Below, piece after piece: positions 1-64,000 of a stretch of 64,000 nt of DNA; position 1 is the stretch's first letter, and each line of letters opens with the position of its first letter. The notes beneath the pieces are model-generated. The model had not been told where the DNA came from and made no database searches. It worked only from the letters and a program-made list of their open reading frames with translations. The position numbers and the translations under genes are program-made. The stretch is from positions 107,464 to 171,463 of the forward strand of contig JAGSHD010000011.1 in NCBI GenBank assembly GCA_023954715.1. Direction: 5' to 3'. Origin of the DNA: Candidatus Cloacimonadota bacterium. Lineage in GTDB: Bacteria; Muiribacteriota; UBA6191.

Positions 1-2
1 TT

Positions 3-2858
3 CATTTTTCACTTTTAAGTCCAGTGGTGTTTACTTGGCTTATGTTTGTATTTTCAGCGGATTATTTAAGTAGACCAAAAATACAGCTACAAAGAGCAGG
101 TTTTTTCTATTCCTTTTTCTTTTTGTTTGCTCTAGCAGCGATAGCTACAGAGCAAAATATCTTTCTATTAAGTGGTAGCATCTTATTTTTAATTAATCTA
201 TCTAAGATGCAAATTCATTCTCCTCACTGGTTAAGAGGCTGGATGATCGTACTTTTAAGTCAAATTCTTGTCTACTTTGTGCCTCCACAAATGTTTTTTA
301 TGAACTATAAGTCCTCCATGGGTGTATTTATTGCAGTTTGTTTTATAGAGTTGGTTGGCGGAGCAGCATTAGCAAGATTTTTAAAGCTAAACTACAGAAT
401 TGAAGTTTTCGCTATCATTTCTGTTTGTTTTTATCTTTTAAGTATAGGCTTTAAATCTTCTCTATTGATCGTCCCTGTATTTTCATTATTAGCCGTTTTA
501 CTATTCAATTTTAAGCGCAGTTTAAATTTTATAGAGTCTTTAATCTTTTATCTTTATATCTCTAGTATTTTAGTACTTGATTTTAAATTTATAAGTTTCA
601 TTGAGCTAAATACAGTGTTGGCCTTTGTAGCTTTTGTGGCGTTTTACAATTTTAAAATAAAAAAATTAAATATTAGTGCTTTGTTTGTTCTAGCATTAGT
701 ATATTTAATTATAGCTCAGCTAAGTATTTTAGGTGAGATATATCCACGGCTTTCGGACTCTTTGTATTTGAAAGTTTTGATATTTAACTCTGTAATATTT
801 TGGTTGTTGTTGAAGTCAAAATACCATGTTGTAACATTGCCCTTATACCTGCTAGAAAAGCAACTCATGGCATTTTCTTTAGGTTGGCTTTATTTCAAAG
901 GAGAAAACTTTTTATTCTCATTGGCTTTAAGTCAGGTGATTATTTTCCTATTGGCTCATCCTAAGACCTTGTCATTAATAAAGTCAAAAGTTAATACAAA
1001 TACAATTTTATTGGCCAGTTATGAAAGATTTTTACGCAAAAGTTTATCTATAGTATGTTTGGTTTTTGTAGCAATATTTTGGGTCCAATTTACCTGTTTG
1101 ATTCCTTTGTTGCTACTGGCCTTTATTTATCAATTGGGAGCTTTAAGTGTTTTGATGTTTTCATTGGTTTTTGTCTTTGGCTTAAACTCTTTGACTTTAG
1201 TTTCAATGGACTTTTTAGCTTTGTTTTTAACTTGCTTCTATCTAATAACAGCAGAGTTCAAGTTGAGTAAATATACTGTATATCTTAAAGACTGGGTGGT
1301 GGTGTTTACCTATGTCGCTTACTTCTTTTCACTATGTTTTGTTCAATCAAATTCTATTGGTTTTAAGGCTAATAATGATTTTCTAACACTATTTAACAGT
1401 GGGTATTTATATAACTTTGGTACATATTGGCTGTTATTTTTAGTGGTTTTCTACTTTTTGGCCAAGAAAAAATATCATCCATTTCTTTTACTATATTTAT
1501 GTTGTGCGGGGGGCCTATTTTTAAGTCCAGTTTTAATGAATATTGTAGGGGTTCCTTTATTTATATTATCAATGGTATCTATGATCATTGTGCTGGAGAT
1601 ATTAGGACTACAAATTGTAGAAAAGCATAGTTATAGTCTATTTATGACCGGACTGTTAGCTTTTGTAATGTTTAACTTAGGTTTTTCGTTCACAAATGCT
1701 GGATATAATCCATACGATCTTTATGGTGCATTACTTCTGATAGTGCCAATTTTTAGTTATTTGAGAACTAAAGAAACTTGTTTTTTAGATAGCTTTTATC
1801 TTTTATTGCTGATTTATAGTCTATTTCATTCATTCTTTCCTTACTATGTAATTGGGCTTGCTCTGTTTTGTTGGGCTGCTCATATTTTAAAGATAAGAGA
1901 TGCTAAGCACCATATGACTTGGTGTAGTCTACTACAAGTAGTGATAGTAATATCATTGGTTTTATTAGACAAGGCTCCACTAGTCTTGGGGTTACACTTT
2001 TGTATTTTAGCTACTCATGTCTTCATTGCCTCATACTTTTATAAAATCCACTTTTTAGTGGACTTATCTTTTATATTTTATGGCTTAATTTATTTATTTT
2101 TGAAAGATCATGGGATTGTAGGTGGTAGTGTTTATAGCTCTTATGCTTTATTGGTTTTGGGTGTAGTTTTAGACCTTCTAACTAGAGTAAACTCGTTGCA
2201 CTTTTTTAGAGCGCCTTTTCATCGTATTTCACGAGTATTGCCTTTATTGGTGATGTTCAAAGAAAGTCAATCATCTCAAAGCCCGTTTGTGTTTTTGGTA
2301 AGTGGAGGAGTCTACGAGTGGTTTCAAGATACTTCTAAATTGTCTTATACTCGACTTTTAGGTCTATTGAGCTTTAATCTTGCTTGTTTTGCATTTGTCG
2401 AAGCTTATGAGCTTGGCTGGGAGATTTTTTCTTCTTTTTTAGGGTTTTCAGTTCTTTGGTATGCAAAATCAGTACAAAAATATTGTTCAAAAGAGATAAT
2501 GGTTTTGTTAAAAGTTACTGGTAGCTTTTTGTTTTACTCCGGATTTTTATATGAGTTTGTAATGGTTGGAACGGTATATCATTTGCTCTTTTTATGGTTT
2601 GCCTGCATGATGGGAGGACTGTTAGCGATTTACTTCGAAGGAAGAATACAACTATATATGTCTACCTTAGTATTTGTATTTTCAGTGGGCTTCTTTGTGA
2701 TTCGGCAAATTATATTTCAAATCAATATGGGCTTACCAGCCATGATGGGGCTTGGGCTAATTTTAATGATTATTGGAGTTCTTTTAGAAAAAAACAAGAG
2801 CTTTTTTGTAGATAGATTATCGAGTTTATCTAAGCGATTTGAAAAGTGGAGTGATTAA
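3..2858 (+). CDS. Giant multi-pass membrane protein, 5' end outside window
   Basis: The frame is open from the first bases of the window with no stop, and the first possible start (GTG at 24) lies inside a hydrophobic segment without a ribosome binding site, so the gene probably begins upstream and only its last ~950 residues are seen. The visible part is almost wholly hydrophobic, with well over twenty predicted membrane segments joined by very short loops, and ends in a basic cytoplasmic-looking tail (KNKSFFVDRLSSLSKRFEKW). No catalytic motif or recognisable transporter signature is visible. Such long polytopic proteins occur in several families of unknown function; a proton-antiporter-like fold (NuoL/MrpA type) was considered, but I see no conserved loop motifs. 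It is followed by 148 bp without a gene. The function is not recognised. Confidence 0.75.
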   Translation, partial: HFSLLSPVVFTWLMFVFSADYLSRPKIQLQRAGFFYSFFFLFALAAIATEQNIFLLSGSILFLINLSKMQIHSPHWLRGWMIVLLSQILVYFVPPQMFFMNYKSSMGVFIAVCFIELVGGAALARFLKLNYRIEVFAIISVCFYLLSIGFKSSLLIVPVFSLLAVLLFNFKRSLNFIESLIFYLYISSILVLDFKFISFIELNTVLAFVAFVAFYNFKIKKLNISALFVLALVYLIIAQLSILGEIYPRLSDSLYLKVLIFNSVIFWLLLKSKYHVVTLPLYLLEKQLMAFSLGWLYFKGENFLFSLALSQVIIFLLAHPKTLSLIKSKVNTNTILLASYERFLRKSLSIVCLVFVAIFWVQFTCLIPLLLLAFIYQLGALSVLMFSLVFVFGLNSLTLVSMDFLALFLTCFYLITAEFKLSKYTVYLKDWVVVFTYVAYFFSLCFVQSNSIGFKANNDFLTLFNSGYLYNFGTYWLLFLVVFYFLAKKKYHPFLLLYLCCAGGLFLSPVLMNIVGVPLFILSMVSMIIVLEILGLQIVEKHSYSLFMTGLLAFVMFNLGFSFTNAGYNPYDLYGALLLIVPIFSYLRTKETCFLDSFYLLLLIYSLFHSFFPYYVIGLALFCWAAHILKIRDAKHHMTWCSLLQVVIVISLVLLDKAPLVLGLHFCILATHVFIASYFYKIHFLVDLSFIFYGLIYLFLKDHGIVGGSVYSSYALLVLGVVLDLLTRVNSLHFFRAPFHRISRVLPLLVMFKESQSSQSPFVFLVSGGVYEWFQDTSKLSYTRLLGLLSFNLACFAFVEAYELGWEIFSSFLGFSVLWYAKSVQKYCSKEIMVLLKVTGSFLFYSGFLYEFVMVGTVYHLLFLWFACMMGGLLAIYFEGRIQLYMSTLVFVFSVGFFVIRQIIFQINMGLPAMMGLGLILMIIGVLLEKNKSFFVDRLSSLSKRFEKWSD

Positions 2859-3006
2859 AAATTAGTTTATACTACAGATAGTTGGTATTGGGATCTATAA
2901 GATAGTTTTGTATGTATTGACAAAAAGAAAATACTTTTTATAATCGGTATGTCTTAATTTTCAAAAGATTTTGTGATGAAACAAAATGAAAGAGCAATAA
3001 CTCTGT

Positions 3007-4161
3007 ATGAACCTAACTAAGCTGTATATAAGCGTTTTCTACTTACTGACGATTCAATGTGCCTATTCTATTGAAACAGCAAAATTTAGTGCATTATACA
3101 ATGAGGGTCAGACTCAATCTTATTTAAAGATAATGAGTTTTAATACTTACTTTTTGTATGATACAGAAAAAGACCCTAGCTTAAGCTATGAAAAGGTCTA
3201 TACCAAAGAAGCTTACTTTAAAAAACTGGGAGCTTTAGCAGATGTTATTAACGCGGCTTCTCCAGATGTTTTAGCCCTACAAGAGGTTGAAAATAGAAAT
3301 GTCTTAATTGACTTAAGCTATTATCTTCAAAAAAAATACAACATTCTACATTACGAAAGTAATGATACTTTTACGGGTCAGGATGTGGCTTTATTGTACA
3401 ATAAAGATGTTGTTAGAGAAATGTCGAAGATGAAGAGCAACTTGGATTATAAAGTGCCTTTATTAGGTAAAGATGGAGAGATAATCTATCCAGCCAAGCC
3501 ACTATCTAAAGGTATTTTAGAGGCAGAGCTAATCGTTAGAGAGTCAGGACAAAGAGTTGTTTTTTTAGTAACCCATTTGAAAAGTCAAAATGGAGGATGG
3601 TTGTCTGATTTAAAGAGATTTGCTCAGGCCAATACTCTTCGTCATAAAATGGAAGAAGTCTATCATACTAAAAGTAAAAGAGTGATTGTCCTTGGAGATT
3701 TGAATGATGTTAATCCTACCGCTACTCTAGAGCATTTAACAGGAGAGGCACAGTGCGTATATGATTATGATCAAAGTAAGTTGATCGTATTTCATGATGT
3801 TTTGGTGGATTATCCTGTTGAAAAAAACTTTACCTACATTTTTAAGAAATTTAAAAAATCGCAAGGGCACTCAGTTTATATGGGTACCTTCAAATCTAGA
3901 CTCGATGTTATTTTGGCATCGCCTTGGTCTAACTATGAGATAAAAACAAAATTCATTGAGTCGGTCTTTGACCCAAGTACACGTTTTCCATCGGATCACT
4001 TGCCGGTTATCGCTCACATGTTGATACAAAAGGATCAGAGTCTTAAGTTAGAAAAAAACAAAAAGAGTCCTGTGATTGAACCAATCGAACCAGTAGATGA
4101 GACAAAGCCCCAATCCGTACGTATCGAAATCCCTAAAGATAAGTGGGAGCTAAAACTCTAG
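3007..4161 (+). CDS. Secreted endonuclease/exonuclease/phosphatase (EEP) family protein
   Basis: This 384-residue protein has a Sec signal peptide (residues 1-21, ending CAYS) and one EEP (DNase I-like) domain. All the family's metal and catalytic motifs are visible: Asn46 in MSFNTY, QEVE at 92-95, THLKS at 189-193, GDLND at 230-234, RLD at 298-300 and SDH at 329-331. The enzyme should cleave a phosphodiester or phosphomonoester outside the cytoplasm; a nuclease is most likely, but sphingomyelinase-type or inositol phosphatase activity cannot be separated by sequence alone. A charged tail of about 45 residues rich in Pro, Glu and Lys follows the domain. The ATG at 3007 has only a weak ribosome binding site, but it places the signal peptide correctly. 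It stands alone between a membrane protein and an envelope protein. Confidence 0.85.
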   Translation: MNLTKLYISVFYLLTIQCAYSIETAKFSALYNEGQTQSYLKIMSFNTYFLYDTEKDPSLSYEKVYTKEAYFKKLGALADVINAASPDVLALQEVENRNVLIDLSYYLQKKYNILHYESNDTFTGQDVALLYNKDVVREMSKMKSNLDYKVPLLGKDGEIIYPAKPLSKGILEAELIVRESGQRVVFLVTHLKSQNGGWLSDLKRFAQANTLRHKMEEVYHTKSKRVIVLGDLNDVNPTATLEHLTGEAQCVYDYDQSKLIVFHDVLVDYPVEKNFTYIFKKFKKSQGHSVYMGTFKSRLDVILASPWSNYEIKTKFIESVFDPSTRFPSDHLPVIAHMLIQKDQSLKLEKNKKSPVIEPIEPVDETKPQSVRIEIPKDKWELKL

Positions 4162-4263
4162 TTTTTTCTATAAAATTCTATTAATTTTACCTTATATCTT
4201 ATAAAGTAGGGTAAACTCTTTTGATATATACAAAAACCGATGATTCGATTTTATGGAGCTTCT

Positions 4264-4851
4264 ATGAAAAAACACCTTCTATTACTTAGTATTTCTTTTA
4301 CAAGTCTATTTGCCCAAGGCATAAATATGGAAATGAGTGTCTCTGTAACCAAAACAGAAGCTGTGTATGAAACGGTTATTGATAAAATTCCTGTAGAACA
4401 TTGCTGGGATGAAAAAATTCCAATTACTAGAAAAAACCGTACTAATCTTTTAGGTGCTTTAATTGGTGGCGGCATTGGTCGAAACATCGGAAAAGGCAAA
4501 GGAAAAGAAGCTGCGACTGTAGCAGGGACTTTGATTGGCTCTGGAGCAAATAGTAGAGATGAAGTCTTTGGTGGTCTTTTAGGGGGTCTATTGGGACGAA
4601 AGATTGGTAAAGGCAAAGGAAAAGAAGTTGCCACTGTTGCTGGTACTTTACTTGGATCCAAGCTATCTCAAAAAGATAAACATACAGGGCAGTATCGCTA
4701 TGAAAAACGATGTGAAACTGTACACAAAGAAGAAAAGAGAAAAGTATTGGTAGGTTATAATCTACATGGTGCTTTTATGGGCAAGCCAATCACAAAATTC
4801 TCCACTGTCAAACAGTCTAGTATTCGAGTTACTATCAACGCTAGTTACTAA
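4264..4851 (+). CDS. Glycine-zipper 2TM envelope protein
   Basis: The start is set at ATG 4264, because GGAG lies five bases upstream and the product then begins with a clean signal peptide (MKKHLLLLSISFTSLFAQG); an in-frame ATG at 4240 would add eight residues without a ribosome binding site. The mature protein holds two near-identical glycine-zipper segments (GALIGGGIGRNIGKGKGK and GGLLGGLLGRKIGKGKGK), each followed by EAATVAGTL or EVATVAGTL, so the zipper unit has been duplicated. A conserved Cys pair flanks it (HCWDEK and KRCETV), followed by a short beta-rich tail. This arrangement matches the glycine-zipper 2TM/17-kDa surface-antigen-like group, whose members insert in or associate with the outer membrane. 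Its exact role is unknown. Confidence 0.8.
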   Translation: MKKHLLLLSISFTSLFAQGINMEMSVSVTKTEAVYETVIDKIPVEHCWDEKIPITRKNRTNLLGALIGGGIGRNIGKGKGKEAATVAGTLIGSGANSRDEVFGGLLGGLLGRKIGKGKGKEVATVAGTLLGSKLSQKDKHTGQYRYEKRCETVHKEEKRKVLVGYNLHGAFMGKPITKFSTVKQSSIRVTINASY

Positions 4852-4888
4852 TATAGTATTAATGTGAACTAGTTGAACAAGCTACAAA

Positions 4889-5971
4889 ATGCCGATCTTA
4901 AATATAGATGTATCAGCGATACATTTTAATCTAAACACTCTACTAGATATCTGTAAGCAAAACTCTTTAGAGTTTGTGCCGGTGATAAAATCGTTTTCTG
5001 GTGTATCTAATATTTTAGAGATTTTGGATTGTAGTTCTATTAAGACCTTAGGCCTATCTAGGCTATCTACAGTAAATCAAGTTTCAAAGTTTCGATATAA
5101 CCCTTTGCTTACCTGCATTAGTTTAGTTGATCAAGATAGGTTTACAGAGGCATTTTTTCAGTTTGACGAAGTTTATGTGTCATCTGAAGTTGCTTTAAGC
5201 TCTTATATTTCACTTGCAAAAAGTAATCCCCATAAAAATATTAGACTAATCTTTTTGGTTGATTGTGGTGATCATAGAGAAGGTTTGGACCCTAATAAGG
5301 TATATGATCTTATTGCCAAACACTGTAAAAGTGTCCCACACAACCTTCAAATTGCTGGGTTAGCTACGACTTTAGGATGTAACTATGGTGTGTTGCCAAA
5401 TGAGGAAAACCTTGCGGTGTTAGAGTCTTTGTCTAAGCGCTTAGAGCTTCTGCTAGAGCATAGGATAGATACAATTAGTGTTGGCGGGTCCGTCATACTT
5501 AAGATGATTTTGGACAACAGATTACCGTCATTTATCACTCAAGTTCGTATTGGTGAAGCACTTTTACTTGGCACTATTCCTGCATACTCTATGGATCATC
5601 CTAGTTTAAGGCAGGATGCCTTTTCTTTTAGCAGTAGTGTTGTTGAATTAGATGAAAAGCCAAATTACCCTAGTTTTAGTCAAGGCTTAAATGCATTAGG
5701 GAAAGAGTATAAAACAGAGGCTAAAAGAGTCATTTTACAGGGTATTTTAGACTTTGGAATACTAGATACAGATGCAAATGGATTATCGCCAAAAAATGCA
5801 AATATAAAGTTTTGTAATCAAAACTCAGACTATACTATGATCGAAGTATACGGTGATCCAAAGGCTTTACCTAAACATATATGCTTTAGGCCAAATTATA
5901 AATCTTTGGCCCAAGCTTTACATTCTGACTTTGTAGAAAAGAAGATAGTGCCTAAGGCTTACTCCGAATAA
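4889..5971 (+). CDS. Alanine/ornithine racemase-family PLP-dependent enzyme
   Basis: This 360-residue protein has the alanine-racemase-type TIM barrel of the alanine/ornithine racemase subfamily. Lys34 in FVPVIKSFSG is the expected PLP Schiff-base lysine. Other family landmarks are VDCGDHREGL (about residues 128-137), the GLATTLGCNYGVLP segment, a SVGGS phosphate-binding loop and VRIGEALLLG near residue 225. The predicted reaction is interconversion of L- and D-amino acids, or a related decarboxylation or racemisation, in the cytoplasm. It is shorter than canonical Alr because this subfamily lacks the full C-terminal beta domain. There is no signal peptide and the ribosome binding site is weak. 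The last 13 bases overlap the 3' end of the convergent gene on the other strand. Substrate cannot be deduced from sequence alone. Confidence 0.75.
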   Translation: MPILNIDVSAIHFNLNTLLDICKQNSLEFVPVIKSFSGVSNILEILDCSSIKTLGLSRLSTVNQVSKFRYNPLLTCISLVDQDRFTEAFFQFDEVYVSSEVALSSYISLAKSNPHKNIRLIFLVDCGDHREGLDPNKVYDLIAKHCKSVPHNLQIAGLATTLGCNYGVLPNEENLAVLESLSKRLELLLEHRIDTISVGGSVILKMILDNRLPSFITQVRIGEALLLGTIPAYSMDHPSLRQDAFSFSSSVVELDEKPNYPSFSQGLNALGKEYKTEAKRVILQGILDFGILDTDANGLSPKNANIKFCNQNSDYTMIEVYGDPKALPKHICFRPNYKSLAQALHSDFVEKKIVPKAYSE

Positions 5972-7923
5972 AGTTGATCAAAGGTTTGTCTTTGCTCTCT
6001 ACTTTCTTCTTTGAATTGGGCTTCTTTTTCGTCAAGGTTCATGTCGTAAGACCGATCATTTAAAATGGATTGAACATACTCTAGCTCATGATATAGGGAG
6101 CTTTTTGGATTGTTACCATAGTTAAACTTTATCGCCTTAGTGTCTTTTGCGCTCCATCGAAAACTTACATAAACTTCATCTTCTAGGTTTTTTTGAGGAA
6201 TTAAAGAGATTAGAAAGCCGTTTCCGATAGTCTCAAAAGCTATGTTTTTTCTTAGTTTTAATAATTGTAGAATACTATTTTTAAAATCTTTATGATTGTT
6301 AGGGGCCTGAAAGATTTCATATAGTTTTTTTGTCATTCTTCTTAGGGAGAAACTATTTTTGTCTTGCCAAGTGGCATCTCCATAATCATCATTGTTATCA
6401 TGTACAGCAGGCAATGGAATAGTTTCAAGATATGCTTTTAGTCTTTGTTTTAGCTCGTCAAGGGAAAATCTAGACCAAGATTGAAGTGCCTGTTTGTGAA
6501 AAAATATTTGGTAAAAGAATCGTGTATTGCGACGTTTCTTTTCGTCTTCCCAATCTCCAAATGCAATGTTTGAAAAGATTTTAGGCGATATAGCTCTTTC
6601 TAGCTCTCGTTTAGCTTGTTTTTGCTCCCATCCCCATACCCGCTTTTCACGAATATCCATTGAGGTACCGTAATCACTTAACTCTTGTACTTCTCCTTTG
6701 TCATTTGTTGGGAGTAAGGCAGATACAGAGAAGTTTCTAGAGTATTTACTAAATCCCCATAAAAACTTTCGTTTGTTTTGCTTAGAATAAGTAGGATAAA
6801 AATAGTTGCTTTGTTTTTCATTTTTATCGAAATGGGAAATATGATTTTCGGTATAACTTGTTTTACGATCAAATCGAATCAAATTAAAGCCTAATTTAAT
6901 ATTACTTGTTTTACGATCGTATTTATTGAGTCCTTTAAATACACGATCAACTCTACGAGTTTTTTTGTCTTTGTCAGCTTTAAATAAATTTTCAGCTTGG
7001 GTTAAATCAGCGATTAATGAATCTTTTAGATCTTTGTTTCCTAGAAAAGGGTTTAATACTTTTAGTTTCTTAAATTTGAGTGCTGAAGCCATTACACTAT
7101 TGTATGCAACTTTAGCATTTTGATCTTTCAAATCAAAAATATAGTCCAACATAAAGAGGTCGCCTTGCTCTTTAGAAATCCCCATTTTCAACAAATTGAG
7201 ATCGATAAGCTTTTTGATTTGTTTATCAACAAGGCTCATACCAAAGATTTTAAAGTCAGCTTTTATATTGACTCCACCAGAAGTCGCTTTTTTACGATGA
7301 GCAATCAACCTCATCCTAATCTTTTGATCTTTCATTCTAAATAGGTGAATTTGAAACTCCCCACTTAGTAGATACTGAGAATAAGCTCCACCTGAAAAAA
7401 CACCATCTTTAGCATCAATGGATGCATTAACTGCTATATTCAAGCGAGCTGGTATCGATACGAAGTCGCCTGGAGCTAGGTTTTTTATAGCCCATTTGGC
7501 CTTAAATGGGATTCTCTTTGGAGTATATGGTTTAGCAAGTAAAGCTTCTTTTTGATTTTTAAATTGTCGGACAAACATGATTTCTGAACCACTATCTATA
7601 TTGAGTGAGATAGGTAGTTCATAGTTTTTAACAAAATCACCTGGACGAATTGCAAAGTTAAGGTTCCATTTATCTATTCTTGTGTAATAATTGTCCTTAT
7701 ATGATGGCTCTACCTCATACTTATACTTAGAAGAGATCCCGAGGCCTTCAAAAGCTTTAAGGTCTAAAAGTTTTACATCAAAGCCAATATCAAGTGATGC
7801 CACTTCGTCTACGATTTTTTGTTTAATTTTACTTGGCTCTAGAAAATCTTTGATTCCAGCTTGGCTTAGAGTGACGAAACTTAATAATAGGAGGGTTTTT
7901 AGAAGGAGTTTTTGAACTGTCAT
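5959..7923 (-). CDS. Secreted protein of unknown function
   Basis: The ATG at 7923 is chosen because it gives a typical signal peptide (MTVQKLLLKTLLLLSFVTLSQAG); a TTG further upstream would only add eight polar residues. The product of about 654 residues is highly charged and rich in Lys, Asp, Phe and Tyr. Its first half (about residues 40-230) looks beta-rich, with alternating hydrophobic positions. The second half contains basic helical stretches and ends in an acidic and glutamine-rich tail. I recognise no domain. It is transcribed away from the HTH gene at 8128-8418 and separated from it by a terminator, so it probably has its own promoter within 7924-8077. Its 3' end overlaps the racemase-like gene by 13 bp in convergent orientation. 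Confidence 0.65.
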   Translation of the reverse strand: MTVQKLLLKTLLLLSFVTLSQAGIKDFLEPSKIKQKIVDEVASLDIGFDVKLLDLKAFEGLGISSKYKYEVEPSYKDNYYTRIDKWNLNFAIRPGDFVKNYELPISLNIDSGSEIMFVRQFKNQKEALLAKPYTPKRIPFKAKWAIKNLAPGDFVSIPARLNIAVNASIDAKDGVFSGGAYSQYLLSGEFQIHLFRMKDQKIRMRLIAHRKKATSGGVNIKADFKIFGMSLVDKQIKKLIDLNLLKMGISKEQGDLFMLDYIFDLKDQNAKVAYNSVMASALKFKKLKVLNPFLGNKDLKDSLIADLTQAENLFKADKDKKTRRVDRVFKGLNKYDRKTSNIKLGFNLIRFDRKTSYTENHISHFDKNEKQSNYFYPTYSKQNKRKFLWGFSKYSRNFSVSALLPTNDKGEVQELSDYGTSMDIREKRVWGWEQKQAKRELERAISPKIFSNIAFGDWEDEKKRRNTRFFYQIFFHKQALQSWSRFSLDELKQRLKAYLETIPLPAVHDNNDDYGDATWQDKNSFSLRRMTKKLYEIFQAPNNHKDFKNSILQLLKLRKNIAFETIGNGFLISLIPQKNLEDEVYVSFRWSAKDTKAIKFNYGNNPKSSLYHELEYVQSILNDRSYDMNLDEKEAQFKEESREQRQTFDQLYSE

Positions 7924-8077
7924 GGGTTCACTTTCTGTATAGGTCAAAATCGCTTATGATTTATAGTTGAGTGCTATCTTATCAAAAACTACGCACTCAT
8001 AGCAGAAATGTTGCTATATTTATTAAAAACAAGGGATTTTTATCGGTCGTCAGCGTTAAATCTGTCTAGAACACAAA

Positions 8078-8101
8078 AAATGACCCGAGTTAGGGTCATT
8101 T
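8078..8101 (-). terminator. Rho-independent terminator of the HTH gene
   Basis: A perfect 9-bp inverted repeat (AAATGACCC / GGGTCATTT) with a 6-base loop lies 26 bp past the stop of the minus-strand HTH gene. On that strand the stem is followed by a run of T residues. Confidence 0.8.
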
Positions 8102-8127
8102 GAATACAAAATTTGACTAGTTAAAGC

Positions 8128-8418
8128 TTAGTTATGCATCTTTAGCCAGGATAAAATATCAGACTTTTTATATAGAATTTTTCTAGCTGTTTTTTGATAA
8201 GGAACATCAAGAGTTTGGTTTTCTCTCATTTTTTTAAATGTTTTATCGCTGATACCTAAAAGTCTGCAGGCTTGCTTTTGAGTAATAACCTGATCTTCTG
8301 GGTTTACGGCTTCTTCGATTTTTTCAAGTGATCGTTGCAGGCCACCGATAAGACCTTCAATGTAGGTTAGTTTATCTTCTAAGGCGTTTATCTTACGTTC
8401 AATTAGTAATTCGCTCAT
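8128..8418 (-). CDS. Small DNA-binding protein, coiled coil plus excisionase-type HTH
   Basis: The 96-residue product has an N-terminal amphipathic helix with heptad spacing (about residues 1-38), likely for dimerisation. A helix-turn-helix of the HTH_17/excisionase type follows: ITQKQACRLLGISDKTFKKM (about 45-64), with the typical wing and C-terminal KILYKKSDILSWLK. This family includes Xis-type excisionases and small transcription regulators. No integrase or phage gene is nearby, so a regulatory role is more likely than excision. The start is supported by AAGGA eight bases upstream. Palindromes just upstream of the start suggest autoregulation. It lies between two secreted-protein genes on the same strand and has its own terminator. 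Confidence 0.75.
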   Translation of the reverse strand: MSELLIERKINALEDKLTYIEGLIGGLQRSLEKIEEAVNPEDQVITQKQACRLLGISDKTFKKMRENQTLDVPYQKTARKILYKKSDILSWLKMHN

Positions 8419-8440
8419 GGTTTCATCCTTGTTTAAAGAA

Positions 8441-8464
8441 TGAATTCATAATATTTGAATATTC
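8441..8464 (-). promoter_or_regulatory. Palindrome cluster upstream of the HTH gene
   Basis: Three small perfect palindromes, TGAATTCA, AATATT and GAATATTC, lie within 24 bp, about 25-45 bp upstream of the HTH gene start. This is where an autoregulatory operator or the -10 region would sit. The assignment is by position and symmetry only. Confidence 0.35.
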
Positions 8465-8538
8465 GATTTTCTTTTTGCTAACAAAAGCATATAAAATTTA
8501 GCGATCAATATCAATAGATAACCATGATATGATTCGTT

Positions 8539-11124
8539 TTAGTACAGGTTTTCATGGAGGCTAGGGTCTGTATCTTGATAGAATATATACTCTAAGACGG
8601 GTTGTAAGCCCCTTTTAGAGGAAAAATTACGGAGATGCTCTTTGATTTCTTGTTTGTTATGGATTGTTTCATTGTTAAAGCGATTGACTATTTGGTGGTA
8701 GGCTTTTTTGTGTTTTTGGAACAAGTTTTGGATTCTTTGAATTTGATCTTGGAGCTTTGGTTGGATTTTTTCTAAAACTTGATTGATTAGCTCATTGCGA
8801 GACTCTTGGTTATTGATCTGATTAATACTAAATCCTAAAAATAGGGTTGCTCCACCTTGTTGGTCTTTTTTATAGACTCCAGCGGTTTCTCCTGAGGTAT
8901 AAAATAAAAAGTTTTCAGAGTTGCTGGCGCTTGGAGTTAAAGTGTCTGGATAATAAAAACTAGGATTGTCGGCTAGGGTTGATTTACTTTGAGAAAATAG
9001 GATAGATTTAACCGCGCTAGAATCCTTAGAAAAATCTACGCCACAACTTTCTTTTAAAAAAGAAGAAAATCTTAAGTGATAAGCAAGGTTTTCACCAGAA
9101 AAAACGACACGGCCACCAGTGGAAATATAGTCTCTTAGTGTATTTTGCTCAATAGAAGATAGAGTGTCAAAGCTTTCTTGCTCTGTAAGCCAAAAGACTA
9201 AGTCATAAGCCAATATATCATCAGAAGCGATGGTATGGTTGATCATATCATAAGCGATATTTAGGGATTGTAATGAATTTTCAACTTTACTCATTTGATC
9301 ATTTTCTTTGGCATCTTTTACGATTAAGATGGCGGGGATGCTTGAGACTCGGTAATCAATTTGATCATGCATACGGTCTACGTTTAGTAAAAAAGGCTGA
9401 TCTTTTAACCCTGAAACTTCAATTTGTCCCCGATAAAGTCCTTCAAATAGGGTGACAGAGAGTGTACCATCATCGATAAGAAACTGTTTATCTTGATCAT
9501 CATATAGCTTTAAAACTCCGTTGATTTTAGTATCCTGGGAATCTACAATATTTATTGAGACTTCATGTTCTTGAGAGTTTTGTAAATCTATCATCAAGGA
9601 GTGCTTTTTTTGTTTTCGTATTGTTATTTCTTCTGTGTAAGTTCGAAAGCCTTGGGAGTTAAATGTAAGTTGGTAGGTCCCTTCTTTTAAAAAAAAGTTA
9701 AAAGCTCCAGTGGTCTTAGACACAAATGTTAGATCCCCCGGCTGAACCGATATTTTAGTGCTGGATTCAGGTCCATCAATCAAACCTTTTACGACACCTC
9801 CATGGACAGCTAAATCAATTGCTTGATAGGCATCTACGATATGAGTCTTTTTGCCATCAGCTAAACGGTGTGTAGTTTGAAGCAAGATTTTTTTTATGTG
9901 TTTAGGGCCTAGCTTAGGGTTTGCTTCTTGGATAAGAGCAATGATTGCTGCCACATAGTTGCTACTACAACTAGTACTTGAAATTTCGGCGTATTGTCCA
10001 TCGGGCAAAACAGAGATTATGTTTTCTCCGGGAGCAAAGAGCTCAGGTTTCTGATAGGTGATCCCTTCCCACTCAACCTCTGCTTTTGTAGAAAAAGTAG
10101 ATGGAGAACCATTGTTTGAGATCGATCCTATGGATATAGCATGAGGCAAACCAGCAGAAAGTGAAATTTTTTGGCTTTGTCCTGAATTACCAGAAGGAAA
10201 AATAGGAATCACTCCTAGTTTTTTCATGGTAGACAGGGCCTCCCAAAAAGGAAGCATTAACTCTTTGTTTAGGGTTAAGGTAGCCCAAGAGTTTGAGATG
10301 ACCTTTGGAAAGTCGTCAGTACTTGGATCATCATCAGGATCAAGTAACCATTGCATGGCAGTTAATATTGTACTAATCCGACTTGTATTATTATGGTGAA
10401 ACACCTTGGCGTGGTATATATGTGCGTCAGGGGTAATAGCAGTTTTTACCTTATTGTTTTTTGAACCGATTAAAATACCTAAGCTATTTGTAGCGTGTTC
10501 AATACTAGGGGATTTCCCGTCATATTGACTTGTAAAATCTTTGGAAGTAATCTGCTCTTCATTGAATAATGTGGGGTCAAAACCTGTATCGATTAATCCA
10601 ATCTTAGAGTTTTTACCAGTCATGTTGAAGTAGCTAGAGTTTCGGAGCTTAGATATACGTAAATGCTTTAACCCTTCAGAAATTTCACTGATCTCATGTG
10701 GCTCTAGAAGTCTTTTATGGGCGAGCCTAGGAAGAAAAACCTCTGAATCCATTTGAATGTATCGAATGTCATTTCTTTTGTGAATTTCTTCAATAAACTC
10801 TGCGGGACAGGTGATCCGCATACTATTAGAAACCCACAATGAATGCATTTTGTAATCTTGAAGTAATAAGAGGTGATCATTTTCAAAGGAGGCTTGTGAG
10901 GCTCTTACGTGCTGCTTGTGGCGTATTAAAATGTCGGTAGAGCTTTCCTTAATTCGATGTTTCTTGCCTTTGTGTTGCTTTCGGTAAACAGGTTTAAAAT
11001 GTATTAAAAAAGTTTTGATTACAGTAGGTCTATTATCAATTAGTTCTTGTACAGAAGGGCTAATCTGATTATAAGCGTATATACCATTAGTAATGGCAAA
11101 GAAAGTTACTAATAATTGAAGCAT
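8539..11124 (-). CDS. Secreted subtilisin-like (S8) serine protease with diverged active-site motifs
   Basis: The start at ATG 11124 is preferred over ATG 11151 because GAGG lies seven bases before it and the product starts with a signal peptide (MLQLLVTFFAITNGIYA). About 861 residues. Numbered from this start: an I9-like propeptide region lies around 35-130, then the S8 catalytic domain with Asp179 in LIDTG, His210 in EHATNS, the oxyanion Asn313 in PSGNSG and Ser385 in SSTSCSSN. The triad residues are all present, but the usual HGT and GTSMAxP contexts are altered to HAT and STSCSSN. After the protease domain come a carboxypeptidase-regulatory/PEGA-like beta domain (about 425-530) and a GATase-like alpha/beta domain (about 590-760) with a TGGRVVFSGE loop, then a helical tail. 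It should act outside the cell or in the periplasm. Confidence 0.8.
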   Translation of the reverse strand: MLQLLVTFFAITNGIYAYNQISPSVQELIDNRPTVIKTFLIHFKPVYRKQHKGKKHRIKESSTDILIRHKQHVRASQASFENDHLLLLQDYKMHSLWVSNSMRITCPAEFIEEIHKRNDIRYIQMDSEVFLPRLAHKRLLEPHEISEISEGLKHLRISKLRNSSYFNMTGKNSKIGLIDTGFDPTLFNEEQITSKDFTSQYDGKSPSIEHATNSLGILIGSKNNKVKTAITPDAHIYHAKVFHHNNTSRISTILTAMQWLLDPDDDPSTDDFPKVISNSWATLTLNKELMLPFWEALSTMKKLGVIPIFPSGNSGQSQKISLSAGLPHAISIGSISNNGSPSTFSTKAEVEWEGITYQKPELFAPGENIISVLPDGQYAEISSTSCSSNYVAAIIALIQEANPKLGPKHIKKILLQTTHRLADGKKTHIVDAYQAIDLAVHGGVVKGLIDGPESSTKISVQPGDLTFVSKTTGAFNFFLKEGTYQLTFNSQGFRTYTEEITIRKQKKHSLMIDLQNSQEHEVSINIVDSQDTKINGVLKLYDDQDKQFLIDDGTLSVTLFEGLYRGQIEVSGLKDQPFLLNVDRMHDQIDYRVSSIPAILIVKDAKENDQMSKVENSLQSLNIAYDMINHTIASDDILAYDLVFWLTEQESFDTLSSIEQNTLRDYISTGGRVVFSGENLAYHLRFSSFLKESCGVDFSKDSSAVKSILFSQSKSTLADNPSFYYPDTLTPSASNSENFLFYTSGETAGVYKKDQQGGATLFLGFSINQINNQESRNELINQVLEKIQPKLQDQIQRIQNLFQKHKKAYHQIVNRFNNETIHNKQEIKEHLRNFSSKRGLQPVLEYIFYQDTDPSLHENLY

Positions 11125-11378
11125 AAGTACCTCGGAGTATTGACTACCCATTCAGAGTTGGTGTTCTTGTAATCTGAAAAACCATAAAGCCCTATCAAAA
11201 CAAAATTTTGAACTGAATGAGTATCTTAAAAATATACACGCCATTAGCATGGGGTTTTCGTCAGTAAAAACAGGAAACCCATTTGTATTAGAGTATAAAA
11301 TTCATGTTTTTTATTTTTGTTAAAACAATGGTACACTTTCCACTCAATATTTCATAGCGAAAGCTACAAGGAGAAAGT

Positions 11379-11732
11379 ATGTTAAGCATTTATCATAACC
11401 CAAGATGTTCAAAAAGTAGGTTATCTTTACAAGTTTTAGAAGAATCTGGTCTAGACTTTAAAGTCAAAAAATATCTAGAAGACGGTCTGACAAAACCAGA
11501 GGTTGATACGATCTTATCTAGTTTAGGGTGTGAGCCTATTGAAATTTTTAGAACAAAAGAAAAAGAGTTTAAAGATCATAATTTGACTAAATCCTCTAGC
11601 AAAGAAGATCTTGTTAAGGCATTACTCGCAGCTCCCAAGTTGTTGGAGAGGCCAATTGTTTTAAACGAAAAGTCCGGAGTCATAGGTCGTCCAGTTGAAA
11701 ATACCCAAAACTTTGTGTCAAATCTAGTTTGA
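11379..11732 (+). CDS. ArsC/Spx-family thiol reductase (arsenate reductase-like)
   Basis: The 117-residue protein has the thioredoxin-like ArsC fold: catalytic Cys10 in YHNPRCSKSR, Arg58 in IFRTKE, and the RPIV (Arg91) and GRP (Arg104) signatures of glutaredoxin-dependent ArsC/YfgD proteins. Only one cysteine sits in the N-terminal loop, so it is not an Spx-type CxxC protein. The family reduces arsenate with glutathione and glutaredoxin, though chromosomal YfgD-like members without an ars operon may have other thiol roles. No arsenite pump or ArsR gene is adjacent. AAGGAG precedes the ATG at good spacing. The gene is single, with a weak hairpin about 100 bp downstream. Confidence 0.85.
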   Translation: MLSIYHNPRCSKSRLSLQVLEESGLDFKVKKYLEDGLTKPEVDTILSSLGCEPIEIFRTKEKEFKDHNLTKSSSKEDLVKALLAAPKLLERPIVLNEKSGVIGRPVENTQNFVSNLV

Positions 11733-11836
11733 TAGAGTTACAGACGGTTACTTTTCTTATATCAATCCTAGTAAAAAACTAAATTTGCAAATTTGTTTTT
11801 GGATTGCTCGGTTTAGGCTAGAGTCATGAAACATAG

Positions 11837-11857
11837 AAATCCACTTAACGTGGGTTT
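11837..11857 (+). terminator. Possible terminator after arsC-like gene
   Basis: AAATCCAC and GTGGGTTT form an 8-bp stem with one G-T pair and a 5-base loop, followed by TTCTATTTATT. The U-tract is interrupted, so this is a weak terminator candidate. Confidence 0.4.
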
Positions 11858-11992
11858 TCTATTTATTCAGTATATAATAATGGTATATCATAAAATTTTA
11901 TCATCTTAAACGAAGTCAAAAGGTCTTAAATAGTTAAGTGATTAATTTACATTACTTGTTGTTGTCTTAAGTTATAAATAAGCGGTATAAAA

Positions 11993-12460
11993 ATGAATTT
12001 AAAATTGATTATATTATTTTTAGCTCTTTCGCAGGTTGCTCTTCATTCTCAAGACCCAATTTCCAGGGAAGGCTTGATCATTAGTTTGCTATCTAGAATG
12101 GAGTCACTAGAGAAAAGAGTTCGATTTTTAGAAGAACAATTAATGAGACAGTCTCAGGTGAAACCTTTCGTGCAGTCAGTAGAGACTAAACCCTTAGCAA
12201 AAGTGCCTGTGAATGTTTCTAATGAACCTAAACCCTCTGATATGTCTTCAAAGTATGAGGCTTTTTTTTTAAAGAATGTTACACAAGCTTCTTGGAGAGT
12301 TAGAAAAATTCAGTGCAAACCAGACTTTATAAACAAAAAGGTCGAGTGCAACGCAGAGTTTCGGGTTAGTGGTAAAGTAGGGAGGAAGGCTCGACAAGTG
12401 GTTAGAGGTTTAGTTTTGTTAAATCCTGATTCTGAGCCGATCCGTGTTTTCAAATTTTAA
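11993..12460 (+). CDS. Small secreted coiled-coil protein, unknown function
   Basis: The 155-residue product starts with a signal peptide (MNLKLIILFLALSQVALHS). A short heptad-patterned helix follows (about residues 27-52, SLLSRMESLEKRVRFLEEQL), then a Pro/Lys-rich linker and a C-terminal domain of about 65 residues with two cysteines (KIQCKPD, KVECNAEF) and beta-strand character. Trimeric or dimeric assembly through the coiled coil is likely. I do not recognise the family. The ribosome binding site is weak. The stop codon is one base from the stop of the small convergent gene on the other strand. Confidence 0.6.
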   Translation: MNLKLIILFLALSQVALHSQDPISREGLIISLLSRMESLEKRVRFLEEQLMRQSQVKPFVQSVETKPLAKVPVNVSNEPKPSDMSSKYEAFFLKNVTQASWRVRKIQCKPDFINKKVECNAEFRVSGKVGRKARQVVRGLVLLNPDSEPIRVFKF

Positions 12461-12461
12461 T

Positions 12462-12650
12462 TTATTTTGAATTAACTAATGCATCATGAAATAGAGCTTC
12501 AAGCATTGCATCTATCATGGTGTCGTCCTCAAGTAGGTTGAGAAGCTCTTCGTCTGTCATAACATCTTCAACATACAAAGAAGACTTCTCTTCTATTTGT
12601 GCAAATGTTTTCTTTTTTTGCCAGTCTGATATTTGTATAATTTTTCCCAT
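12462..12650 (-). CDS. Small acidic protein, possible gene
   Basis: This 62-residue reading frame encodes an acidic, helix-rich protein with an EDVMTDEELLNLLEDD core and no membrane segment. Its stop codon is one base from the stop of the gene at 11993-12460, a tidy convergent arrangement that favours a real gene. No clear ribosome binding site precedes its ATG and the family is not recognised. It is the only open frame of reasonable composition at the edge of a large gene-free region, so it remains tentative. Confidence 0.4.
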   Translation of the reverse strand: MGKIIQISDWQKKKTFAQIEEKSSLYVEDVMTDEELLNLLEDDTMIDAMLEALFHDALVNSK

Positions 12651-13398
12651 AACATGAACAGTTTCGACGGCTGTAGGAGAAGTCTATATAGGCTTGATTT
12701 TGCCAATAGTCAAAAAGCGAAGGTTTCTCGTGATTTTTGGCTACATCTTAAAAATGCGCTAGAAAAAAGTGAGAAAATCCATCATTTTTTCAGATTGTGG
12801 GTATACAAACTATATAGGTAATATATGAGATCTATTATATATACCCACTCAGAATGAGTTTAAAGTTGTAGGGAAAATCAAAAAAAACATCAGCTTGGGG
12901 CTCTAGTAGGTAAAGCCAGGGAAGCCAATCACTTAAGGATATAAATTAGTTACCCCATCCCAATTTAACAGAGGTTTTGAGATCTATAATATAAGGGGTA
13001 TAAAAACAACCTCTATAATATATAGAGTAATAAGGGGCTCTTTAGGTGCTCAACTTATAATAAGTATTAAAAGTGGAGCATTTATATAAATTAGGAGTAG
13101 CTTGTGTATTTATTTTACAAAACCATCACAAGCCATCTAATGCGATAAGTAGATGTAATCTGTTTCATTCTAAACTGAATATCCGTTAAAAACTCCAAAT
13201 TGGAACAGAAATCTATTGAATAAATCATAGATATTATGAAGGACTGATTAGCTTTATACAAAAAGTAATATTTTGATGAGATAATGTATACATCTGCATA
13301 CAAGAGCAATTATTTACTAAAAAAAAGTTAAATCTTAGTCAAATAAAATCGAAAGTAATGTTATAACTAGTTCATGAGAAAAAAGTTTACGAAAAACT
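12651..13398. other. Gene-free, hairpin-rich AT region
   Basis: About 750 bp upstream of the porin promoter hold no convincing gene. What is visible: two copies of GAGATCTATWATATA (12828, 12979); an inverted repeat GAGGTT / AACCTC (12971-12976 and 13008-13013); directly after it a perfect hairpin CTCTATA-ATA-TATAGAG (13011-13027); and a more GC-rich patch (about 12895-12970) in which GGTAA and TTACC can pair over a distance. The patch could be part of a structured RNA, but I match it to no known family. The short open frames here lack ribosome binding sites and good composition. Confidence 0.5.
12828..12993 (+). repeat. Two direct copies of a GAGATCTAT-type motif
   Basis: GAGATCTATTATATATACCC at 12828-12847 and GAGATCTATAATATA at 12979-12993 share 14 of their first 15 bases. 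Both are followed within a few bases by a CCC or GGGG tract. They may be binding sites or parts of a structured leader; the function is unknown. Confidence 0.4.
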
Positions 13399-13427
13399 TG
13401 ATTTTCATCGAAGCAGGGATTATAATT
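13399..13427 (+). promoter_or_regulatory. Sigma70-type promoter of the SLH porin gene
   Basis: TTGATT (13399-13404), a 17-base spacer and a perfect TATAAT (13422-13427). Transcription would start near 13434, giving a 5' leader of about 70 bases that ends in a strong AGGAAGGG ribosome binding site before ATG 13507. Confidence 0.75.
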
Positions 13428-13506
13428 CTCGGCTTTTAGAAATTAAAATTAAATAATAATAATAAGATAGAAATTATTAACAAACAACTTAGGAAGGGAA
13501 CTCAAA

Positions 13507-15123
13507 ATGAGAAGACTTTTAGGAACATTGGCAGTTAGTGCCACAATTTTAGCAACATCACATGCTGCAAGTCCATTCACAGACGTATCATCAAACCACT
13601 GGGCATATGACGCAGTTAACACTGTAGTACAGTCAGGTTTAATGAAAGGTTACACAGGCGGAATGTTTAAAGGTGGAGAAAAAGTATCTAGATACCAAAT
13701 GGCTATCATCGTTTCTCGATTACATGACAAAATCGCTACTGGTGGATCAGCAAACGTTTCTCCAGATGTAATGCAAGCAATGGATCGTCTTGGTGAAGAA
13801 TTCATGGACGAACTAGATTTAATCGGAGCTAGATTAACAGCTCTAGAAAACGCTTTCCATGAGCATGTATCTACTACTGATGGTGCTACAATGTCTACAG
13901 ACGGATTCAAATTCTCTGGAGATACAAGAGTAAGAACAGAATTCAGAAACATTGATTATGCAGCAAATTCTGGTTTTTATGACGAAGATACTCAAACTTT
14001 AGTAAGAACTAACTTAAACATCGATAAGTCTGTTGATAAGGCTGACTTTCATGTTCAACTACAGCACTCAACAACAATGGGTGATGCAACTGGTGCAGCT
14101 GGTACTCAATTAGAGTTACATGAAGCATATGTTAACTTACATATTGGTGATTCCTCTTCATTAAAAATGGGTCGACAAGAGGTTAGCCGTGGAAACGAAA
14201 GTTTAATCGGAAGCGTTAACTGGTCAAACACTCCAATGTCTTATGATGGATTTGTTTTCTCTTCAAATACTGATTCTTTTGATTACAAATTATGGACTTT
14301 AAGTGTAGCTAATAACGGTAACACTTTTGGTGCTCTTCCTGTTGCTGGAACTGTTGATACTCAATTAAACGGTGCTGATGCATGGTGGAAAGATGTATTT
14401 GATGGTGCTTTGCACGTACATTACTACAACAGAGTTGATGGAGATGCAGCAGCTACAGCTGGAGATCGTTTAGATACTTACGGATTTGATTGGACTAGAA
14501 CTCATAACGAGTGGGACTTCTATGTACAGTACGCTAAGCAAGGTGGAAACGATGGTGCAGCTGGATCTTTAGTAGACTACGATGGTGACATGATGAACTT
14601 GAAGGTTATGTATGATTTCGATAACGGGCACAAAGCTGGTTTAGAATATACTAACTACTCTGGTGATGATGCTGGTGCTGTTGGAGCTTCTGTTAATAGT
14701 AACGGAGCTTTCGAAGCATTATACCCTACTGGACATAAGTTCTTAGGTGCTGCTGACATCTTTACTCAGTCTAACATCGAAGACATTACTATTCACTGGA
14801 CTAAGAAAGCAAACGAAAGAAACACTTTTGGTTTAGCTTACCATATGTTCAAATTGGACAACTCTAATACTGCTGTAGGTTTAAACGCTGCTAATACTGC
14901 TGGGTTTATTGCTCCAACTTTAACACCAGGAACTACTTCATTCAATGATGATTTAGGTACTGAATTAGATTTATTCTGGAAGCACACTTACTCTAAAAAC
15001 GTAGATTTTAAAGTAGGATATGCAATGTTTAGCGCTGGAGATTACTTCACAGCTAACAAAGCTGCTGGAACTGTAGCTCCTGATTCTAACTTCGGTTGGG
15101 TATCAACTTCAGTAAAATTCTAA
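13507..15123 (+). CDS. SLH-domain outer-membrane porin
   Basis: This 538-residue protein has, in order, a signal peptide (1-20, ending SHAA), one S-layer homology domain (about 23-76, FTDVSSNHWAYDAV ... SRYQMAIIVSRL), a short coiled coil (about 85-120) and a beta-barrel domain (133-538) of alternating amphipathic strands with aromatic girdles, ending in the Phe-terminated strand STSVKF. This is the SLH-porin plan, in which the SLH and coiled coil bind cell-wall polymers or peptidoglycan and anchor the outer membrane while the barrel forms a diffusion channel. Codon use is more regular than in neighbours (many GCT, GGT, AAC, ACT codons), and the promoter, ribosome binding site and terminator are all near ideal, consistent with a very abundant protein. 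It forms a single-gene transcription unit. Confidence 0.9.
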   Translation: MRRLLGTLAVSATILATSHAASPFTDVSSNHWAYDAVNTVVQSGLMKGYTGGMFKGGEKVSRYQMAIIVSRLHDKIATGGSANVSPDVMQAMDRLGEEFMDELDLIGARLTALENAFHEHVSTTDGATMSTDGFKFSGDTRVRTEFRNIDYAANSGFYDEDTQTLVRTNLNIDKSVDKADFHVQLQHSTTMGDATGAAGTQLELHEAYVNLHIGDSSSLKMGRQEVSRGNESLIGSVNWSNTPMSYDGFVFSSNTDSFDYKLWTLSVANNGNTFGALPVAGTVDTQLNGADAWWKDVFDGALHVHYYNRVDGDAAATAGDRLDTYGFDWTRTHNEWDFYVQYAKQGGNDGAAGSLVDYDGDMMNLKVMYDFDNGHKAGLEYTNYSGDDAGAVGASVNSNGAFEALYPTGHKFLGAADIFTQSNIEDITIHWTKKANERNTFGLAYHMFKLDNSNTAVGLNAANTAGFIAPTLTPGTTSFNDDLGTELDLFWKHTYSKNVDFKVGYAMFSAGDYFTANKAAGTVAPDSNFGWVSTSVKF

Positions 15124-15155
15124 TTAAAACTTATATAGTTTAAATAGATAAAAAG

Positions 15156-15191
15156 ATCACCTTCTTGTTTTCAAGAAGGTGATTTTTTTTT
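15156..15191 (+). terminator. Strong terminator of the porin gene
   Basis: A perfect 12-bp stem (ATCACCTTCTTG / CAAGAAGGTGAT) with a TTTT loop is followed by nine T residues, 33 bases after the porin stop codon. Confidence 0.95.
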
Positions 15192-15598
15192 GTATAAAAC
15201 AAATTTGTAAAAACAGCTACTAATAAAATATATAGTGAAGTAAATAGTATCCAATAAAGATACACACGATGTAAGAGTAACAGAACAGCTTAGATTAAAA
15301 GGTATATTTTAGAATTGTTAATTGATATATGTTTAGCTTAATTGATGGGTATGGTATAATTTAGGAAAATTACCATGGAAGAACTCTGTTTGATTGAGCA
15401 AATTGTCGATAAATAGCAAAGAGAATCACTACTATTATCCCAGATTTGATTAGGCGGGGGTGCCCAATTAAATACTTTTTTAACTTCTAATATGGTAGTA
15501 GCACTGCATTGTCAAACACAGACTACTTTTACGTAGATTAAAGGTGCAAAAATTAATATAGCTTGGCCTAGCTACATAGGCATAAAAAATGGGGATTT
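15192..15598 (+). promoter_or_regulatory. Long gene-free leader region of the giant secreted protein gene
   Basis: About 400 bp without a convincing gene. TATAAT at 15355-15360 has only a poor -35 (TTTAGC, 17 bases upstream); if used, the 5' leader would be about 230 bases. It contains a 13-codon frame with AGGA upstream (15375-15416), a GC-rich patch near 15453-15468 and an inverted repeat GCCTA / TAGGC (15566-15581) shortly before the GGGG ribosome binding site. No known riboswitch consensus was recognised. Confidence 0.35.
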
Positions 15599-18500
15599 AT
15601 GAAATATTTATTTACACTATTACTCTTAGTTTGTATAAACTCAGGGAGTTTAATTCAAGCATCTATAGATCTAGAGACTCTGAAAAGTGGAGAAAACTCA
15701 ACTTTTGGAGTTTGGTCGACTCAAAATAAATCATGGTCATTTTGGTCTACAAATAAAAAATACACTAATAAGATCTCTCATTTGAACTCACTAGAGGCGA
15801 TATACCCGGGGATTGGATATCATGTTGTGGGGCAGGTAGCCAATAGCATAGAGACAGAAATACAGCAAAATTTACAAAAAGTGTCTGTACTTGTTAGAAA
15901 TGCAGGATGGGCTTACATTAACTTAGCTAACTCAGAGCCGTTCAGCTTAAGTGCAGAAACACTAAATAAAATAGATGAAGTAAACTATTTTGATGACAGC
16001 TCACAAACTTGGGTACAATGGAAGTCTAACTCAAGCCAAACATTGTTTGCAATACCGGAGCATACCTCATTTTGGATTAAGGCCAATAAGGCTAACGTAG
16101 AGATAAATCAAGATAATGCGAAGCAGTACTCCATCGAAGGTGGAGTTGTGTTACATACAAAAAATGTAAAGCCTCACCTAGGGTTTAGCTTACAGTCTGA
16201 ACTTATAGAAAAAGTAAGTGATGTATCTTATGTCTTAAACAAGCAACAAAGTTCAGATGGGTTTTATATAAACTTAAACTCATTTCATCCTGAGGGAGTT
16301 TCTTTAGAATATTTAAAAGTAGAAGAGACAAGAGTTTCACATGGTGTGTCAAACAAGAGGTTTGTATTCATTCGATCACGATATCAAAGTGCCTACGCCA
16401 ATGAAAGAGTGTTTGTCAATCCAGATTACAATGAGTTTTTAGAGTACAAAGTCATTGCGAAAGTGTTAAACTCTGATCCAAGTGTTGAGACTTTTTCTGT
16501 ACGAGTAAAAGATCAACGAATGACTCCTTTGAAAAACTTGTTTAACAATTTGAAAAGATCGTCAAGACTACGTTCCCCAGCAAATATAAGTGCCAATGAG
16601 ATTGACATGATTGAGCTAAGTGTTTCAGGAGAAGGTATTTCTCCCACACAAATTCAGACATATCCTGCTAACACTGTTGAGGCCCAAATTAGTATTATTG
16701 CAGGGCCGCAGCGTACATTTCTAGTTAGATATTTTGATCAATTTGGTGATGTAATGAAACAAGCATCAACTACAATGGATGTGTTAGATAGTATTCAAAG
16801 CCCCATACGATTAGAAAGTAAAGAGTTGGGCTTTGCTCCAATTGAGCTAAGTCATCTAGCAGGAGAATATCAAGAAGCAATTGATCTAAATTTATCCATA
16901 GCAAGCGGTAAACTGTTTTACACTTTAGACGGAACAAACCCAAAACTCGAAGGTTCGACTGCATTAGAGACAGACTCGGTTAGTATTCCAATCAACGCAA
17001 CCACACTTTTAAAGGTATTCATTGAAGATGAAAATGGAGTTCGTAGTGGTGTCTTTTCATATCTTTATGAATTAGGGGGATCACCAACTGTAAGTGCTGA
17101 TGTGTTGACAGCTTCGTATCAAGGAGAGTATGAATCTCCTGTTCAACTAAGGTTTAATTCAAACTTTGCCAATACAACCATATTTTATAGTATCAATGAA
17201 ACAACAGTTTCTACATCATCCACTTCAGCAGTTGCCCCGTTTACGATTGTGTTAACCGATCCAAGCGAAATAAAATATTTTGGAGAAAGTTCCCTTGGAT
17301 ATCAAAGTACCAGTCAAGAGTTAAACATAGCTCTTTTACCTTCAGAGTTTTCAGAAGATCCAAATGTTGATCTACAAATTGAGGGGACATTTTTTAACAG
17401 CAAATATATCTGGCCTGTAGACCTTAACTTTAGTGCAAATCTCCCAGAGACAAAAATTTATTATAGTACAAACTCAGCTCCAGTAACTACCCAATCGAGT
17501 TATGTGATTGCACCTGCAACAATGACTTTAGATCAAGATACCAGTTTACAATATTTTGCAGAGTCGGTAGTTGGAAATAACAGCCCGATTATCACTGAAG
17601 AGTTTATCGGCTACAATGAGGGTGAAATCAGTCCAGAAGTCACGGTTGAATTTTCAAAACCAGGTGTAAGTGGCCGCTATACATATCCAGTGACAGCAAC
17701 ATTTACAGGGATCCCAGGTACATTAGTTTATTTTGCAACGGATGGATCAAACCCAGCAAACTTGACCAGCTCTGTTGTAGCTCCTCACAGTATAGAGATT
17801 ACAGAAGATACTTTGATTCGCTGGTATGGCTCTGTTGCAGATACTGTAAATTCAGATCAACATAGTTTACAAGTTTTAGAGTTTGTTGAAAACTTCTACG
17901 AGTCACGAGATGTGGATATCTCATCAACTGGTGATCGAAGCTACTCCGGCGTTTTGTACGGAGGAGAGCAGTTAAGCTTATTTATTAATGGACAAGACCA
18001 AACTCAACTGGTTCAGTTTAGTAATGAAAATACAGGATACGCTTATGAAATACCTTCGGATCAAGCACTTAGTTCAATTGTTTTGACAATAAAAAATGAA
18101 GAAGGGGACGAATTAGCAATATTTGAAGAAGAAGTTATTAATCCAAGTTTAAATCATATTCTTGGGGGAGCAAACTTTGGTTTACCATCACAGTATATGA
18201 GCTTGGATGCTTTAGGTGGATTTGGTTCAGCAACTTTTGATTATGAAAAAAATGAAAAAGTATTTTTTAACTCTATGACAGGATCTTTGTTTAAAGTAGA
18301 TACACTAGGAGTCTCTACTTTGATTCAAAACTTTGAAGAAATTGCAGGGATTCTTCAACTAAAAGTTCGTCTTGAAAACAGCAATCAGCAAGAGCAAGGG
18401 TTTTATGCAAAACTACAAGAATATGGAGAAAGAACAGGTGCTGTAGCAGCCAAAGATGGTGAGTATCTTATAAGTAGCCATGACTGGTTAGAGGCTCCAA

Positions 18501-21500
18501 TTAATACAGGTCAAAACACAAATGACTTTGGAGCAAAAATCTATCATTTTGGAGAAAATGGTTTACGATCAATTGCAGGACATTATCCTCAAGCATCAGA
18601 TTCATTTCTATTTTTAAAAGATTTAATTGGTACCAATGCTACCTATGTAGCAACTCACACTTATTTGGGAGATGAGATTCAGCAATTAGCTCATTTAGCT
18701 GACTCTGTGTTATTTATAGCACACGGTTCTATTTTTGAAATATTACCAGAAGGCTTGATACAGTGGGTTGGAGGTGCGACTTTTAGCACAGACATCTCTA
18801 GTGCTTTCACAGGGATTCAATCTAAAAAATGGGATATGAAAGCTTTTGAAAAAGTAAGCCCTACAAGCATTATGGTTTCGGCTATTGAAACGGACACTTC
18901 TGTTGCTTTAGTTGATGGAAGGCCTCAATATCGACCTGCAAAAATTTATGAGCTAACAAAACAAAACGGACAATTTAGCTTACTTGAAAAATTTACTATT
19001 GGAGATAGTTTAGTTAGTCTAGATTATATAAAAGATGGCGTTCCATCCGCACAGATACCAGCTTCATATTTATACCAAGGGGAGTATAAGGACTTGATCA
19101 AGTCATATGGATTTACAAAAGACAAAGTCTATTTTAGTATTTCTGATTCGAGTATCGTATCAGACTCCTATGGTGAAGTACTTGAGCATATTTATTCCAT
19201 AAATCCTTCAACATCGTTAGTAAAACATGAGTTGGATCCAAAATTTGGTTTAGTTGATGAGTTACCAAGCCCCCTAGACAAGTTAATGTACGCACCTAGA
19301 CATATGGTGACTATGGGTGATGAAATATTATTTGTTTATAAAAGAGATCTCTATCATGATCAGGGGCGATCAAACACATCTATTGCTCTTCCAAGACTAG
19401 ATATTAAGGATTTAGTAGAAGGAAGCGGATCAGAAACCGAGTTAGGACTTTTTAACCCACTAAATAACTCAGTTTCATATTTTATGGATGGCGAAGGTGA
19501 AATGACTCTTGATGCAGATAGTCAAGTAATAGTTTCAGCTACAAATATGTATCTGCTTTTAAATCATGAACAGAATAATAGTGATGGATCATATACTGAA
19601 ACCGAGCTAATAAAGAAGCCGCACTTCAAATCATTTGATGAAGATGAGTCAGGAGTAGCTTTGAGTATTCCTGAAGATATGCAGGTTTATGATATTGTAC
19701 TTGCAAATGGTAATGCAACTCCAACAGCAATTACTAGAGTGTATCAAGACACCTTTTTAACTAAACTAGATGTAAGCTCCGGTGAGATAGTTAGTTTGAC
19801 TACTTCACCAGCTGTGTTTGGATCTTTACACCCAGACCTAACTTCAACTCTACCAGCAATAACTATTACAGCAACTGGACATGAAAGTTATGATACATTA
19901 GCTTATGCAGCTGACAATAATTTATCTTTGTCAGAAATCTCATTACCAGGATCACAATATCTATCTATTAATAGTGATAGCGTTACTCAGGATCTATATA
20001 TTTTGGTTCAAAGCGATGTGTATTCAAAACTTTACAAAGCTGAGCCAGTTACGAATAAAGTAAGCCTTATTATCGATTTTAATCAAACCTTTGTGGGTGA
20101 ATTCGGAGAAGCATCCTTCCAAGGAAGAGAGATTGATATAAAAAGTATCATTGACTCTAATATTTTCTTTACTCATTTAGGTGGTGTTTTTCAATATGAT
20201 GTTAAACAAAGCGTAAAGACGATACTTTATGTAAACTCAAGTTTAGATAGTGCTACAGCACAATTGGTCCCCGAAAGGTCAGCCAACCTAGCAGTTGAAG
20301 ACCTTAAGTTTTCTTTAGACAATGATTCTGTCCCTTATGTGCTCTTTAACTACCCACTAATTGATGGAAAACGAATTTCTGGAATCTCCAAAGGGATGCC
20401 AAAGCCAAGCAATATACTTTTTTCTTTTCCAAGAAAAGAGCAGCAGTTATCTTCTATACAAAGTGCGTTCAACTTTGATCAAAGAACAATACAAGAGTTG
20501 GTGCAAGCAAGTACAAGATATTTGGACCAAGAAGCTCAAACTCTATTATCCGATGTAAGCAATTTTATTGCCGTATCTTTTGGAGAATTAGAGTTAATAA
20601 ATGCTCCAACAGGAGTATATTTGAAGGCTAATGGGGCGTTAGACTCTAAATTTATAGCGATCGATCCAAGACCAGCTGTGTCGACTTCTTTAGTTATAGC
20701 AAATTTAACAAACTCTAGCGGAACCAATGTGGCAGCCAAAGATATACTAAGTTTTAATTATAGTAGTTCAGGTGGCCCTATTGATCTATATGCAACAATA
20801 GGAAATGAGCTTGTAGCATATAATCAAGGCTCTGCAAGTTTGCAAGTAGACCCTTATGTAGCTAGCTTTTCAACAAGAGTGTTACAAGGAGCTGTAGGGG
20901 TAGATATATTAGGACGTAAAACAGAGGCATTTTCAGGCTTGGATACCAACTTGAGCTATCAACAAAATATTTTAAACTTTGTTCCTCAAGCGTCTGAGAT
21001 AACGATTGAAACAGATCTTCAAGAGCCAGTAGAATTTAGAGATTATATTTCATTTTCAGTGGAGTCAACTCCATTTTCTACGATGATCATTGTAACCCTT
21101 TTGTCTAACAATCAAGTTGTCGAGGTGTTTCATCATAGAATGAACAGTTATGATGATAAGAGTCAAGGCCATGTCTTTTTGAATTTACCTAGTGGTGTAG
21201 ACCAAATAAAAGTGGAAGTATCTAATCCAAATGGGGTTTCTGGGACTCCGATAGTCTATGATTTACTGATCAAAAAGTTTACAACTATATCGGGTGCCTA
21301 TGGAAGTGGTTACGGAGCAGACCATGCTGTAGTAGACCCGCTTCGTAGTTTAAAGTATTCCGGTACAGCGGTATACCCTGACTTGTTTGCAGAAGGTAGT
21401 CCAGGGCAATATGATCTAAATTTAGGGGATCTATATCATATTGATCAAAATCAAACGGTCCAAGGGTCTGCATTTTATGCCGCTTTTTTAGATGAATTTG

Positions 21501-24379
21501 GTGAGCTTGACTTTGAAAAGGTATTGTCATATTCGGATATAGTAAATACACCGGCTGGGACAATAGGTATCGAGTCAGTATTAAACTCTGAGACCAGCTC
21601 TTATGAAACCCTCATTGAACTTGAGACAGAAGATTACGGTATTTTTAAGAATATTAAAGTTATGGAGGCAATTACAAAGTTGGATGGAGACTACAAATTT
21701 ATTTCTTATGTAAATGGCTTCTTTTATATGCTTGGAAAAACACTTGATCATCAAGGAGTTATTATCAAGACAGATGACTTTACTGACTTTACACCTTACT
21801 TTTTAGTCGACGCGAATGGTCTATTAGTGGGGGCAACAAATAACTTTATGAGTTATGATGAAAACTCTAATGCACTTTATATTGGAGTCCAAACATCTAC
21901 TAAAGCTCACTTGTTTAAATTGGATACTACAAAAGTAGATCCAGAGCCAATAATCATGTTTACCCAGGACTTAACCCTAAATAACACAGTAACAAGTTTT
22001 TATGATGATGACCCTAGATATCTAAACGGCAGTCAGTTATACGGATTTTTTGCGGCGTTCACCTTAGATACAAAACTCTATGTGGGGCTAAATGTCAGTA
22101 ATTATCAATCAGGTGGGGTAGTTGTAGAAATACAGCCAACACCATTTGATTTACAAGATGAAGACCCAAGCTCTGGTACAAATAAAGGTTACTTTAAGCC
22201 TTTTATTAGTGGTCCACAGCACTTATATTTTGACAGACACTTTCCTCGAGAGATGTCGGATAGACACTCAAACGGGACTAAATCTATTATTAAGCAGGGG
22301 GGCCGATTATTTCGTTTAGACTTTTCTGATAATTTCTTAGAAATTGTAGATGGTAGACAAGTACCAGTGATAGTAGGACAAGAGCAGAGAAGAGAAGTTG
22401 AGGGGGCTAAAATCCAAGGATATGATCCTTATGATTTTCGTGACGAAATTGATCACATTGCTCCAAACTATAGTCGTTTAGATGATGGGTTGTTTATTGG
22501 TTTAAAGGACAATAAACTGTCTTACTATAGTTTTCCTAATATGAAGATTTTTTCTTGTGATGATTTTGGTCAATATCAGGAGATTAAAGCAAATGCAAAC
22601 GGTACAGAAACTCTTGTTTCTAATAAATTCCGAAATATCTATCATGTAGATGTGAATGATTCTCAAAATAGTTGTCGTTATTATTTAAAGTACTCCATAC
22701 CTAAGAGTATCGTTGGTACAGGTGAATATAGTTTTACACAAATTAGTTCAAATGAGCTTTACATTGCTCAGGGCGATAAAATTAGCTACTGGAACACCAC
22801 TACTGATGAGATTAATGAAATATTGAGTCTTGATAGTGGTACGGAGATTAGCGGTCTGGTCTATCATAATGGAGTTATCTTCTATTTATATGGAGATAAG
22901 GGCAATGACAGTCAGGAGTTATATGCCTTAGATTTGAGTACAAGTCAGTCTAATTATATTTCTGGTAGTACTCGTCAAGTGTTTGCTCATGAAAATAAGT
23001 TTTACTATCTCGAATATACTGGGTTATACGTTTTAGATCCAAACAACGGAGAGTTTTCTGAAGCCTTCAGATTTGGTGATGGTACAGAAGGGGCTAATCA
23101 ACAAACATCTTTACTGAATGATATTCAGTATTATAAGGTTAGTTCTATAGCACCGGGACTAAATAGAGCTGTAGCTTATATTTCTCAAATGGCTGATGAT
23201 TATTCTCAAATAAAAAAAGTACATGATGTGGACTTTACTAAACCTGTAATTAGTACAGTAACAGCTACGCATAATGGTATCTCTGGCAATTTAGTGAATG
23301 GAGATGTTGTTACATTTACTGCTATTGTCAACCATAATAGTCCAGTCGTTTTAAATGCTAGATTTAACGGAAGTAAACTTAATTTTGTAAAAGAAAATAG
23401 TGATACATATGTGGCAGAGTATGAAGTTGGTCCTAGATCAATTGCTATGTCTTCTGCTCTATCATTGGTAGGTCTGAGAGCTATTGACAACAAAGGTCAA
23501 ATATCAGATCCAATGAATGTGAGCGTGAATGGGTTGATTGATATCACTCCAACTTATACTTCAGCTACGGATCTGATCTTAAGATCAGCTTCATATATTA
23601 AAGTGGAGACAGATAACTATAACTTTCAATTTAGCGTAGAAAATATGACGAATACAACGGTAAACCGGGTGATGATTCGCTTAAAGGCTAATGGTAGTAT
23701 TTATAAAACTGCTATGGATTTAGAAGTGACTGCTCATTCTACAAAGGACTTTGTTTATAATGTAGTTCCTAGTACGGTTTTTTCAGCCTTAAATAATTTT
23801 GATCCTTCAATATTAAGAGTAAGAGCTGGAGTTATTCCGCAATTGGGAGATGTTGAAGTTTTTGAGGATCGTAGACCGATAGATAACTATATCGTTTTAG
23901 AAAAAAAGGAGCCAATTTTTACTGAGTTTAATGATGTTAATCAGGCTTTGGTAATTCCGTTTCCTGCAATAGATGCTTCTACAACATATTATGTGGTGAG
24001 AGATGCGGCACAAGGGCCTACAAGTGGAGTATACACTACAGATACTACGACAACGACGTTAACAGTCAAAGTTTTAGACTCACAAGGAGTTGAAACCGAT
24101 CTTGTATTACGTGCTCAAAGAGATGCAAACTCAACGAACGGAAACGGTGTTAAATACCCAATGAACAATGCTAAAGCGGAGACAGATGCTTTTGGTAATG
24201 CCATAACACACTCTTCTTTGGTTTTAAGCTTTCATCCTGAAGATAATCAAGGGTTAGCAAGTGGAGAAACCTTTGAAACCATTGGTGATTTAGTGATCGA
24301 TGCTCATAACTGGCACTTAGAGAGAAGTCTACGTAATACAATCTATATAAAAGTTAAGATTACCACTCCTCAAATTTAA
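15599..24379 (+). CDS. Giant secreted protein with chitobiase-type repeats and beta-propeller-like body
   Basis: This 2,926-residue protein starts with a signal peptide (MKYLFTLLLLVCINSG...IQA) after a GGGGATTT ribosome binding site. The N-terminal ~170 residues are rich in Trp and Ser. At about residues 409-487, 496-577, 582-669 and 677-760 lie four repeats of the chitobiase/beta-hexosaminidase C-terminal (FN3-like) type, recognisable by YxxPxxLxxS...IYYSTN / FYTLDGTNP...I.LxxxTxLxxFAES patterns. The central ~1,700 residues are beta-rich, with recurring short strand motifs such as KIYHFGENG, IYELTKQNG and KLYKAEPVT that suggest beta-propeller-like modules. The C-terminal ~400 residues look like Ig/FN3 domains. 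No transmembrane anchor or LPXTG is visible. A surface or extracellular adhesin or matrix role is plausible but inferred. It is followed by a terminator and then a secreted carboxypeptidase. Confidence 0.8.
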   Translation: MKYLFTLLLLVCINSGSLIQASIDLETLKSGENSTFGVWSTQNKSWSFWSTNKKYTNKISHLNSLEAIYPGIGYHVVGQVANSIETEIQQNLQKVSVLVRNAGWAYINLANSEPFSLSAETLNKIDEVNYFDDSSQTWVQWKSNSSQTLFAIPEHTSFWIKANKANVEINQDNAKQYSIEGGVVLHTKNVKPHLGFSLQSELIEKVSDVSYVLNKQQSSDGFYINLNSFHPEGVSLEYLKVEETRVSHGVSNKRFVFIRSRYQSAYANERVFVNPDYNEFLEYKVIAKVLNSDPSVETFSVRVKDQRMTPLKNLFNNLKRSSRLRSPANISANEIDMIELSVSGEGISPTQIQTYPANTVEAQISIIAGPQRTFLVRYFDQFGDVMKQASTTMDVLDSIQSPIRLESKELGFAPIELSHLAGEYQEAIDLNLSIASGKLFYTLDGTNPKLEGSTALETDSVSIPINATTLLKVFIEDENGVRSGVFSYLYELGGSPTVSADVLTASYQGEYESPVQLRFNSNFANTTIFYSINETTVSTSSTSAVAPFTIVLTDPSEIKYFGESSLGYQSTSQELNIALLPSEFSEDPNVDLQIEGTFFNSKYIWPVDLNFSANLPETKIYYSTNSAPVTTQSSYVIAPATMTLDQDTSLQYFAESVVGNNSPIITEEFIGYNEGEISPEVTVEFSKPGVSGRYTYPVTATFTGIPGTLVYFATDGSNPANLTSSVVAPHSIEITEDTLIRWYGSVADTVNSDQHSLQVLEFVENFYESRDVDISSTGDRSYSGVLYGGEQLSLFINGQDQTQLVQFSNENTGYAYEIPSDQALSSIVLTIKNEEGDELAIFEEEVINPSLNHILGGANFGLPSQYMSLDALGGFGSATFDYEKNEKVFFNSMTGSLFKVDTLGVSTLIQNFEEIAGILQLKVRLENSNQQEQGFYAKLQEYGERTGAVAAKDGEYLISSHDWLEAPINTGQNTNDFGAKIYHFGENGLRSIAGHYPQASDSFLFLKDLIGTNATYVATHTYLGDEIQQLAHLADSVLFIAHGSIFEILPEGLIQWVGGATFSTDISSAFTGIQSKKWDMKAFEKVSPTSIMVSAIETDTSVALVDGRPQYRPAKIYELTKQNGQFSLLEKFTIGDSLVSLDYIKDGVPSAQIPASYLYQGEYKDLIKSYGFTKDKVYFSISDSSIVSDSYGEVLEHIYSINPSTSLVKHELDPKFGLVDELPSPLDKLMYAPRHMVTMGDEILFVYKRDLYHDQGRSNTSIALPRLDIKDLVEGSGSETELGLFNPLNNSVSYFMDGEGEMTLDADSQVIVSATNMYLLLNHEQNNSDGSYTETELIKKPHFKSFDEDESGVALSIPEDMQVYDIVLANGNATPTAITRVYQDTFLTKLDVSSGEIVSLTTSPAVFGSLHPDLTSTLPAITITATGHESYDTLAYAADNNLSLSEISLPGSQYLSINSDSVTQDLYILVQSDVYSKLYKAEPVTNKVSLIIDFNQTFVGEFGEASFQGREIDIKSIIDSNIFFTHLGGVFQYDVKQSVKTILYVNSSLDSATAQLVPERSANLAVEDLKFSLDNDSVPYVLFNYPLIDGKRISGISKGMPKPSNILFSFPRKEQQLSSIQSAFNFDQRTIQELVQASTRYLDQEAQTLLSDVSNFIAVSFGELELINAPTGVYLKANGALDSKFIAIDPRPAVSTSLVIANLTNSSGTNVAAKDILSFNYSSSGGPIDLYATIGNELVAYNQGSASLQVDPYVASFSTRVLQGAVGVDILGRKTEAFSGLDTNLSYQQNILNFVPQASEITIETDLQEPVEFRDYISFSVESTPFSTMIIVTLLSNNQVVEVFHHRMNSYDDKSQGHVFLNLPSGVDQIKVEVSNPNGVSGTPIVYDLLIKKFTTISGAYGSGYGADHAVVDPLRSLKYSGTAVYPDLFAEGSPGQYDLNLGDLYHIDQNQTVQGSAFYAAFLDEFGELDFEKVLSYSDIVNTPAGTIGIESVLNSETSSYETLIELETEDYGIFKNIKVMEAITKLDGDYKFISYVNGFFYMLGKTLDHQGVIIKTDDFTDFTPYFLVDANGLLVGATNNFMSYDENSNALYIGVQTSTKAHLFKLDTTKVDPEPIIMFTQDLTLNNTVTSFYDDDPRYLNGSQLYGFFAAFTLDTKLYVGLNVSNYQSGGVVVEIQPTPFDLQDEDPSSGTNKGYFKPFISGPQHLYFDRHFPREMSDRHSNGTKSIIKQGGRLFRLDFSDNFLEIVDGRQVPVIVGQEQRREVEGAKIQGYDPYDFRDEIDHIAPNYSRLDDGLFIGLKDNKLSYYSFPNMKIFSCDDFGQYQEIKANANGTETLVSNKFRNIYHVDVNDSQNSCRYYLKYSIPKSIVGTGEYSFTQISSNELYIAQGDKISYWNTTTDEINEILSLDSGTEISGLVYHNGVIFYLYGDKGNDSQELYALDLSTSQSNYISGSTRQVFAHENKFYYLEYTGLYVLDPNNGEFSEAFRFGDGTEGANQQTSLLNDIQYYKVSSIAPGLNRAVAYISQMADDYSQIKKVHDVDFTKPVISTVTATHNGISGNLVNGDVVTFTAIVNHNSPVVLNARFNGSKLNFVKENSDTYVAEYEVGPRSIAMSSALSLVGLRAIDNKGQISDPMNVSVNGLIDITPTYTSATDLILRSASYIKVETDNYNFQFSVENMTNTTVNRVMIRLKANGSIYKTAMDLEVTAHSTKDFVYNVVPSTVFSALNNFDPSILRVRAGVIPQLGDVEVFEDRRPIDNYIVLEKKEPIFTEFNDVNQALVIPFPAIDASTTYYVVRDAAQGPTSGVYTTDTTTTTLTVKVLDSQGVETDLVLRAQRDANSTNGNGVKYPMNNAKAETDAFGNAITHSSLVLSFHPEDNQGLASGETFETIGDLVIDAHNWHLERSLRNTIYIKVKITTPQI

Positions 24380-24426
24380 GCCCTTGCCATATTATAAAAA
24401 GTTCTTAGACTGTTTTGTACTGTAAT

Positions 24427-24452
24427 AGTTCAAAATAGTTTTTGAACTTTTT
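24427..24452 (+). terminator. Terminator after the giant secreted protein gene
   Basis: AGTTCAAAA / TTTTGAACT form a perfect 9-bp stem with a 4-base loop, followed by four further T residues, about 50 bp past the stop codon. It overlaps the region where a longer reading frame of the carboxypeptidase would start, supporting the later start at 24484. Confidence 0.65.
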
Positions 24453-24483
24453 GTTTATATCTATCACTTCATATGGAGTCTCT

Positions 24484-25875
24484 ATGAGAAAACTAGCAAT
24501 ATCTGCAATAATCCTTTTAAATACAGCTTGTGTAATGGCTGCGCCTATTATGCGAGTACCCAATACTGCATCTTCAAGAGTAATAGTAAATCAGTTAAAC
24601 TTAGATTATACCAGTCGAACCCCAGAGTATATCGAGTTTGTCTATGATGAAGAAGCAAAGCAAAGATTGATTGATTTAGGTCACGAAAACACTTCGTTCT
24701 TCAAAAAAACAACAATTACAAATAAAAATGCAGATGAGCAATTTAGCGAGCTTATGAGAAAGGATGACTTGGGCATCTATCATACTTATGAAGAGATTGT
24801 TACTGAGTTAAATGATTATGCTAGTACTTATCCAGGTCTTGCAAAAGTAATTCAAGTAGGTACTACTTTTGAGGGTAGAAATATCATAGGTATTGAAATC
24901 GGAAATCAATCCAATCAAGATAGGGTTCCATTTTTAGTAATGGGGACACATCATGCCAGAGAGTGGATTGCATCCGAAGTACCAATGGCTTCTGTAAAAG
25001 ATCTATTAGAGTCCTATGAGAGTGATGCACAAGCTAAAAAGATTGTAGATTCATCAACTATAGTTTACGTACCAATGTTAAATATTGATGGTGGAATCTA
25101 CTCCAGAAACGGATCTCCCATGTGGAGAAAAAACAGAAATGCCAATAATAAAGGTGGTGTTGGAGTAGATAACAATAGAAACTATGAGTATAAATGGGGA
25201 GTAACGGGAGCTTCTTCTTCTCCTTGGTCTGACACTTATAAGGGCGAGGAGCCTATGTCTGAAAATGAAAATCAGGCTGTAGAGTCTTTGTACCAAAAAT
25301 ATAAGTTTAAGAGCTCAATTTCTTTTCACTCCTATTCTGAGCTAGTTTTATGGCCATGGGGTTATACATCATCGATTCAGTGTAAAGATAATGAAATCTT
25401 TAAAAAGATCGGAACAGGAATGGGTGAAATTATGGGTTATCGACCTATGCAATCAGCTGATCTTTATCCAGCAGCTGGAGATTCTGATGACTACCTTTAC
25501 GCTAAGCATGGCGTGTTAGCTTATACTATCGAGTTAGGGCGACGATTTGTACCAAGTGAGTCTAAGGTACCAGAAATTAATTCTAAAGGATCTAAAGCGT
25601 TAAGATACTTTTTTGAAAATGCTCGTAATCCATTTGAAAAAGTTGTAGAAAACAAAGAGTACAAAGTTCTAAAATCACTAGAGTACACTGTATATGCTTT
25701 AGAAAGAGCAGAGTATGATACGCAAACACTTCAAGATGCATATCAAAAACTTGCTACATTTACCAAGCAAGAGATTCAAACTGGAATGAACACATTGAAA
25801 ATGAAGCATAGGGTAAAAAAGCACATTGAAGCTGACCTGAGCACATTTGAGAGGTTTAAGAAACACAATCAATAA
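24484..25875 (+). CDS. Secreted M14 zinc carboxypeptidase
   Basis: The start at ATG 24484 follows GGAG and gives a signal peptide (MRKLAISAIILLNTACVMAA). About 463 residues. Numbered from this start, the M14 domain (about 98-380) has the zinc ligands His157 and Glu160 in THHAREW and His282 in SFHSYSE, the catalytic Glu350 in YTIELGRR, and the substrate-binding Asn-Arg pair 231-232 in GVDNNRNYE. This is the metallocarboxypeptidase A/B/T plan, so it should remove C-terminal residues from peptides outside the cytoplasm. A propeptide-like region of about 75 residues precedes the catalytic domain, and a helical tail of about 80 residues follows it. It may work with the secreted subtilase at 8.5-11.1 kb in extracellular protein breakdown, which is inference only. 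Confidence 0.9.
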   Translation: MRKLAISAIILLNTACVMAAPIMRVPNTASSRVIVNQLNLDYTSRTPEYIEFVYDEEAKQRLIDLGHENTSFFKKTTITNKNADEQFSELMRKDDLGIYHTYEEIVTELNDYASTYPGLAKVIQVGTTFEGRNIIGIEIGNQSNQDRVPFLVMGTHHAREWIASEVPMASVKDLLESYESDAQAKKIVDSSTIVYVPMLNIDGGIYSRNGSPMWRKNRNANNKGGVGVDNNRNYEYKWGVTGASSSPWSDTYKGEEPMSENENQAVESLYQKYKFKSSISFHSYSELVLWPWGYTSSIQCKDNEIFKKIGTGMGEIMGYRPMQSADLYPAAGDSDDYLYAKHGVLAYTIELGRRFVPSESKVPEINSKGSKALRYFFENARNPFEKVVENKEYKVLKSLEYTVYALERAEYDTQTLQDAYQKLATFTKQEIQTGMNTLKMKHRVKKHIEADLSTFERFKKHNQ

Positions 25876-25906
25876 CTTGATCGTTTATTAAAACCCTAAA
25901 TAAAAC

Positions 25907-25941
25907 AAAAAGCTGTGAGCATTTTACTCACAGCTTTTTTT
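25907..25941. terminator. Bidirectional terminator between convergent genes
   Basis: AGCTGTGAG / CTCACAGCT form a 9-bp stem flanked by A4 on the left and T7 on the right, with a 7-base loop. It can end the carboxypeptidase transcript on the plus strand and the hypothetical gene on the minus strand. Confidence 0.9.
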
Positions 25942-25950
25942 ATGAAGGAC

Positions 25951-26478
25951 TTAAGTCCTCAGAATCGTTAGTTCATATCCTAAACGGCTTCGAGAGTTAA
26001 GGTGTATATGATACTTTTGGTCGTGAAATTTTAAAGTTAGAGACTTTTGTTTTGGGTGAAACTCAATGATACTACTTAAAGCTTGTGCTTCTTTAGGGCT
26101 TAATGCTCCTAAATTGGTTAAGCAAGTGATGATAAGGTCTAAAACTTTAGAAGTAGGTAGGGAGTTTTGATATGTACTAAACAATTTTGCCACAATAGAG
26201 ATAACAAAACTCTGATCTCGAAACTGCTCTGGAAAGCGGATGACTCTTCTAGGGTTAAGTTTTCTGTAGATGAGGGTGAGGCTTGACTCTTCTAGATGTT
26301 CGTGGATGTAGTACAAGGCTTTGCAAAAGATACAATTGAGTATGAGCTCTTGGTTACTAGCTTTATCTACACCAAGATATTGATATTGTGCTTTTGGTAA
26401 AATTGTTTCAACTCGTTTGACAACATCATCAATAAAATTGATTTTCTGGTGTAAACTAAGTTCAAAAAAGTGATTCAT
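25951..26478 (-). CDS. Conserved-looking cytoplasmic protein, unknown function
   Basis: The ATG at 26478 is used because GGAG lies six bases before it; an upstream TTG is part of that ribosome binding site. The product of 175 residues is soluble and mostly helical, with a beta-rich C-terminal segment (KSLTLKFHDQKYHIHL). There is no signal peptide, membrane segment or motif that I recognise. Two cysteines occur in NCIFCKA. It faces the carboxypeptidase across a shared terminator and is divergent from pepP. Confidence 0.6.
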   Translation of the reverse strand: MNHFFELSLHQKINFIDDVVKRVETILPKAQYQYLGVDKASNQELILNCIFCKALYYIHEHLEESSLTLIYRKLNPRRVIRFPEQFRDQSFVISIVAKLFSTYQNSLPTSKVLDLIITCLTNLGALSPKEAQALSSIIEFHPKQKSLTLKFHDQKYHIHLNSRSRLGYELTILRT

Positions 26479-26817
26479 AAACTGCTCCAAAAATTGTTTT
26501 GTAAATTGTAGTCATGATTAGATAGATTTACAAATTACAAAAATTAAGCTCTTGTGAAACTTACAATTTTAAACTGTTATGATATACTGCAACACAAGAT
26601 TTAACCAAGCATTTTTAAGAGTTTGAGTGCAATTGAGTCACTAATTAATTTTAAAAATAGCTATTTATATAACTAAAAATATATACCCATCCAGATTGCT
26701 TTTCTAATTAGATATAAAAGCAAAAAGCTTGAAAAGCTTATTAAAACAACGTTTTAAACTGGTTGGTAACACAACCCAAAACTGTAAAATTGTTTGTTTT
26801 TGGGTATAGAGGAAGTC
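26479..26817. other. Divergent intergenic region
   Basis: This stretch of about 340 bp contains a candidate pepP promoter (see 26561-26588), an AAGCTTGAAAAGCTT imperfect palindrome near 26731-26745 and one copy of the ATATATACCCAT motif (26679-26690). No gene is visible in it. Confidence 0.5.
26561..26588 (+). promoter_or_regulatory. Candidate promoter of the pepP-fapA-ppi operon
   Basis: TTACAA (26561-26566), a 16-base spacer and TATACT (26583-26588). Transcription would start near 26595, leaving a leader of about 220 bases before ATG 26818. Confidence 0.45.
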
Positions 26818-28122
26818 ATGAGTAAATTTACTAAGAGACAAAAAGAGTTAATGAATTCTTTAGGGGATGGGGTTCTGGTTTTGGCAGGAGCTTCTTTGAT
26901 GGTAAGAAATTCTGATGTAGATTTTCCGTTTCGTCAAAATTCGGACATGAGATATTTAGTTGGTTTTGAAGAGCCTGACTCTGTTTTGATTTTAAGAAAA
27001 AAGTCAGACTTGATTGAGTCTGTTTTAATCGTTCCACCAAGTGATAAATTACAAGAAATCTGGAACGGAAAAAGACAAGGTATTGAGGGAGCAATTAATA
27101 ACTTCAATGTAGATCGGGCATACTCAAATAAAGAGCTAGAAGCTGCACTACAAAAAGAGCTCGAAGGATTTACCACTTTATTTTTTGAATGGAACGAGTC
27201 AGATAGCTTTGATCAAATCATTCTAAAAACCTTTAAAGCCTTCAAAAATGCTTACAGAAAAAATCCAATCTATCCAACGACTACAAGTTCTTACGGAAAG
27301 TCTCTATGGCAAATGAGACAAAGAAAAGATCAGGATGAACAAAAAACTTTAGGAGTAGCTGCAAAAATTACTCAATCTGCTTTTGAGCACAGCATGAAAA
27401 ATCTAAAGCCAAACATGAATGAAGCTGAAATATACGCTTTATTAGAGTATGAATATCTTAAAAATGGTGGGACATCTGGTTATGGCAATATTGTAGCTGG
27501 GGGGGCAAATGCCACTTGCCTTCATTACACTAATAATAATGCACCATTAAATGCTGAAGATATTCTATTGATTGACTCAGGGTGTGAAAAAGATGGTTAT
27601 ACTGCTGACGTAACAAGGTGCTTTCCTGTGAATGGAAAATTTGGTGATAAGCAAGCTAAGATTTACTCCATTGTCTTAGAGGCTAATAAAAGGGCGATTG
27701 AAAAATGTGTGGTGGGAAGTTCACTTCGTGCAGTACATGAAGAGGCTTTAAATGTTTTGGTACAAGGTCTGATTGATATTAATGTATTAGATGGTAGCCT
27801 AGAGCAAAATCTAAAAAGTATGTCTTATAAAAAGTTTTACATGCATAACACTTCTCATTGGTTGGGTATGGATGTTCACGATGTTGGTTTATATGATGTG
27901 GATGGTGTACCAGTACCCTTCGAAGAAGGGATGTGTTTAACAGTAGAGCCAGGTTTATATTTTAATCCAGACTTTTCAGAGCGCAGTACAGATTATGACG
28001 GCATTGGAGTAAGAATTGAAGATAACATCGTGATTTCTAAGTCTGGACCAATCAATTTAACAAAAAATATCATAAAAGAAATTTCAGAAATTGAAAGTAT
28101 GATGGCAGGATCTTCTGAATGA
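26818..28122 (+). CDS. pepP: Xaa-Pro aminopeptidase PepP
   Basis: The start at ATG 26818 is set by GAGGAA upstream. The 434-residue protein has the AMP_N domain (about 1-130, with FPFRQNSDMRYLVGFEEP) and the M24B creatinase/aminopeptidase fold. The five metal ligands are present at the spacing of E. coli PepP: Asp253 in LIDSG, Asp264 in TADVTR, His347 in TSHWLG, Glu377 in TVEPG and Glu401 in VRIEDN; His343 and His354 are also conserved. It removes N-terminal residues ahead of proline in the cytoplasm. It is the first gene of a likely five-gene operon, overlapping the next gene by four bases (ATGA), which implies translational coupling. A G7 tract at 27499-27505 is read in frame here. Confidence 0.95.
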   Translation: MSKFTKRQKELMNSLGDGVLVLAGASLMVRNSDVDFPFRQNSDMRYLVGFEEPDSVLILRKKSDLIESVLIVPPSDKLQEIWNGKRQGIEGAINNFNVDRAYSNKELEAALQKELEGFTTLFFEWNESDSFDQIILKTFKAFKNAYRKNPIYPTTTSSYGKSLWQMRQRKDQDEQKTLGVAAKITQSAFEHSMKNLKPNMNEAEIYALLEYEYLKNGGTSGYGNIVAGGANATCLHYTNNNAPLNAEDILLIDSGCEKDGYTADVTRCFPVNGKFGDKQAKIYSIVLEANKRAIEKCVVGSSLRAVHEEALNVLVQGLIDINVLDGSLEQNLKSMSYKKFYMHNTSHWLGMDVHDVGLYDVDGVPVPFEEGMCLTVEPGLYFNPDFSERSTDYDGIGVRIEDNIVISKSGPINLTKNIIKEISEIESMMAGSSE

Positions 28123-29813
28123 GTGAAGAAGATGATAGATTTTTAGAGCTTCAAAACTTACTCGCTGATGCAGGACTTATAGAAAATAGTGATAAAATCG
28201 AGCTAAACTCCAGTGAGTTTGAAGAGCTAGATGAAGAAAATGCTGTTATAAGTAAACCTCGCAAAAAAAAGAAGGTAAAGCCTGCTAAAAAAGCTATAAG
28301 TAGTGCGGATACAATGCCATCTATCGATGATATGATAGCAGGCATGCCCGATGATGATGAAGACGATGTGGATGATATCTACGAGCAGCAAATTAATCAT
28401 GGTGAGGGGCTTGAGAAAGCAAAAGTAAATTTGAGCTTTTCAGAAGACTTAATGGAAGCCTACATGCATGTGGAGCCAGAAGAAAACTACCCTTTAGATC
28501 GTAGGTTTTTTAAAAGGTTCTTTTTGTTTAGAGGTCTACGCTACGGAATAGATTGGGAAGCTGTTGACTCTGTAATTGAGAGCTCTAACCAGATGATGTT
28601 GGTTGATCAAGAAATCATCGCAAGAGGAACGGCTGTTAAACTAGGCCGACCGGCTCAGATTTTAAAATATTTTGAAGAAGTTAAAACATTTAAATTTGTA
28701 GAGGCATCAGCAGAAGAAAAAAAAGACTATTATAAAAAACATCGAATCAACATGGTCAATAAAGGCTTGTTGTTAGCTGAAAAGCTAACAGCGATTCCTG
28801 GTGTAGATGGCATTAATGTAAAGGGTGAGGTTATACCTTCACTTAGTTCAAAAGATGTCATATTCAAGGCTGGAAAAGGCTGTAAACAAGTAGGCAGTCA
28901 AATTTTTGCAGAGATTGATGGACGACCTGCGATCGATGACACGGGCCGAATTGAAGTTGTGCCATTGTATACAGTTTACGGTGATGTGGACTTAAGTGTT
29001 GGTAATTTAGACTTCAATGGTAATATTGAGATCATGGGTGATGTAATGGCTGGGATCACTATAAAAGCTGGTGGAAGCATATTTGTTAAGGGCTCTGTTG
29101 AGTCTTCTATTTTAAATGCAGAAGAAGATATAACCATCAATGGTAGTTTGACAGATCCGACAGCCAAGGGTTTAATTCAAGCAAAAGGAAACTGTAAGCT
29201 TTCACATTGTAACTCAGCAAACATTGAAGTAGGCGGAAATCTATATGTAGATAAGGAGTTAATTAACTCAACTGTTTTTGTGGCAGGTAATCTGAGCTTT
29301 AATAAGTCTCGTGGTGCCATTGTAGGAGGGCGAATCTCAGTTGGTAAAGACGTTGATTTATATAGTTTAGGTTCAAATTTTGGGGTTACGACTATTTTAA
29401 ACGTGGGCCGTGGTGAAGTGATTCGTAGAAAACTGGTACACGTAATTCAGCGTGTAGAAGATTTTTTTAATCAGTTAAGAGTAGTACGACAAGCCAAGAA
29501 AAAGTTTCAATCAGAAGATGGGACGTCGACTATGTCTGAACTAAAAAGAGCACAATTAGGTAAAGCAATTAGCAACAATGAAAGCCGTCTCACCAAAGCT
29601 TTGTTAAATGAGCGAGAAGAAAAAGAAGAACTAGAAAGACAGCTGGGTAGCTTTTCGGCCCATTTTGTAAAAATAAGAAACAAAATTCATGCTGGAGTAC
29701 GTATGTCTATTGGTGGCTGTCAGTTAAACATTGAGAAACGAGACGGCAGAGTAGAATACTACGAAGATGTAAAAACTAAAAAAATTAAAAATCGACCATT
29801 ATCAGAAGGCTAA
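28119..29813 (+). CDS. FapA-family (DUF342) protein
   Basis: This 564-residue cytoplasmic protein begins with an acidic region of about 90 residues holding a basic patch (KPRKKKKVKPAKK) and an Asp-rich stretch (PDDDEDDVDD). The DUF342/FapA core follows, about residues 195-440: LTAIPGVDGINVKGEVI, then right-handed beta-helix repeats such as VYGDVDLSVGNLDFNGNIEI and GSIFVKGSVESSILNAEEDI. A coiled coil (about 445-520) and a small C-terminal domain complete it. The family was described in flagellar assembly and in polarity or surface-polysaccharide contexts, and its exact biochemical role is not settled. No flagellar genes are next to it here. Its start overlaps the pepP stop and the next gene begins 17 bp after it. 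Confidence 0.85.
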   Translation: MSEEDDRFLELQNLLADAGLIENSDKIELNSSEFEELDEENAVISKPRKKKKVKPAKKAISSADTMPSIDDMIAGMPDDDEDDVDDIYEQQINHGEGLEKAKVNLSFSEDLMEAYMHVEPEENYPLDRRFFKRFFLFRGLRYGIDWEAVDSVIESSNQMMLVDQEIIARGTAVKLGRPAQILKYFEEVKTFKFVEASAEEKKDYYKKHRINMVNKGLLLAEKLTAIPGVDGINVKGEVIPSLSSKDVIFKAGKGCKQVGSQIFAEIDGRPAIDDTGRIEVVPLYTVYGDVDLSVGNLDFNGNIEIMGDVMAGITIKAGGSIFVKGSVESSILNAEEDITINGSLTDPTAKGLIQAKGNCKLSHCNSANIEVGGNLYVDKELINSTVFVAGNLSFNKSRGAIVGGRISVGKDVDLYSLGSNFGVTTILNVGRGEVIRRKLVHVIQRVEDFFNQLRVVRQAKKKFQSEDGTSTMSELKRAQLGKAISNNESRLTKALLNEREEKEELERQLGSFSAHFVKIRNKIHAGVRMSIGGCQLNIEKRDGRVEYYEDVKTKKIKNRPLSEG

Positions 29814-29830
29814 ACTTCAGAGGATTTAAT

Positions 29831-31114
29831 ATGAGTAATGAACTAAAAATTGTTAAAGGATTAATCGGTGTAGGTTTATTGAGTTTGTGCTTACAATCAA
29901 ATGATACTACTGTAATGCAAGCGCTATCTACAAAAGCAGTAGTTAAAGCTCCTACACCACCAATGTCATCACCAAAATTCAAGAAAAAAGCATCTGTTGA
30001 AGACAAATTATTAGAAGTGTCTAATTTACAAAAACAATTAGAGACTGAAAAACAGCAGATACAGATTTATGGACAAATGTATCAGCAATATCGAATGATG
30101 CAACAATGGGGAAGAGTTCAAGAAATCACTCAAAAGTATAAACAAGCTCAAGCTCGAATTATGTCTGGAGAGCAAATTCTTAAGGCTAAAGTTGAAGACC
30201 TAAAAGCGTTCATGCCTGAGCTTGAAAAAACAAAAACGAAGAGTGGAATGCAATCTCTAGTGACACTATATTCCTCTATGAAAGAGTATGACGCTCAGTT
30301 TCATCTACTTGGAAAAATGAAAGCTCAATTTGGACTAAGCAATACAGAGCTTTTAGAGTATGCAAAAGTAGCTGGTAAAACCAATCGATATGAAGAAGTG
30401 ATCGCAATCAATTCAGAACTAGAAAAGCTTTTAAAAGGTGAAGAGCTGTCTCCTGTTTTATATGATAAAGCACAAGCTCAATTTTTTTTACATAAGTTTA
30501 AAGAGAGTTTACACTCGATTCATCTTGGTTTGAAGTATAAAAACTACAGACAACAGTTTACAGCTTTAAGAGCCCAAGTTACGTCATGTAGAGATCAGTT
30601 TAAAAAAGAGCTTCGATTTAGATCAAGAGACAAAAACTTACCAATTGTAGAGTTTGAAACCTCAAAAGGTAAAATCGAGATGGTTTTGTTTGAAGATGAT
30701 GCTCCAAATGCTGTAGCCAATTTTATTTTATTAGTGGACAGCGGATATTATAATAAGCAAAAATTTCATAGAGTGATACCACAGTTTATGGTTCAGGGTG
30801 GAGATCCTAACTCTAAAGATGACAATCCAAATAATGATGGATCGGGAGGCCCAGGTTATAAGATTCGTACCCAAATATCTAAAAGACTTCATTTTCGTGG
30901 TGTAATGTCTTATGCCAATGCAGGAAAAGACACAGATGGATCTCAATTTTTTATGACCCATAAGCCTACAACTCATTTAAATGGTAAACATGCAGTGTTT
31001 GGGTATATTACTAAGGGGATGGATGTTGTAGATAGTATTCGTCAATATGATGAGTTAATCAAAGCCAAAGTTGTTTATAAACGAGACACAAAATATAAAG
31101 TAAACAAAATTTAA
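29831..31114 (+). CDS. Cyclophilin-type peptidyl-prolyl isomerase with long N-terminal helical region
   Basis: This 427-residue protein follows a good AGAGGA ribosome binding site. A weak hydrophobic N-terminal segment (GLIGVGLLSLCLQ, about 11-23) may be a signal peptide or anchor. A coiled coil and TPR-like helical region follow (about 50-255), then a cyclophilin domain (about 270-420). In the latter, FHRVIPQFMVQGGDP holds the catalytic Arg, and DGSQFFMTHKPTTHLNGKHAVFG matches the active-site strand; as in many bacterial cyclophilins the cyclosporin-binding Trp is not conserved. It should isomerise Xaa-Pro bonds, probably at the inner membrane or in the periplasm. It lies between a FapA-type protein and a repeat lipoprotein in one operon. 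Confidence 0.9.
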   Translation: MSNELKIVKGLIGVGLLSLCLQSNDTTVMQALSTKAVVKAPTPPMSSPKFKKKASVEDKLLEVSNLQKQLETEKQQIQIYGQMYQQYRMMQQWGRVQEITQKYKQAQARIMSGEQILKAKVEDLKAFMPELEKTKTKSGMQSLVTLYSSMKEYDAQFHLLGKMKAQFGLSNTELLEYAKVAGKTNRYEEVIAINSELEKLLKGEELSPVLYDKAQAQFFLHKFKESLHSIHLGLKYKNYRQQFTALRAQVTSCRDQFKKELRFRSRDKNLPIVEFETSKGKIEMVLFEDDAPNAVANFILLVDSGYYNKQKFHRVIPQFMVQGGDPNSKDDNPNNDGSGGPGYKIRTQISKRLHFRGVMSYANAGKDTDGSQFFMTHKPTTHLNGKHAVFGYITKGMDVVDSIRQYDELIKAKVVYKRDTKYKVNKI

Positions 31115-31122
31115 TTTTTACT

Positions 31123-32865
31123 ATGAAAAAAATAGACTTATTCGATGCTCATCTATTTCATTTAGTTGAGCATCACTTAAAAGCAAAAAAGCTTGTATCG
31201 CAAATTTTATTTGTGTTGTTGTTTCTTGTGCTGCTAACAGGATGCAACGAACAAAATCAAACAAAGTTAAGGGTTAGTTTTTCTAATCAAAAAATTCAGC
31301 TGTTGGCTGATCTAAAAGATGCAAATACCTTTCATGGTGAGTTTATCGAAAACTATCGTAGTGGCAAACAAAAAGTTGTAACTCAATTTAAAAATGGTTT
31401 GCTAGATGGTGATTTTACAGTCTATTTCTCAAATGAAGAAATCAAACTAAAGAGATCCTTTGTAAAAGGGGTGTTAGTTGGCGAGTCTTTAGAAAACTAT
31501 CCCGTAGGAAACCCCAAATTTCAAGGAGAGTATTTCCAAGGAAAAAAACATGGAAAACATATTAAATACTTTGAAAATGGTGTAGTTGAATCCAGTACGG
31601 AATTCGACAAAGGACTATTAGATGGAATTTCTGTTGTAAACTTCAAAGAAGGTTATGTAAAAACTTTAAAAAAATATGAACAAGGTCAATTGATCTACGA
31701 AAAAGAGTTTGATTTTCAAGGTATATTAGTTAGTTTCAAAGAAGTAAAAGACAAGAAGCTATTTGATTACAAGATCAAAACAATTCGAAATAATTTCCCC
31801 AAAACAAAAGACAAGTCATGGATGTATGCTGTGGCAACTGCCGGGCCATTTGCAGACAAAAAAGTAGGCTATGAAAAAAAGTGGCATCCAAATTATCAAA
31901 TGAGTGTTGAAAAGAAATGGGATAAAGGTCATTTAATTTATACTAAAAAAATGAACCAACAAGGGGTTTTAATTTATCATCAATTTGAAAAAGATAAATT
32001 AAGACATATTCATACTTGGTATGATAATGGCAAGCAAAAAGAAATCAAATCCTTTGAGGATACAAAACGACATGGAAACTTCAAAAGCTATTATGAAAAT
32101 GGAGTTTTAAAAATTAAAGATCAGTTTCGTCACGGAAAAAGAATTGGATCTTATTTAGAGTATGATGAACAAGGTCAAAAAAGAGTAGAGTTGAATTATG
32201 AGAATGGGCTCAAATCGGGTAGAGCCATTTTATACTATGCAAACTCCAATAAAAAAGAAGATAGAAAGTATAAAGCGGGTAAACTAAATGGACCACAAAC
32301 TCTATATTACTCCAATGGTAAGGTAGAGCAGATTTTATCTTATAAAATGGGTTTAAAAGAGGGAGTTTGGATCTCTTATTATCAGGATACATCAAAAAAG
32401 AGGGCTCAAGTTACTTACAAAAATGACATACAAAATGGTATGGCTTTAAATTACCGTGAAAACGGAAGACTTAAAGATCAAGTAAATTATGTAAATGGTA
32501 AAAAACAAGGAAAATTTGAGAGTTTTGACTCATTAGGAAAACCCCTAGAAACAAGTACTTATCAAATGGATCAACTTCATGGTTTACAAATATTTTACAC
32601 ACCAAACGAAACAGTACTAGAGTCAAGAACCTATAAAATGGGTGTACGCCATGGTTTGTCTCAAAACTTTTATCCTAATGGGCGAGTTTTAAGTAAACAA
32701 ACTTATAGAGAAAACCTGTTGTGGGGTACCAAAGAGATTTTTTATAATAATGGTAGAAAAAAGAAAACTTGCGAATACGTAAAAGGTAAAGAAAGTTTTT
32801 GTAGGTTTTACAAAGCCACTGGTGAAGAGATTTTTGATCCTCAAGAGCAAGCAAAATTAGATTAA
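31123..32865 (+). CDS. Lipoprotein with YwqK/MORN-type repeats
   Basis: This 580-residue protein has about 28 charged residues and then a hydrophobic signal segment ending in a lipobox (LLTGC, Cys41), so it is an exported lipoprotein with an unusually long n-region. The rest is an array of a dozen or so 22-24-residue repeats of the toxin-antitoxin YwqK/MORN_2 type, with recurring YxENGxxKxxxxFKxGxxxGxxxxYYxNG. One interruption (about 205-270) lacks clear repeats. Such repeats form extended beta-sheets and occur in surface and antitoxin-like proteins; no toxin gene is adjacent. No ribosome binding site is visible: the gene starts eight bases after the cyclophilin stop, so coupling is likely. 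An inverted repeat, GATGCTCA / TGAGCATC, lies in codons 8-18. Confidence 0.85.
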   Translation: MKKIDLFDAHLFHLVEHHLKAKKLVSQILFVLLFLVLLTGCNEQNQTKLRVSFSNQKIQLLADLKDANTFHGEFIENYRSGKQKVVTQFKNGLLDGDFTVYFSNEEIKLKRSFVKGVLVGESLENYPVGNPKFQGEYFQGKKHGKHIKYFENGVVESSTEFDKGLLDGISVVNFKEGYVKTLKKYEQGQLIYEKEFDFQGILVSFKEVKDKKLFDYKIKTIRNNFPKTKDKSWMYAVATAGPFADKKVGYEKKWHPNYQMSVEKKWDKGHLIYTKKMNQQGVLIYHQFEKDKLRHIHTWYDNGKQKEIKSFEDTKRHGNFKSYYENGVLKIKDQFRHGKRIGSYLEYDEQGQKRVELNYENGLKSGRAILYYANSNKKEDRKYKAGKLNGPQTLYYSNGKVEQILSYKMGLKEGVWISYYQDTSKKRAQVTYKNDIQNGMALNYRENGRLKDQVNYVNGKKQGKFESFDSLGKPLETSTYQMDQLHGLQIFYTPNETVLESRTYKMGVRHGLSQNFYPNGRVLSKQTYRENLLWGTKEIFYNNGRKKKTCEYVKGKESFCRFYKATGEEIFDPQEQAKLD

Positions 32866-32912
32866 TTATGTAATTTAAAACTGGACAACAGTGATGAGCA
32901 ACTGTAGTAATT

Positions 32913-33668
32913 ATGGTTAAAAAATGTATACTTTTTATTCTGTTGTTCATTGTTTTTGTACCATTAGAGAAGCTGTTCCCGATAAAAAAGCAAAAAGTAT
33001 TTAGAGAGCAGTTTAAAAATGATATGGTTCATTTTTTTATGAATCAAATCTTCATAACTGTAGGCATATTTATTTTTGTGATTCCTTTTTTTATTTTAAG
33101 TAAATTTACGAGTACAGTATTAGCAATCAAGGTTTCGTCTCAACCTCAAATCCTACAGTTGTTTGAAGGAATCATAATCGCAGAGTTCTTTGGATATTGG
33201 ATCCATCGATTGCATCACAAGGTACCGTTTTTATGGAAACTTCATGCGATTCACCATAGTCCAAAAGATTTAGATTGGTTGGCGGCAGTAAGGGTTCATC
33301 CTCTAAATGTCATTTTAAATCGTTTGTTTGCCACGATACCTTTATTATTTTTAGGGTTTTCAAAAGAGTCATTTGGTGGTGCAATCATTTTTATCCAGTT
33401 TTATAGTTTATTTTTTCATGCAAATATTAATATTAGGCTTCATAAGCTTTCTTATTTGATCGGGACACCTGAGTTGCATCGAGTGCATCATAGTAAAGAC
33501 ATAGAAGAGTCCAATTGTAACTTTGGTGGCTTAACGCCAATATTTGATCAAATTTTTGGTACTTTCAAGTTTCCAGATCAATTACCAAAAGAGTATGGAG
33601 TAGAAGAAGACACTCCCACTACCTACATAGCGCAACTAAAATTTCCTTTTCAATCCAAGGATAAGTAG
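32913..33668 (+). CDS. Membrane fatty acid hydroxylase / sterol desaturase family protein
   Basis: This 251-residue membrane protein has about four hydrophobic segments and the histidine boxes of the di-iron fatty acid hydroxylase superfamily: HRLHH, HAIHH followed by DLDWLAAVRVHP, and HANINIRLH and HRVHHS near the C-terminus. Members hydroxylate or desaturate lipids, carotenoids or sterols at the cytoplasmic face of the inner membrane. Substrate cannot be assigned from sequence; bacterial members of this size often act on fatty acyl or isoprenoid lipids. It lies 47 bp after the repeat lipoprotein gene, same strand, and is probably the last gene of the pepP operon. The ribosome binding site is weak. 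Confidence 0.85.
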   Translation: MVKKCILFILLFIVFVPLEKLFPIKKQKVFREQFKNDMVHFFMNQIFITVGIFIFVIPFFILSKFTSTVLAIKVSSQPQILQLFEGIIIAEFFGYWIHRLHHKVPFLWKLHAIHHSPKDLDWLAAVRVHPLNVILNRLFATIPLLFLGFSKESFGGAIIFIQFYSLFFHANINIRLHKLSYLIGTPELHRVHHSKDIEESNCNFGGLTPIFDQIFGTFKFPDQLPKEYGVEEDTPTTYIAQLKFPFQSKDK

Positions 33669-33872
33669 ATAATCTTTTATTCAAATATCTTTGCTTTTTT
33701 GAAACAAATTAAGTTAATGTACGTATAGATTGTTGCTGTAATAAAAAAGCAGCAATTTGTCGTATATTTGTGAAAACGGCTAAGAGTGGGCACTTTCAAG
33801 GTAAAAGCTCGCTGAGTGAATTTAAAGATTATAATATGAACAATTTACAATAAAGTATTCAGGATAAAGTTT

Positions 33873-34853
33873 ATGAAGTTTCTAGTTTTGATGATGTTGG
33901 TATTCAACGCTTTTGCAGTTGAAGGTAATGATAGACAATGGTCTAGCATATACTCACAGTTAAAGTCATCTAATTTTCCTCAAATGGATCCTTATGCAGC
34001 TGAGTATAAAGGAATTGACCCTTTAGTACGCTACCCTGTTGAAAAACAAAACCAAGGCTCTGTCTATTTGGTGGATAATCTTCGTATTAGTAAATTGCAA
34101 GAAGAAATAGGTAAAAAAGATAAAGTAAAGTATGTAAGGGATATTCAGTGGTCGTCGGCTATGATTGATGTCTCAAAGTTACAAAGAGTTAGTGTTGTAT
34201 TTGCAAAAACTCAGATTAACTTGGGTGTGGTAACTCCAAAAACTGGACATGCTCAAATGTTGTTTGAGTTTGGACGTGGAGGCGTAGTAACCAAAGAGGG
34301 TTTTGTTGATACATTAGTCATATCTTATGAAGGAAAAAGAAAAGACGATCAAAACTTTAATCCTTTGGTTGGTTTGTTTAAAGTGTATCCATCGATTTTT
34401 GTTATGAGTACCTTTGAAGATTTATTAGTTAAGATCAGTACTTTTTTTAATGGAATGGAAATCTATGACTTGGATTTGAGTGACTCTCAAAAGAAAGCAT
34501 TGTTAACAAATTATTTAAAAGCGGCTTTGGATACAGAGACATTAAAAAATGAAAGATATCATACAACTAGAAACTCATGTGTAACTAATATGTTTAAATT
34601 GCTTAATTCTGTGTTACCAGAAGGTAAGCAAGTACAAGAGTGGTATCAAGCCTTTGGTTTATACCCAGCAAGAACCCTAGACTCAATTTTACCTGAGCGC
34701 ATGGAAAAGACATTGCGAAAGTTAGACTTAGTAACATTAAAGACCGATATATTTGGCAAAGAGAAATTGCGAGAGTATTACTACGGATTAGTAGAGGTAC
34801 AAAAGAGATATATAAAATCTCCTAGAATTTTTCAAATGATGTATAAAGATTAA
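33873..34853 (+). CDS. Secreted DUF4105-like protein
   Basis: This 326-residue protein has a short signal peptide (MKFLVLMMLVFNAFA) after an AGGATAAA ribosome binding site. The central part (about 100-230) contains GHAQMLFEFG and a later RYHTTRNSCVTNMFKLLN segment. These resemble the His and Asn-Cys regions of DUF4105/Lnb N-terminal periplasmic domains, a group with a permuted papain-like (NlpC/P60-related) appearance. If that is right, Cys in NSCVT would be the nucleophile and His in TGHAQ its partner. The function remains unknown. It is a single gene with a clear terminator. Confidence 0.6.
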   Translation: MKFLVLMMLVFNAFAVEGNDRQWSSIYSQLKSSNFPQMDPYAAEYKGIDPLVRYPVEKQNQGSVYLVDNLRISKLQEEIGKKDKVKYVRDIQWSSAMIDVSKLQRVSVVFAKTQINLGVVTPKTGHAQMLFEFGRGGVVTKEGFVDTLVISYEGKRKDDQNFNPLVGLFKVYPSIFVMSTFEDLLVKISTFFNGMEIYDLDLSDSQKKALLTNYLKAALDTETLKNERYHTTRNSCVTNMFKLLNSVLPEGKQVQEWYQAFGLYPARTLDSILPERMEKTLRKLDLVTLKTDIFGKEKLREYYYGLVEVQKRYIKSPRIFQMMYKD

Positions 34854-34875
34854 AATTATTCATCAAGCAGATATT

Positions 34876-34905
34876 GAGGTCCACAAATTGGGCCTCTTTT
34901 TTTTT
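34876..34905 (+). terminator. Terminator of the DUF4105-like gene
   Basis: GAGGTCC / GGGCCTC form a 7-bp stem with one G-T pair and a 7-base loop, followed by nine T residues, about 20 bp after the stop codon. Confidence 0.85.
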
Positions 34906-34935
34906 GGGCTTAAAAAAATGAAATTATTACTTAGA

Positions 34936-34954
34936 CTTTGGTAAAAGACCAAAG
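34936..34954 (+). promoter_or_regulatory. Perfect hairpin just upstream of the ABC exporter ribosome binding site
   Basis: CTTTGGT / ACCAAAG form a perfect 7-bp stem with an AAAAG loop, ending four bases before the GGAG of the first ABC gene. It could be a repressor operator or an mRNA structure affecting initiation. The position is seen; the function is inferred. Confidence 0.4.
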
Positions 34955-34967
34955 CTATGGAGAAAAT

Positions 34968-36722
34968 ATGAAAACTATAAAATTATTTATAGAGCAATTT
35001 AGTTTAATAAAGAGGCTTTTGCCATACATTCAAAAGCACAAAACAAAGTATTTTGCTGCTTTGCTTTTGTCTTTGGCTTTAACAGTGGTGAGTATCTCAA
35101 AACCATTGATTTTAAAGCTGATTATTGATGAAGCTGTACAGGCAAAGTCAGAAAGCACTTTAATAGCATATTCAGCTTTGTTTGTATTGATGTTGTGTAT
35201 TGGGGTTTTTGGTGGTTACAAGCAATTGGTATTAATGTCTGAGTTTGGCATAGATATGATTAACTCTGTCAAAAGAGATCTCTTTGATCACATATTGAAA
35301 CTCGGATTGCGATTTTTTAACAAACATCAGGTTGGTTGGATCATGTCTCGTATCGAAAGTGATACAGAAGAGTTAAAAAACTTTTGTTCTAGGTTAACGA
35401 TTCACTTATTGATGGATATTTTGAGTTTTGTGGGTGTGTTTTGCATTATGTTTTATTATGATCAGCAGATCGCTGGCATGATTGCTTGTGTATGTGCAGC
35501 TTTATTTTTCATGGTTTTGTTTTTTATAAACTATATGAAGAAAATCTATAATAAAGCTCGTTCTGCTTATGCAACATTGAGTGGTTTTATTGCTGAATAT
35601 GTATGTGCCATTGAAATTATTCAAATGTACGATCAAAAAGAGAAATTAAAGCAATTGTTATCCCAAGTTACTAAGGATCGATATGATATCGAGTTACACT
35701 CTCAAAAACTTGAAAATGGTTTTTGGGGACTGTTTCGATTTTTTACAGAGAGTCTTTTGATTATCATTATCTTATGGGTTGGAATCCCTCAGTTGATGGC
35801 TAAGACCATGTCTCTTGGTAAACTGATTATGTTTTTGGAGTTTTCTGTACAGATGACTCGTCCATTGTTTGCTGTAAGTGAAAACTTTAACAATATCCAA
35901 AGAGCTCTTGTTTCTTTAACACGAGTTTGTGGCTTATTGGACGAGAAACCAGACGTAGATACTGGTGAAAAATTAGAGCAAGCGTTTCATTCTACAATTG
36001 AGTTTAAGGGAGTCGACTTTTTTTACAATGAAGATAAAAAGGTTTTAAAAAACGTAAACTTTAGTATCAACAAAGGAGAAAAGATCGCCTTGGTAGGTCC
36101 ATCGGGTGGTGGTAAGTCTACTATTGCAAGTCTACTCTGTCGGTTTTATGATCCCACCATCGGTGATGTATTGGTTGATGGTAAAAAGTTGAGTGACATT
36201 CATGTTAGCTCCTGGAGAGCGCAATTGGGACTTGTTTTACAAGATGTATTTTTGTTTGGTGGAACCATATTAGATAATTTAAGAGTGTTGGATGATAGTT
36301 TTGAAGTATCCAAGGTGGTTGATGCAGCAAAAAACTTAGGAGCTGACTCTTTTATTTCAAACTTGCCTAATGGATATGAAACAGAGCTAAAAGAAAAAGG
36401 AAAAAACCTCTCTCAAGGAGAGAAGCAATTATTGAGTTTTTCACGAGCCATGACTTTTAATCCTGAGATCTTGGTTTTGGATGAAGCTACTGCTTCTATA
36501 GACCCTCATACTGAGTATTTAATCCAAAAAGGTCTAGATACCCTACTTGAGGGTAGGACGGCTTTAATTATTGCTCATCGATTATCGACTATTAAAAATG
36601 TGGATAAAATTTTGTTTGTTGAAAACGGTGAGATTATTGAGCAAGGCAGTCACATAGAGTTGATTGCACAAAAAGGTAGATATTTTGACATGTTGAATTT
36701 ACAGCTTCAGCAATCAGCATAG
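34968..36722 (+). CDS. ABC exporter half-transporter, catalytic Walker B but altered signature
   Basis: The start at ATG 34968 follows GGAG; an upstream GTG would fall in the hairpin. The 584-residue protein has a six-helix ABC type-1 exporter membrane domain (about 30-315) and an ATPase domain with Walker A GPSGGGKST (377-385), Walker B LVLDE (Glu506 present) and switch His537 in AHRLST. Its signature motif is LSQGE (481-485) instead of LSGGQ. With the next gene, nine bases downstream, it should form a heterodimer of the BmrCD/TM287-288/LmrCD type, exporting drugs, lipids or peptides across the inner membrane using ATP. It supplies the intact Walker B for the active site and the altered signature for the inactive one. 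Confidence 0.9.
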   Translation: MKTIKLFIEQFSLIKRLLPYIQKHKTKYFAALLLSLALTVVSISKPLILKLIIDEAVQAKSESTLIAYSALFVLMLCIGVFGGYKQLVLMSEFGIDMINSVKRDLFDHILKLGLRFFNKHQVGWIMSRIESDTEELKNFCSRLTIHLLMDILSFVGVFCIMFYYDQQIAGMIACVCAALFFMVLFFINYMKKIYNKARSAYATLSGFIAEYVCAIEIIQMYDQKEKLKQLLSQVTKDRYDIELHSQKLENGFWGLFRFFTESLLIIIILWVGIPQLMAKTMSLGKLIMFLEFSVQMTRPLFAVSENFNNIQRALVSLTRVCGLLDEKPDVDTGEKLEQAFHSTIEFKGVDFFYNEDKKVLKNVNFSINKGEKIALVGPSGGGKSTIASLLCRFYDPTIGDVLVDGKKLSDIHVSSWRAQLGLVLQDVFLFGGTILDNLRVLDDSFEVSKVVDAAKNLGADSFISNLPNGYETELKEKGKNLSQGEKQLLSFSRAMTFNPEILVLDEATASIDPHTEYLIQKGLDTLLEGRTALIIAHRLSTIKNVDKILFVENGEIIEQGSHIELIAQKGRYFDMLNLQLQQSA

Positions 36723-36731
36723 GATAAAATT

Positions 36732-38480
36732 ATGAAATCAAATATATTATTTTCGAAATTTCATTGGCAATGGATTTCAAATATCTGGAAAAGGCATTTA
36801 CCCTTTGCTTTATTGTTAGTTTTTTTGACAATATTATCAACGGTATCCTCATTATTATTTCCGTTATTTTTTAAATACCTAATTAATGAGTTACAGAAAA
36901 ATGCTACCTCATTACAATTAGATGAGTTTCGCTTGCAAATGATTGGTCTACTGTTAGTTATGGGATTATTACAATTGTCTGCTGCAAGTTATCCTTATTT
37001 TCGAGCAAAGATGAACCTAATCATTGATTGGGAAGTGAGAGAAAAGTACTTTCATTTATTGCTAGAGCAAAATCAAGAGTTTTTAAGCCACTTTAAAACA
37101 GGAGACTTGATCACAAGGTTGACCGATGATATCGCAAGGTTTCCTAAAATTTCATGGTTTTGTTGCTCTGGTATTTTTCGAGCCTTTAACTCTTTATCTA
37201 TTGTTGTCTTTTGCATTGGTGTAATGACTTATTTAAACTGGAAGTTGGCTCTGTGTACGTTGCTTCCATTGCCTTTTGCCTTGTGGGTTTATACTACCTT
37301 GGCTTCTAAATTAGATGAGGGGTATAAAGCTTCACAAAAAGCTATTAGTGAAACAAATAATCATTTGGAGTCTTGTTTATCTGGGATCAAGATATTAATG
37401 GCTTTCAATGGAGAAAAAAGAGAAGTAAATCGTTTTGAAAGAATTTTAGATGATCGTTACCATGCAGAGTTTAATATTACAAAACTTTCTGGAAAAATGG
37501 GCTTGTTTTACGAGTTTATTGGTCATTTTGGGCAGGTTATTGTGGTTTTAGTTGGTGGTTTGATGGTTGTTCGGGGTGAGTTAAGTTTAGGGGACTATTA
37601 TGCATTTTTTTCTTATCTAGGAATCATTGTGTACCCAATGCTAGATATACCCCATTTATTTGTTACATCAAGACAGGCTTTTGTATGTATTGATCGTTTA
37701 GAGGCTCTCAATCAAAAAGCTGAGGATGTGAATCAAGAGGTGACAGAAAAATCTCATGTAATGAGCGAGTTTGAGCATTTGGAGCTAAGAAATGTTTCTT
37801 TTTCTTATGAAGAGCAAAGTGTTTTAGATAATATTACTTTTTCTGTGAAAAAAGGTCAGATCGTAGCAATTGTTGGTAAGATTGGCTCCGGAAAATCCAC
37901 TCTCCTACAATTGATTGCGGGTACACATAAGGCTGGTTTTGGGGATGTTCGATTTAATGGAGTATCTAGAAAAGACATCAATGAAAAATCTTTAAGAAAG
38001 TCCATGGCTTTTGTAGCACAAGAACCAACAATTTTCTCAGAAACAGTAGAAGAAAATATTCGATTTTTTCGAGAGTACACTCCAGAGCAGATCAAGACCT
38101 CTGCTGGTTTGTCTCAAGTGAAAGATGAAATGGATTTATTGCCTAATGGATTCTTGGAGAAATTAGGGCAAAATGGAGTAAATATATCTGGGGGGCAAAA
38201 GCAAAGGCTTACTATTGCAAGAGCATTGCTAGGTAAACCGGGTTTGCTTTTAATGGATGATGTAACCGCAGCATTAGATGCTGAAAATGAGAAATTATTT
38301 TGGGGGGATTTAAAAAATCATTTAGATGATGCAGCTATTGTAGTAGTAACCCATCGAATGGCAACAGCAAGACAAGCTCATAAGGTGATTTATTTAGATG
38401 AAGGAAAAATAAAAGCTCAAGGAACTTTTGAAGATTTAAAAGAAAGATCACAAGACTTTCGTGAAATGATTAATGAATAG
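36732..38480 (+). CDS. ABC exporter half-transporter with degenerate Walker B
   Basis: This 582-residue protein has a six-helix exporter membrane domain (about 25-320) and an ATPase domain with Walker A GKIGSGKST (382-390), a normal signature ISGGQ (485-489) and switch His541. Its Walker B ends in Asp-Asp (LLLMDD, 509-510), so the catalytic Glu is replaced by Asp. In heterodimeric exporters such as TM287/288 and BmrCD the same change, paired with an altered signature in the partner, marks the non-hydrolytic nucleotide site. The gene follows its partner by nine bases with AGGATAA upstream. A G6-CAA sequence at 38190 is read without a frame change. Confidence 0.9.
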   Translation: MKSNILFSKFHWQWISNIWKRHLPFALLLVFLTILSTVSSLLFPLFFKYLINELQKNATSLQLDEFRLQMIGLLLVMGLLQLSAASYPYFRAKMNLIIDWEVREKYFHLLLEQNQEFLSHFKTGDLITRLTDDIARFPKISWFCCSGIFRAFNSLSIVVFCIGVMTYLNWKLALCTLLPLPFALWVYTTLASKLDEGYKASQKAISETNNHLESCLSGIKILMAFNGEKREVNRFERILDDRYHAEFNITKLSGKMGLFYEFIGHFGQVIVVLVGGLMVVRGELSLGDYYAFFSYLGIIVYPMLDIPHLFVTSRQAFVCIDRLEALNQKAEDVNQEVTEKSHVMSEFEHLELRNVSFSYEEQSVLDNITFSVKKGQIVAIVGKIGSGKSTLLQLIAGTHKAGFGDVRFNGVSRKDINEKSLRKSMAFVAQEPTIFSETVEENIRFFREYTPEQIKTSAGLSQVKDEMDLLPNGFLEKLGQNGVNISGGQKQRLTIARALLGKPGLLLMDDVTAALDAENEKLFWGDLKNHLDDAAIVVVTHRMATARQAHKVIYLDEGKIKAQGTFEDLKERSQDFREMINE

Positions 38481-38501
38481 TCTTATGTTTAGATCGTAAT
38501 A

Positions 38502-38530
38502 TTGTAATATTAGATTATTAGGAGTAGAAT
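38502..38530 (+). promoter_or_regulatory. Candidate promoter of the chemoreceptor gene
   Basis: TTGTAA (38502-38507), a 17-base spacer and TAGAAT (38525-38530), 36 bases before the ATG at 38566. Confidence 0.5.
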
Positions 38531-38565
38531 TAAGTACTTAATATTTTTTACTTCAGGGGATCTAT

Positions 38566-40971
38566 ATGTTTACCAATATGACGATCAGACAAAGACTTTT
38601 AGTTATATTAGCAGCACCTTTTTTTGGGGTGCTGTTTTTTTCTGGCAAAATGATTTTGGACAGTAGACAAGTCTACTTGAAAACAAGTCATTTTGACTCA
38701 TATTTTAAAGTTATGGTTTCCTCATACAATTTAGTGCATGAGATTCAAAAAGAAAGAGGACTATCAGCTGTTTATCTGGGTAAGGTAAACGACACATCTA
38801 AGCAAAACCTGAAAAGGCAACAAAAACTTACAAATACTAAGTTAAGACTGTATCAAAAACTAACACACGAAAACAAGTTAAAAGGCTTTCCTGAGGACTT
38901 GTTAGGATCAATAAAAATATCTCAAAAGCATTTAGATCATATACAAAAAACTAGGGTTGGGATTATTGAAAACTCTATCAAAATCGATCAAGCTATCGGG
39001 TATTTTTCTAAGGCAAATGAGTATTTATTGAACAATGGTAAGCTATTGTCGCGGCATGCAATCTCTTCAAAAATTGGTCGCAATTTGTTTTCTATAAACT
39101 TTTTACAACAAGCAAAAGAAAAGTCCGGTACAATTCGGGCCAAAATCGCTGGTGGATTAGCTAAAAACCACTTTTCTTTTACATTGATGGAAGAAATTAT
39201 TCAACTTCTAAATGTAGAAAACTCCAATATTTTGAACTTTCAAAATACGCTTCAAGGTCAATCACAAAATAACTTTGAAGGAGTCATGAAACAAGAGTCC
39301 TTTCAAGTTGTTCGTGATTTATCTAATCGTATGCGAAAAAGACAAGCTCGAATAGAATATGCCAATGATGTTTCAAGAATCGTGGGATATGGTGGTGTGA
39401 TTCATTTGTTTAAAAATTATGTATTGAGAGGCACAGAAAAGTATAGAGAACGCTTTACAAATAATATTTCTCAGTTAAACGACTTGATAAAAGATTATAG
39501 AGCTCACGGTAATATAGAAAAAGACGAGATTGAGGCTTTAGACAAAATTGAAGGTGTATTTAACAAATATGATGATGCAGTTAGTGAGATCCAGCAAATG
39601 TTCAAAGATGGGCTATCTATTAAAGAGGTGGATCAAAAGATTAAAATTAATGATACTCCCGCATTAGAAGGTGTGCGTACCTTATTTAGTATTTCATTTG
39701 ATTTAGATGCAATGACATGGTTTAAGCATTCTACAGCACGGATCGAATCATTAAATGACTTCAGTGATGAGATCGTTTCTGATCTAGAAATTGATGAAGT
39801 GAGGGTTATTAAAGAAAGCTATCAAAATATTGTTAGTGCTTCTATTGTGATTAGTTTGTTTATTATATTATGTATTTATCTTGCTTGGACTAACTCTAAA
39901 ATTATTACTTCAAGTTTACAATCTATTTTAGATATGATAGGTGAATTTACTCAGGGTAACTTAGATTATCGAGTTCATTTTAGATTAAATAATGAAATTA
40001 CAACCGTTGGACGGGCTATAAATACTTTATTAGACACTCTTCAAAAGGAGATATTTCCAGCATTCGATAGTTTAGCAGAGGGTGACTTAACATATTCTAC
40101 TGACAATATCATTGTTAAAGAGCGTATTGAAAATACAAATATTCGTATGGCAAATGTTATATCTTTAGTGAAAGATACCTCTGATGATATTTTTTATCAG
40201 GGGCAGGAGATTACTAGCTCTTCACAAAGTATACTAGATTCATCGGTAGATCAAGCAGCAGCACTAGAGCAAATTTCAGCATCCATCGAAGAAATTGTTC
40301 ATAGTAATAAGTTAAATCAAGAATCTTTTCAAGAAGTAAGAGAGTTGGCTATGGACTCGAAAGGGTCAGCTAAAAAGGGTAATGATCAAATGGCAGAAAT
40401 GGCTCTTGCCATTCGAGAGATCCAGGACTCCTCCCAATCCATTGCTAAAATGGTGAAACTGATTGATGATATTTCTTTTCAAACCAATTTATTAGCCTTA
40501 AATGCAGCTGTTGAAGCAGCAAGAGCGGGAGCACACGGAAAAGGTTTTGCTGTAGTAGCAGAAGAAGTGAGAAACTTAGCCCAACGAAGTGCAAAAGCTT
40601 CGGGTGAGATTTCAGATGTAGTAGAAAATTCAATTTCAAAAATTAATCGTGGGATTTCTTTAGTGGAACAAACAGAAAATAGTTTAACTGAGATTAATGA
40701 ACACTCCATTAATCTAGAAAACTTGATTCAAGAGATTGCTGAAAAAAATGAGCATCAACTATCATCTAGTAATGAAGTTAAAATTTCGATTTTGCAAGTG
40801 ACGGATTTATCAGAAAGATCAACAGCTAGTTCTCAACAAAGTACAGTAGCCATAAAAGATTTAATGAATAAATCTGGGGAGCTTACAAACCTTGTTCAAG
40901 CTTTCACTTTATCAGAAGACAATGGTTCAAATAGCTTACCAGGACCCAATACGAAGCTACTGAACAGTTAA
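38566..40971 (+). CDS. Methyl-accepting chemotaxis protein with NIT sensor domain
   Basis: This 801-residue receptor has a first membrane helix (about 9-27) and a periplasmic region of about 390 residues. That region matches the NIT (nitrate- and nitrite-sensing) domain, with the typical [16 protein letters not shown] at its start (56-71). A second membrane helix lies at about 423-441, followed by a HAMP domain (about 445-500) and a methyl-accepting signalling domain with the highly conserved hairpin tip ([18 protein letters not shown] ... [18 protein letters not shown], about 630-670). It should signal to CheA/CheW. The NIT ligand is not certain: nitrate/nitrite was shown for NasR and proposed for others. 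It is a single gene; no che genes are in the window. AGGGGATCT precedes the start. Confidence 0.93.
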
Positions 40972-41057
40972 AATAGTCTGTTTAGCATTCATATGACAAA
41001 AGTTACAAGTAAGTAGTCAGGTTTTAAATCTGACTTTGCTTGTTAACCTCGATGATA

Positions 41058-41089
41058 AAGCCAAGTTGTTAATCTACTTGGCTTGTTTT
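41058..41089. terminator. Terminator between convergent chemoreceptor and giant membrane protein genes
   Basis: AAGCCAAGT / ACTTGGCTT form a perfect 9-bp stem with a 9-base loop, followed by GTTTTA. It lies just before the minus-strand gene's stop codon and may serve both strands. Confidence 0.75.
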
Positions 41090-41097
41090 AAGCCCTT

Positions 41098-44000
41098 CTA
41101 TTCGTCGCTCTTTTTATTATTAATGTACCCCAAGTAAGCTATGATTAACGCTAGATAAAAGTATTGTAAACTCGATGTTACGGTAGATATAAATAAAATA
41201 GCAACTATAGATAAAGCAACTCTAACTTTAAAAAAGGGTAAGCTTAGCTGAAATACGATTGCCACAATAAATAAACAAAGTATAGAGAAGTAATCAACTG
41301 TGTTTGCTTGTTTTTCTTTTTTCTCTGGAATTTCTTCAAATTGAATGTTGATTTCGGAATCTACTCCGTTTCTAGCGCCAGTGTAGTAGTATCGACCTCT
41401 AGGAAACTGAAAATCAAATGAGTCGGTACTACGTACTCTTTGCACAAAACCATTCATATTATACTTTTGACTAATACGAATAGGGTTTTCATCAGAAAAC
41501 TTATACATGTTTTTATCGGTAGTTAAAGCGAAATACAAGTTTTTAATGTCTGTTTTAAGACGAGGTAGCTTTAAACTAAATTGATCACCACTTTGGCTTA
41601 GTGTAGCCTTGAAAAGTAAGGTAATATTAAAGTTGCGCTGCTTTTTATATTTTTTTAGTGGTAAAAGAAGATTTTTATCGTCCTTTTTTACAATATTTAA
41701 GTGTTTTCCATCAATTAGGGCTTCTTCTAAAACTGTACCGTCTGGTAAGTTAAGCTCTAGGAATTGGCTTTCTTTGTTGCTTAAAGTTAGTACAAGTTTT
41801 TGATAGATTTTGTCTTTGGACAATAGGTAGTTTTCAATTTTATAAGATATACATTGAGTTTTAGAAAAAGAAACAAATGATTTGCTTTTAACCTTCACTT
41901 CAAATTGAGATGTATCGCTTAAGCTTTGAGGAAGGTTTTCAAATTCAAGCACTTTACTTTGGTAGCTTTTTGAAGCTGTTTGAGACAATGAATCTTGCAA
42001 TTTGAATTGTATGTCTTGGCCTTCCTTGCTCTCTTTTTCAAGTTTAAAAATAGTTTCTTTGAACTCTTTTGGTGAGAAAGGAATATAAAATTGAGAGCGA
42101 TCTTGATTTTGAAAGTGGCGATAGGAAACCGTCACTTCAGAATAAGATTTAATTAAATCAATATGCAATTGATTGTCTTTGTAAGAGAGAGAGTAGTCCT
42201 CTCCTTGCTTTAAAGTAGTATATCTATGCTTCACTTGAAACTGAGATAGACTAGCATCCTTTGGTAGCCGTAATTGAAAACTATCTTTGTTTGATAATCT
42301 AACAAAATTTTTAACAATTAAATAAGGAGTGGCAAAGGATATTTTTTGGCTGAAATGGATTTTTGATTTACTAGACTTTGTAACTCTACTATTCACATAT
42401 CTTTTATAGCTTTTTTGTTTTTGAACTGATTTAACCTTTTCTACCTTAAAAGGATATTTACTGAAGTGGATAGATGTCTTTGTCTTTTTAGAGGATAAAT
42501 AATGTTGTTGGTTTTGTTTGATAGCATTGGAGACTTTCAGGTAGTATTGATCTTTTTTGTAGTCTAGAGTGGTGCTTGATGTAAGGGCCAAAGTAACTTC
42601 ATTATGAAAATCATCTCCGTAGTTTTTAGATATCAGAGGGCTCTCAATTTGAAGATGAATTGATTTTCCTTTAAAGTCCTTTACATATAAATAGGCATAA
42701 CCTTTTTTATACTTTATTTCTAGTTGAATGGCATCACCATTTTGATCAATACACTGACTGATGAGGCTTTTTTTATTGAGCCGAAGTAAATAAAAACTAT
42801 CTTCGTGTTGTTTTGAGATTGCAAAGCTATAAAAGACATTGAGCTTTTTTTCTTTAAAGTTAGGACGAAGTAAAATAGCTTGTGATTCAACTTCAAGTAG
42901 ATTTTTATCTACCTTATTGTTTTTTTGGAGTTTGTTTAACAAATGGTCTTTTACCAAAAGTTGGTTTTCAAACTGAAAGTCATTTTTTTTGAAGTCAAAA
43001 ATAGTGTAGATTTTTTCAGTTTTAGGAGCTTGGATACGATGATTGTGATAATGACTTTGTTGTATGTTTTGGCTCCATACTTCTTTAGAAGCATGATTTG
43101 CTTGTATACAAAGTAAAAGGCTTAATACAACCATGGAGTTTTTACAGATTCTGGCAAAAGAGTTAATAATAATGATTGCCAGTACAAAAAAGAGTGGCTC
43201 TGGTGTCATAAACATAAATTGTCCTGCTGGTGATAAAAGCATGAGTACAGATAAAAATCCCAATAATCCTAGTTTCTGTTTTCTTTCCAAATATAAAAAT
43301 ATAGCAAGATATAAAATGGAGAAAATACTACTAATTAATAAAGTATTGCTTTTTTGAAAGTCCTTTATGGATAATTTAATGAAAACAAGTCCATCAATAG
43401 GCGTGTTTTTACCAAAAGAAATCTTACTAGATAATTTAGGAAACTGTATTTCTACAGGCTTTACTCCACTTTTACGTATCTTTTTATATTTTGATTTTTT
43501 TTCACGTTTAGGTAGACTTTGTTTATATGCTCGAACCGCTTTTTTAGATCGATACCCACGAAGTGAGGAAGATCTTTGGCGAGAGACAGACTCTCGTTTT
43601 TCTTTAAGCATATTTAATTCTTGATTTGCCTTAGAGCGAGACTGACCTGGATAAGGGGGAGCTGGAGGAGCGTAAACATTTTTACGTCCTTTTCTTGGTC
43701 TATATTTATCTTTAGCTCCAATACCCTCAGCAAGACCACCAAAGTCATCACCAAAGCTATCTCCATCAAATGAGCTTGTAATGGACTCTTCTGGCTCAAA
43801 AGCATCAAATTCATCTTCGAAGTCAAGATTGTTTTGATCTGCTTTTATAGCTTGGGATCTTGGGTAGGATCGAAAATTTGAGCTATCTCCTCTAAACTTT
43901 ACAGAATTTCCGATAGGAGAGAGTATAAATAATGGAATAATTATGACCACCCCAATAATAAAAATAGCCAAGCCCCATTTTATTTTGCTAGCAGATTTTT

Positions 44001-45732
44001 TAGTAGTAAAACGATTAAAAATCCATGAAACTATTTTTAAAAAAATGAGCAGAGCAAGTAACGGAACAAAAATCACTACAATACACTCAAAAGTAGAAGA
44101 TGTGGATTTGAAGAACTTTCTTAAGACAAAGTTTGCATAATTTTTTATGAGACCTTGATCTTGTATTTTTTTATAACTTAAATTGGAGCCGATTGCTTGG
44201 ATGTTAAGGGCTTTTGGGTAATAAAAGTTCCAACGGGTTCTTAGACTCTCTTCTTTGGTTGGCATATATAAAGATAACTGATGGTCCTTATCTAGAGTTT
44301 CAAGAGTTTTAATGGCAATGGTTAAGCGCTTGTCTTTTGGTAAGTTAATAGCGATTTGAGCTTTGTCATTTCGAAACGGTTTTACTGGTTTATTATTGAT
44401 ATAAGACCCCAAAAACTGTACCTGAGGTGGTATATCAAAAACAAAGTTAGATGCTCCTAAATTGAGTACTTTAAAGCTATAGGAGTTAGCCAAGCGAAAC
44501 TCTTCTGTTAAAATAGAAGATACAGTAGTGTCTAAGACTTTTAATTGAGAGGACTTTTGTTGGGCAAAGGTTTTACTTTTTAATTGAATTTTACCTAATC
44601 GCTTATGAAACTCAAAACTCTTTAGAATTGGTAAATTATAATTGTCCAAGCTTTGATCTTTTAGATAAGGCAGTTTAACTAAATTTACATTTTCAATGGA
44701 ATTGATTTTTACATTTTCACTAGATATAAAATATAAAACTCCTTTAAAGAGACTGGCGTCTATTAAATGAGGGAGAGAAAAGCCATCAACTAATTGCTTT
44801 TTAGGGATACTTTGAATAAAGTTTAGGTTGATTTGCCCCATAAAGCCATCAGGAAAGATGATTTGTTTACTGTCGAAATTAAACGGTATACTTGGTTCAA
44901 AACTCAATCTCTTTAGCTGTAGATCTTTAGAAAAGCTATGCTTTAAAGAGTATATTTTTTGATGTAATACATTAATATTTAGTTTGCCTTGTATGACAAT
45001 TTCGTTTTTCTTAACATCTACTTGATATAGAGGTTTACTCAAAATGGAAGCTTTTAAACCACTAATTTTTACGGGGGCCATTACTTCTACTTTTGGTTGG
45101 ATTGGATCCACTTTTTTTGGTGTAGTAGACTTGATAAGGGTGTTTGAAATTTGAAGTGCATTTAGGCCACCACAATAAAATATATCCTCACTTTGTAGAT
45201 CGATAAACTGCTTTTTATTGTATGGATTTTGCAGGGTAAACTGATCTCCACCAATTACTTTGACTTGGGTAAGTGCAACGGGAGGCAAGTCAAAATAACC
45301 AGGAGATTCAATTAAAAAGCTCACTTGACCTTTCATTTTTTGACTTAAAGGAATCTTAAAGTGTTTAGAGTCTGTCTCAACATTTTGTAAGGATGAGTTA
45401 TTAGTTAAAACCCAAGAACGAGGGACTAATGCTAGAGATTGATTGGGATCAAACGTGGAGTAAGATAGATCCCAAACAAAGGTACCTTCAAATACGTTTT
45501 GCTCTGTCTTTTTTAAGGTTAGACTATACTTTGCAGATTGTATTTTTTGACTTTGAACTTGTTGATTATATTGATCGAGAAGTTTTTGAAACTCAACTTG
45601 AGATATCAATTGATGGTTAGAAAAGTGACTTTGAGACACATCTAATGGAAGTAATGTTGGCAAGACATTGAGTTTATTAGCAAAATTGAATGATAAAGTA
45701 ACTAAAAATATAAGAGTAGATAGAAATTTCAT
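41098..45732 (-). CDS. Giant membrane protein A, paralogue of the upstream gene; unknown function
   Basis: The start at ATG 45732 is supported by AAGGAG upstream and a signal peptide (MKFLSTLIFLVTLSFNFA); it lies one base after the stop of the 45734-50041 gene, so the two are translationally coupled. About 1,544 residues. Architecture: exported beta-rich domain 1 (about 25-540); two membrane helices (546-574, 584-606); a linker with an acidic Phe/Asp/Glu stretch (about 634-670), Pro-rich APPAPPYPG and a strongly basic Arg/Lys region (to about 750); a second membrane cluster (794-880); exported beta-rich domain 2 (about 881-1475); and a C-terminal helix cluster ending in NKKSDE. The plan repeats that of its neighbour. 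No known domain or catalytic motif is recognised. A large envelope complex is a reasonable guess. Confidence 0.8.
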   Translation of the reverse strand: MKFLSTLIFLVTLSFNFANKLNVLPTLLPLDVSQSHFSNHQLISQVEFQKLLDQYNQQVQSQKIQSAKYSLTLKKTEQNVFEGTFVWDLSYSTFDPNQSLALVPRSWVLTNNSSLQNVETDSKHFKIPLSQKMKGQVSFLIESPGYFDLPPVALTQVKVIGGDQFTLQNPYNKKQFIDLQSEDIFYCGGLNALQISNTLIKSTTPKKVDPIQPKVEVMAPVKISGLKASILSKPLYQVDVKKNEIVIQGKLNINVLHQKIYSLKHSFSKDLQLKRLSFEPSIPFNFDSKQIIFPDGFMGQINLNFIQSIPKKQLVDGFSLPHLIDASLFKGVLYFISSENVKINSIENVNLVKLPYLKDQSLDNYNLPILKSFEFHKRLGKIQLKSKTFAQQKSSQLKVLDTTVSSILTEEFRLANSYSFKVLNLGASNFVFDIPPQVQFLGSYINNKPVKPFRNDKAQIAINLPKDKRLTIAIKTLETLDKDHQLSLYMPTKEESLRTRWNFYYPKALNIQAIGSNLSYKKIQDQGLIKNYANFVLRKFFKSTSSTFECIVVIFVPLLALLIFLKIVSWIFNRFTTKKSASKIKWGLAIFIIGVVIIIPLFILSPIGNSVKFRGDSSNFRSYPRSQAIKADQNNLDFEDEFDAFEPEESITSSFDGDSFGDDFGGLAEGIGAKDKYRPRKGRKNVYAPPAPPYPGQSRSKANQELNMLKEKRESVSRQRSSSLRGYRSKKAVRAYKQSLPKREKKSKYKKIRKSGVKPVEIQFPKLSSKISFGKNTPIDGLVFIKLSIKDFQKSNTLLISSIFSILYLAIFLYLERKQKLGLLGFLSVLMLLSPAGQFMFMTPEPLFFVLAIIIINSFARICKNSMVVLSLLLCIQANHASKEVWSQNIQQSHYHNHRIQAPKTEKIYTIFDFKKNDFQFENQLLVKDHLLNKLQKNNKVDKNLLEVESQAILLRPNFKEKKLNVFYSFAISKQHEDSFYLLRLNKKSLISQCIDQNGDAIQLEIKYKKGYAYLYVKDFKGKSIHLQIESPLISKNYGDDFHNEVTLALTSSTTLDYKKDQYYLKVSNAIKQNQQHYLSSKKTKTSIHFSKYPFKVEKVKSVQKQKSYKRYVNSRVTKSSKSKIHFSQKISFATPYLIVKNFVRLSNKDSFQLRLPKDASLSQFQVKHRYTTLKQGEDYSLSYKDNQLHIDLIKSYSEVTVSYRHFQNQDRSQFYIPFSPKEFKETIFKLEKESKEGQDIQFKLQDSLSQTASKSYQSKVLEFENLPQSLSDTSQFEVKVKSKSFVSFSKTQCISYKIENYLLSKDKIYQKLVLTLSNKESQFLELNLPDGTVLEEALIDGKHLNIVKKDDKNLLLPLKKYKKQRNFNITLLFKATLSQSGDQFSLKLPRLKTDIKNLYFALTTDKNMYKFSDENPIRISQKYNMNGFVQRVRSTDSFDFQFPRGRYYYTGARNGVDSEINIQFEEIPEKKEKQANTVDYFSILCLFIVAIVFQLSLPFFKVRVALSIVAILFISTVTSSLQYFYLALIIAYLGYINNKKSDE

Positions 45733-45733
45733 T

Positions 45734-48700
45734 TTAGTTCTCCTTCTTTTGGTTAGCATAAAATGATTTAGATATGCTCAGAGCAAGTATCCAAAATACA
45801 GAAAATAAGGTGGCCACTTTGATGGTGTGAAGAGCACTAAAACTTAGAGTATGTTCAAAAGTAATTAAAAGTAAAATATGAAACAGTATCACTCGAAAGC
45901 GTAAAGCCTTGGGGGGAGATTGAAAAATCATCAATAAGTAAAATAATACAAAGAAAAAGAGGCTATAAATGATTTGTTTATTGTCATGTATTTTAGATAA
46001 GGTAAAGCCTTGAGACGGGGACTCTTCATTTGCTTTTTGAAAATATCGGTGTAGGCGAATCGGGTAAAAACTTTTGTACACTGAAAAGTCTACGGGCGCC
46101 TTGGTTGGGTTTTTTATGTTTGTAGCTTGGGGATTTTTTAGAAATTCAGGCTCTTTTTTAAAGTTCCCACGTACAAAGGCACCTTTTTCAAGATCTAACT
46201 TTAAAGGTTCATGTAAAGAAAGCTCATAAAATATTTGGGCACTTGCCAATGAAAAGTTAGGGACTCGTATTTGTCCTTGATTGTCTGAAAGAACTTTTTG
46301 TTTACTTGTGATCTCAAGTAAAAAGGCTTCGATCTCTTTTTTGTTGTTTAATTCCATTCTCATAGGAACAACAACCATATCTTTTTGTTTACCAGCTTGA
46401 ACGATATCTCCGTTGATTCGGGCTGTGATGAGTTGCTCTGTGTCTGATAGTTTGAGGTTAAAAAACTGTTGACCATTGTTTCGGATAGTAAAAGCATATC
46501 GACTAAACAGCCAACCATCCTTTTGTAGATAAGAGTGAACTCGTAAACTATCAACAAAGGCGCTAATAGAGTGAACAATCTGTCTAGGAATAGCTTGAAT
46601 TTTAAACGATTGAGCCTTTGGAGTAGTATCTTTGTGCAAAAGTTGGTGAAAGCTTGGATTAGCTTCACTTTGAAGTTGCGTGGCATTTTTTAAACTAGCG
46701 ATCAGCTCATTACTAGGCAATATGGAAAAAGATAGGTTTTCATTGGCACTAAAATGATAGATATTTTCAAATTGATCGGCTTTTGGATTAAAGAAACTTT
46801 GTAAGTCAGTCGCTTTAGATTTTAAGGGGACTTCCATCTCTAGATCTACATAGAGATTGTTTTTTTGTCCTTGATCATATTTGATCATTAAAATATGCTT
46901 TTTATCATCCACATACCAATCGCTTACTTTTGGTTTACCTTCTAGGTTAACTATTTTGATTTGTTTTGGTAAATGAATCAGAAACTCATCTTGATACGCA
47001 CCTTTCTTTAAAATTTTGGCTTGAGTTTTAATTTGAATATAGTTTTCTTCAATGAGTGCCTTATGATTTAAGGTAAATTGAAGCTTTTCAGGTTCTAACA
47101 CTTGTGTTTTGGTGATTTTATGAGCTTTAACAATAGCTGCTTCTTTTTTTACTTTTGCAAACTTAAAAGTAACTTGTGTTCCTGCTGCCAAATGATATTG
47201 GTAGAGTTTTTTAGTCTCACTTGAATAAACAGAAGACTTGCTACTCAATGAGTATCCTTTAAGCTTTGGAAACTCCAATTTTTGAATCGCTATATACGGT
47301 GTTTGTAAATATAAAGAAAAGTCATAAGGAAAGTCATTACAAACAAAATAGTCTACTTGGATAATAGGGTAATATTGATTGGTATTTAAAACTTGAATGT
47401 TTTGTTGGTCTATATTTTGAATATCTAAAGCTTGTCCATTGATAGAAACCTTTTCAACTAAAAAAGAGTTTTTATTGTTATAGAAGTTTTGATATCTAGG
47501 GATAGTAATCAACGGCTGATTGCTCTGATCTCTTTTTAGATAATAGTCCACTTGCAGTTTAAGTGAGTTGCCTTTTAGATAAAACTTCAAATCACTTCGG
47601 TAAAATTGTGTTTGAGTAGGGTGCTTTACTTCATTAACTGTTTTTGGGTATTGAGATTGCTTGATAAAGCTCAAAGTTTTTTTATTGCTTTTATATTTGT
47701 ATACATCAATAACTTGGGCAAAGTTGGGGCTAAAACAGCTTGCTAGTATAAAAGTTGCAGCAGCAACATTTTTAAAGCCTAAGAGCTTTTTAACTAAGGG
47801 ATAAAAGAGCAAAAATAATGGTCCTATGAGCAAGGAGCTAGATGGAGGCAAAGATCCACTATTTTGAAAAAAGCTAGTTAACAAAATAGCCAAGCACAAA
47901 AATAAAATAGCTTTTATATAGGACTTCTTATAAAAGAAAAAGAAGATTAGGCCTAATACAATCATAAATATAGCGGTGAAAACTGGAGATTGTATAAATG
48001 GTGTACTATCAAAATCTAATTCAATGAAAAATGGTGTTTCTAGACCATGGGGAGAAAATAAATGAGAAAAATTAGTTTCACTTGCCACACTATATATTTT
48101 TTTATGATTTAAACTTGGTGAAAAATCTCCTTGTAAAATAGGGTGGGCTGGAACATTCGATGAAGGAATATCTTGTTGCAAGTGTCCACTATAAAAGGCA
48201 GCAAAAATCGTAAAGGCTACTAGTAACAAGGTAGAAAGGAAAAGCTTTAGTTTAGTTAAAAAGCAATCATGAAAAAAGAGATTGTATCCTAATTGAGATT
48301 CTAAGAGATAGATGAAAGCAGCAAGGATAATTAAAAAAGGTAAAATGTATGGGGTGTAAGTGCCAGCAAAACTCAAAAATTGGCTTAAATCACTCTTATC
48401 TGCTTTAGGAATGGTAGGAAAGTTAGTCTTTAATATTGGGCTTTTAATACTATCATTTGTGATTTCATAGTGGATATTTGTAGTGTCCTGCTCTAGGGGG
48501 ATTTCTAGGCGAAAGTTTTGTTTGTCTTTATTTTTGGTTAAAAACTGAACCTCTAGTTTATGCTGTTTTAAGGTAGCTAATGATTTGGATTGTTGGTTTA
48601 AATTGAGGTAGTTACCTACTTCACTTCTAAATAGGCTAGAGCTAGGCACATCAACAGAAAACTCTCCCTGTTGATTAACATAAGTATGAATCTCCTTACC

Positions 48701-50041
48701 ATTTAGGTGAGCAGATTTTAGATTAATATTTTTAGGAAGCGGGATTACAAAATTACCCGAGTCTTGTTTTTGAATATCAAAGCTCCATTTATGACTAGCA
48801 CTAAGGTCTGGGTTGATTTTTGTATTGCCTAAAAAAGAAGAGATGAGTGTTTCTTTTAAAGGATATTTAGCAAAGGTCTCCGTTTTAATCTGAAATTGAA
48901 GTTTAGCTTCAAAAAAGCGAAATGCATAAAGAATCGGAACTTTTAAATATTGGGTTAAAGATTTAGGTAGTTCTGAGGCATCGATTTTATTAATTGTTTC
49001 AGGAAACTGAAATTGTACTTCGTGAATCTTAACTACATCTTTGGTGAAAAAGGATAGATAACCTCTTTCTTCTTCTAGTTTTTTAAAGTGAATGCCCTCT
49101 GCTTCAAGGTGGCCCATAGTTTTATCTAATTTTAAAGGATAGCTACCATTGATAATAACGGAGATTTTATCTCGTTGTGATGTGTGAAACTTTATTCTGT
49201 CATTTTCTAGTGTATAGCCTGTATGAGGCTTTATTTTTAAGTTGTTTAACTTAAAGTTTTTTGGAATATGGATTTTTAGCTCTTTAATGGGGTTTCTTGA
49301 AATTTTAACTTCTGAATCAAAGGTATAATGGAGGTATTTACGTGACACATTAAATTTGTGTTTAGACTCAGCAAACACAAGTGCTTTTCTAGATTTTTTA
49401 ACAATAACTTTGGGTGGCTTTACGTCCGTTTTGATTTGGGTATTTACTGGAAGGCTTGCTGAAATAGTGATCTTGTTGATATTAGAAAAGGGGGTATATT
49501 GATCCTTCATAGGAAAGGTTCTAACTAATGATGAAGTGAAATAATTAACGTAAGCCGTTAAAAATGACTTATCTTTAGTAAACTTGGCCTCACCAGCGAT
49601 ACTAGAAATCCAGTTTAAGCTAAATTGCCAATGGTTGGATTTTTCAAAAATAGGTAAAAAGGCTTTGATTTTTATTTTTTTTGCTTCATTGGGCTGTATA
49701 TAAAAACCAGAGTTGTCTTGGTATAACGCTAGACTACTACTAATGATTACCCAAGTTTTTGGTAAGACATATAATTTGTCATCTTTTAAATTGAGAGTAA
49801 GATGTAAATTGAGTTGAAGACCTTGTTTTTGAAGATGAAAGTGGGCTTTTTGATGCAAAATACTAGATTGATCTTTTTTTGTTTTCTTTTTAAACAGCTC
49901 ATCTAGTTTATTTTCGTCAACTAAGATGTATTGGCTGGAGTTTCGTTTTAACTCACTCTCCGATAATAGCCTGTTTTTGAACTGCACTGCAAAAGTGCTT
50001 TGAAGAGTTAAGATAAACAATAAAATAGAAGCAATTTTCAT
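45734..50041 (-). CDS. Giant membrane protein B, paralogue of the downstream gene; unknown function
   Basis: This 1,435-residue protein has AGGGG before its ATG and a signal peptide (MKIASILLFILTLQSTFA). A large exported beta-rich domain (about 25-555) has many LxVxLP-type strands. It is followed by two membrane helices (560-617), a four-helix cluster (685-772) whose last helix resembles an internal signal peptide (VAAATFILASCFSPNFAQ), a second exported beta-rich domain (about 780-1345) and three C-terminal helices (1352-1425). The N-terminal regions of this protein and protein A align by eye (a TWVI/SWVL block with similar spacing from the signal peptide), and both have the order signal - domain - helices - domain - helices. 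It lacks the acidic/basic linker of A. The function is not recognised. Confidence 0.8.
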   Translation of the reverse strand: MKIASILLFILTLQSTFAVQFKNRLLSESELKRNSSQYILVDENKLDELFKKKTKKDQSSILHQKAHFHLQKQGLQLNLHLTLNLKDDKLYVLPKTWVIISSSLALYQDNSGFYIQPNEAKKIKIKAFLPIFEKSNHWQFSLNWISSIAGEAKFTKDKSFLTAYVNYFTSSLVRTFPMKDQYTPFSNINKITISASLPVNTQIKTDVKPPKVIVKKSRKALVFAESKHKFNVSRKYLHYTFDSEVKISRNPIKELKIHIPKNFKLNNLKIKPHTGYTLENDRIKFHTSQRDKISVIINGSYPLKLDKTMGHLEAEGIHFKKLEEERGYLSFFTKDVVKIHEVQFQFPETINKIDASELPKSLTQYLKVPILYAFRFFEAKLQFQIKTETFAKYPLKETLISSFLGNTKINPDLSASHKWSFDIQKQDSGNFVIPLPKNINLKSAHLNGKEIHTYVNQQGEFSVDVPSSSLFRSEVGNYLNLNQQSKSLATLKQHKLEVQFLTKNKDKQNFRLEIPLEQDTTNIHYEITNDSIKSPILKTNFPTIPKADKSDLSQFLSFAGTYTPYILPFLIILAAFIYLLESQLGYNLFFHDCFLTKLKLFLSTLLLVAFTIFAAFYSGHLQQDIPSSNVPAHPILQGDFSPSLNHKKIYSVASETNFSHLFSPHGLETPFFIELDFDSTPFIQSPVFTAIFMIVLGLIFFFFYKKSYIKAILFLCLAILLTSFFQNSGSLPPSSSLLIGPLFLLFYPLVKKLLGFKNVAAATFILASCFSPNFAQVIDVYKYKSNKKTLSFIKQSQYPKTVNEVKHPTQTQFYRSDLKFYLKGNSLKLQVDYYLKRDQSNQPLITIPRYQNFYNNKNSFLVEKVSINGQALDIQNIDQQNIQVLNTNQYYPIIQVDYFVCNDFPYDFSLYLQTPYIAIQKLEFPKLKGYSLSSKSSVYSSETKKLYQYHLAAGTQVTFKFAKVKKEAAIVKAHKITKTQVLEPEKLQFTLNHKALIEENYIQIKTQAKILKKGAYQDEFLIHLPKQIKIVNLEGKPKVSDWYVDDKKHILMIKYDQGQKNNLYVDLEMEVPLKSKATDLQSFFNPKADQFENIYHFSANENLSFSILPSNELIASLKNATQLQSEANPSFHQLLHKDTTPKAQSFKIQAIPRQIVHSISAFVDSLRVHSYLQKDGWLFSRYAFTIRNNGQQFFNLKLSDTEQLITARINGDIVQAGKQKDMVVVPMRMELNNKKEIEAFLLEITSKQKVLSDNQGQIRVPNFSLASAQIFYELSLHEPLKLDLEKGAFVRGNFKKEPEFLKNPQATNIKNPTKAPVDFSVYKSFYPIRLHRYFQKANEESPSQGFTLSKIHDNKQIIYSLFFFVLFYLLMIFQSPPKALRFRVILFHILLLITFEHTLSFSALHTIKVATLFSVFWILALSISKSFYANQKKEN

Positions 50042-50362
50042 AAAATCCCCTGATGGAAAATTAAAACGTTTTTACGAATAGATCGTATTGGAAAGATATA
50101 AACGACTATAATCATAGTCTTTGCGGTATAGGGCAGGCATAAAAAATAGAAGAAATTTACCGGTGCTTAGAAAATACCATTTCAATATAGTTTGAAAGTA
50201 TAAGCTAAAAATTACAATTTTGCGAAGGGTTTGTATGGGTTATGAGGGTAAATTTGAGCAATTCTTATTTTAATCGAATAACATGTGTAGGAATAGTATA
50301 TGTTTTTGTAAGGATTGTGTGAGTAGATCGACTCGCTTTTAACTATTTGATTTGGAGCCAAG
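50042..50362. promoter_or_regulatory. Divergent intergenic region with inverted repeat
   Basis: This 321-bp region lies between the divergent giant-protein pair and the TPR gene. It contains a perfect inverted repeat GACTAT / ATAGTC with a 4-base loop (50104-50119), about 65 bp upstream of the 50041 start, where an operator could lie. No strong consensus promoter and no gene are visible. Confidence 0.4.
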
Positions 50363-51613
50363 ATGAAAACAGTAGTACAGTTTCTTTTTATAGCTATGGT
50401 CCTAGGGACTATGAATTATACGGGAGAAAATGATATATCTAGTGAACTTCAAACACTTATTAGATTTCATAAAGACTTCAAAAGAGGCTCATTCAAAAAG
50501 GTGGAAAAGGAAATTCAGAAGCAGTTTGATTTACTTCCTCAATCAGAAGATAATTTATTTAAGTTTATTAGTTCAATATCGATAGCGAATAAATCCCATC
50601 TCGACTCGATAAACCAATGGATTGATCAGAATCGGAAAAGCTCTATTGCTCAAGCGGTAAAAGGTATGTTGCTAGTGGGATTAGCGTGGAAAGAACGAAC
50701 AAACTCTTTTTCAAAGGACGTAAAAAAAGAATCATGGGATGGTATGCAACAATATTTAAAGGAAGCATATTCAGCAGCGAAACAAGCTTTGAATTTAGAT
50801 CCAGACAACTATGTAGCCCATTATATTATTCTAAAGTATCGTTATCATTATCGTGATAAAGAGCAGTTTGAAACTTATTATAGAGGTATAGTTAAGAAGT
50901 ACCCAAATTCAACTGCTGTTCGGTATCTGTATTTAGGTAAGCTATGGCCTAGATGGTCTGGTTCTATTGCTGATATAAAGAAAGAATTAGACAAGATTAC
51001 TTCAGATTTTACTAATCCAGATGGGAAAAAAGGCTTCGAAAATTACATGAATTTCTACAATGCTTTTTTGGCTCGTGAAAGGAAAGACTTTGAAGAATGT
51101 GCTGACATAGCTTCTATAGATGAAAGCTATCCATTGTATGGGACTAGGGCGAGATGCAATTATGTTTTAGAAAATTACATAGAGGTAAATGCAGACTTTA
51201 GCGAAGTTATAAAGTCTAATTTTTTAGATGAAAGTGATCTCATTATGTTTAGTAAGTCCTTGTATGAAATGGGTAGATATTTTGATGCTTCAAGAGTTAT
51301 GGATTATGCAATTGAACATTATCCAGACAATGCATATTTTTGGAGTTCAGCTTATTTTTATCATTATAAGAGTAATCGTGTAACCACTTGCAAGATAGCA
51401 GAGTCTTCATTAGAGCACTTTCCAGAAAATGCATACCTTTTAAAAGCGGCAGTAGCTTGTTTTGATAGAAAAAAGCAGTATCGAAAGTGTATAAAAGTAG
51501 GGGGGAATGCCATTAATACAATGAAGTCAAATGGTGACTTTAAAAAGAAGTCTAAAGAATTTGCATCAATAAATAGAAGTTATGAACACTGTACGAAGAT
51601 GTTGAAAAAGTAA
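50363..51613 (+). CDS. Secreted TPR-repeat protein
   Basis: This 416-residue protein has a signal peptide (about 1-18, MKTVVQFLFIAMVLGTMN). The rest is alpha-helical with tetratricopeptide-like repeats, clearest at about residues 140-200 (AAKQALNLDPDNYVAHY...YYRGIVKKYPNSTAVRYLYLG) and 295-370 (RVMDYAIEHYPDNAYFWSSA, ESSLEHFPENAYLLKAA). Several cysteines are spread through the C-terminal half. It is probably a periplasmic or surface scaffold that binds partner proteins; no enzyme motif is seen. It is divergent from the giant membrane pair, sharing a 321-bp intergenic region, so joint regulation is possible. Confidence 0.75.
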   Translation: MKTVVQFLFIAMVLGTMNYTGENDISSELQTLIRFHKDFKRGSFKKVEKEIQKQFDLLPQSEDNLFKFISSISIANKSHLDSINQWIDQNRKSSIAQAVKGMLLVGLAWKERTNSFSKDVKKESWDGMQQYLKEAYSAAKQALNLDPDNYVAHYIILKYRYHYRDKEQFETYYRGIVKKYPNSTAVRYLYLGKLWPRWSGSIADIKKELDKITSDFTNPDGKKGFENYMNFYNAFLARERKDFEECADIASIDESYPLYGTRARCNYVLENYIEVNADFSEVIKSNFLDESDLIMFSKSLYEMGRYFDASRVMDYAIEHYPDNAYFWSSAYFYHYKSNRVTTCKIAESSLEHFPENAYLLKAAVACFDRKKQYRKCIKVGGNAINTMKSNGDFKKKSKEFASINRSYEHCTKMLKK

Positions 51614-51812
51614 TTAAAATATATCCGATATCACTTACTGGATATTGACGTCCTTTTGGTTCATCTAACAAGGTTATAGGAAGTTTTAAGTACTTTTTAC
51701 TATTTTATAGTATCAAGCTTGCTCTTTACTTGAATTTAATGAAAGTTTAGATAAAATGGTCGCAAAAGATGCAAACAAGATCGTTTGAATCAAGGCTAAA
51801 TCGGAGCTTAAT

Positions 51813-52178
51813 ATGGCAAAAATGGGAAAAGTAGTTACCTTAAACTTTGGTAAAATTGATAGAAAAGCAATTTTGAAATACTTAGATGACTCTATCAAAG
51901 GTATGGATAAAGAAAAAGATCAAATCAAAGAAAAAGAGTACGAACTTGCAAGAAAATCCCTGCGTCATGTTCAAAAGAAAGTCCGTAAGGCAGAGCCTAA
52001 CACAGATTTTACCATCGGTCATATCGAGTATGAGTTTCTTAAAAAGGGACTTGAGCAAATGGTAAAAATGAATGAAACTCGCTTTGATAATATGTTCTTT
52101 TTAAAAAGATGGTTTTACAAACTACTTGTAAAAAACTACGAGCACATGGCTACAGTTGTAAAAAGACGTAAAAGTTAG
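51813..52178 (+). CDS. Small basic helical cytoplasmic protein, unknown function
   Basis: This 121-residue, lysine-rich protein is predicted to be nearly all helical, with no signal or membrane segment. GGAG lies six bases before the ATG. Long charged heptad-like stretches (KEKDQIKEKEYELARKSLRHVQKKVRKAE, about 32-60) suggest a coiled coil. It ends in a basic tail, KRRKS. The family is not recognised. It stands alone between the TPR gene and a minus-strand membrane protein gene. Confidence 0.6.
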   Translation: MAKMGKVVTLNFGKIDRKAILKYLDDSIKGMDKEKDQIKEKEYELARKSLRHVQKKVRKAEPNTDFTIGHIEYEFLKKGLEQMVKMNETRFDNMFFLKRWFYKLLVKNYEHMATVVKRRKS

Positions 52179-52259
52179 TAAGGACTTCTTACAATAAATT
52201 GAGCTAACAAGCTTTTTCTCTAGCAGATCAACAGACTTCGTATGCATTAATTCGAGGGT

Positions 52260-53030
52260 TTACTTTAACAATCGTCTTTGGTCTAATTTTTCTTTGATAG
52301 TTTCAAAACCAAGATGATTTAGTTTGTCTTTTGGGCCAAGTCTTCCGATTTCCTCACCATACTTCTCTAAAATTAAAACTTCTTTAAGACCAGGGTAAGA
52401 AATTTTCTTAAAATAGGCCTGGATTCGATTTGCCGGGACCGTTTCAAGTAACTGATCTGTTCTTAGATTATATATATGGCAGTTATTTTCCTCAAATTTA
52501 AGTTTGAGGATCACTCTTTTCTTCTCCAGCCAAAAGTAAGTACCAAAGCAAGGAACAAAAAAGAGATAAACTATATTGGGATCTATATTTATAATAGCAA
52601 TACCCCCGATGATGGGGATGAAAAGAATCAGTGATAGAGTTAAAAGAGCGAACTGCCCCTGGCTTAAGCTATAAGAGCCATAACGAAAGGTCCGAGCAAG
52701 TAAGATGAGTGGTGGATGATCTTCTTGTAGAGGAGTGCTTTCATCAACAGAAGCACTAAGCTGATCAACCTTTTGGTATAACTTGGGATCGTTTGACTCT
52801 TGAAGGCTTTCGTCTAGCTCTTTAAGTGAAGGGCTGATGATGAGCTTGTAGAATTTGTATTCGACGTAGCCGATAGGAATTGCACTTAAGCCACATATGA
52901 CCTGTAGAGTTATACTGTCATAATTAAATGATATGAATAGAGGAATGAAGGGGGGTAGTACTATCAGTACATAGAATAAATCAGAGAGGATCGCCAGAAT
53001 TGGTGAGAAAAGAATGATAAAAAAGTTCAT
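52260..53030 (-). CDS. Membrane protein with cytoplasmic domain, unknown function
   Basis: This 256-residue protein has two hydrophobic helices at the N-terminus (about 3-60), a charged loop of about 60 residues, and two more helices (about 125-165). A C-terminal beta-rich domain of about 90 residues follows (KRVILKLKFEENNCHIYNLRTDQLLETVPANRIQ...). The C-terminal part recalls small PH-like domains of bacterial membrane proteins, but I cannot name a family. The ribosome binding site is weak. It lies downstream of the lipase-like gene's region on the same strand with a gap of about 105 bp. Confidence 0.55.
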   Translation of the reverse strand: MNFFIILFSPILAILSDLFYVLIVLPPFIPLFISFNYDSITLQVICGLSAIPIGYVEYKFYKLIISPSLKELDESLQESNDPKLYQKVDQLSASVDESTPLQEDHPPLILLARTFRYGSYSLSQGQFALLTLSLILFIPIIGGIAIINIDPNIVYLFFVPCFGTYFWLEKKRVILKLKFEENNCHIYNLRTDQLLETVPANRIQAYFKKISYPGLKEVLILEKYGEEIGRLGPKDKLNHLGFETIKEKLDQRRLLK

Positions 53031-53136
53031 GATAAGATTAGCTTATCATATATTTTTTACAAACCTCAAATCTACGCTTGGTATCTTTAAAGTACTTTAA
53101 GGTTAAATGCCCTTTTAAACACCATGTCTTTATTTT

Positions 53137-54435
53137 TTAGTTCAATAAAGACTTTATATAATTAAAAACCTTGGTATCTTTAGTAATGTCTACGTGGTTT
53201 AGTTTAAATACTTTTTTACCAATCATCTTTGCACCTTGATTAGTAAGACCTTTGTCATATAAAGCACTATTTAGATAAAGTAGACCATCACTCTTACCAC
53301 TCATTTCCATTCCAGCAGGAATTTTCATAGCAGGGTATCGTTCATCGTAGATGATAGGGAAGTCCCCAGCGATCAAAGCAAATTCAACAGATTTAGGAAG
53401 ACCCTTTTCGTTTAGAACTTCGATCATTCTTCCACCAGCAAGTCGAGCCTTTTCAAGTCCTTGTGAAGCAAGTAACATAGAGTGACCCCCTTCGTATAAC
53501 TTGTTCATGGTTTGATTAAAATCACTTGTGTAACTCATCATTCCAAGAGGAATACCGATTTTTCGTTGATCACTGATCATTTGAAGTTGACCTTGCCATA
53601 AGCCAGAGTGAATATAGTTTTCTCCAGTGCTTTGGTATGATCCGTACATGAGTAACTTAGAGGCTCCCATAGGTGCTGGAATCTTACTTGAACTTAGAGT
53701 TAGATTATATAAGTAGTATCGAAACATATTATCGAGTCCTGCAAGTGGAGCACATTGAAAGATAACTCTTCGAACATCGTTTCTGTATTGAGTTAAAAAC
53801 TTTTTATGATAGTAAGCTGGAGCAGACTCTAAATAGGATCGAGCAGCCATTGCTCCTTTGGAGTGAGTAATAATATCTACTTTAAAGTCTTTGTTTTTTG
53901 TTTGCTTTAAAACTTCTTTGATTCGAGTGATGGCATTGGCTACAGCCTCACCTTGATAGATGTTATCCCCATGGTAATGACTAAATGAGATTGCAAATAC
54001 AGCATAACCTTGATCGCTTAAATATTGCATCAGACCAGTTTTTGTTAAATGATCTTTAGCAAGTGGACTATTTGGGTGAGCATATCTTCTAGTGGCATCA
54101 TCATTTGCACCGTGAAGCAATAATATGGGAGTTTTGTGAGTTGCTTTATCAAAGTTTGGAGCAAAATGAAGTAAAAACTCAGATGAGTGAGGAGTTTTTG
54201 TACCAAACCCTGAGAGTACATGAGAGTAAAAGTGACCTAGTTTTGGATGAAATTGCTCATTTGGAAATCTTGGGTGAAGATCTTTAAGTTTTTCAATTTT
54301 TTGCCAAGGAGCAGACTTTTCACCGCTTAAGGTTTGAATCGGCTCTAGTTGGAACTGTGATGTAGCGTAGTTAAAGGTATTAATACATAAGAGTAACTGC
54401 ACTAAAAACAAAGATTTTTTAAGTAATTTTTTCAC
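53137..54435 (-). CDS. Secreted lipase-like alpha/beta hydrolase
   Basis: This 432-residue protein starts at GTG 54435 with a basic n-region and signal peptide (to about residue 24). The alpha/beta hydrolase fold is visible: an oxyanion loop ILLLHGAND (104-112), the nucleophile elbow ITHSKGA with Ser192, a likely Asp383 in KSDGLLY and His414 in LNHVDI. The elbow is T-H-S-K-G rather than G-x-S-x-G. It should hydrolyse lipid esters or polyesters in the periplasm or outside the cell. Its closeness to the PHA locus, two genes away from phaC on the opposite strand, raises the possibility of a polyester hydrolase, but nothing in the sequence separates that from a triacylglycerol lipase. Confidence 0.8.
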   Translation of the reverse strand: MKKLLKKSLFLVQLLLCINTFNYATSQFQLEPIQTLSGEKSAPWQKIEKLKDLHPRFPNEQFHPKLGHFYSHVLSGFGTKTPHSSEFLLHFAPNFDKATHKTPILLLHGANDDATRRYAHPNSPLAKDHLTKTGLMQYLSDQGYAVFAISFSHYHGDNIYQGEAVANAITRIKEVLKQTKNKDFKVDIITHSKGAMAARSYLESAPAYYHKKFLTQYRNDVRRVIFQCAPLAGLDNMFRYYLYNLTLSSSKIPAPMGASKLLMYGSYQSTGENYIHSGLWQGQLQMISDQRKIGIPLGMMSYTSDFNQTMNKLYEGGHSMLLASQGLEKARLAGGRMIEVLNEKGLPKSVEFALIAGDFPIIYDERYPAMKIPAGMEMSGKSDGLLYLNSALYDKGLTNQGAKMIGKKVFKLNHVDITKDTKVFNYIKSLLN

Positions 54436-54688
54436 AAATTCTACTTTCGATTTTACTTAGGCTATTAACAAAAATAGTCTAATTGTATCCAAAATTGTAT
54501 ATGCAGGGCTCTGAGCTCGGTCGCTTGTATAAAAGCCAAACAAAGTTTGTTTCAATTTAATCAAAAGAATTATGAGAAACTTTTGATTTATGTCAAGCTT
54601 TATACGAATATATTTAGCCTAATTTATTGCTCCAATATTAGTGGATGATTGATTAACTATTTTGTTGGATTTCACTACTATTTTTGAT

Positions 54689-55168
54689 TTATTTACCTAG
54701 GTTTTTCATTAGGTCTTCCATTTTTTTGAGTCGTTCTTTTAAATCATCGATTTCATTTTCGGGCTCGTCTTGTGGAGCGGGATCATTTTTTGGAGGATTA
54801 AAAGGAGAGTTTTGGAAAAATGAGTTGGGCATTTCCATTTGCCATGGATTCATTAAGTTTTTCATGTTAGTAAATCCAAACGATGGATTTTGTCCAAACA
54901 TTTGAGCTGTATTAGAAGCACTCGATCTTAGTAGCATGTGTGCAAATTGCGGAGGAATGGCAGAGATTACATCAGAAGCCTCTGTAATTACTAATTGTAA
55001 TAAAAGCTCTGTTGTGACATCGTTTCCTGAGCCGACCTCTTGCACTTGCACATCTCTACCACTTCGAATGGTTTCAACCAATTCTTCTCTGGTTATATAA
55101 GTAGATTGCTCTGTGTCATATAACCTACGGTTTTTATATTTTTTTATAATTAATAGGCCTTTTTTCAT
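54689..55168 (-). CDS. phaR: PHA synthesis repressor PhaR
   Basis: This 159-residue protein has the N-terminal PHB/PHA accumulation regulator DNA-binding domain (IIKKYKNRRLYDTEQSTYIT, VETIRSGRDVQV, about residues 6-65). The PHB_acc domain follows (about 68-112, TTELLLQLVITE), then a Phe/Met/Pro-rich stretch and a C-terminal coiled coil (DLKERLKKMEDLMKN). PhaR proteins bind TGC-rich operators near phasin and PHA genes and are released when they bind nascent PHA granules. The proline/methionine-rich tail may contact the polymer. AGGAAA precedes its ATG. It is transcribed away from phaC1, and the shared 464-bp region holds a candidate operator. Confidence 0.92.
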   Translation of the reverse strand: MKKGLLIIKKYKNRRLYDTEQSTYITREELVETIRSGRDVQVQEVGSGNDVTTELLLQLVITEASDVISAIPPQFAHMLLRSSASNTAQMFGQNPSFGFTNMKNLMNPWQMEMPNSFFQNSPFNPPKNDPAPQDEPENEIDDLKERLKKMEDLMKNLGK

Positions 55169-55257
55169 GGATATTTCCTAGATTTTAAATTTGCTTTTTA
55201 ACTGCTTATCTAGAGCAGAACTTCATCTTCTCATAATGCAATATACAATGAAAGGAA

Positions 55258-55462
55258 GTAATTATTCAGCTGGTCCCTTCGATAAGAGTTGAGGAGTATA
55301 CAATTTTTTCGCAGTTTTTGCTTTATTGATGCGGTTTAGCTCATCATCATCTTTTGTGTTTAAATCTTTTTTCGAGTAGTTCACTACACTTCAAAAGCTA
55401 TAAAAACAAAATATAACAATGATCAAAAACCTAGGTTTAATCAACCTTTGTAAAGAAGTTGA
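55258..55462 (+). repeat. PHA-locus repeat, copy 1 (full length)
   Basis: About 205 bp, highly similar to 63795-64000 in the same orientation. Shared blocks include GTAATTATTCAG at the start, TTGAGGAGTATACAAT, GATGCGGTTTAGCTCAT, the CACTACACTTCAAAAGC block and AAGAAGTTGA at the end. It lies in the phaR-phaC1 intergenic region. The last ~80 bp are also found at 56689-56778. Confidence 0.9.
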
Positions 55463-55513
55463 AAGATTATAGCTGAATAGTTACGAAAGCAAAAGATAAA
55501 ATGTTACAAAATG

Positions 55514-55556
55514 GCAATATATGTTGCATTTGCACAATATAGTCTCTATGGTGCAC
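55514..55556. promoter_or_regulatory. Candidate PhaR operator upstream of phaC1
   Basis: A TGC-rich cluster: GCAATATATGTTGC, then TTGCATTTGCACAAT (55524-55538) and ATGGTGCAC (55548-55556). The second element is the exact reverse complement of 63398-63412, and the third recurs at 63332-63340, both upstream of the phasin gene. PhaR of Paracoccus is known to bind TGC-rich sequences. TTGCAT (55524-55529) could also serve as a -35 with TATGGT 17 bases on. Confidence 0.65.
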
Positions 55557-55589
55557 TTTATAGAAAACAAATTATGTAGATAGAAAAGG

Positions 55590-55609
55590 GTTCAAGATCA
55601 CACTTGAAC
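55590..55609 (+). promoter_or_regulatory. Perfect hairpin in the phaC1 leader
   Basis: GTTCAAG / CTTGAAC form a 7-bp stem with an ATCACA loop, ending 23 bases before the phaC1 start codon. It may modulate translation or bind a regulator. Confidence 0.4.
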
Positions 55610-55632
55610 TTCCATAAACAAGAGATGAGACT

Positions 55633-56694
55633 ATGAAAGAAATGAACTTTGAAGATTACATGGATGAAATTTGGAAAACTCCACAGAGATTAAATAATAT
55701 ACATAAGATTATGAAGGGTGATTTTGAACCAACTCCAGCTCAAACTCCATCAAGAGTGGTAAAAGAGTTTGGAAGAGTTAAGCTATTAGCTTATTATCCA
55801 AAAGGGGAGGTAACCCAATCTCCTGTTTTAATGGTTCCTTCAATAATCAATAAGTATTATGTATTTGATTTAGCTCCTAATCAAAGTATGGTTGAGTACC
55901 TTTGTGATCAGGGGATTCCAGTATATATGATTGACTGGGGAATTCCTGGGCCACAAGATAAATATACTACTTTTGAAGATCATATTATTAGATGGCAAGG
56001 GGCTTGTTTAAGAGCTGCTTGTAAAGATTTTGGTGTTGAAAAGATGCACTTACTTGGATATTGCGTTGGCGGAACAATGGCTACAATATACGCCGCTTTA
56101 AAGCCAAAAAGAGTTGCTGGTTTAATCGCTTTGACGGCTCCAATTAACTTTCATGATGATGGATTATTAAGCTCTTGGGCATCAAGTGATCAATTAGACG
56201 TTCGTAAGTTATCTGAAGCTTGGGGAAATATTCCGGCTGACTTTTTAGAAGAGTCCTTTGCTTTATTGATGCCAACTGCCAAAATGAAAAAGTACATGAA
56301 CTTATACGAAAATGCTCACAAGGATAGCTTTCTAAAAAAACACTATGCATTAGATGGATGGTTAAATGACAATGTTGGGTTTCCGGGCGCTACTTATGAA
56401 GAGTATGTTAAAAAATGCTATGTAAATAATGACTTAATGAACAATGAGTTTATTTTGGGTGATATGAGAGTAGATCTTAAAAATATTAAGTGTCCATTGC
56501 TTGTTTTAACTGCTAAGCATGATCATATTGTTCCGGATCAATCAGCGACAGTTTTAGCTGAAATGGTTGGCAGTGAAGATATAACAAGCGAACAATTTAG
56601 AGCAGGTCATATCGGAATCACAGTCGGATCTAAAGCAAAAGATACCATGTGGAAAACGGTACAGGCGTGGTTAAAGGATCGAGTTGTTGAGTAA
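55633..56694 (+). CDS. phaC: Class III PHA synthase catalytic subunit PhaC
   Basis: This 353-residue protein has the length of class III PhaC. The catalytic triad Cys144 (GYCVGG), Asp297 (AKHDHIVP) and His326 (AGHIGIT) sits at the same spacing as Cys149/Asp302/His331 of Allochromatium vinosum PhaC, offset by exactly five. It polymerises 3-hydroxyacyl-CoA (typically short-chain) on the granule surface together with PhaE. AGAGATGAG provides the ribosome binding site. Its stop codon lies inside the start of repeat copy 2, so the gene sits exactly between two copies of the locus repeat. It is separated from phaE by 241 bp and is probably its own transcription unit. Confidence 0.95.
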   Translation: MKEMNFEDYMDEIWKTPQRLNNIHKIMKGDFEPTPAQTPSRVVKEFGRVKLLAYYPKGEVTQSPVLMVPSIINKYYVFDLAPNQSMVEYLCDQGIPVYMIDWGIPGPQDKYTTFEDHIIRWQGACLRAACKDFGVEKMHLLGYCVGGTMATIYAALKPKRVAGLIALTAPINFHDDGLLSSWASSDQLDVRKLSEAWGNIPADFLEESFALLMPTAKMKKYMNLYENAHKDSFLKKHYALDGWLNDNVGFPGATYEEYVKKCYVNNDLMNNEFILGDMRVDLKNIKCPLLVLTAKHDHIVPDQSATVLAEMVGSEDITSEQFRAGHIGITVGSKAKDTMWKTVQAWLKDRVVE

Positions 56695-56778
56695 TCCACT
56701 ACACTTCAAGTGATTTTGACACAAAATATAACAATGATCTTCAACCTAGGTGTAGCTTAATTCTTTGTAGAACAAACG
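56689..56778 (+). repeat. PHA-locus repeat, copy 2 (partial)
   Basis: This stretch corresponds to the last ~85 bp of the full repeat: GAGTAATCCACTACACTTCAA, then ACAAAATATAACAATGATC, AACCTAGGT and TTTGTA blocks. It begins at the phaC1 stop codon, whose TAA is part of the match. Confidence 0.75.
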
Positions 56779-56935
56779 AATCAGAAGCTAAAATGTACAA
56801 GTGATTTTTGAATGTCACAAATTTATCAGGGGTAATTAGCCCAAAATAACTAGTTAAAAAAGTGGAAGCAAGTAAATTGAGTTTGTATACTTATTTGCTT
56901 TTTCTGTAAAAATAAAAAATTAATAGGAGTATAGA

Positions 56936-57343
56936 ATGAATTTTGATCCTTTTTCAATGCAAAAAAAGATGTTTGATGAGTGGGAAAAATCTACAGCAGA
57001 GTACGTAGATAAGGTAATGAGAGATCCATCATTTATGAAAACGATTTCTCAAAATATGGGATCTACTTTAGATATGCAAGATGCAATTAAAGAGCAGACT
57101 AATAAAGTTCTTAAATCCATGAATGTACCTACAGAAGATAGTTTGGATGGACTTTATAAAACGGTTCATAATTTAGAAACAAGAATGCTAGACTTTGAAG
57201 AAAAAATTGATGACTTATCTGATATGTTTAAAAAACTAGTAGAAATTTCAGAGTCTATCCAATCAGAGGCTAAAACTTCAAAAGCAAAGCCAAAAGCTGT
57301 AAAACAAGCCACAAAAAAAGAGTCCCCTAAAAAAAGTAAGTAA
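56936..57343 (+). CDS. phaE: Short PhaE-like subunit / phasin-like protein
   Basis: This 135-residue protein has AGGAGTATAG before its ATG. The N-terminal half is amphipathic helix (MQKKMFDEWEKSTAEYVDKV). A segment DGLYKTVHNLETRMLDFEEKIDDL (about 72-95) recalls the conserved C-terminal helix of PhaE, where PVPTREDLDxLYKxVHxLExRV-like sequences occur. The tail is Lys/Ala/Pro-rich (AKPKAVKQATKKESPKKSK), as in some phasins and histone-like proteins. Typical bacterial PhaE is about 350 residues, so this is a miniature form, nearer to haloarchaeal PhaE or class IV PhaR in size. It lies 20 bp upstream of the second phaC. A PhaE role is favoured over a plain phasin by position and by the NVPTEDSLDGLYK-type segment. 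Confidence 0.7.
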   Translation: MNFDPFSMQKKMFDEWEKSTAEYVDKVMRDPSFMKTISQNMGSTLDMQDAIKEQTNKVLKSMNVPTEDSLDGLYKTVHNLETRMLDFEEKIDDLSDMFKKLVEISESIQSEAKTSKAKPKAVKQATKKESPKKSK

Positions 57344-57363
57344 GTTATATAAAGAGAGTAGTT

Positions 57364-58440
57364 ATGGAAGATAATGCATCTTTTGATGAAGTAAAAAAAG
57401 AGTACCAAGAGTTTTATGATTTTTTAAATGCTCAAGAGGGTTTAAAAGAAGCTCGTGAAGAAGCCCGAAAAGTCATGAGCCCTTCTAAAAAAGAGCTTTT
57501 GTTTCAAGAGCACTCCATCAGTGTTTATAAATATATTCCCACTGAAAAAACTCTTCATGCTACTCCTTTGTTTATTGTCCCTTCTCTTGTAAATAAGTCT
57601 AGTATTATGGACTTGTTAAAAGATCAAAGTTTTATTGAGGCCATGTTGAAGCGTGGATTTTTAGTGTACATGATTGATTGGGGTGAACCTACAAAAGCCC
57701 AACGAGACTGTAGCTTAGAGTACTATTTAAAACACTATTTAGGGCGAGCAATTCGACGAATCAATAAAGATGCATCTAGTTCAAAGGTTCATTTATTGGG
57801 TTATTGCTTAGGTGGAATGTTAACTACTTTATATTGTGCTTTAACTGAGTCTAAGGGTGTAGATAAGATGGTTACTATGGTCACTCCCTTAAACTTTTCA
57901 GATGGTGGAATGCTTTCTTGGTGGGCTAACAAAGATCATTTTGAAGTGGAGCGAATTGTAAAAAGCATGGGGAATATCCCTGCTGATTTCTTTTCTGCTT
58001 CTTTTCCTTGGTTAGTGCCTACAAGTAAAATTAAACAAACTAAATTGTTGATGAAAAAGCACACAGATAAAAAGTTTTTAGAGTCGTTTTATGCTTTAGA
58101 TATTTGGGCTACTGAAAATGTGGGGTTTCCGGGTAAGGTATATCAAGATGTTATTAAATATGGTTATCAAGAAAACCAATTAGTAGAGGATAAATCTTGG
58201 CCTTTTGAGAGTGAAAAGCTGTCTTTAGATCGAGTAAAAATAGATGTTTTAAACCTTTGTGCAAGCTTTGACCACATCTCACCGGTGGGATCTTGCGAAG
58301 TAATGGAGAAATTGCTCGACAATGCTAATGTTGAGACGCAAACTTTTGCAACAGGCCATTTAGGTTTTGCTACTGGTAAAGATGCTCGAGGAGTTTCAAC
58401 TTCTGAATATTGGGACAAAATCGAAAGTTTTTTATCATAG
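57364..58440 (+). CDS. phaC: Second class III PHA synthase catalytic subunit PhaC
   Basis: This 358-residue paralogue of the 55633-56694 product carries its own complete triad: Cys148 (GYCLGG), Asp303 (SFDHISP) and His332 (TGHLGF). It is clearly diverged from the first copy along its length, so the duplication is old. Both copies retain the GNIPADF and NVGFPG blocks. It may differ in monomer preference or form a mixed complex with the other PhaC and the short PhaE. The gene lies between phaE (20 bp gap) and the acyl-CoA ligase (22 bp gap), forming a compact operon. Confidence 0.93.
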   Translation: MEDNASFDEVKKEYQEFYDFLNAQEGLKEAREEARKVMSPSKKELLFQEHSISVYKYIPTEKTLHATPLFIVPSLVNKSSIMDLLKDQSFIEAMLKRGFLVYMIDWGEPTKAQRDCSLEYYLKHYLGRAIRRINKDASSSKVHLLGYCLGGMLTTLYCALTESKGVDKMVTMVTPLNFSDGGMLSWWANKDHFEVERIVKSMGNIPADFFSASFPWLVPTSKIKQTKLLMKKHTDKKFLESFYALDIWATENVGFPGKVYQDVIKYGYQENQLVEDKSWPFESEKLSLDRVKIDVLNLCASFDHISPVGSCEVMEKLLDNANVETQTFATGHLGFATGKDARGVSTSEYWDKIESFLS

Positions 58441-58462
58441 ACTTAATCATTGGGAGAAATAC

Positions 58463-60118
58463 ATGAACACAGCAGCAAAGATCTTACTTGAAAATGCACA
58501 AAAATATAAAGATGAAATTCGTTTTCAAATCCCAGTAGAAGATGGCTTTCAAGCTGTATTGTGGGATGAGTATTTAGATAAAACTCGTAGTATAGCTTTA
58601 TATCTAAATCATATTGGAGTAACTCGTGATGATAAAGTAGCTGTTTATTCAGGTACTTGCGTAGAGTGGGTATATGCTGGTTTTGCTGCTCAAGCATCAC
58701 AAGGAGTTTTAGTTCCTGTTTATCACTCTAATACAAAAGATCAAGTTCATTATGTTTTAGAGCACTCCGATGCTAAAGTAGTTTTTGTACAAAAAGTTTA
58801 TCTACAAAATGTCTTAGATAGTTTGCAAAAATTACCATTGATTCAAAAAGTAGTTTGTATAGATGGAGACTTTGATCATCCTTTGGTCGTTTCTTTAAAT
58901 GATGTTTACGAGCAAGGAGCTCAATTGCATCTTCAAAAACCAAGTCTATTTCATGATTTAGTACATGCAATTCAAAAAGACGATATCGCCTCTATGATTT
59001 ATACATCAGGTACAACAGGGCAACCAAAAGGTGTTTTGTTATCCCATGAAAATGTTGTAGATAACGGTGAGGACTGGTTGACTGTACTTGAGGATCAGAT
59101 TCCACAGGAGAGAGTAGATTTATTGTGGTTACCCTTATCTCATATCTTTGGTTGGGGAGAGATTGGTCTTGGTAATACTCTTAACTTTACAACATGGTTT
59201 GTAAATCCAAAAAATGTATTGTCATTAATGCCAGATAGAAAGCCAACCGTATTTATGTCTGTCCCAGCTTATTGGGAGAAACTCTATATTCAAGCACAAG
59301 ATAAAGCTCGTGATGGTAGTGATCCACTAGCTAATTTATTAGAGTTAACGGGAGGACGACTACAATTTTGTTTATCAGGGGGAGCTGGATTAAAAAGAGA
59401 AGTAAAAGATTTCTTCTTAAAAGCTGGAATGTTTATCGTAGAAGGTTATGGTTTAACAGAAGCCTCTCCAACATTAACAATGAACTCCCGCCATGACTAT
59501 GATTTTGATTCAGTAGGCAAGCCCTTTCCTAGAGTCGAGGTAAAATTGCTTGAAGATGGCGAAATCGTAGCAAAAGGCAGTAATATCTTTAAGGGATATT
59601 ATAAAAATCAACAAGCGAGTTTGGATGCTGTAGATACAGATGGTTATTTGTTAACTGGAGATCTTGGAGAGTTTACTTCGGATGGTTTTCTAAAGATTAT
59701 TGGTCGCAAAAAGGATATCATCGTTACGGCAGGTGGTAAAAATATCTCTCCACAGTTGATTGAGCAACATTATGCAGATGATCCTTTGATTGAACATCTA
59801 GTTTTATACGGAAATGAAAAAAAATATCTTGTAGCTATGGTAACCCTGCGAAAAGATGGAGTCATCTCTTTTGCACGTGAAAATGATATAAGTTTTGAGA
59901 GCTATGATCAACTTGCTCAAAGTATGCAAATCCGAGATCAAATTCAAAACAAAGTAGATCAAGTAAATGGTACATTGTCCTCCTACGAAACAGCAAAATC
60001 CTTTTTCGTCTTCCCACAGTCTTTGTCCGTTGAAGCCGGCCATATTACCCCTTCACTAAAGATCAAAAGAAACCAAATTCACAAAGACTTTTTTGATGAA
60101 TTTGAGGGACTTTATTAA
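58463..60118 (+). CDS. AMP-forming long-chain acyl-CoA synthetase family ligase
   Basis: The start at ATG 58463 follows GGGAGAAAT; earlier in-frame starts would lie inside phaC2. About 551 residues of the ANL superfamily. Visible core motifs are the P-loop-like YTSGTTGQPKG (about 178-190), EGYGLTEASP (about 326), the hinge TGDLGEFTSDGFLKIIGRKKD (about 398-418) and the catalytic-lysine region TAGGKNISP. It most resembles the FadD15-type long-chain acyl-CoA synthetases. It should activate a fatty acid with ATP and CoA in the cytoplasm. As the last gene of the phaE-phaC-ligase operon it may feed hydroxyacyl-CoA into PHA synthesis or recycle released hydroxy acids. Confidence 0.9.
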   Translation: MNTAAKILLENAQKYKDEIRFQIPVEDGFQAVLWDEYLDKTRSIALYLNHIGVTRDDKVAVYSGTCVEWVYAGFAAQASQGVLVPVYHSNTKDQVHYVLEHSDAKVVFVQKVYLQNVLDSLQKLPLIQKVVCIDGDFDHPLVVSLNDVYEQGAQLHLQKPSLFHDLVHAIQKDDIASMIYTSGTTGQPKGVLLSHENVVDNGEDWLTVLEDQIPQERVDLLWLPLSHIFGWGEIGLGNTLNFTTWFVNPKNVLSLMPDRKPTVFMSVPAYWEKLYIQAQDKARDGSDPLANLLELTGGRLQFCLSGGAGLKREVKDFFLKAGMFIVEGYGLTEASPTLTMNSRHDYDFDSVGKPFPRVEVKLLEDGEIVAKGSNIFKGYYKNQQASLDAVDTDGYLLTGDLGEFTSDGFLKIIGRKKDIIVTAGGKNISPQLIEQHYADDPLIEHLVLYGNEKKYLVAMVTLRKDGVISFARENDISFESYDQLAQSMQIRDQIQNKVDQVNGTLSSYETAKSFFVFPQSLSVEAGHITPSLKIKRNQIHKDFFDEFEGLY

Positions 60119-60148
60119 TTTTACTTAAGCTTATAAATGATTAATGGA

Positions 60149-60179
60149 TAATCCTCTGCCTTTGGGTGGGGGATTTTTT
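60149..60179 (+). terminator. Terminator of the phaE-phaC-ligase operon
   Basis: AATCCTCTGCC / GGTGGGGGATT form a stem with mismatches and G-T pairs around a TTTG loop, followed by six T residues, about 30 bp after the ligase stop codon. Confidence 0.65.
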
Positions 60180-60317
60180 GTAGTTTTTATCTTATGTTTT
60201 GAGTATATGAATAGTGCTATGTAGATCGAATCTGGCATCTAACCCATCAAAATGATCAAATTGTTATGGGAAAAGATATCAATCGCCGGCTAATTGGCAA
60301 GCACTTGTAAGCTTTTC

Positions 60318-60346
60318 TTGATGTGGTAATCGTTAACTGTTAATAT
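60318..60346 (+). promoter_or_regulatory. Promoter of the kelch/fibre gene
   Basis: TTGATG (60318-60323), a 17-base spacer and TAATAT (60341-60346). Transcription would start near 60353, about 45 bases before ATG 60398, which has a perfect AGGAGAAAAT ribosome binding site. Confidence 0.65.
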
Positions 60347-60397
60347 TCGAACACATATAAACTTATTGAATAAATGATAGATGTTTTAGGAGAAAAT

Positions 60398-60727
60398 ATG
60401 AGAATACAATTTTATGGAGCATTATTGCTTTTTACATTCTTGTTAGTTGCAGATAGTTATGGGGCTTCTTGGTCCGTGGAAACACAGAATCCTTACAATA
60501 ATATGAGTTCAAATAATTCAGTTGCTGTAAATGGAAAAATTTATTATTTTGGAGGATATAATGGTAGTCCAACTTCTGGTGATATGATAGTTTTTGATCC
60601 TAATGGAGGAGCATCAAAATGGAGTCAAGAAGACACGAATACTATGGGGAGAAGAAGCAATGCTGGGACAGCTGTATGCTCTGATAATAGGATATATATC
60701 ACGGGGGGCAAGGTGATGCTGGTGTAG
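60398..60727 (+). CDS. Kelch/fibre surface protein, N-terminal fragment before frame break 1
   Basis: The start at ATG 60398 follows AGGAG. The fragment has a signal peptide (MRIQFYGALLLFTFLLVADSYGA) and then the first kelch-type repeats (NGKIYYFGGYNG, DNRIYITGG). The frame then runs into a stop nine codons after Gly-Gly, just past a G6 tract at 60703-60708. One extra G there continues the kelch sequence directly into the next segment (ITGG-QGDAGVALSDTIVYD), so this is the 5' part of one gene running to 63206. As read, it would make a 109-residue secreted stub. The promoter and ribosome binding site are intact, which argues against old decay. Confidence 0.8.
   Translation: MRIQFYGALLLFTFLLVADSYGASWSVETQNPYNNMSSNNSVAVNGKIYYFGGYNGSPTSGDMIVFDPNGGASKWSQEDTNTMGRRSNAGTAVCSDNRIYITGGKVMLV
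60703..60708 (+). repeat. G6 homopolymer at frame break 1
   Basis: GGGGGGCAA in the kelch coding sequence. With six G the frame closes at 60727; with seven G the frame continues. In the six-G frame the sequence reads G GGG GGC, a possible -1 slippery heptamer. Confidence 0.9.
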
Positions 60728-62946
60728 CTCTTTCAGATACAATTGTTTATGATACAACAGCTGCGCGTGTGGGTAACATGCTGTATGTCACGGGAGGAAT
60801 GAATAATGGTGGTCCCAATGCGTATTCTACAGTGTATTATTTAGATGTAAGTTTACCAAATCCTACCTGGAGTTCAACTACAATGGTATCAGGAAGGTGG
60901 CAGCATAGTGCCGTATTAGTAGGTACTGATATATATATTATGGGAGGATATTCTGGAAATTCTGGTTCAGCTATTTCATTGATGGTTGATGTTTTGGATA
61001 CTCTAACAAATACTCATTCGAGTAAATCAGTAGATAATCTTCCCCGCATGAGGTATGCCCACGAGGCAGTTTATAGTTCGACAGAATCACGAATTTATGT
61101 TTATGGAGGAAGCGTTTCCAATCAATCTGCTGTTTATAGTAATGTAGTAGATGTTTTAGATGTTTCTACTGGATCATGGATACCCGGTGTTATCCCTGAT
61201 GGAGGTACAGGTACCATGTACGTAAATGCTTCAATCATAAATGAAAAAATCTATTTTAAAAGTGGTTGGAATGGAGCTCATCCCAATTTAATGGATGTTT
61301 TAACCTTGGATACTTTTAATGGCGGAGGTGGTGGAAACTCTGGAACAGGAACTGAAAACTTCGTCGCAAAGTTTAACGCTTCTGGTGAGCATGAAAATTC
61401 TATGATTTACCAAGATGTGGATGATGAATTTGTTGTGGGAACTAGCGTAGCTACCAATGCTCAACAAGCGTTAGATGTAATGGGCGCAATCAATGTAGGG
61501 GATACAGATACAGATACAGGTACTGAAGGTGCAATCAAATATTCTGCTCTAGCCCAAGATCTAGAAGGGTTTGTAAACGGGGAATGGAAGTCTCTAACAT
61601 TAGGTGCAGGGAGTTCTCCTGCACCTACGATAACACCGTGGTCAGAAAACGCTTCGGGTGATGTATATCGGGATGCTAACAATGTTGGTATTGGTACTGA
61701 TACTCCTTTTTCAAGACTATCCTTTGGAGATAGTCCAGCAGTTTTTGATAACCCAGAAACTAGAATAGCAATATTTGAAGATCAGTTTGGTAGGGAGTTT
61801 TACGGAATCGGAGCTACGAGTATAGACCCATTAGATCCCGGTTTAGCCTTTTTTGGTGGAACAGGAGCTTCTATTCCATGGGATGGAACAACAGGTAAAC
61901 AAGCAAGTATGATCTTACATAAGTCTGGCAAAATTCGATTTAAGAAAAATGCTAATTTCGAAGAAAAAATTGGTATTGGTAATGAGTATCCATTTTCAAG
62001 AATATCATATGGCGGAACTTCTGCCTTCGATTCACCAGATACAAGAATAGCTTTATTTGAAGACCGGTTTGGAAAAGAGTTTTATGGTATGGGTGCTACA
62101 AGTGGCACTGGTGCAGAACCTGGTTTAGCTTTTTGGGGTGGAACAGGGTCTTCTATTCCTTGGAATGGTACGACTGGTAAAAAAGCTGATTTTGTTTTAT
62201 ATAAGTCAGGTACTGTGAAATTTCGGAAGAATGCAAACTTTGAGGCTAAAATTGGTTTAAATACTGATAGCCCGAATTCAATTTTCTCGTTAGGGTCGTC
62301 TCATGCATTCAATGATCCAAACTCTAGAATAGCACTATATGAACTATCATCTGGCACATATTTTTATGGGATTGGAGGAGCTACTCTACCTAAGCTTTCT
62401 GGTGGAACAAACTCTGGCCTTGCCTTTTGGGGTGGGACAGGTTCATCTATTCCTTACAATGGATTTAGTGGAGACTTTCCAGATTTGTTTATAAATGAGC
62501 CGAACGGAAATGTTGGAATTGGATTATTAAGCTCTCCCAACGAAAAGCTACAGGTGAATGGCGGGATATCCCTGGGTGATACAACAGGATCAAATGCAGG
62601 AACCATTAGATATAACGGCGACTTTGAAGGTTATGATGGTAGTGAATGGGAGTCATTGACTAACTCTGTAGCTGTCTCGAGTCCATGGATGTTGGTGGAA
62701 ACTCTTGCAAATAATCCTTCTGTCCATACGAGTTATAATGGGGGTCGTGTAGGTATCGGGACTGGAGAAGATGCTCCAAATGGTACACTAGAGGTCAGAG
62801 ATGATCACGCAACTTTAATGATAACGAGCATGTCTGACACTGTATCTCATCCATCTATTGCTATGAGCGCAATGGCTCCAAATGGTTTTAGAAAAGGGGG
62901 GCAATGTACTTTCACAGTGGTACATCGGCCAATGAGACTTTTGTAG
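60709..62946 (+). CDS. Kelch/fibre surface protein, central fragment
   Basis: In the frame that follows break 1, this segment continues the kelch propeller (LYVTGGMNNGG, IYIMGGYSGN, IYVYGGSVS, about 60775-61270). It then passes through a Gly-rich linker (GGGGNSGTGTENFVAKF) into tail-fibre-like modules: DALDVMGAINVGD-type, DANNVGIGTDTP and three near-identical units of about 95 residues (see 61680-62507). It ends at a stop after a second G6 tract. The first ATG, at 60769, has no ribosome binding site, so independent translation is unlikely. NVGIGT repeats occur in phage tail fibres and bacterial surface proteins that end in intramolecular-chaperone or trimerisation regions. A cell-surface adhesin or receptor-binding role is inferred. 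Confidence 0.75.
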   Translation, partial: QGDAGVALSDTIVYDTTAARVGNMLYVTGGMNNGGPNAYSTVYYLDVSLPNPTWSSTTMVSGRWQHSAVLVGTDIYIMGGYSGNSGSAISLMVDVLDTLTNTHSSKSVDNLPRMRYAHEAVYSSTESRIYVYGGSVSNQSAVYSNVVDVLDVSTGSWIPGVIPDGGTGTMYVNASIINEKIYFKSGWNGAHPNLMDVLTLDTFNGGGGGNSGTGTENFVAKFNASGEHENSMIYQDVDDEFVVGTSVATNAQQALDVMGAINVGDTDTDTGTEGAIKYSALAQDLEGFVNGEWKSLTLGAGSSPAPTITPWSENASGDVYRDANNVGIGTDTPFSRLSFGDSPAVFDNPETRIAIFEDQFGREFYGIGATSIDPLDPGLAFFGGTGASIPWDGTTGKQASMILHKSGKIRFKKNANFEEKIGIGNEYPFSRISYGGTSAFDSPDTRIALFEDRFGKEFYGMGATSGTGAEPGLAFWGGTGSSIPWNGTTGKKADFVLYKSGTVKFRKNANFEAKIGLNTDSPNSIFSLGSSHAFNDPNSRIALYELSSGTYFYGIGGATLPKLSGGTNSGLAFWGGTGSSIPYNGFSGDFPDLFINEPNGNVGIGLLSSPNEKLQVNGGISLGDTTGSNAGTIRYNGDFEGYDGSEWESLTNSVAVSSPWMLVETLANNPSVHTSYNGGRVGIGTGEDAPNGTLEVRDDHATLMITSMSDTVSHPSIAMSAMAPNGFRKGGQCTFTVVHRPMRLL
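61680..62507 (+). repeat. Three tandem ~280-bp repeats in the kelch/fibre gene
   Basis: Units start near 61680, 61965 and 62250. Each encodes about 90-95 residues with the shared core RIALFEDxFGxEFYG, GLAFWGGTGSSIPWNGTTGK and KNANFExKIG. Units 1 and 2 are closest; unit 3 is more diverged and slightly shorter. Copy number could change by recombination. Confidence 0.85.
62896..62901 (+). repeat. G6 homopolymer at frame break 2
   Basis: GGGGGGCAA again, near the 3' end of the kelch/fibre gene. With six G the frame ends at 62946; with seven G it passes into the frame that ends at 63206. Confidence 0.9.
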
Positions 62947-63206
62947 GAATAGCTGCTGATACTGTAGTTACTAATATATCAGCGACAGCAGACAATAAAG
63001 TTGGCATAGCTACAACAACTCCAACAGAGACTCTAGATGTAAATGGAAACACCAAGATTAACGGTTTCGTACAGTTAGATACAACTGTAGGTAGTCCAAA
63101 CATTGCATGTTCTGATTCAAGTCATTACGGTAGGATGGTAGTTGACCCTACCGCAACTCCAGCAGCGCTATGGATTTGTGGAAGTGCGGGATGGGTTTCA
63201 AAATAG
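62901..63206 (+). CDS. Kelch/fibre surface protein, C-terminal fragment after frame break 2
   Basis: In the third frame the sequence resumes as AMYFHSGTSANETFVGIAAD and continues with NKVGIATTTPTETLDVNGNTKING, then a compact C-terminal module (IACSDSSHYGRMVVD, LWICGSAGWVSK) with two Cys and a terminal Trp-Val-Ser-Lys. Such ends (LDVNG... followed by ALWIC.G..W) are common at the C-terminus of bacterial fibre-like proteins. Without this part the protein would lack its last ~100 residues and gain an unrelated short tail. A strong terminator follows 24 bases after the stop. Confidence 0.75.
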   Translation, partial: AMYFHSGTSANETFVGIAADTVVTNISATADNKVGIATTTPTETLDVNGNTKINGFVQLDTTVGSPNIACSDSSHYGRMVVDPTATPAALWICGSAGWVSK

Positions 63207-63230
63207 ATAAAATATTATCAAGTTTATAAC

Positions 63231-63263
63231 AAAAAGCTCCAATAGAAATATTGGAGCTTTTTT
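63231..63263 (+). terminator. Terminator of the kelch/fibre gene
   Basis: AAAAAGCTCCAAT / ATTGGAGCTTTTT form a perfect 13-bp stem with a 6-base loop and a T6 end. Confidence 0.93.
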
Positions 63264-63331
63264 AGTTGTAATATTAAAAAGCTACAAATTTATAGAGAAA
63301 GAAATCTGTAAATATTCACAAATGCCCCACA

Positions 63332-63440
63332 ATGGTGCACACGCACACAAGCCTCAAAATCCTATAAATAAAGGGTTTTCCTACACAACTTCGATGAATT
63401 GTGCAAATGCAAAATAAAATATTGCATCAGCAGCAATATT
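63332..63440. promoter_or_regulatory. Candidate PhaR operator cluster upstream of the phasin gene
   Basis: ATGGTGCAC (63332-63340), ATTGTGCAAATGCAA (63398-63412, exact reverse complement of 55524-55538) and the inverted repeat AATATTGC / GCAATATT (63418-63425 and 63433-63440). All are TGC/GCA-centred, as expected for PhaR, and the last overlaps the -35 of the promoter. Confidence 0.65.
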
Positions 63441-63450
63441 GATTTAATAT
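63422..63450 (+). promoter_or_regulatory. Phasin promoter
   Basis: TTGCAT (63422-63427), a 17-base spacer and TAATAT (63445-63450), about 50 bases before the phasin ATG with its TAGGAG ribosome binding site. The inverted repeat overlapping the -35 suggests repression. Confidence 0.6.
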
Positions 63451-63507
63451 ATACCCATCGAAACAAAACAACTTAAAACAAAAATATTAAATACTTAGGA
63501 GATTAAA

Positions 63508-63792
63508 ATGGAAAACTTAATTACAAAAAACACAGAAGCAGCAGAAAAGTTAAACGAAGTATTGAGCAAGTCTTACCAAGAGTGGATGGAGATTGGTACT
63601 AAGGCGCAAGACGAGTTAGTAGATATGCATAAAAAGCAAGTTGAGACTATGCAAGAGTCATTTGATTTTGCTGTTAGAAATCAAAAATATATGATGGACA
63701 TGATGGAAAAAAACATGAAATCTTTTCAGGATATCGCTCAAGCCTCTATGGCACAATTTAATGATGCATGTGCAGCTGCTACTAAAAAGTAG
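63508..63792 (+). CDS. Phasin-family PHA granule protein
   Basis: This 94-residue protein is entirely helical and amphipathic (TEAAEKLNEVLSKSYQEWMEIG ... QESFDFAVRNQKYMMDMMEKNMKSFQDIAQASMAQFNDAC), without a signal or membrane segment, in the pattern of phasin proteins that coat PHA granules. It is Met-rich. A strong TAGGAG ribosome binding site and a TGC-rich regulatory region fit the usual PhaR-controlled phasin gene. It controls granule size and number and may activate the synthase. It is smaller than most phasins (about 110-190 residues). The assignment rests on helix pattern plus context. Confidence 0.8.
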   Translation: MENLITKNTEAAEKLNEVLSKSYQEWMEIGTKAQDELVDMHKKQVETMQESFDFAVRNQKYMMDMMEKNMKSFQDIAQASMAQFNDACAAATKK

Positions 63793-63794
63793 TC

Positions 63795-64000
63795 GTAATT
63801 ATTCAGGTGGCCTCTTCGATCGAGGTTGAGGAGTATACAATCTTTTTTTTACTTTTTACTTTACTGATGCGGTTTAGCTCATTATCATCTTTTGCCTTTA
63901 GTGCTTTTTTCGAGTAGTCCACTACACTTCAAAAGCAATAAAAACAAAATATAATAATGATCAAAAACCTAAATGTAGTCAATCTTTATTAAGAAGTTGA
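63795..64000 (+). repeat. PHA-locus repeat, copy 3 (full length, at window edge)
   Basis: About 206 bp, directly after the phasin stop codon, collinear with 55258-55462 and ending at the same AAGAAGTTGA. It may continue past the window. Differences are scattered substitutions and a few 1-2-base indels. Confidence 0.9.

Follow-up and report, generated by a model that had tools for sequence, protein, structure and literature searches.

The alpha-2-macroglobulins are giant exported proteins made of repeated beta-sandwich domains, and members of this family that are free of the thioester exist. A beta-domain also forms the N-terminal part of the M1 aminopeptidases (Peptidase_M1_N). Also comparable to the locus described here are the giant proteins of the UBP17 / Candidatus Sogexiota lineage and its relatives, which are uncharacterised and usually take the form of a single gene of 1,750-2,190 aa coding for two ectodomains. 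We analysed a pair of giant membrane-protein genes, A and B, hosted by an uncultured marine bacterium and located in a stretch of 64,000 nucleotides (hereafter the window). Like the alpha-2-macroglobulins, their products are giant and exported and contain repeated beta-sandwich modules, but they lack the CxEQ thioester motif and any sequence match to that family, and they bear transmembrane (TM) clusters inside the chain. One of their modules superposes on the N-domains of M1 aminopeptidases with a query TM-score of about 0.5; unlike these enzymes, both proteins lack a Pfam sequence match as well as the HExxH and GxMEN motifs, and their modules are repeated many times within signal-peptide/TM units. 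With the giants of the phylum they share both the profile and the unit plan, whereas the pseudopilin insert found in some of these giants is absent from A and B.

The gene pair and its domain plan

Gene A (P0002, 1,435 aa; 45734..50041, minus strand) lies upstream of gene B (P0001, 1,544 aa; 41098..45732, minus strand). Both ORFs were found as described in the original prediction, namely as adjacent minus-strand genes, the stop codon of A being separated from the ATG of B by a single nucleotide. Chance origin of these open frames is excluded by their log10 probabilities of about -47 (A) and -50 (B) at the window GC of 0.34. Orthologues share 63-64% amino acid identity with A and 55% with B (64% and 55%, respectively, in genome G001, which is isolate NORP72, contig NVVD01000001.1), and codon-position bias was seen in both genes. 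The dN/dS ratios against orthologues, about 0.12 for A and 0.21 for B with dS near saturation, point to purifying selection acting on both. A Shine-Dalgarno sequence AAGGAG (45740..45745, minus strand) is found within the last codons of gene A, 7 nt ahead of the ATG of gene B at 45732, and is identical in the NORP72 locus L030. Altogether nineteen junction bases comprising the Shine-Dalgarno sequence, the stop codon and the 1-nt gap, AAGGAGAACTAAAATGAAA, also occur at the A/B junction of the NORP72 orthologues, which represent a second species. The junction therefore displays the sequence pattern of translational coupling. A longer ORF start of B at 45759 is less likely because of the Shine-Dalgarno spacing to 45732 and the conservation of the junction in NORP72.

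Hydropathy analysis confirmed that both proteins follow the predicted order of signal peptide, ectodomain 1, TM cluster, signal-like helix, ectodomain 2 and C-terminal TM helices, with 525-545 aa (about 540 aa) for ectodomain 1 and 575-590 aa (roughly 600 aa) for ectodomain 2. In A, all features being on the minus strand, the N-terminal signal peptide (MKIASILLFILTLQSTFA; 49988..50041) precedes ectodomain A1 (48356..49978, from profile comparison), a middle TM cluster of five predicted helices (47777..48346), an internal signal-peptide-like helix ending in FILASCFSPNFA/QV (47717..47773), ectodomain A2 with the family motif RNNxxQF (45986..47710), and C-terminal TM helices (45770..45973). The lipobox LASC found within A's internal signal is not conserved in the orthologue and was set aside for that reason. 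Protein B follows the same plan, likewise on the minus strand, with its N-terminal signal peptide (MKFLSTLIFLVTLSFNFA; 45679..45732), ectodomain B1 (44098..45675, from profile comparison), TM helices 1-2 (43918..44085), TM helices 3-5 (43105..43344), internal signal-peptide-like helix (KNSMVVLSLLLCIQANHA; 43090..43143), ectodomain B2 (41299..43059, from profile comparison) and C-terminal TM helices (41164..41289). The loop after TM2 is about 68 aa long in A versus 191 aa in B, where it is of low complexity and basic (43345..43917) and ends with the short motif VKPVEIQFPKL, common to relatives.

The many beta-sandwich modules and the exported domains could suit an adhesive machine at the surface or in the outer membrane, along the lines of the envelope machine or surface complex of the original prediction. 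Against this, several hydrophobic TM clusters are what would be expected of an inner-membrane protein, a motif scan found no LPxTG, and the organism is probably diderm since it encodes an SLH-porin, the simplest view being that the ectodomains point into the periplasm. We consider an adhesive machine quite improbable.

Homology of the ectodomains and probable fold of their modules

Profile comparisons support the homology claimed for the four ectodomains. The family profiles of ectodomain 1 and ectodomain 2 align to each other with a probability of 100% (E = 9e-72, hhalign), and A1, A2, B1 and B2 match the family ectodomain profiles with probabilities of 94.4-99.5%, while reversed-profile controls stayed at or below 2%. 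Ectodomain 1 and ectodomain 2 profiles built without these four sequences match them too. A profile of 28 ectodomains matches all four at E-values from 1.3e-131 (A2) to 3.7e-83, which are optimistic since the four are members of that profile. Direct hhalign comparisons gave 98.5% for A1-B1 and 94.9% for A2-B2, but only 5.8% for A1-A2, 1.0% for A1-B2, 23.5% for A2-B1 and 24.7% for B1-B2; homology is consequently partly transitive, through the family profiles. In the ectodomain tree A1 groups with B1 (support 0.986), while the grouping of A2 with B2 is weakly supported (0.394), and long branches may contribute in part to the common grouping of the four. Each ectodomain is monophyletic across two genera (0.978-0.997), hence the four ectodomains probably predate the split of these genera.

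Each ectodomain is predicted to consist of some three related beta-sandwich modules in a row; a single module of the whole set was modelled, and the others were recognised by profile. Module 2 compares with module 3 at 81-89% probability and module 1 with module 3 more weakly, at 57-72%; extra tandem copies of the module 2 region occur in two relatives (L114 and L120). The second module of A2 (46811..47095, minus strand) was delimited by module profile comparison, and the third (46187..46585, minus strand) was modelled with fair confidence (pLDDT 74.9, pTM 0.72). This model was built from an alignment of third modules only, as an alignment of all 24 modules misplaced strands in the rows of modules 1 and 2. 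An AlphaFold model of the whole A2 ectodomain (8 rows) was poor (pLDDT 42), so the three-module description relies on profiles. For the structural likeness expected among the four ectodomains, the evidence comes from profiles, the usable model being that of a single module.

A Foldseek search of the A2 module against the PDB gave a best E-value of 1.9e-5 (probability 1.00), and all 50 PDB matches listed were proteins of the M1 aminopeptidase family; the best listed matches are M1 domains and not the MG-domain fold of the macroglobulins. What the modelled module shares with the N-terminal beta-domain of M1 aminopeptidases is its likely fold and not its sequence. Against a viral fold library, no match below E = 0.001 was obtained. 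At the sequence level, searches of Pfam, NCBIfam, PADLOC and PDB returned no significant match for the ectodomains, which upholds for these libraries the claim that no known family is involved; no M1 model of Pfam matched A, B or 28 ectodomains at E-values up to 1. Motif scans were negative for HExxH in A, B and the relatives scanned, and for GxMEN and CxEQ in A and B. The beta-sandwich fold is already known, the family is unnamed in the libraries searched, and none of these databases has a name for the arrangement.

Splits and fusions of a phylum-wide family

The pair is not singular, being one arrangement of a family found across the phylum: the profile of 28 ectodomains matches in 33 of 40 genomes of the phylum, whose limits may extend beyond UBP17. 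A match is lacking in, among others, each of the four genomes of one genus, of which two are 95-96% complete, and the family is thus not essential to all. Most commonly it takes the form of a single two-ectodomain gene of the length given above, with the plan signal peptide, ectodomain, TM cluster, ectodomain and TM helices that A and B also follow. Searches of plasmids, with two relatives as queries, and of viral contigs found nothing, and one scan of genome contigs yielded NORP72 as its sole match. Similar motifs may also be present in Planctomycetes-type proteins. UBP17, next to a MAG of which NORP72 was placed (PMC9426571), is listed as Candidatus Sogexiota (PMC11382960). It is reported to be one of the phyla richest in novel gene families per genome (PMC10849945), which lends some value to the definition of one of its large families. 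What is now defined is a large uncharacterised envelope family kept by most genomes of a little-studied phylum.

The last helix of the middle cluster had been proposed to be an internal signal peptide, each protein being a fusion of two signal-plus-domain units. Natural splits support the internal signal and give good support to the fusion, the best being found in a relative of the same class, G007 (L121), in which the unit is broken exactly at the internal signal into overlapping genes of 1,028 and 875 aa, and the latter gene opens with a signal peptide of its own. The split in L123 seems to resemble this case, with less clear ORF starts. In the opposite direction, the sister-genus genomes G002 and G003 carry A and B, in the same order, as a single in-frame ORF of 2,791 or 2,801 aa, and a helix equivalent to the signal peptide of B survives within the fusion. 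Four ectodomains are likewise encoded by ORFs of 3,152 and 3,165 aa in the class relatives G005 and G004. The hetero-oligomer that the original prediction put forward receives indirect support from the A+B fusion in the two sister-genus genomes, the conserved coupled junction and the fact that A and B occur together in 4 of the 4 genomes of the taxonomic family. These fusions suggest an association of A with B.

We propose, with about even confidence, that A and B are translated together and make up the two halves of a single envelope assembly, whose ectodomains would serve as a periplasmic scaffold or binding array. An ancestral two-ectodomain gene would have arisen by fusion of two signal-ectodomain-TM units, as suggested by ectodomain homology and natural splits, and according to the tree its duplication would have produced four ectodomains before the two genera separated. 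The set is now encoded by two coupled genes in the window and by a single one in the sister genus. Each ectodomain, with its approximately three M1_N-like modules, would be exported to the periplasm, as the signal peptides and TM pattern suggest, and A and B would associate in the inner membrane, as the fusions suggest. Roughly twelve modules would then form a scaffold or binding array devoid of enzymatic activity of its own. The absence of catalytic motifs and the architecture lend weak support to this function.

The internal signals also raise the possibility of a polyprotein, in which signal peptidase I would cut at the internal signal peptides to yield four membrane-anchored ectodomain subunits that subsequently assemble. 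Such cleavage is possible, the bacterial cytochrome b-c1 (fbcH) precursor, which is cut by signal peptidase, providing a precedent, and in L121 a gene actually begins at the corresponding junction. Relatives often show AxA-type sites just after the internal helix (e.g., LPAFA/QE, LGAQA/QE), although the sites in A (NFA/Q) and B (NHA/S) are non-ideal at position -3. By best-site score the internal helices exceeded other TM helices (Mann-Whitney p = 4e-4), but the count of strong sites was only borderline (Fisher p = 0.054); the test used hand-set weights, and its helix finder overlooked the genuine helix of some proteins, those of the window included. On balance we consider processing of this kind unlikely, with a modest chance of being correct. 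In its general form, one or two polyprotein genes would supply one periplasmic complex with a constant complement of related membrane-anchored ectodomains, two or four in number, fission and fusion altering the packaging and not the product; this we regard as doubtful. The natural splits, duplications and fusions of the unit make the family well suited to testing whether bacterial polyproteins arise via internal signal peptides.

Gene neighbourhood and inserted domains

A neighbour gene conserved throughout the family was sought and not found, and gene context consequently gives no function. Some relatives have an RCK-type potassium-channel gene upstream of the giant gene and, after it, genes for an M50B protease and a cyclase. 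The M50B gene directly follows the giant gene in nine loci (L034, L035, L039, L040, L041, L044, L108, L110 and L125), overlapping it by 4 nt in several, and three of these (L035, L039 and L040) also carry the RCK potassium-channel gene upstream and the cyclase gene downstream. Moreover, a small gene overlaps by 4 nt the end of the giants of group f6 (L038:8362-8985, plus strand; L045:14181-14819, plus strand), and its product in L038 contains HELFH, a zinc-protease-like (HExxH) motif. Together with the specificity of the fold match for M1 aminopeptidases, these associations would be compatible with a peptide-binding or protease-partner system in which separate metalloproteases act on peptides held by the M1_N-like modules. 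A fold resemblance at a TM-score of this order does not establish peptide binding, however, and the genome that carries the pair has no M50B match, nor does any peptidase gene adjoin the pair. We view such a system as improbable.

The potassium-channel gene, along with the roughly five TM helices of each middle cluster and the C-terminal helices, could also suggest a transporter or channel whose substrate is gated by the large periplasmic domains. Yet no transporter family was matched, and the channel of the relatives is a separate protein that has no counterpart beside the window pair, which leaves this idea with hardly any likelihood. Our preferred reading remains a periplasmic scaffold or binding array.

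Some giants contain a GspG-like pseudopilin domain inserted after TM1 (L034, L035, L038, L039, L040, L041 and L045), for instance at residues about 750-869 of the L039 giant (2622-8276, minus strand). In L034, L035 and L039 this domain bears a prepilin-type motif, GFRLxELM, and the giant protein might thus be a substrate of prepilin peptidase. For the window proteins, the idea of a pseudopilin remnant was rejected on E-values of 0.46 and 4.3.

Other genes of the window were recorded. At 13507-15123 (plus strand), a gene codes for an SLH domain together with an alginate-export porin, a combination suggestive of an outer membrane anchored via SLH proteins. An ORF of 2,926 aa (15599-24379, plus strand) has a chitobiase C-terminal/Fn3-associated domain as its sole match. 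Beside the pair, the region 31123-40971 encodes a MORN-repeat protein, an Lnb-domain protein and two ABC exporters, all of them conserved in NORP72. A NIT-domain chemotaxis receptor is encoded at 38566-40971 in the window and does not adjoin the pair in NORP72.
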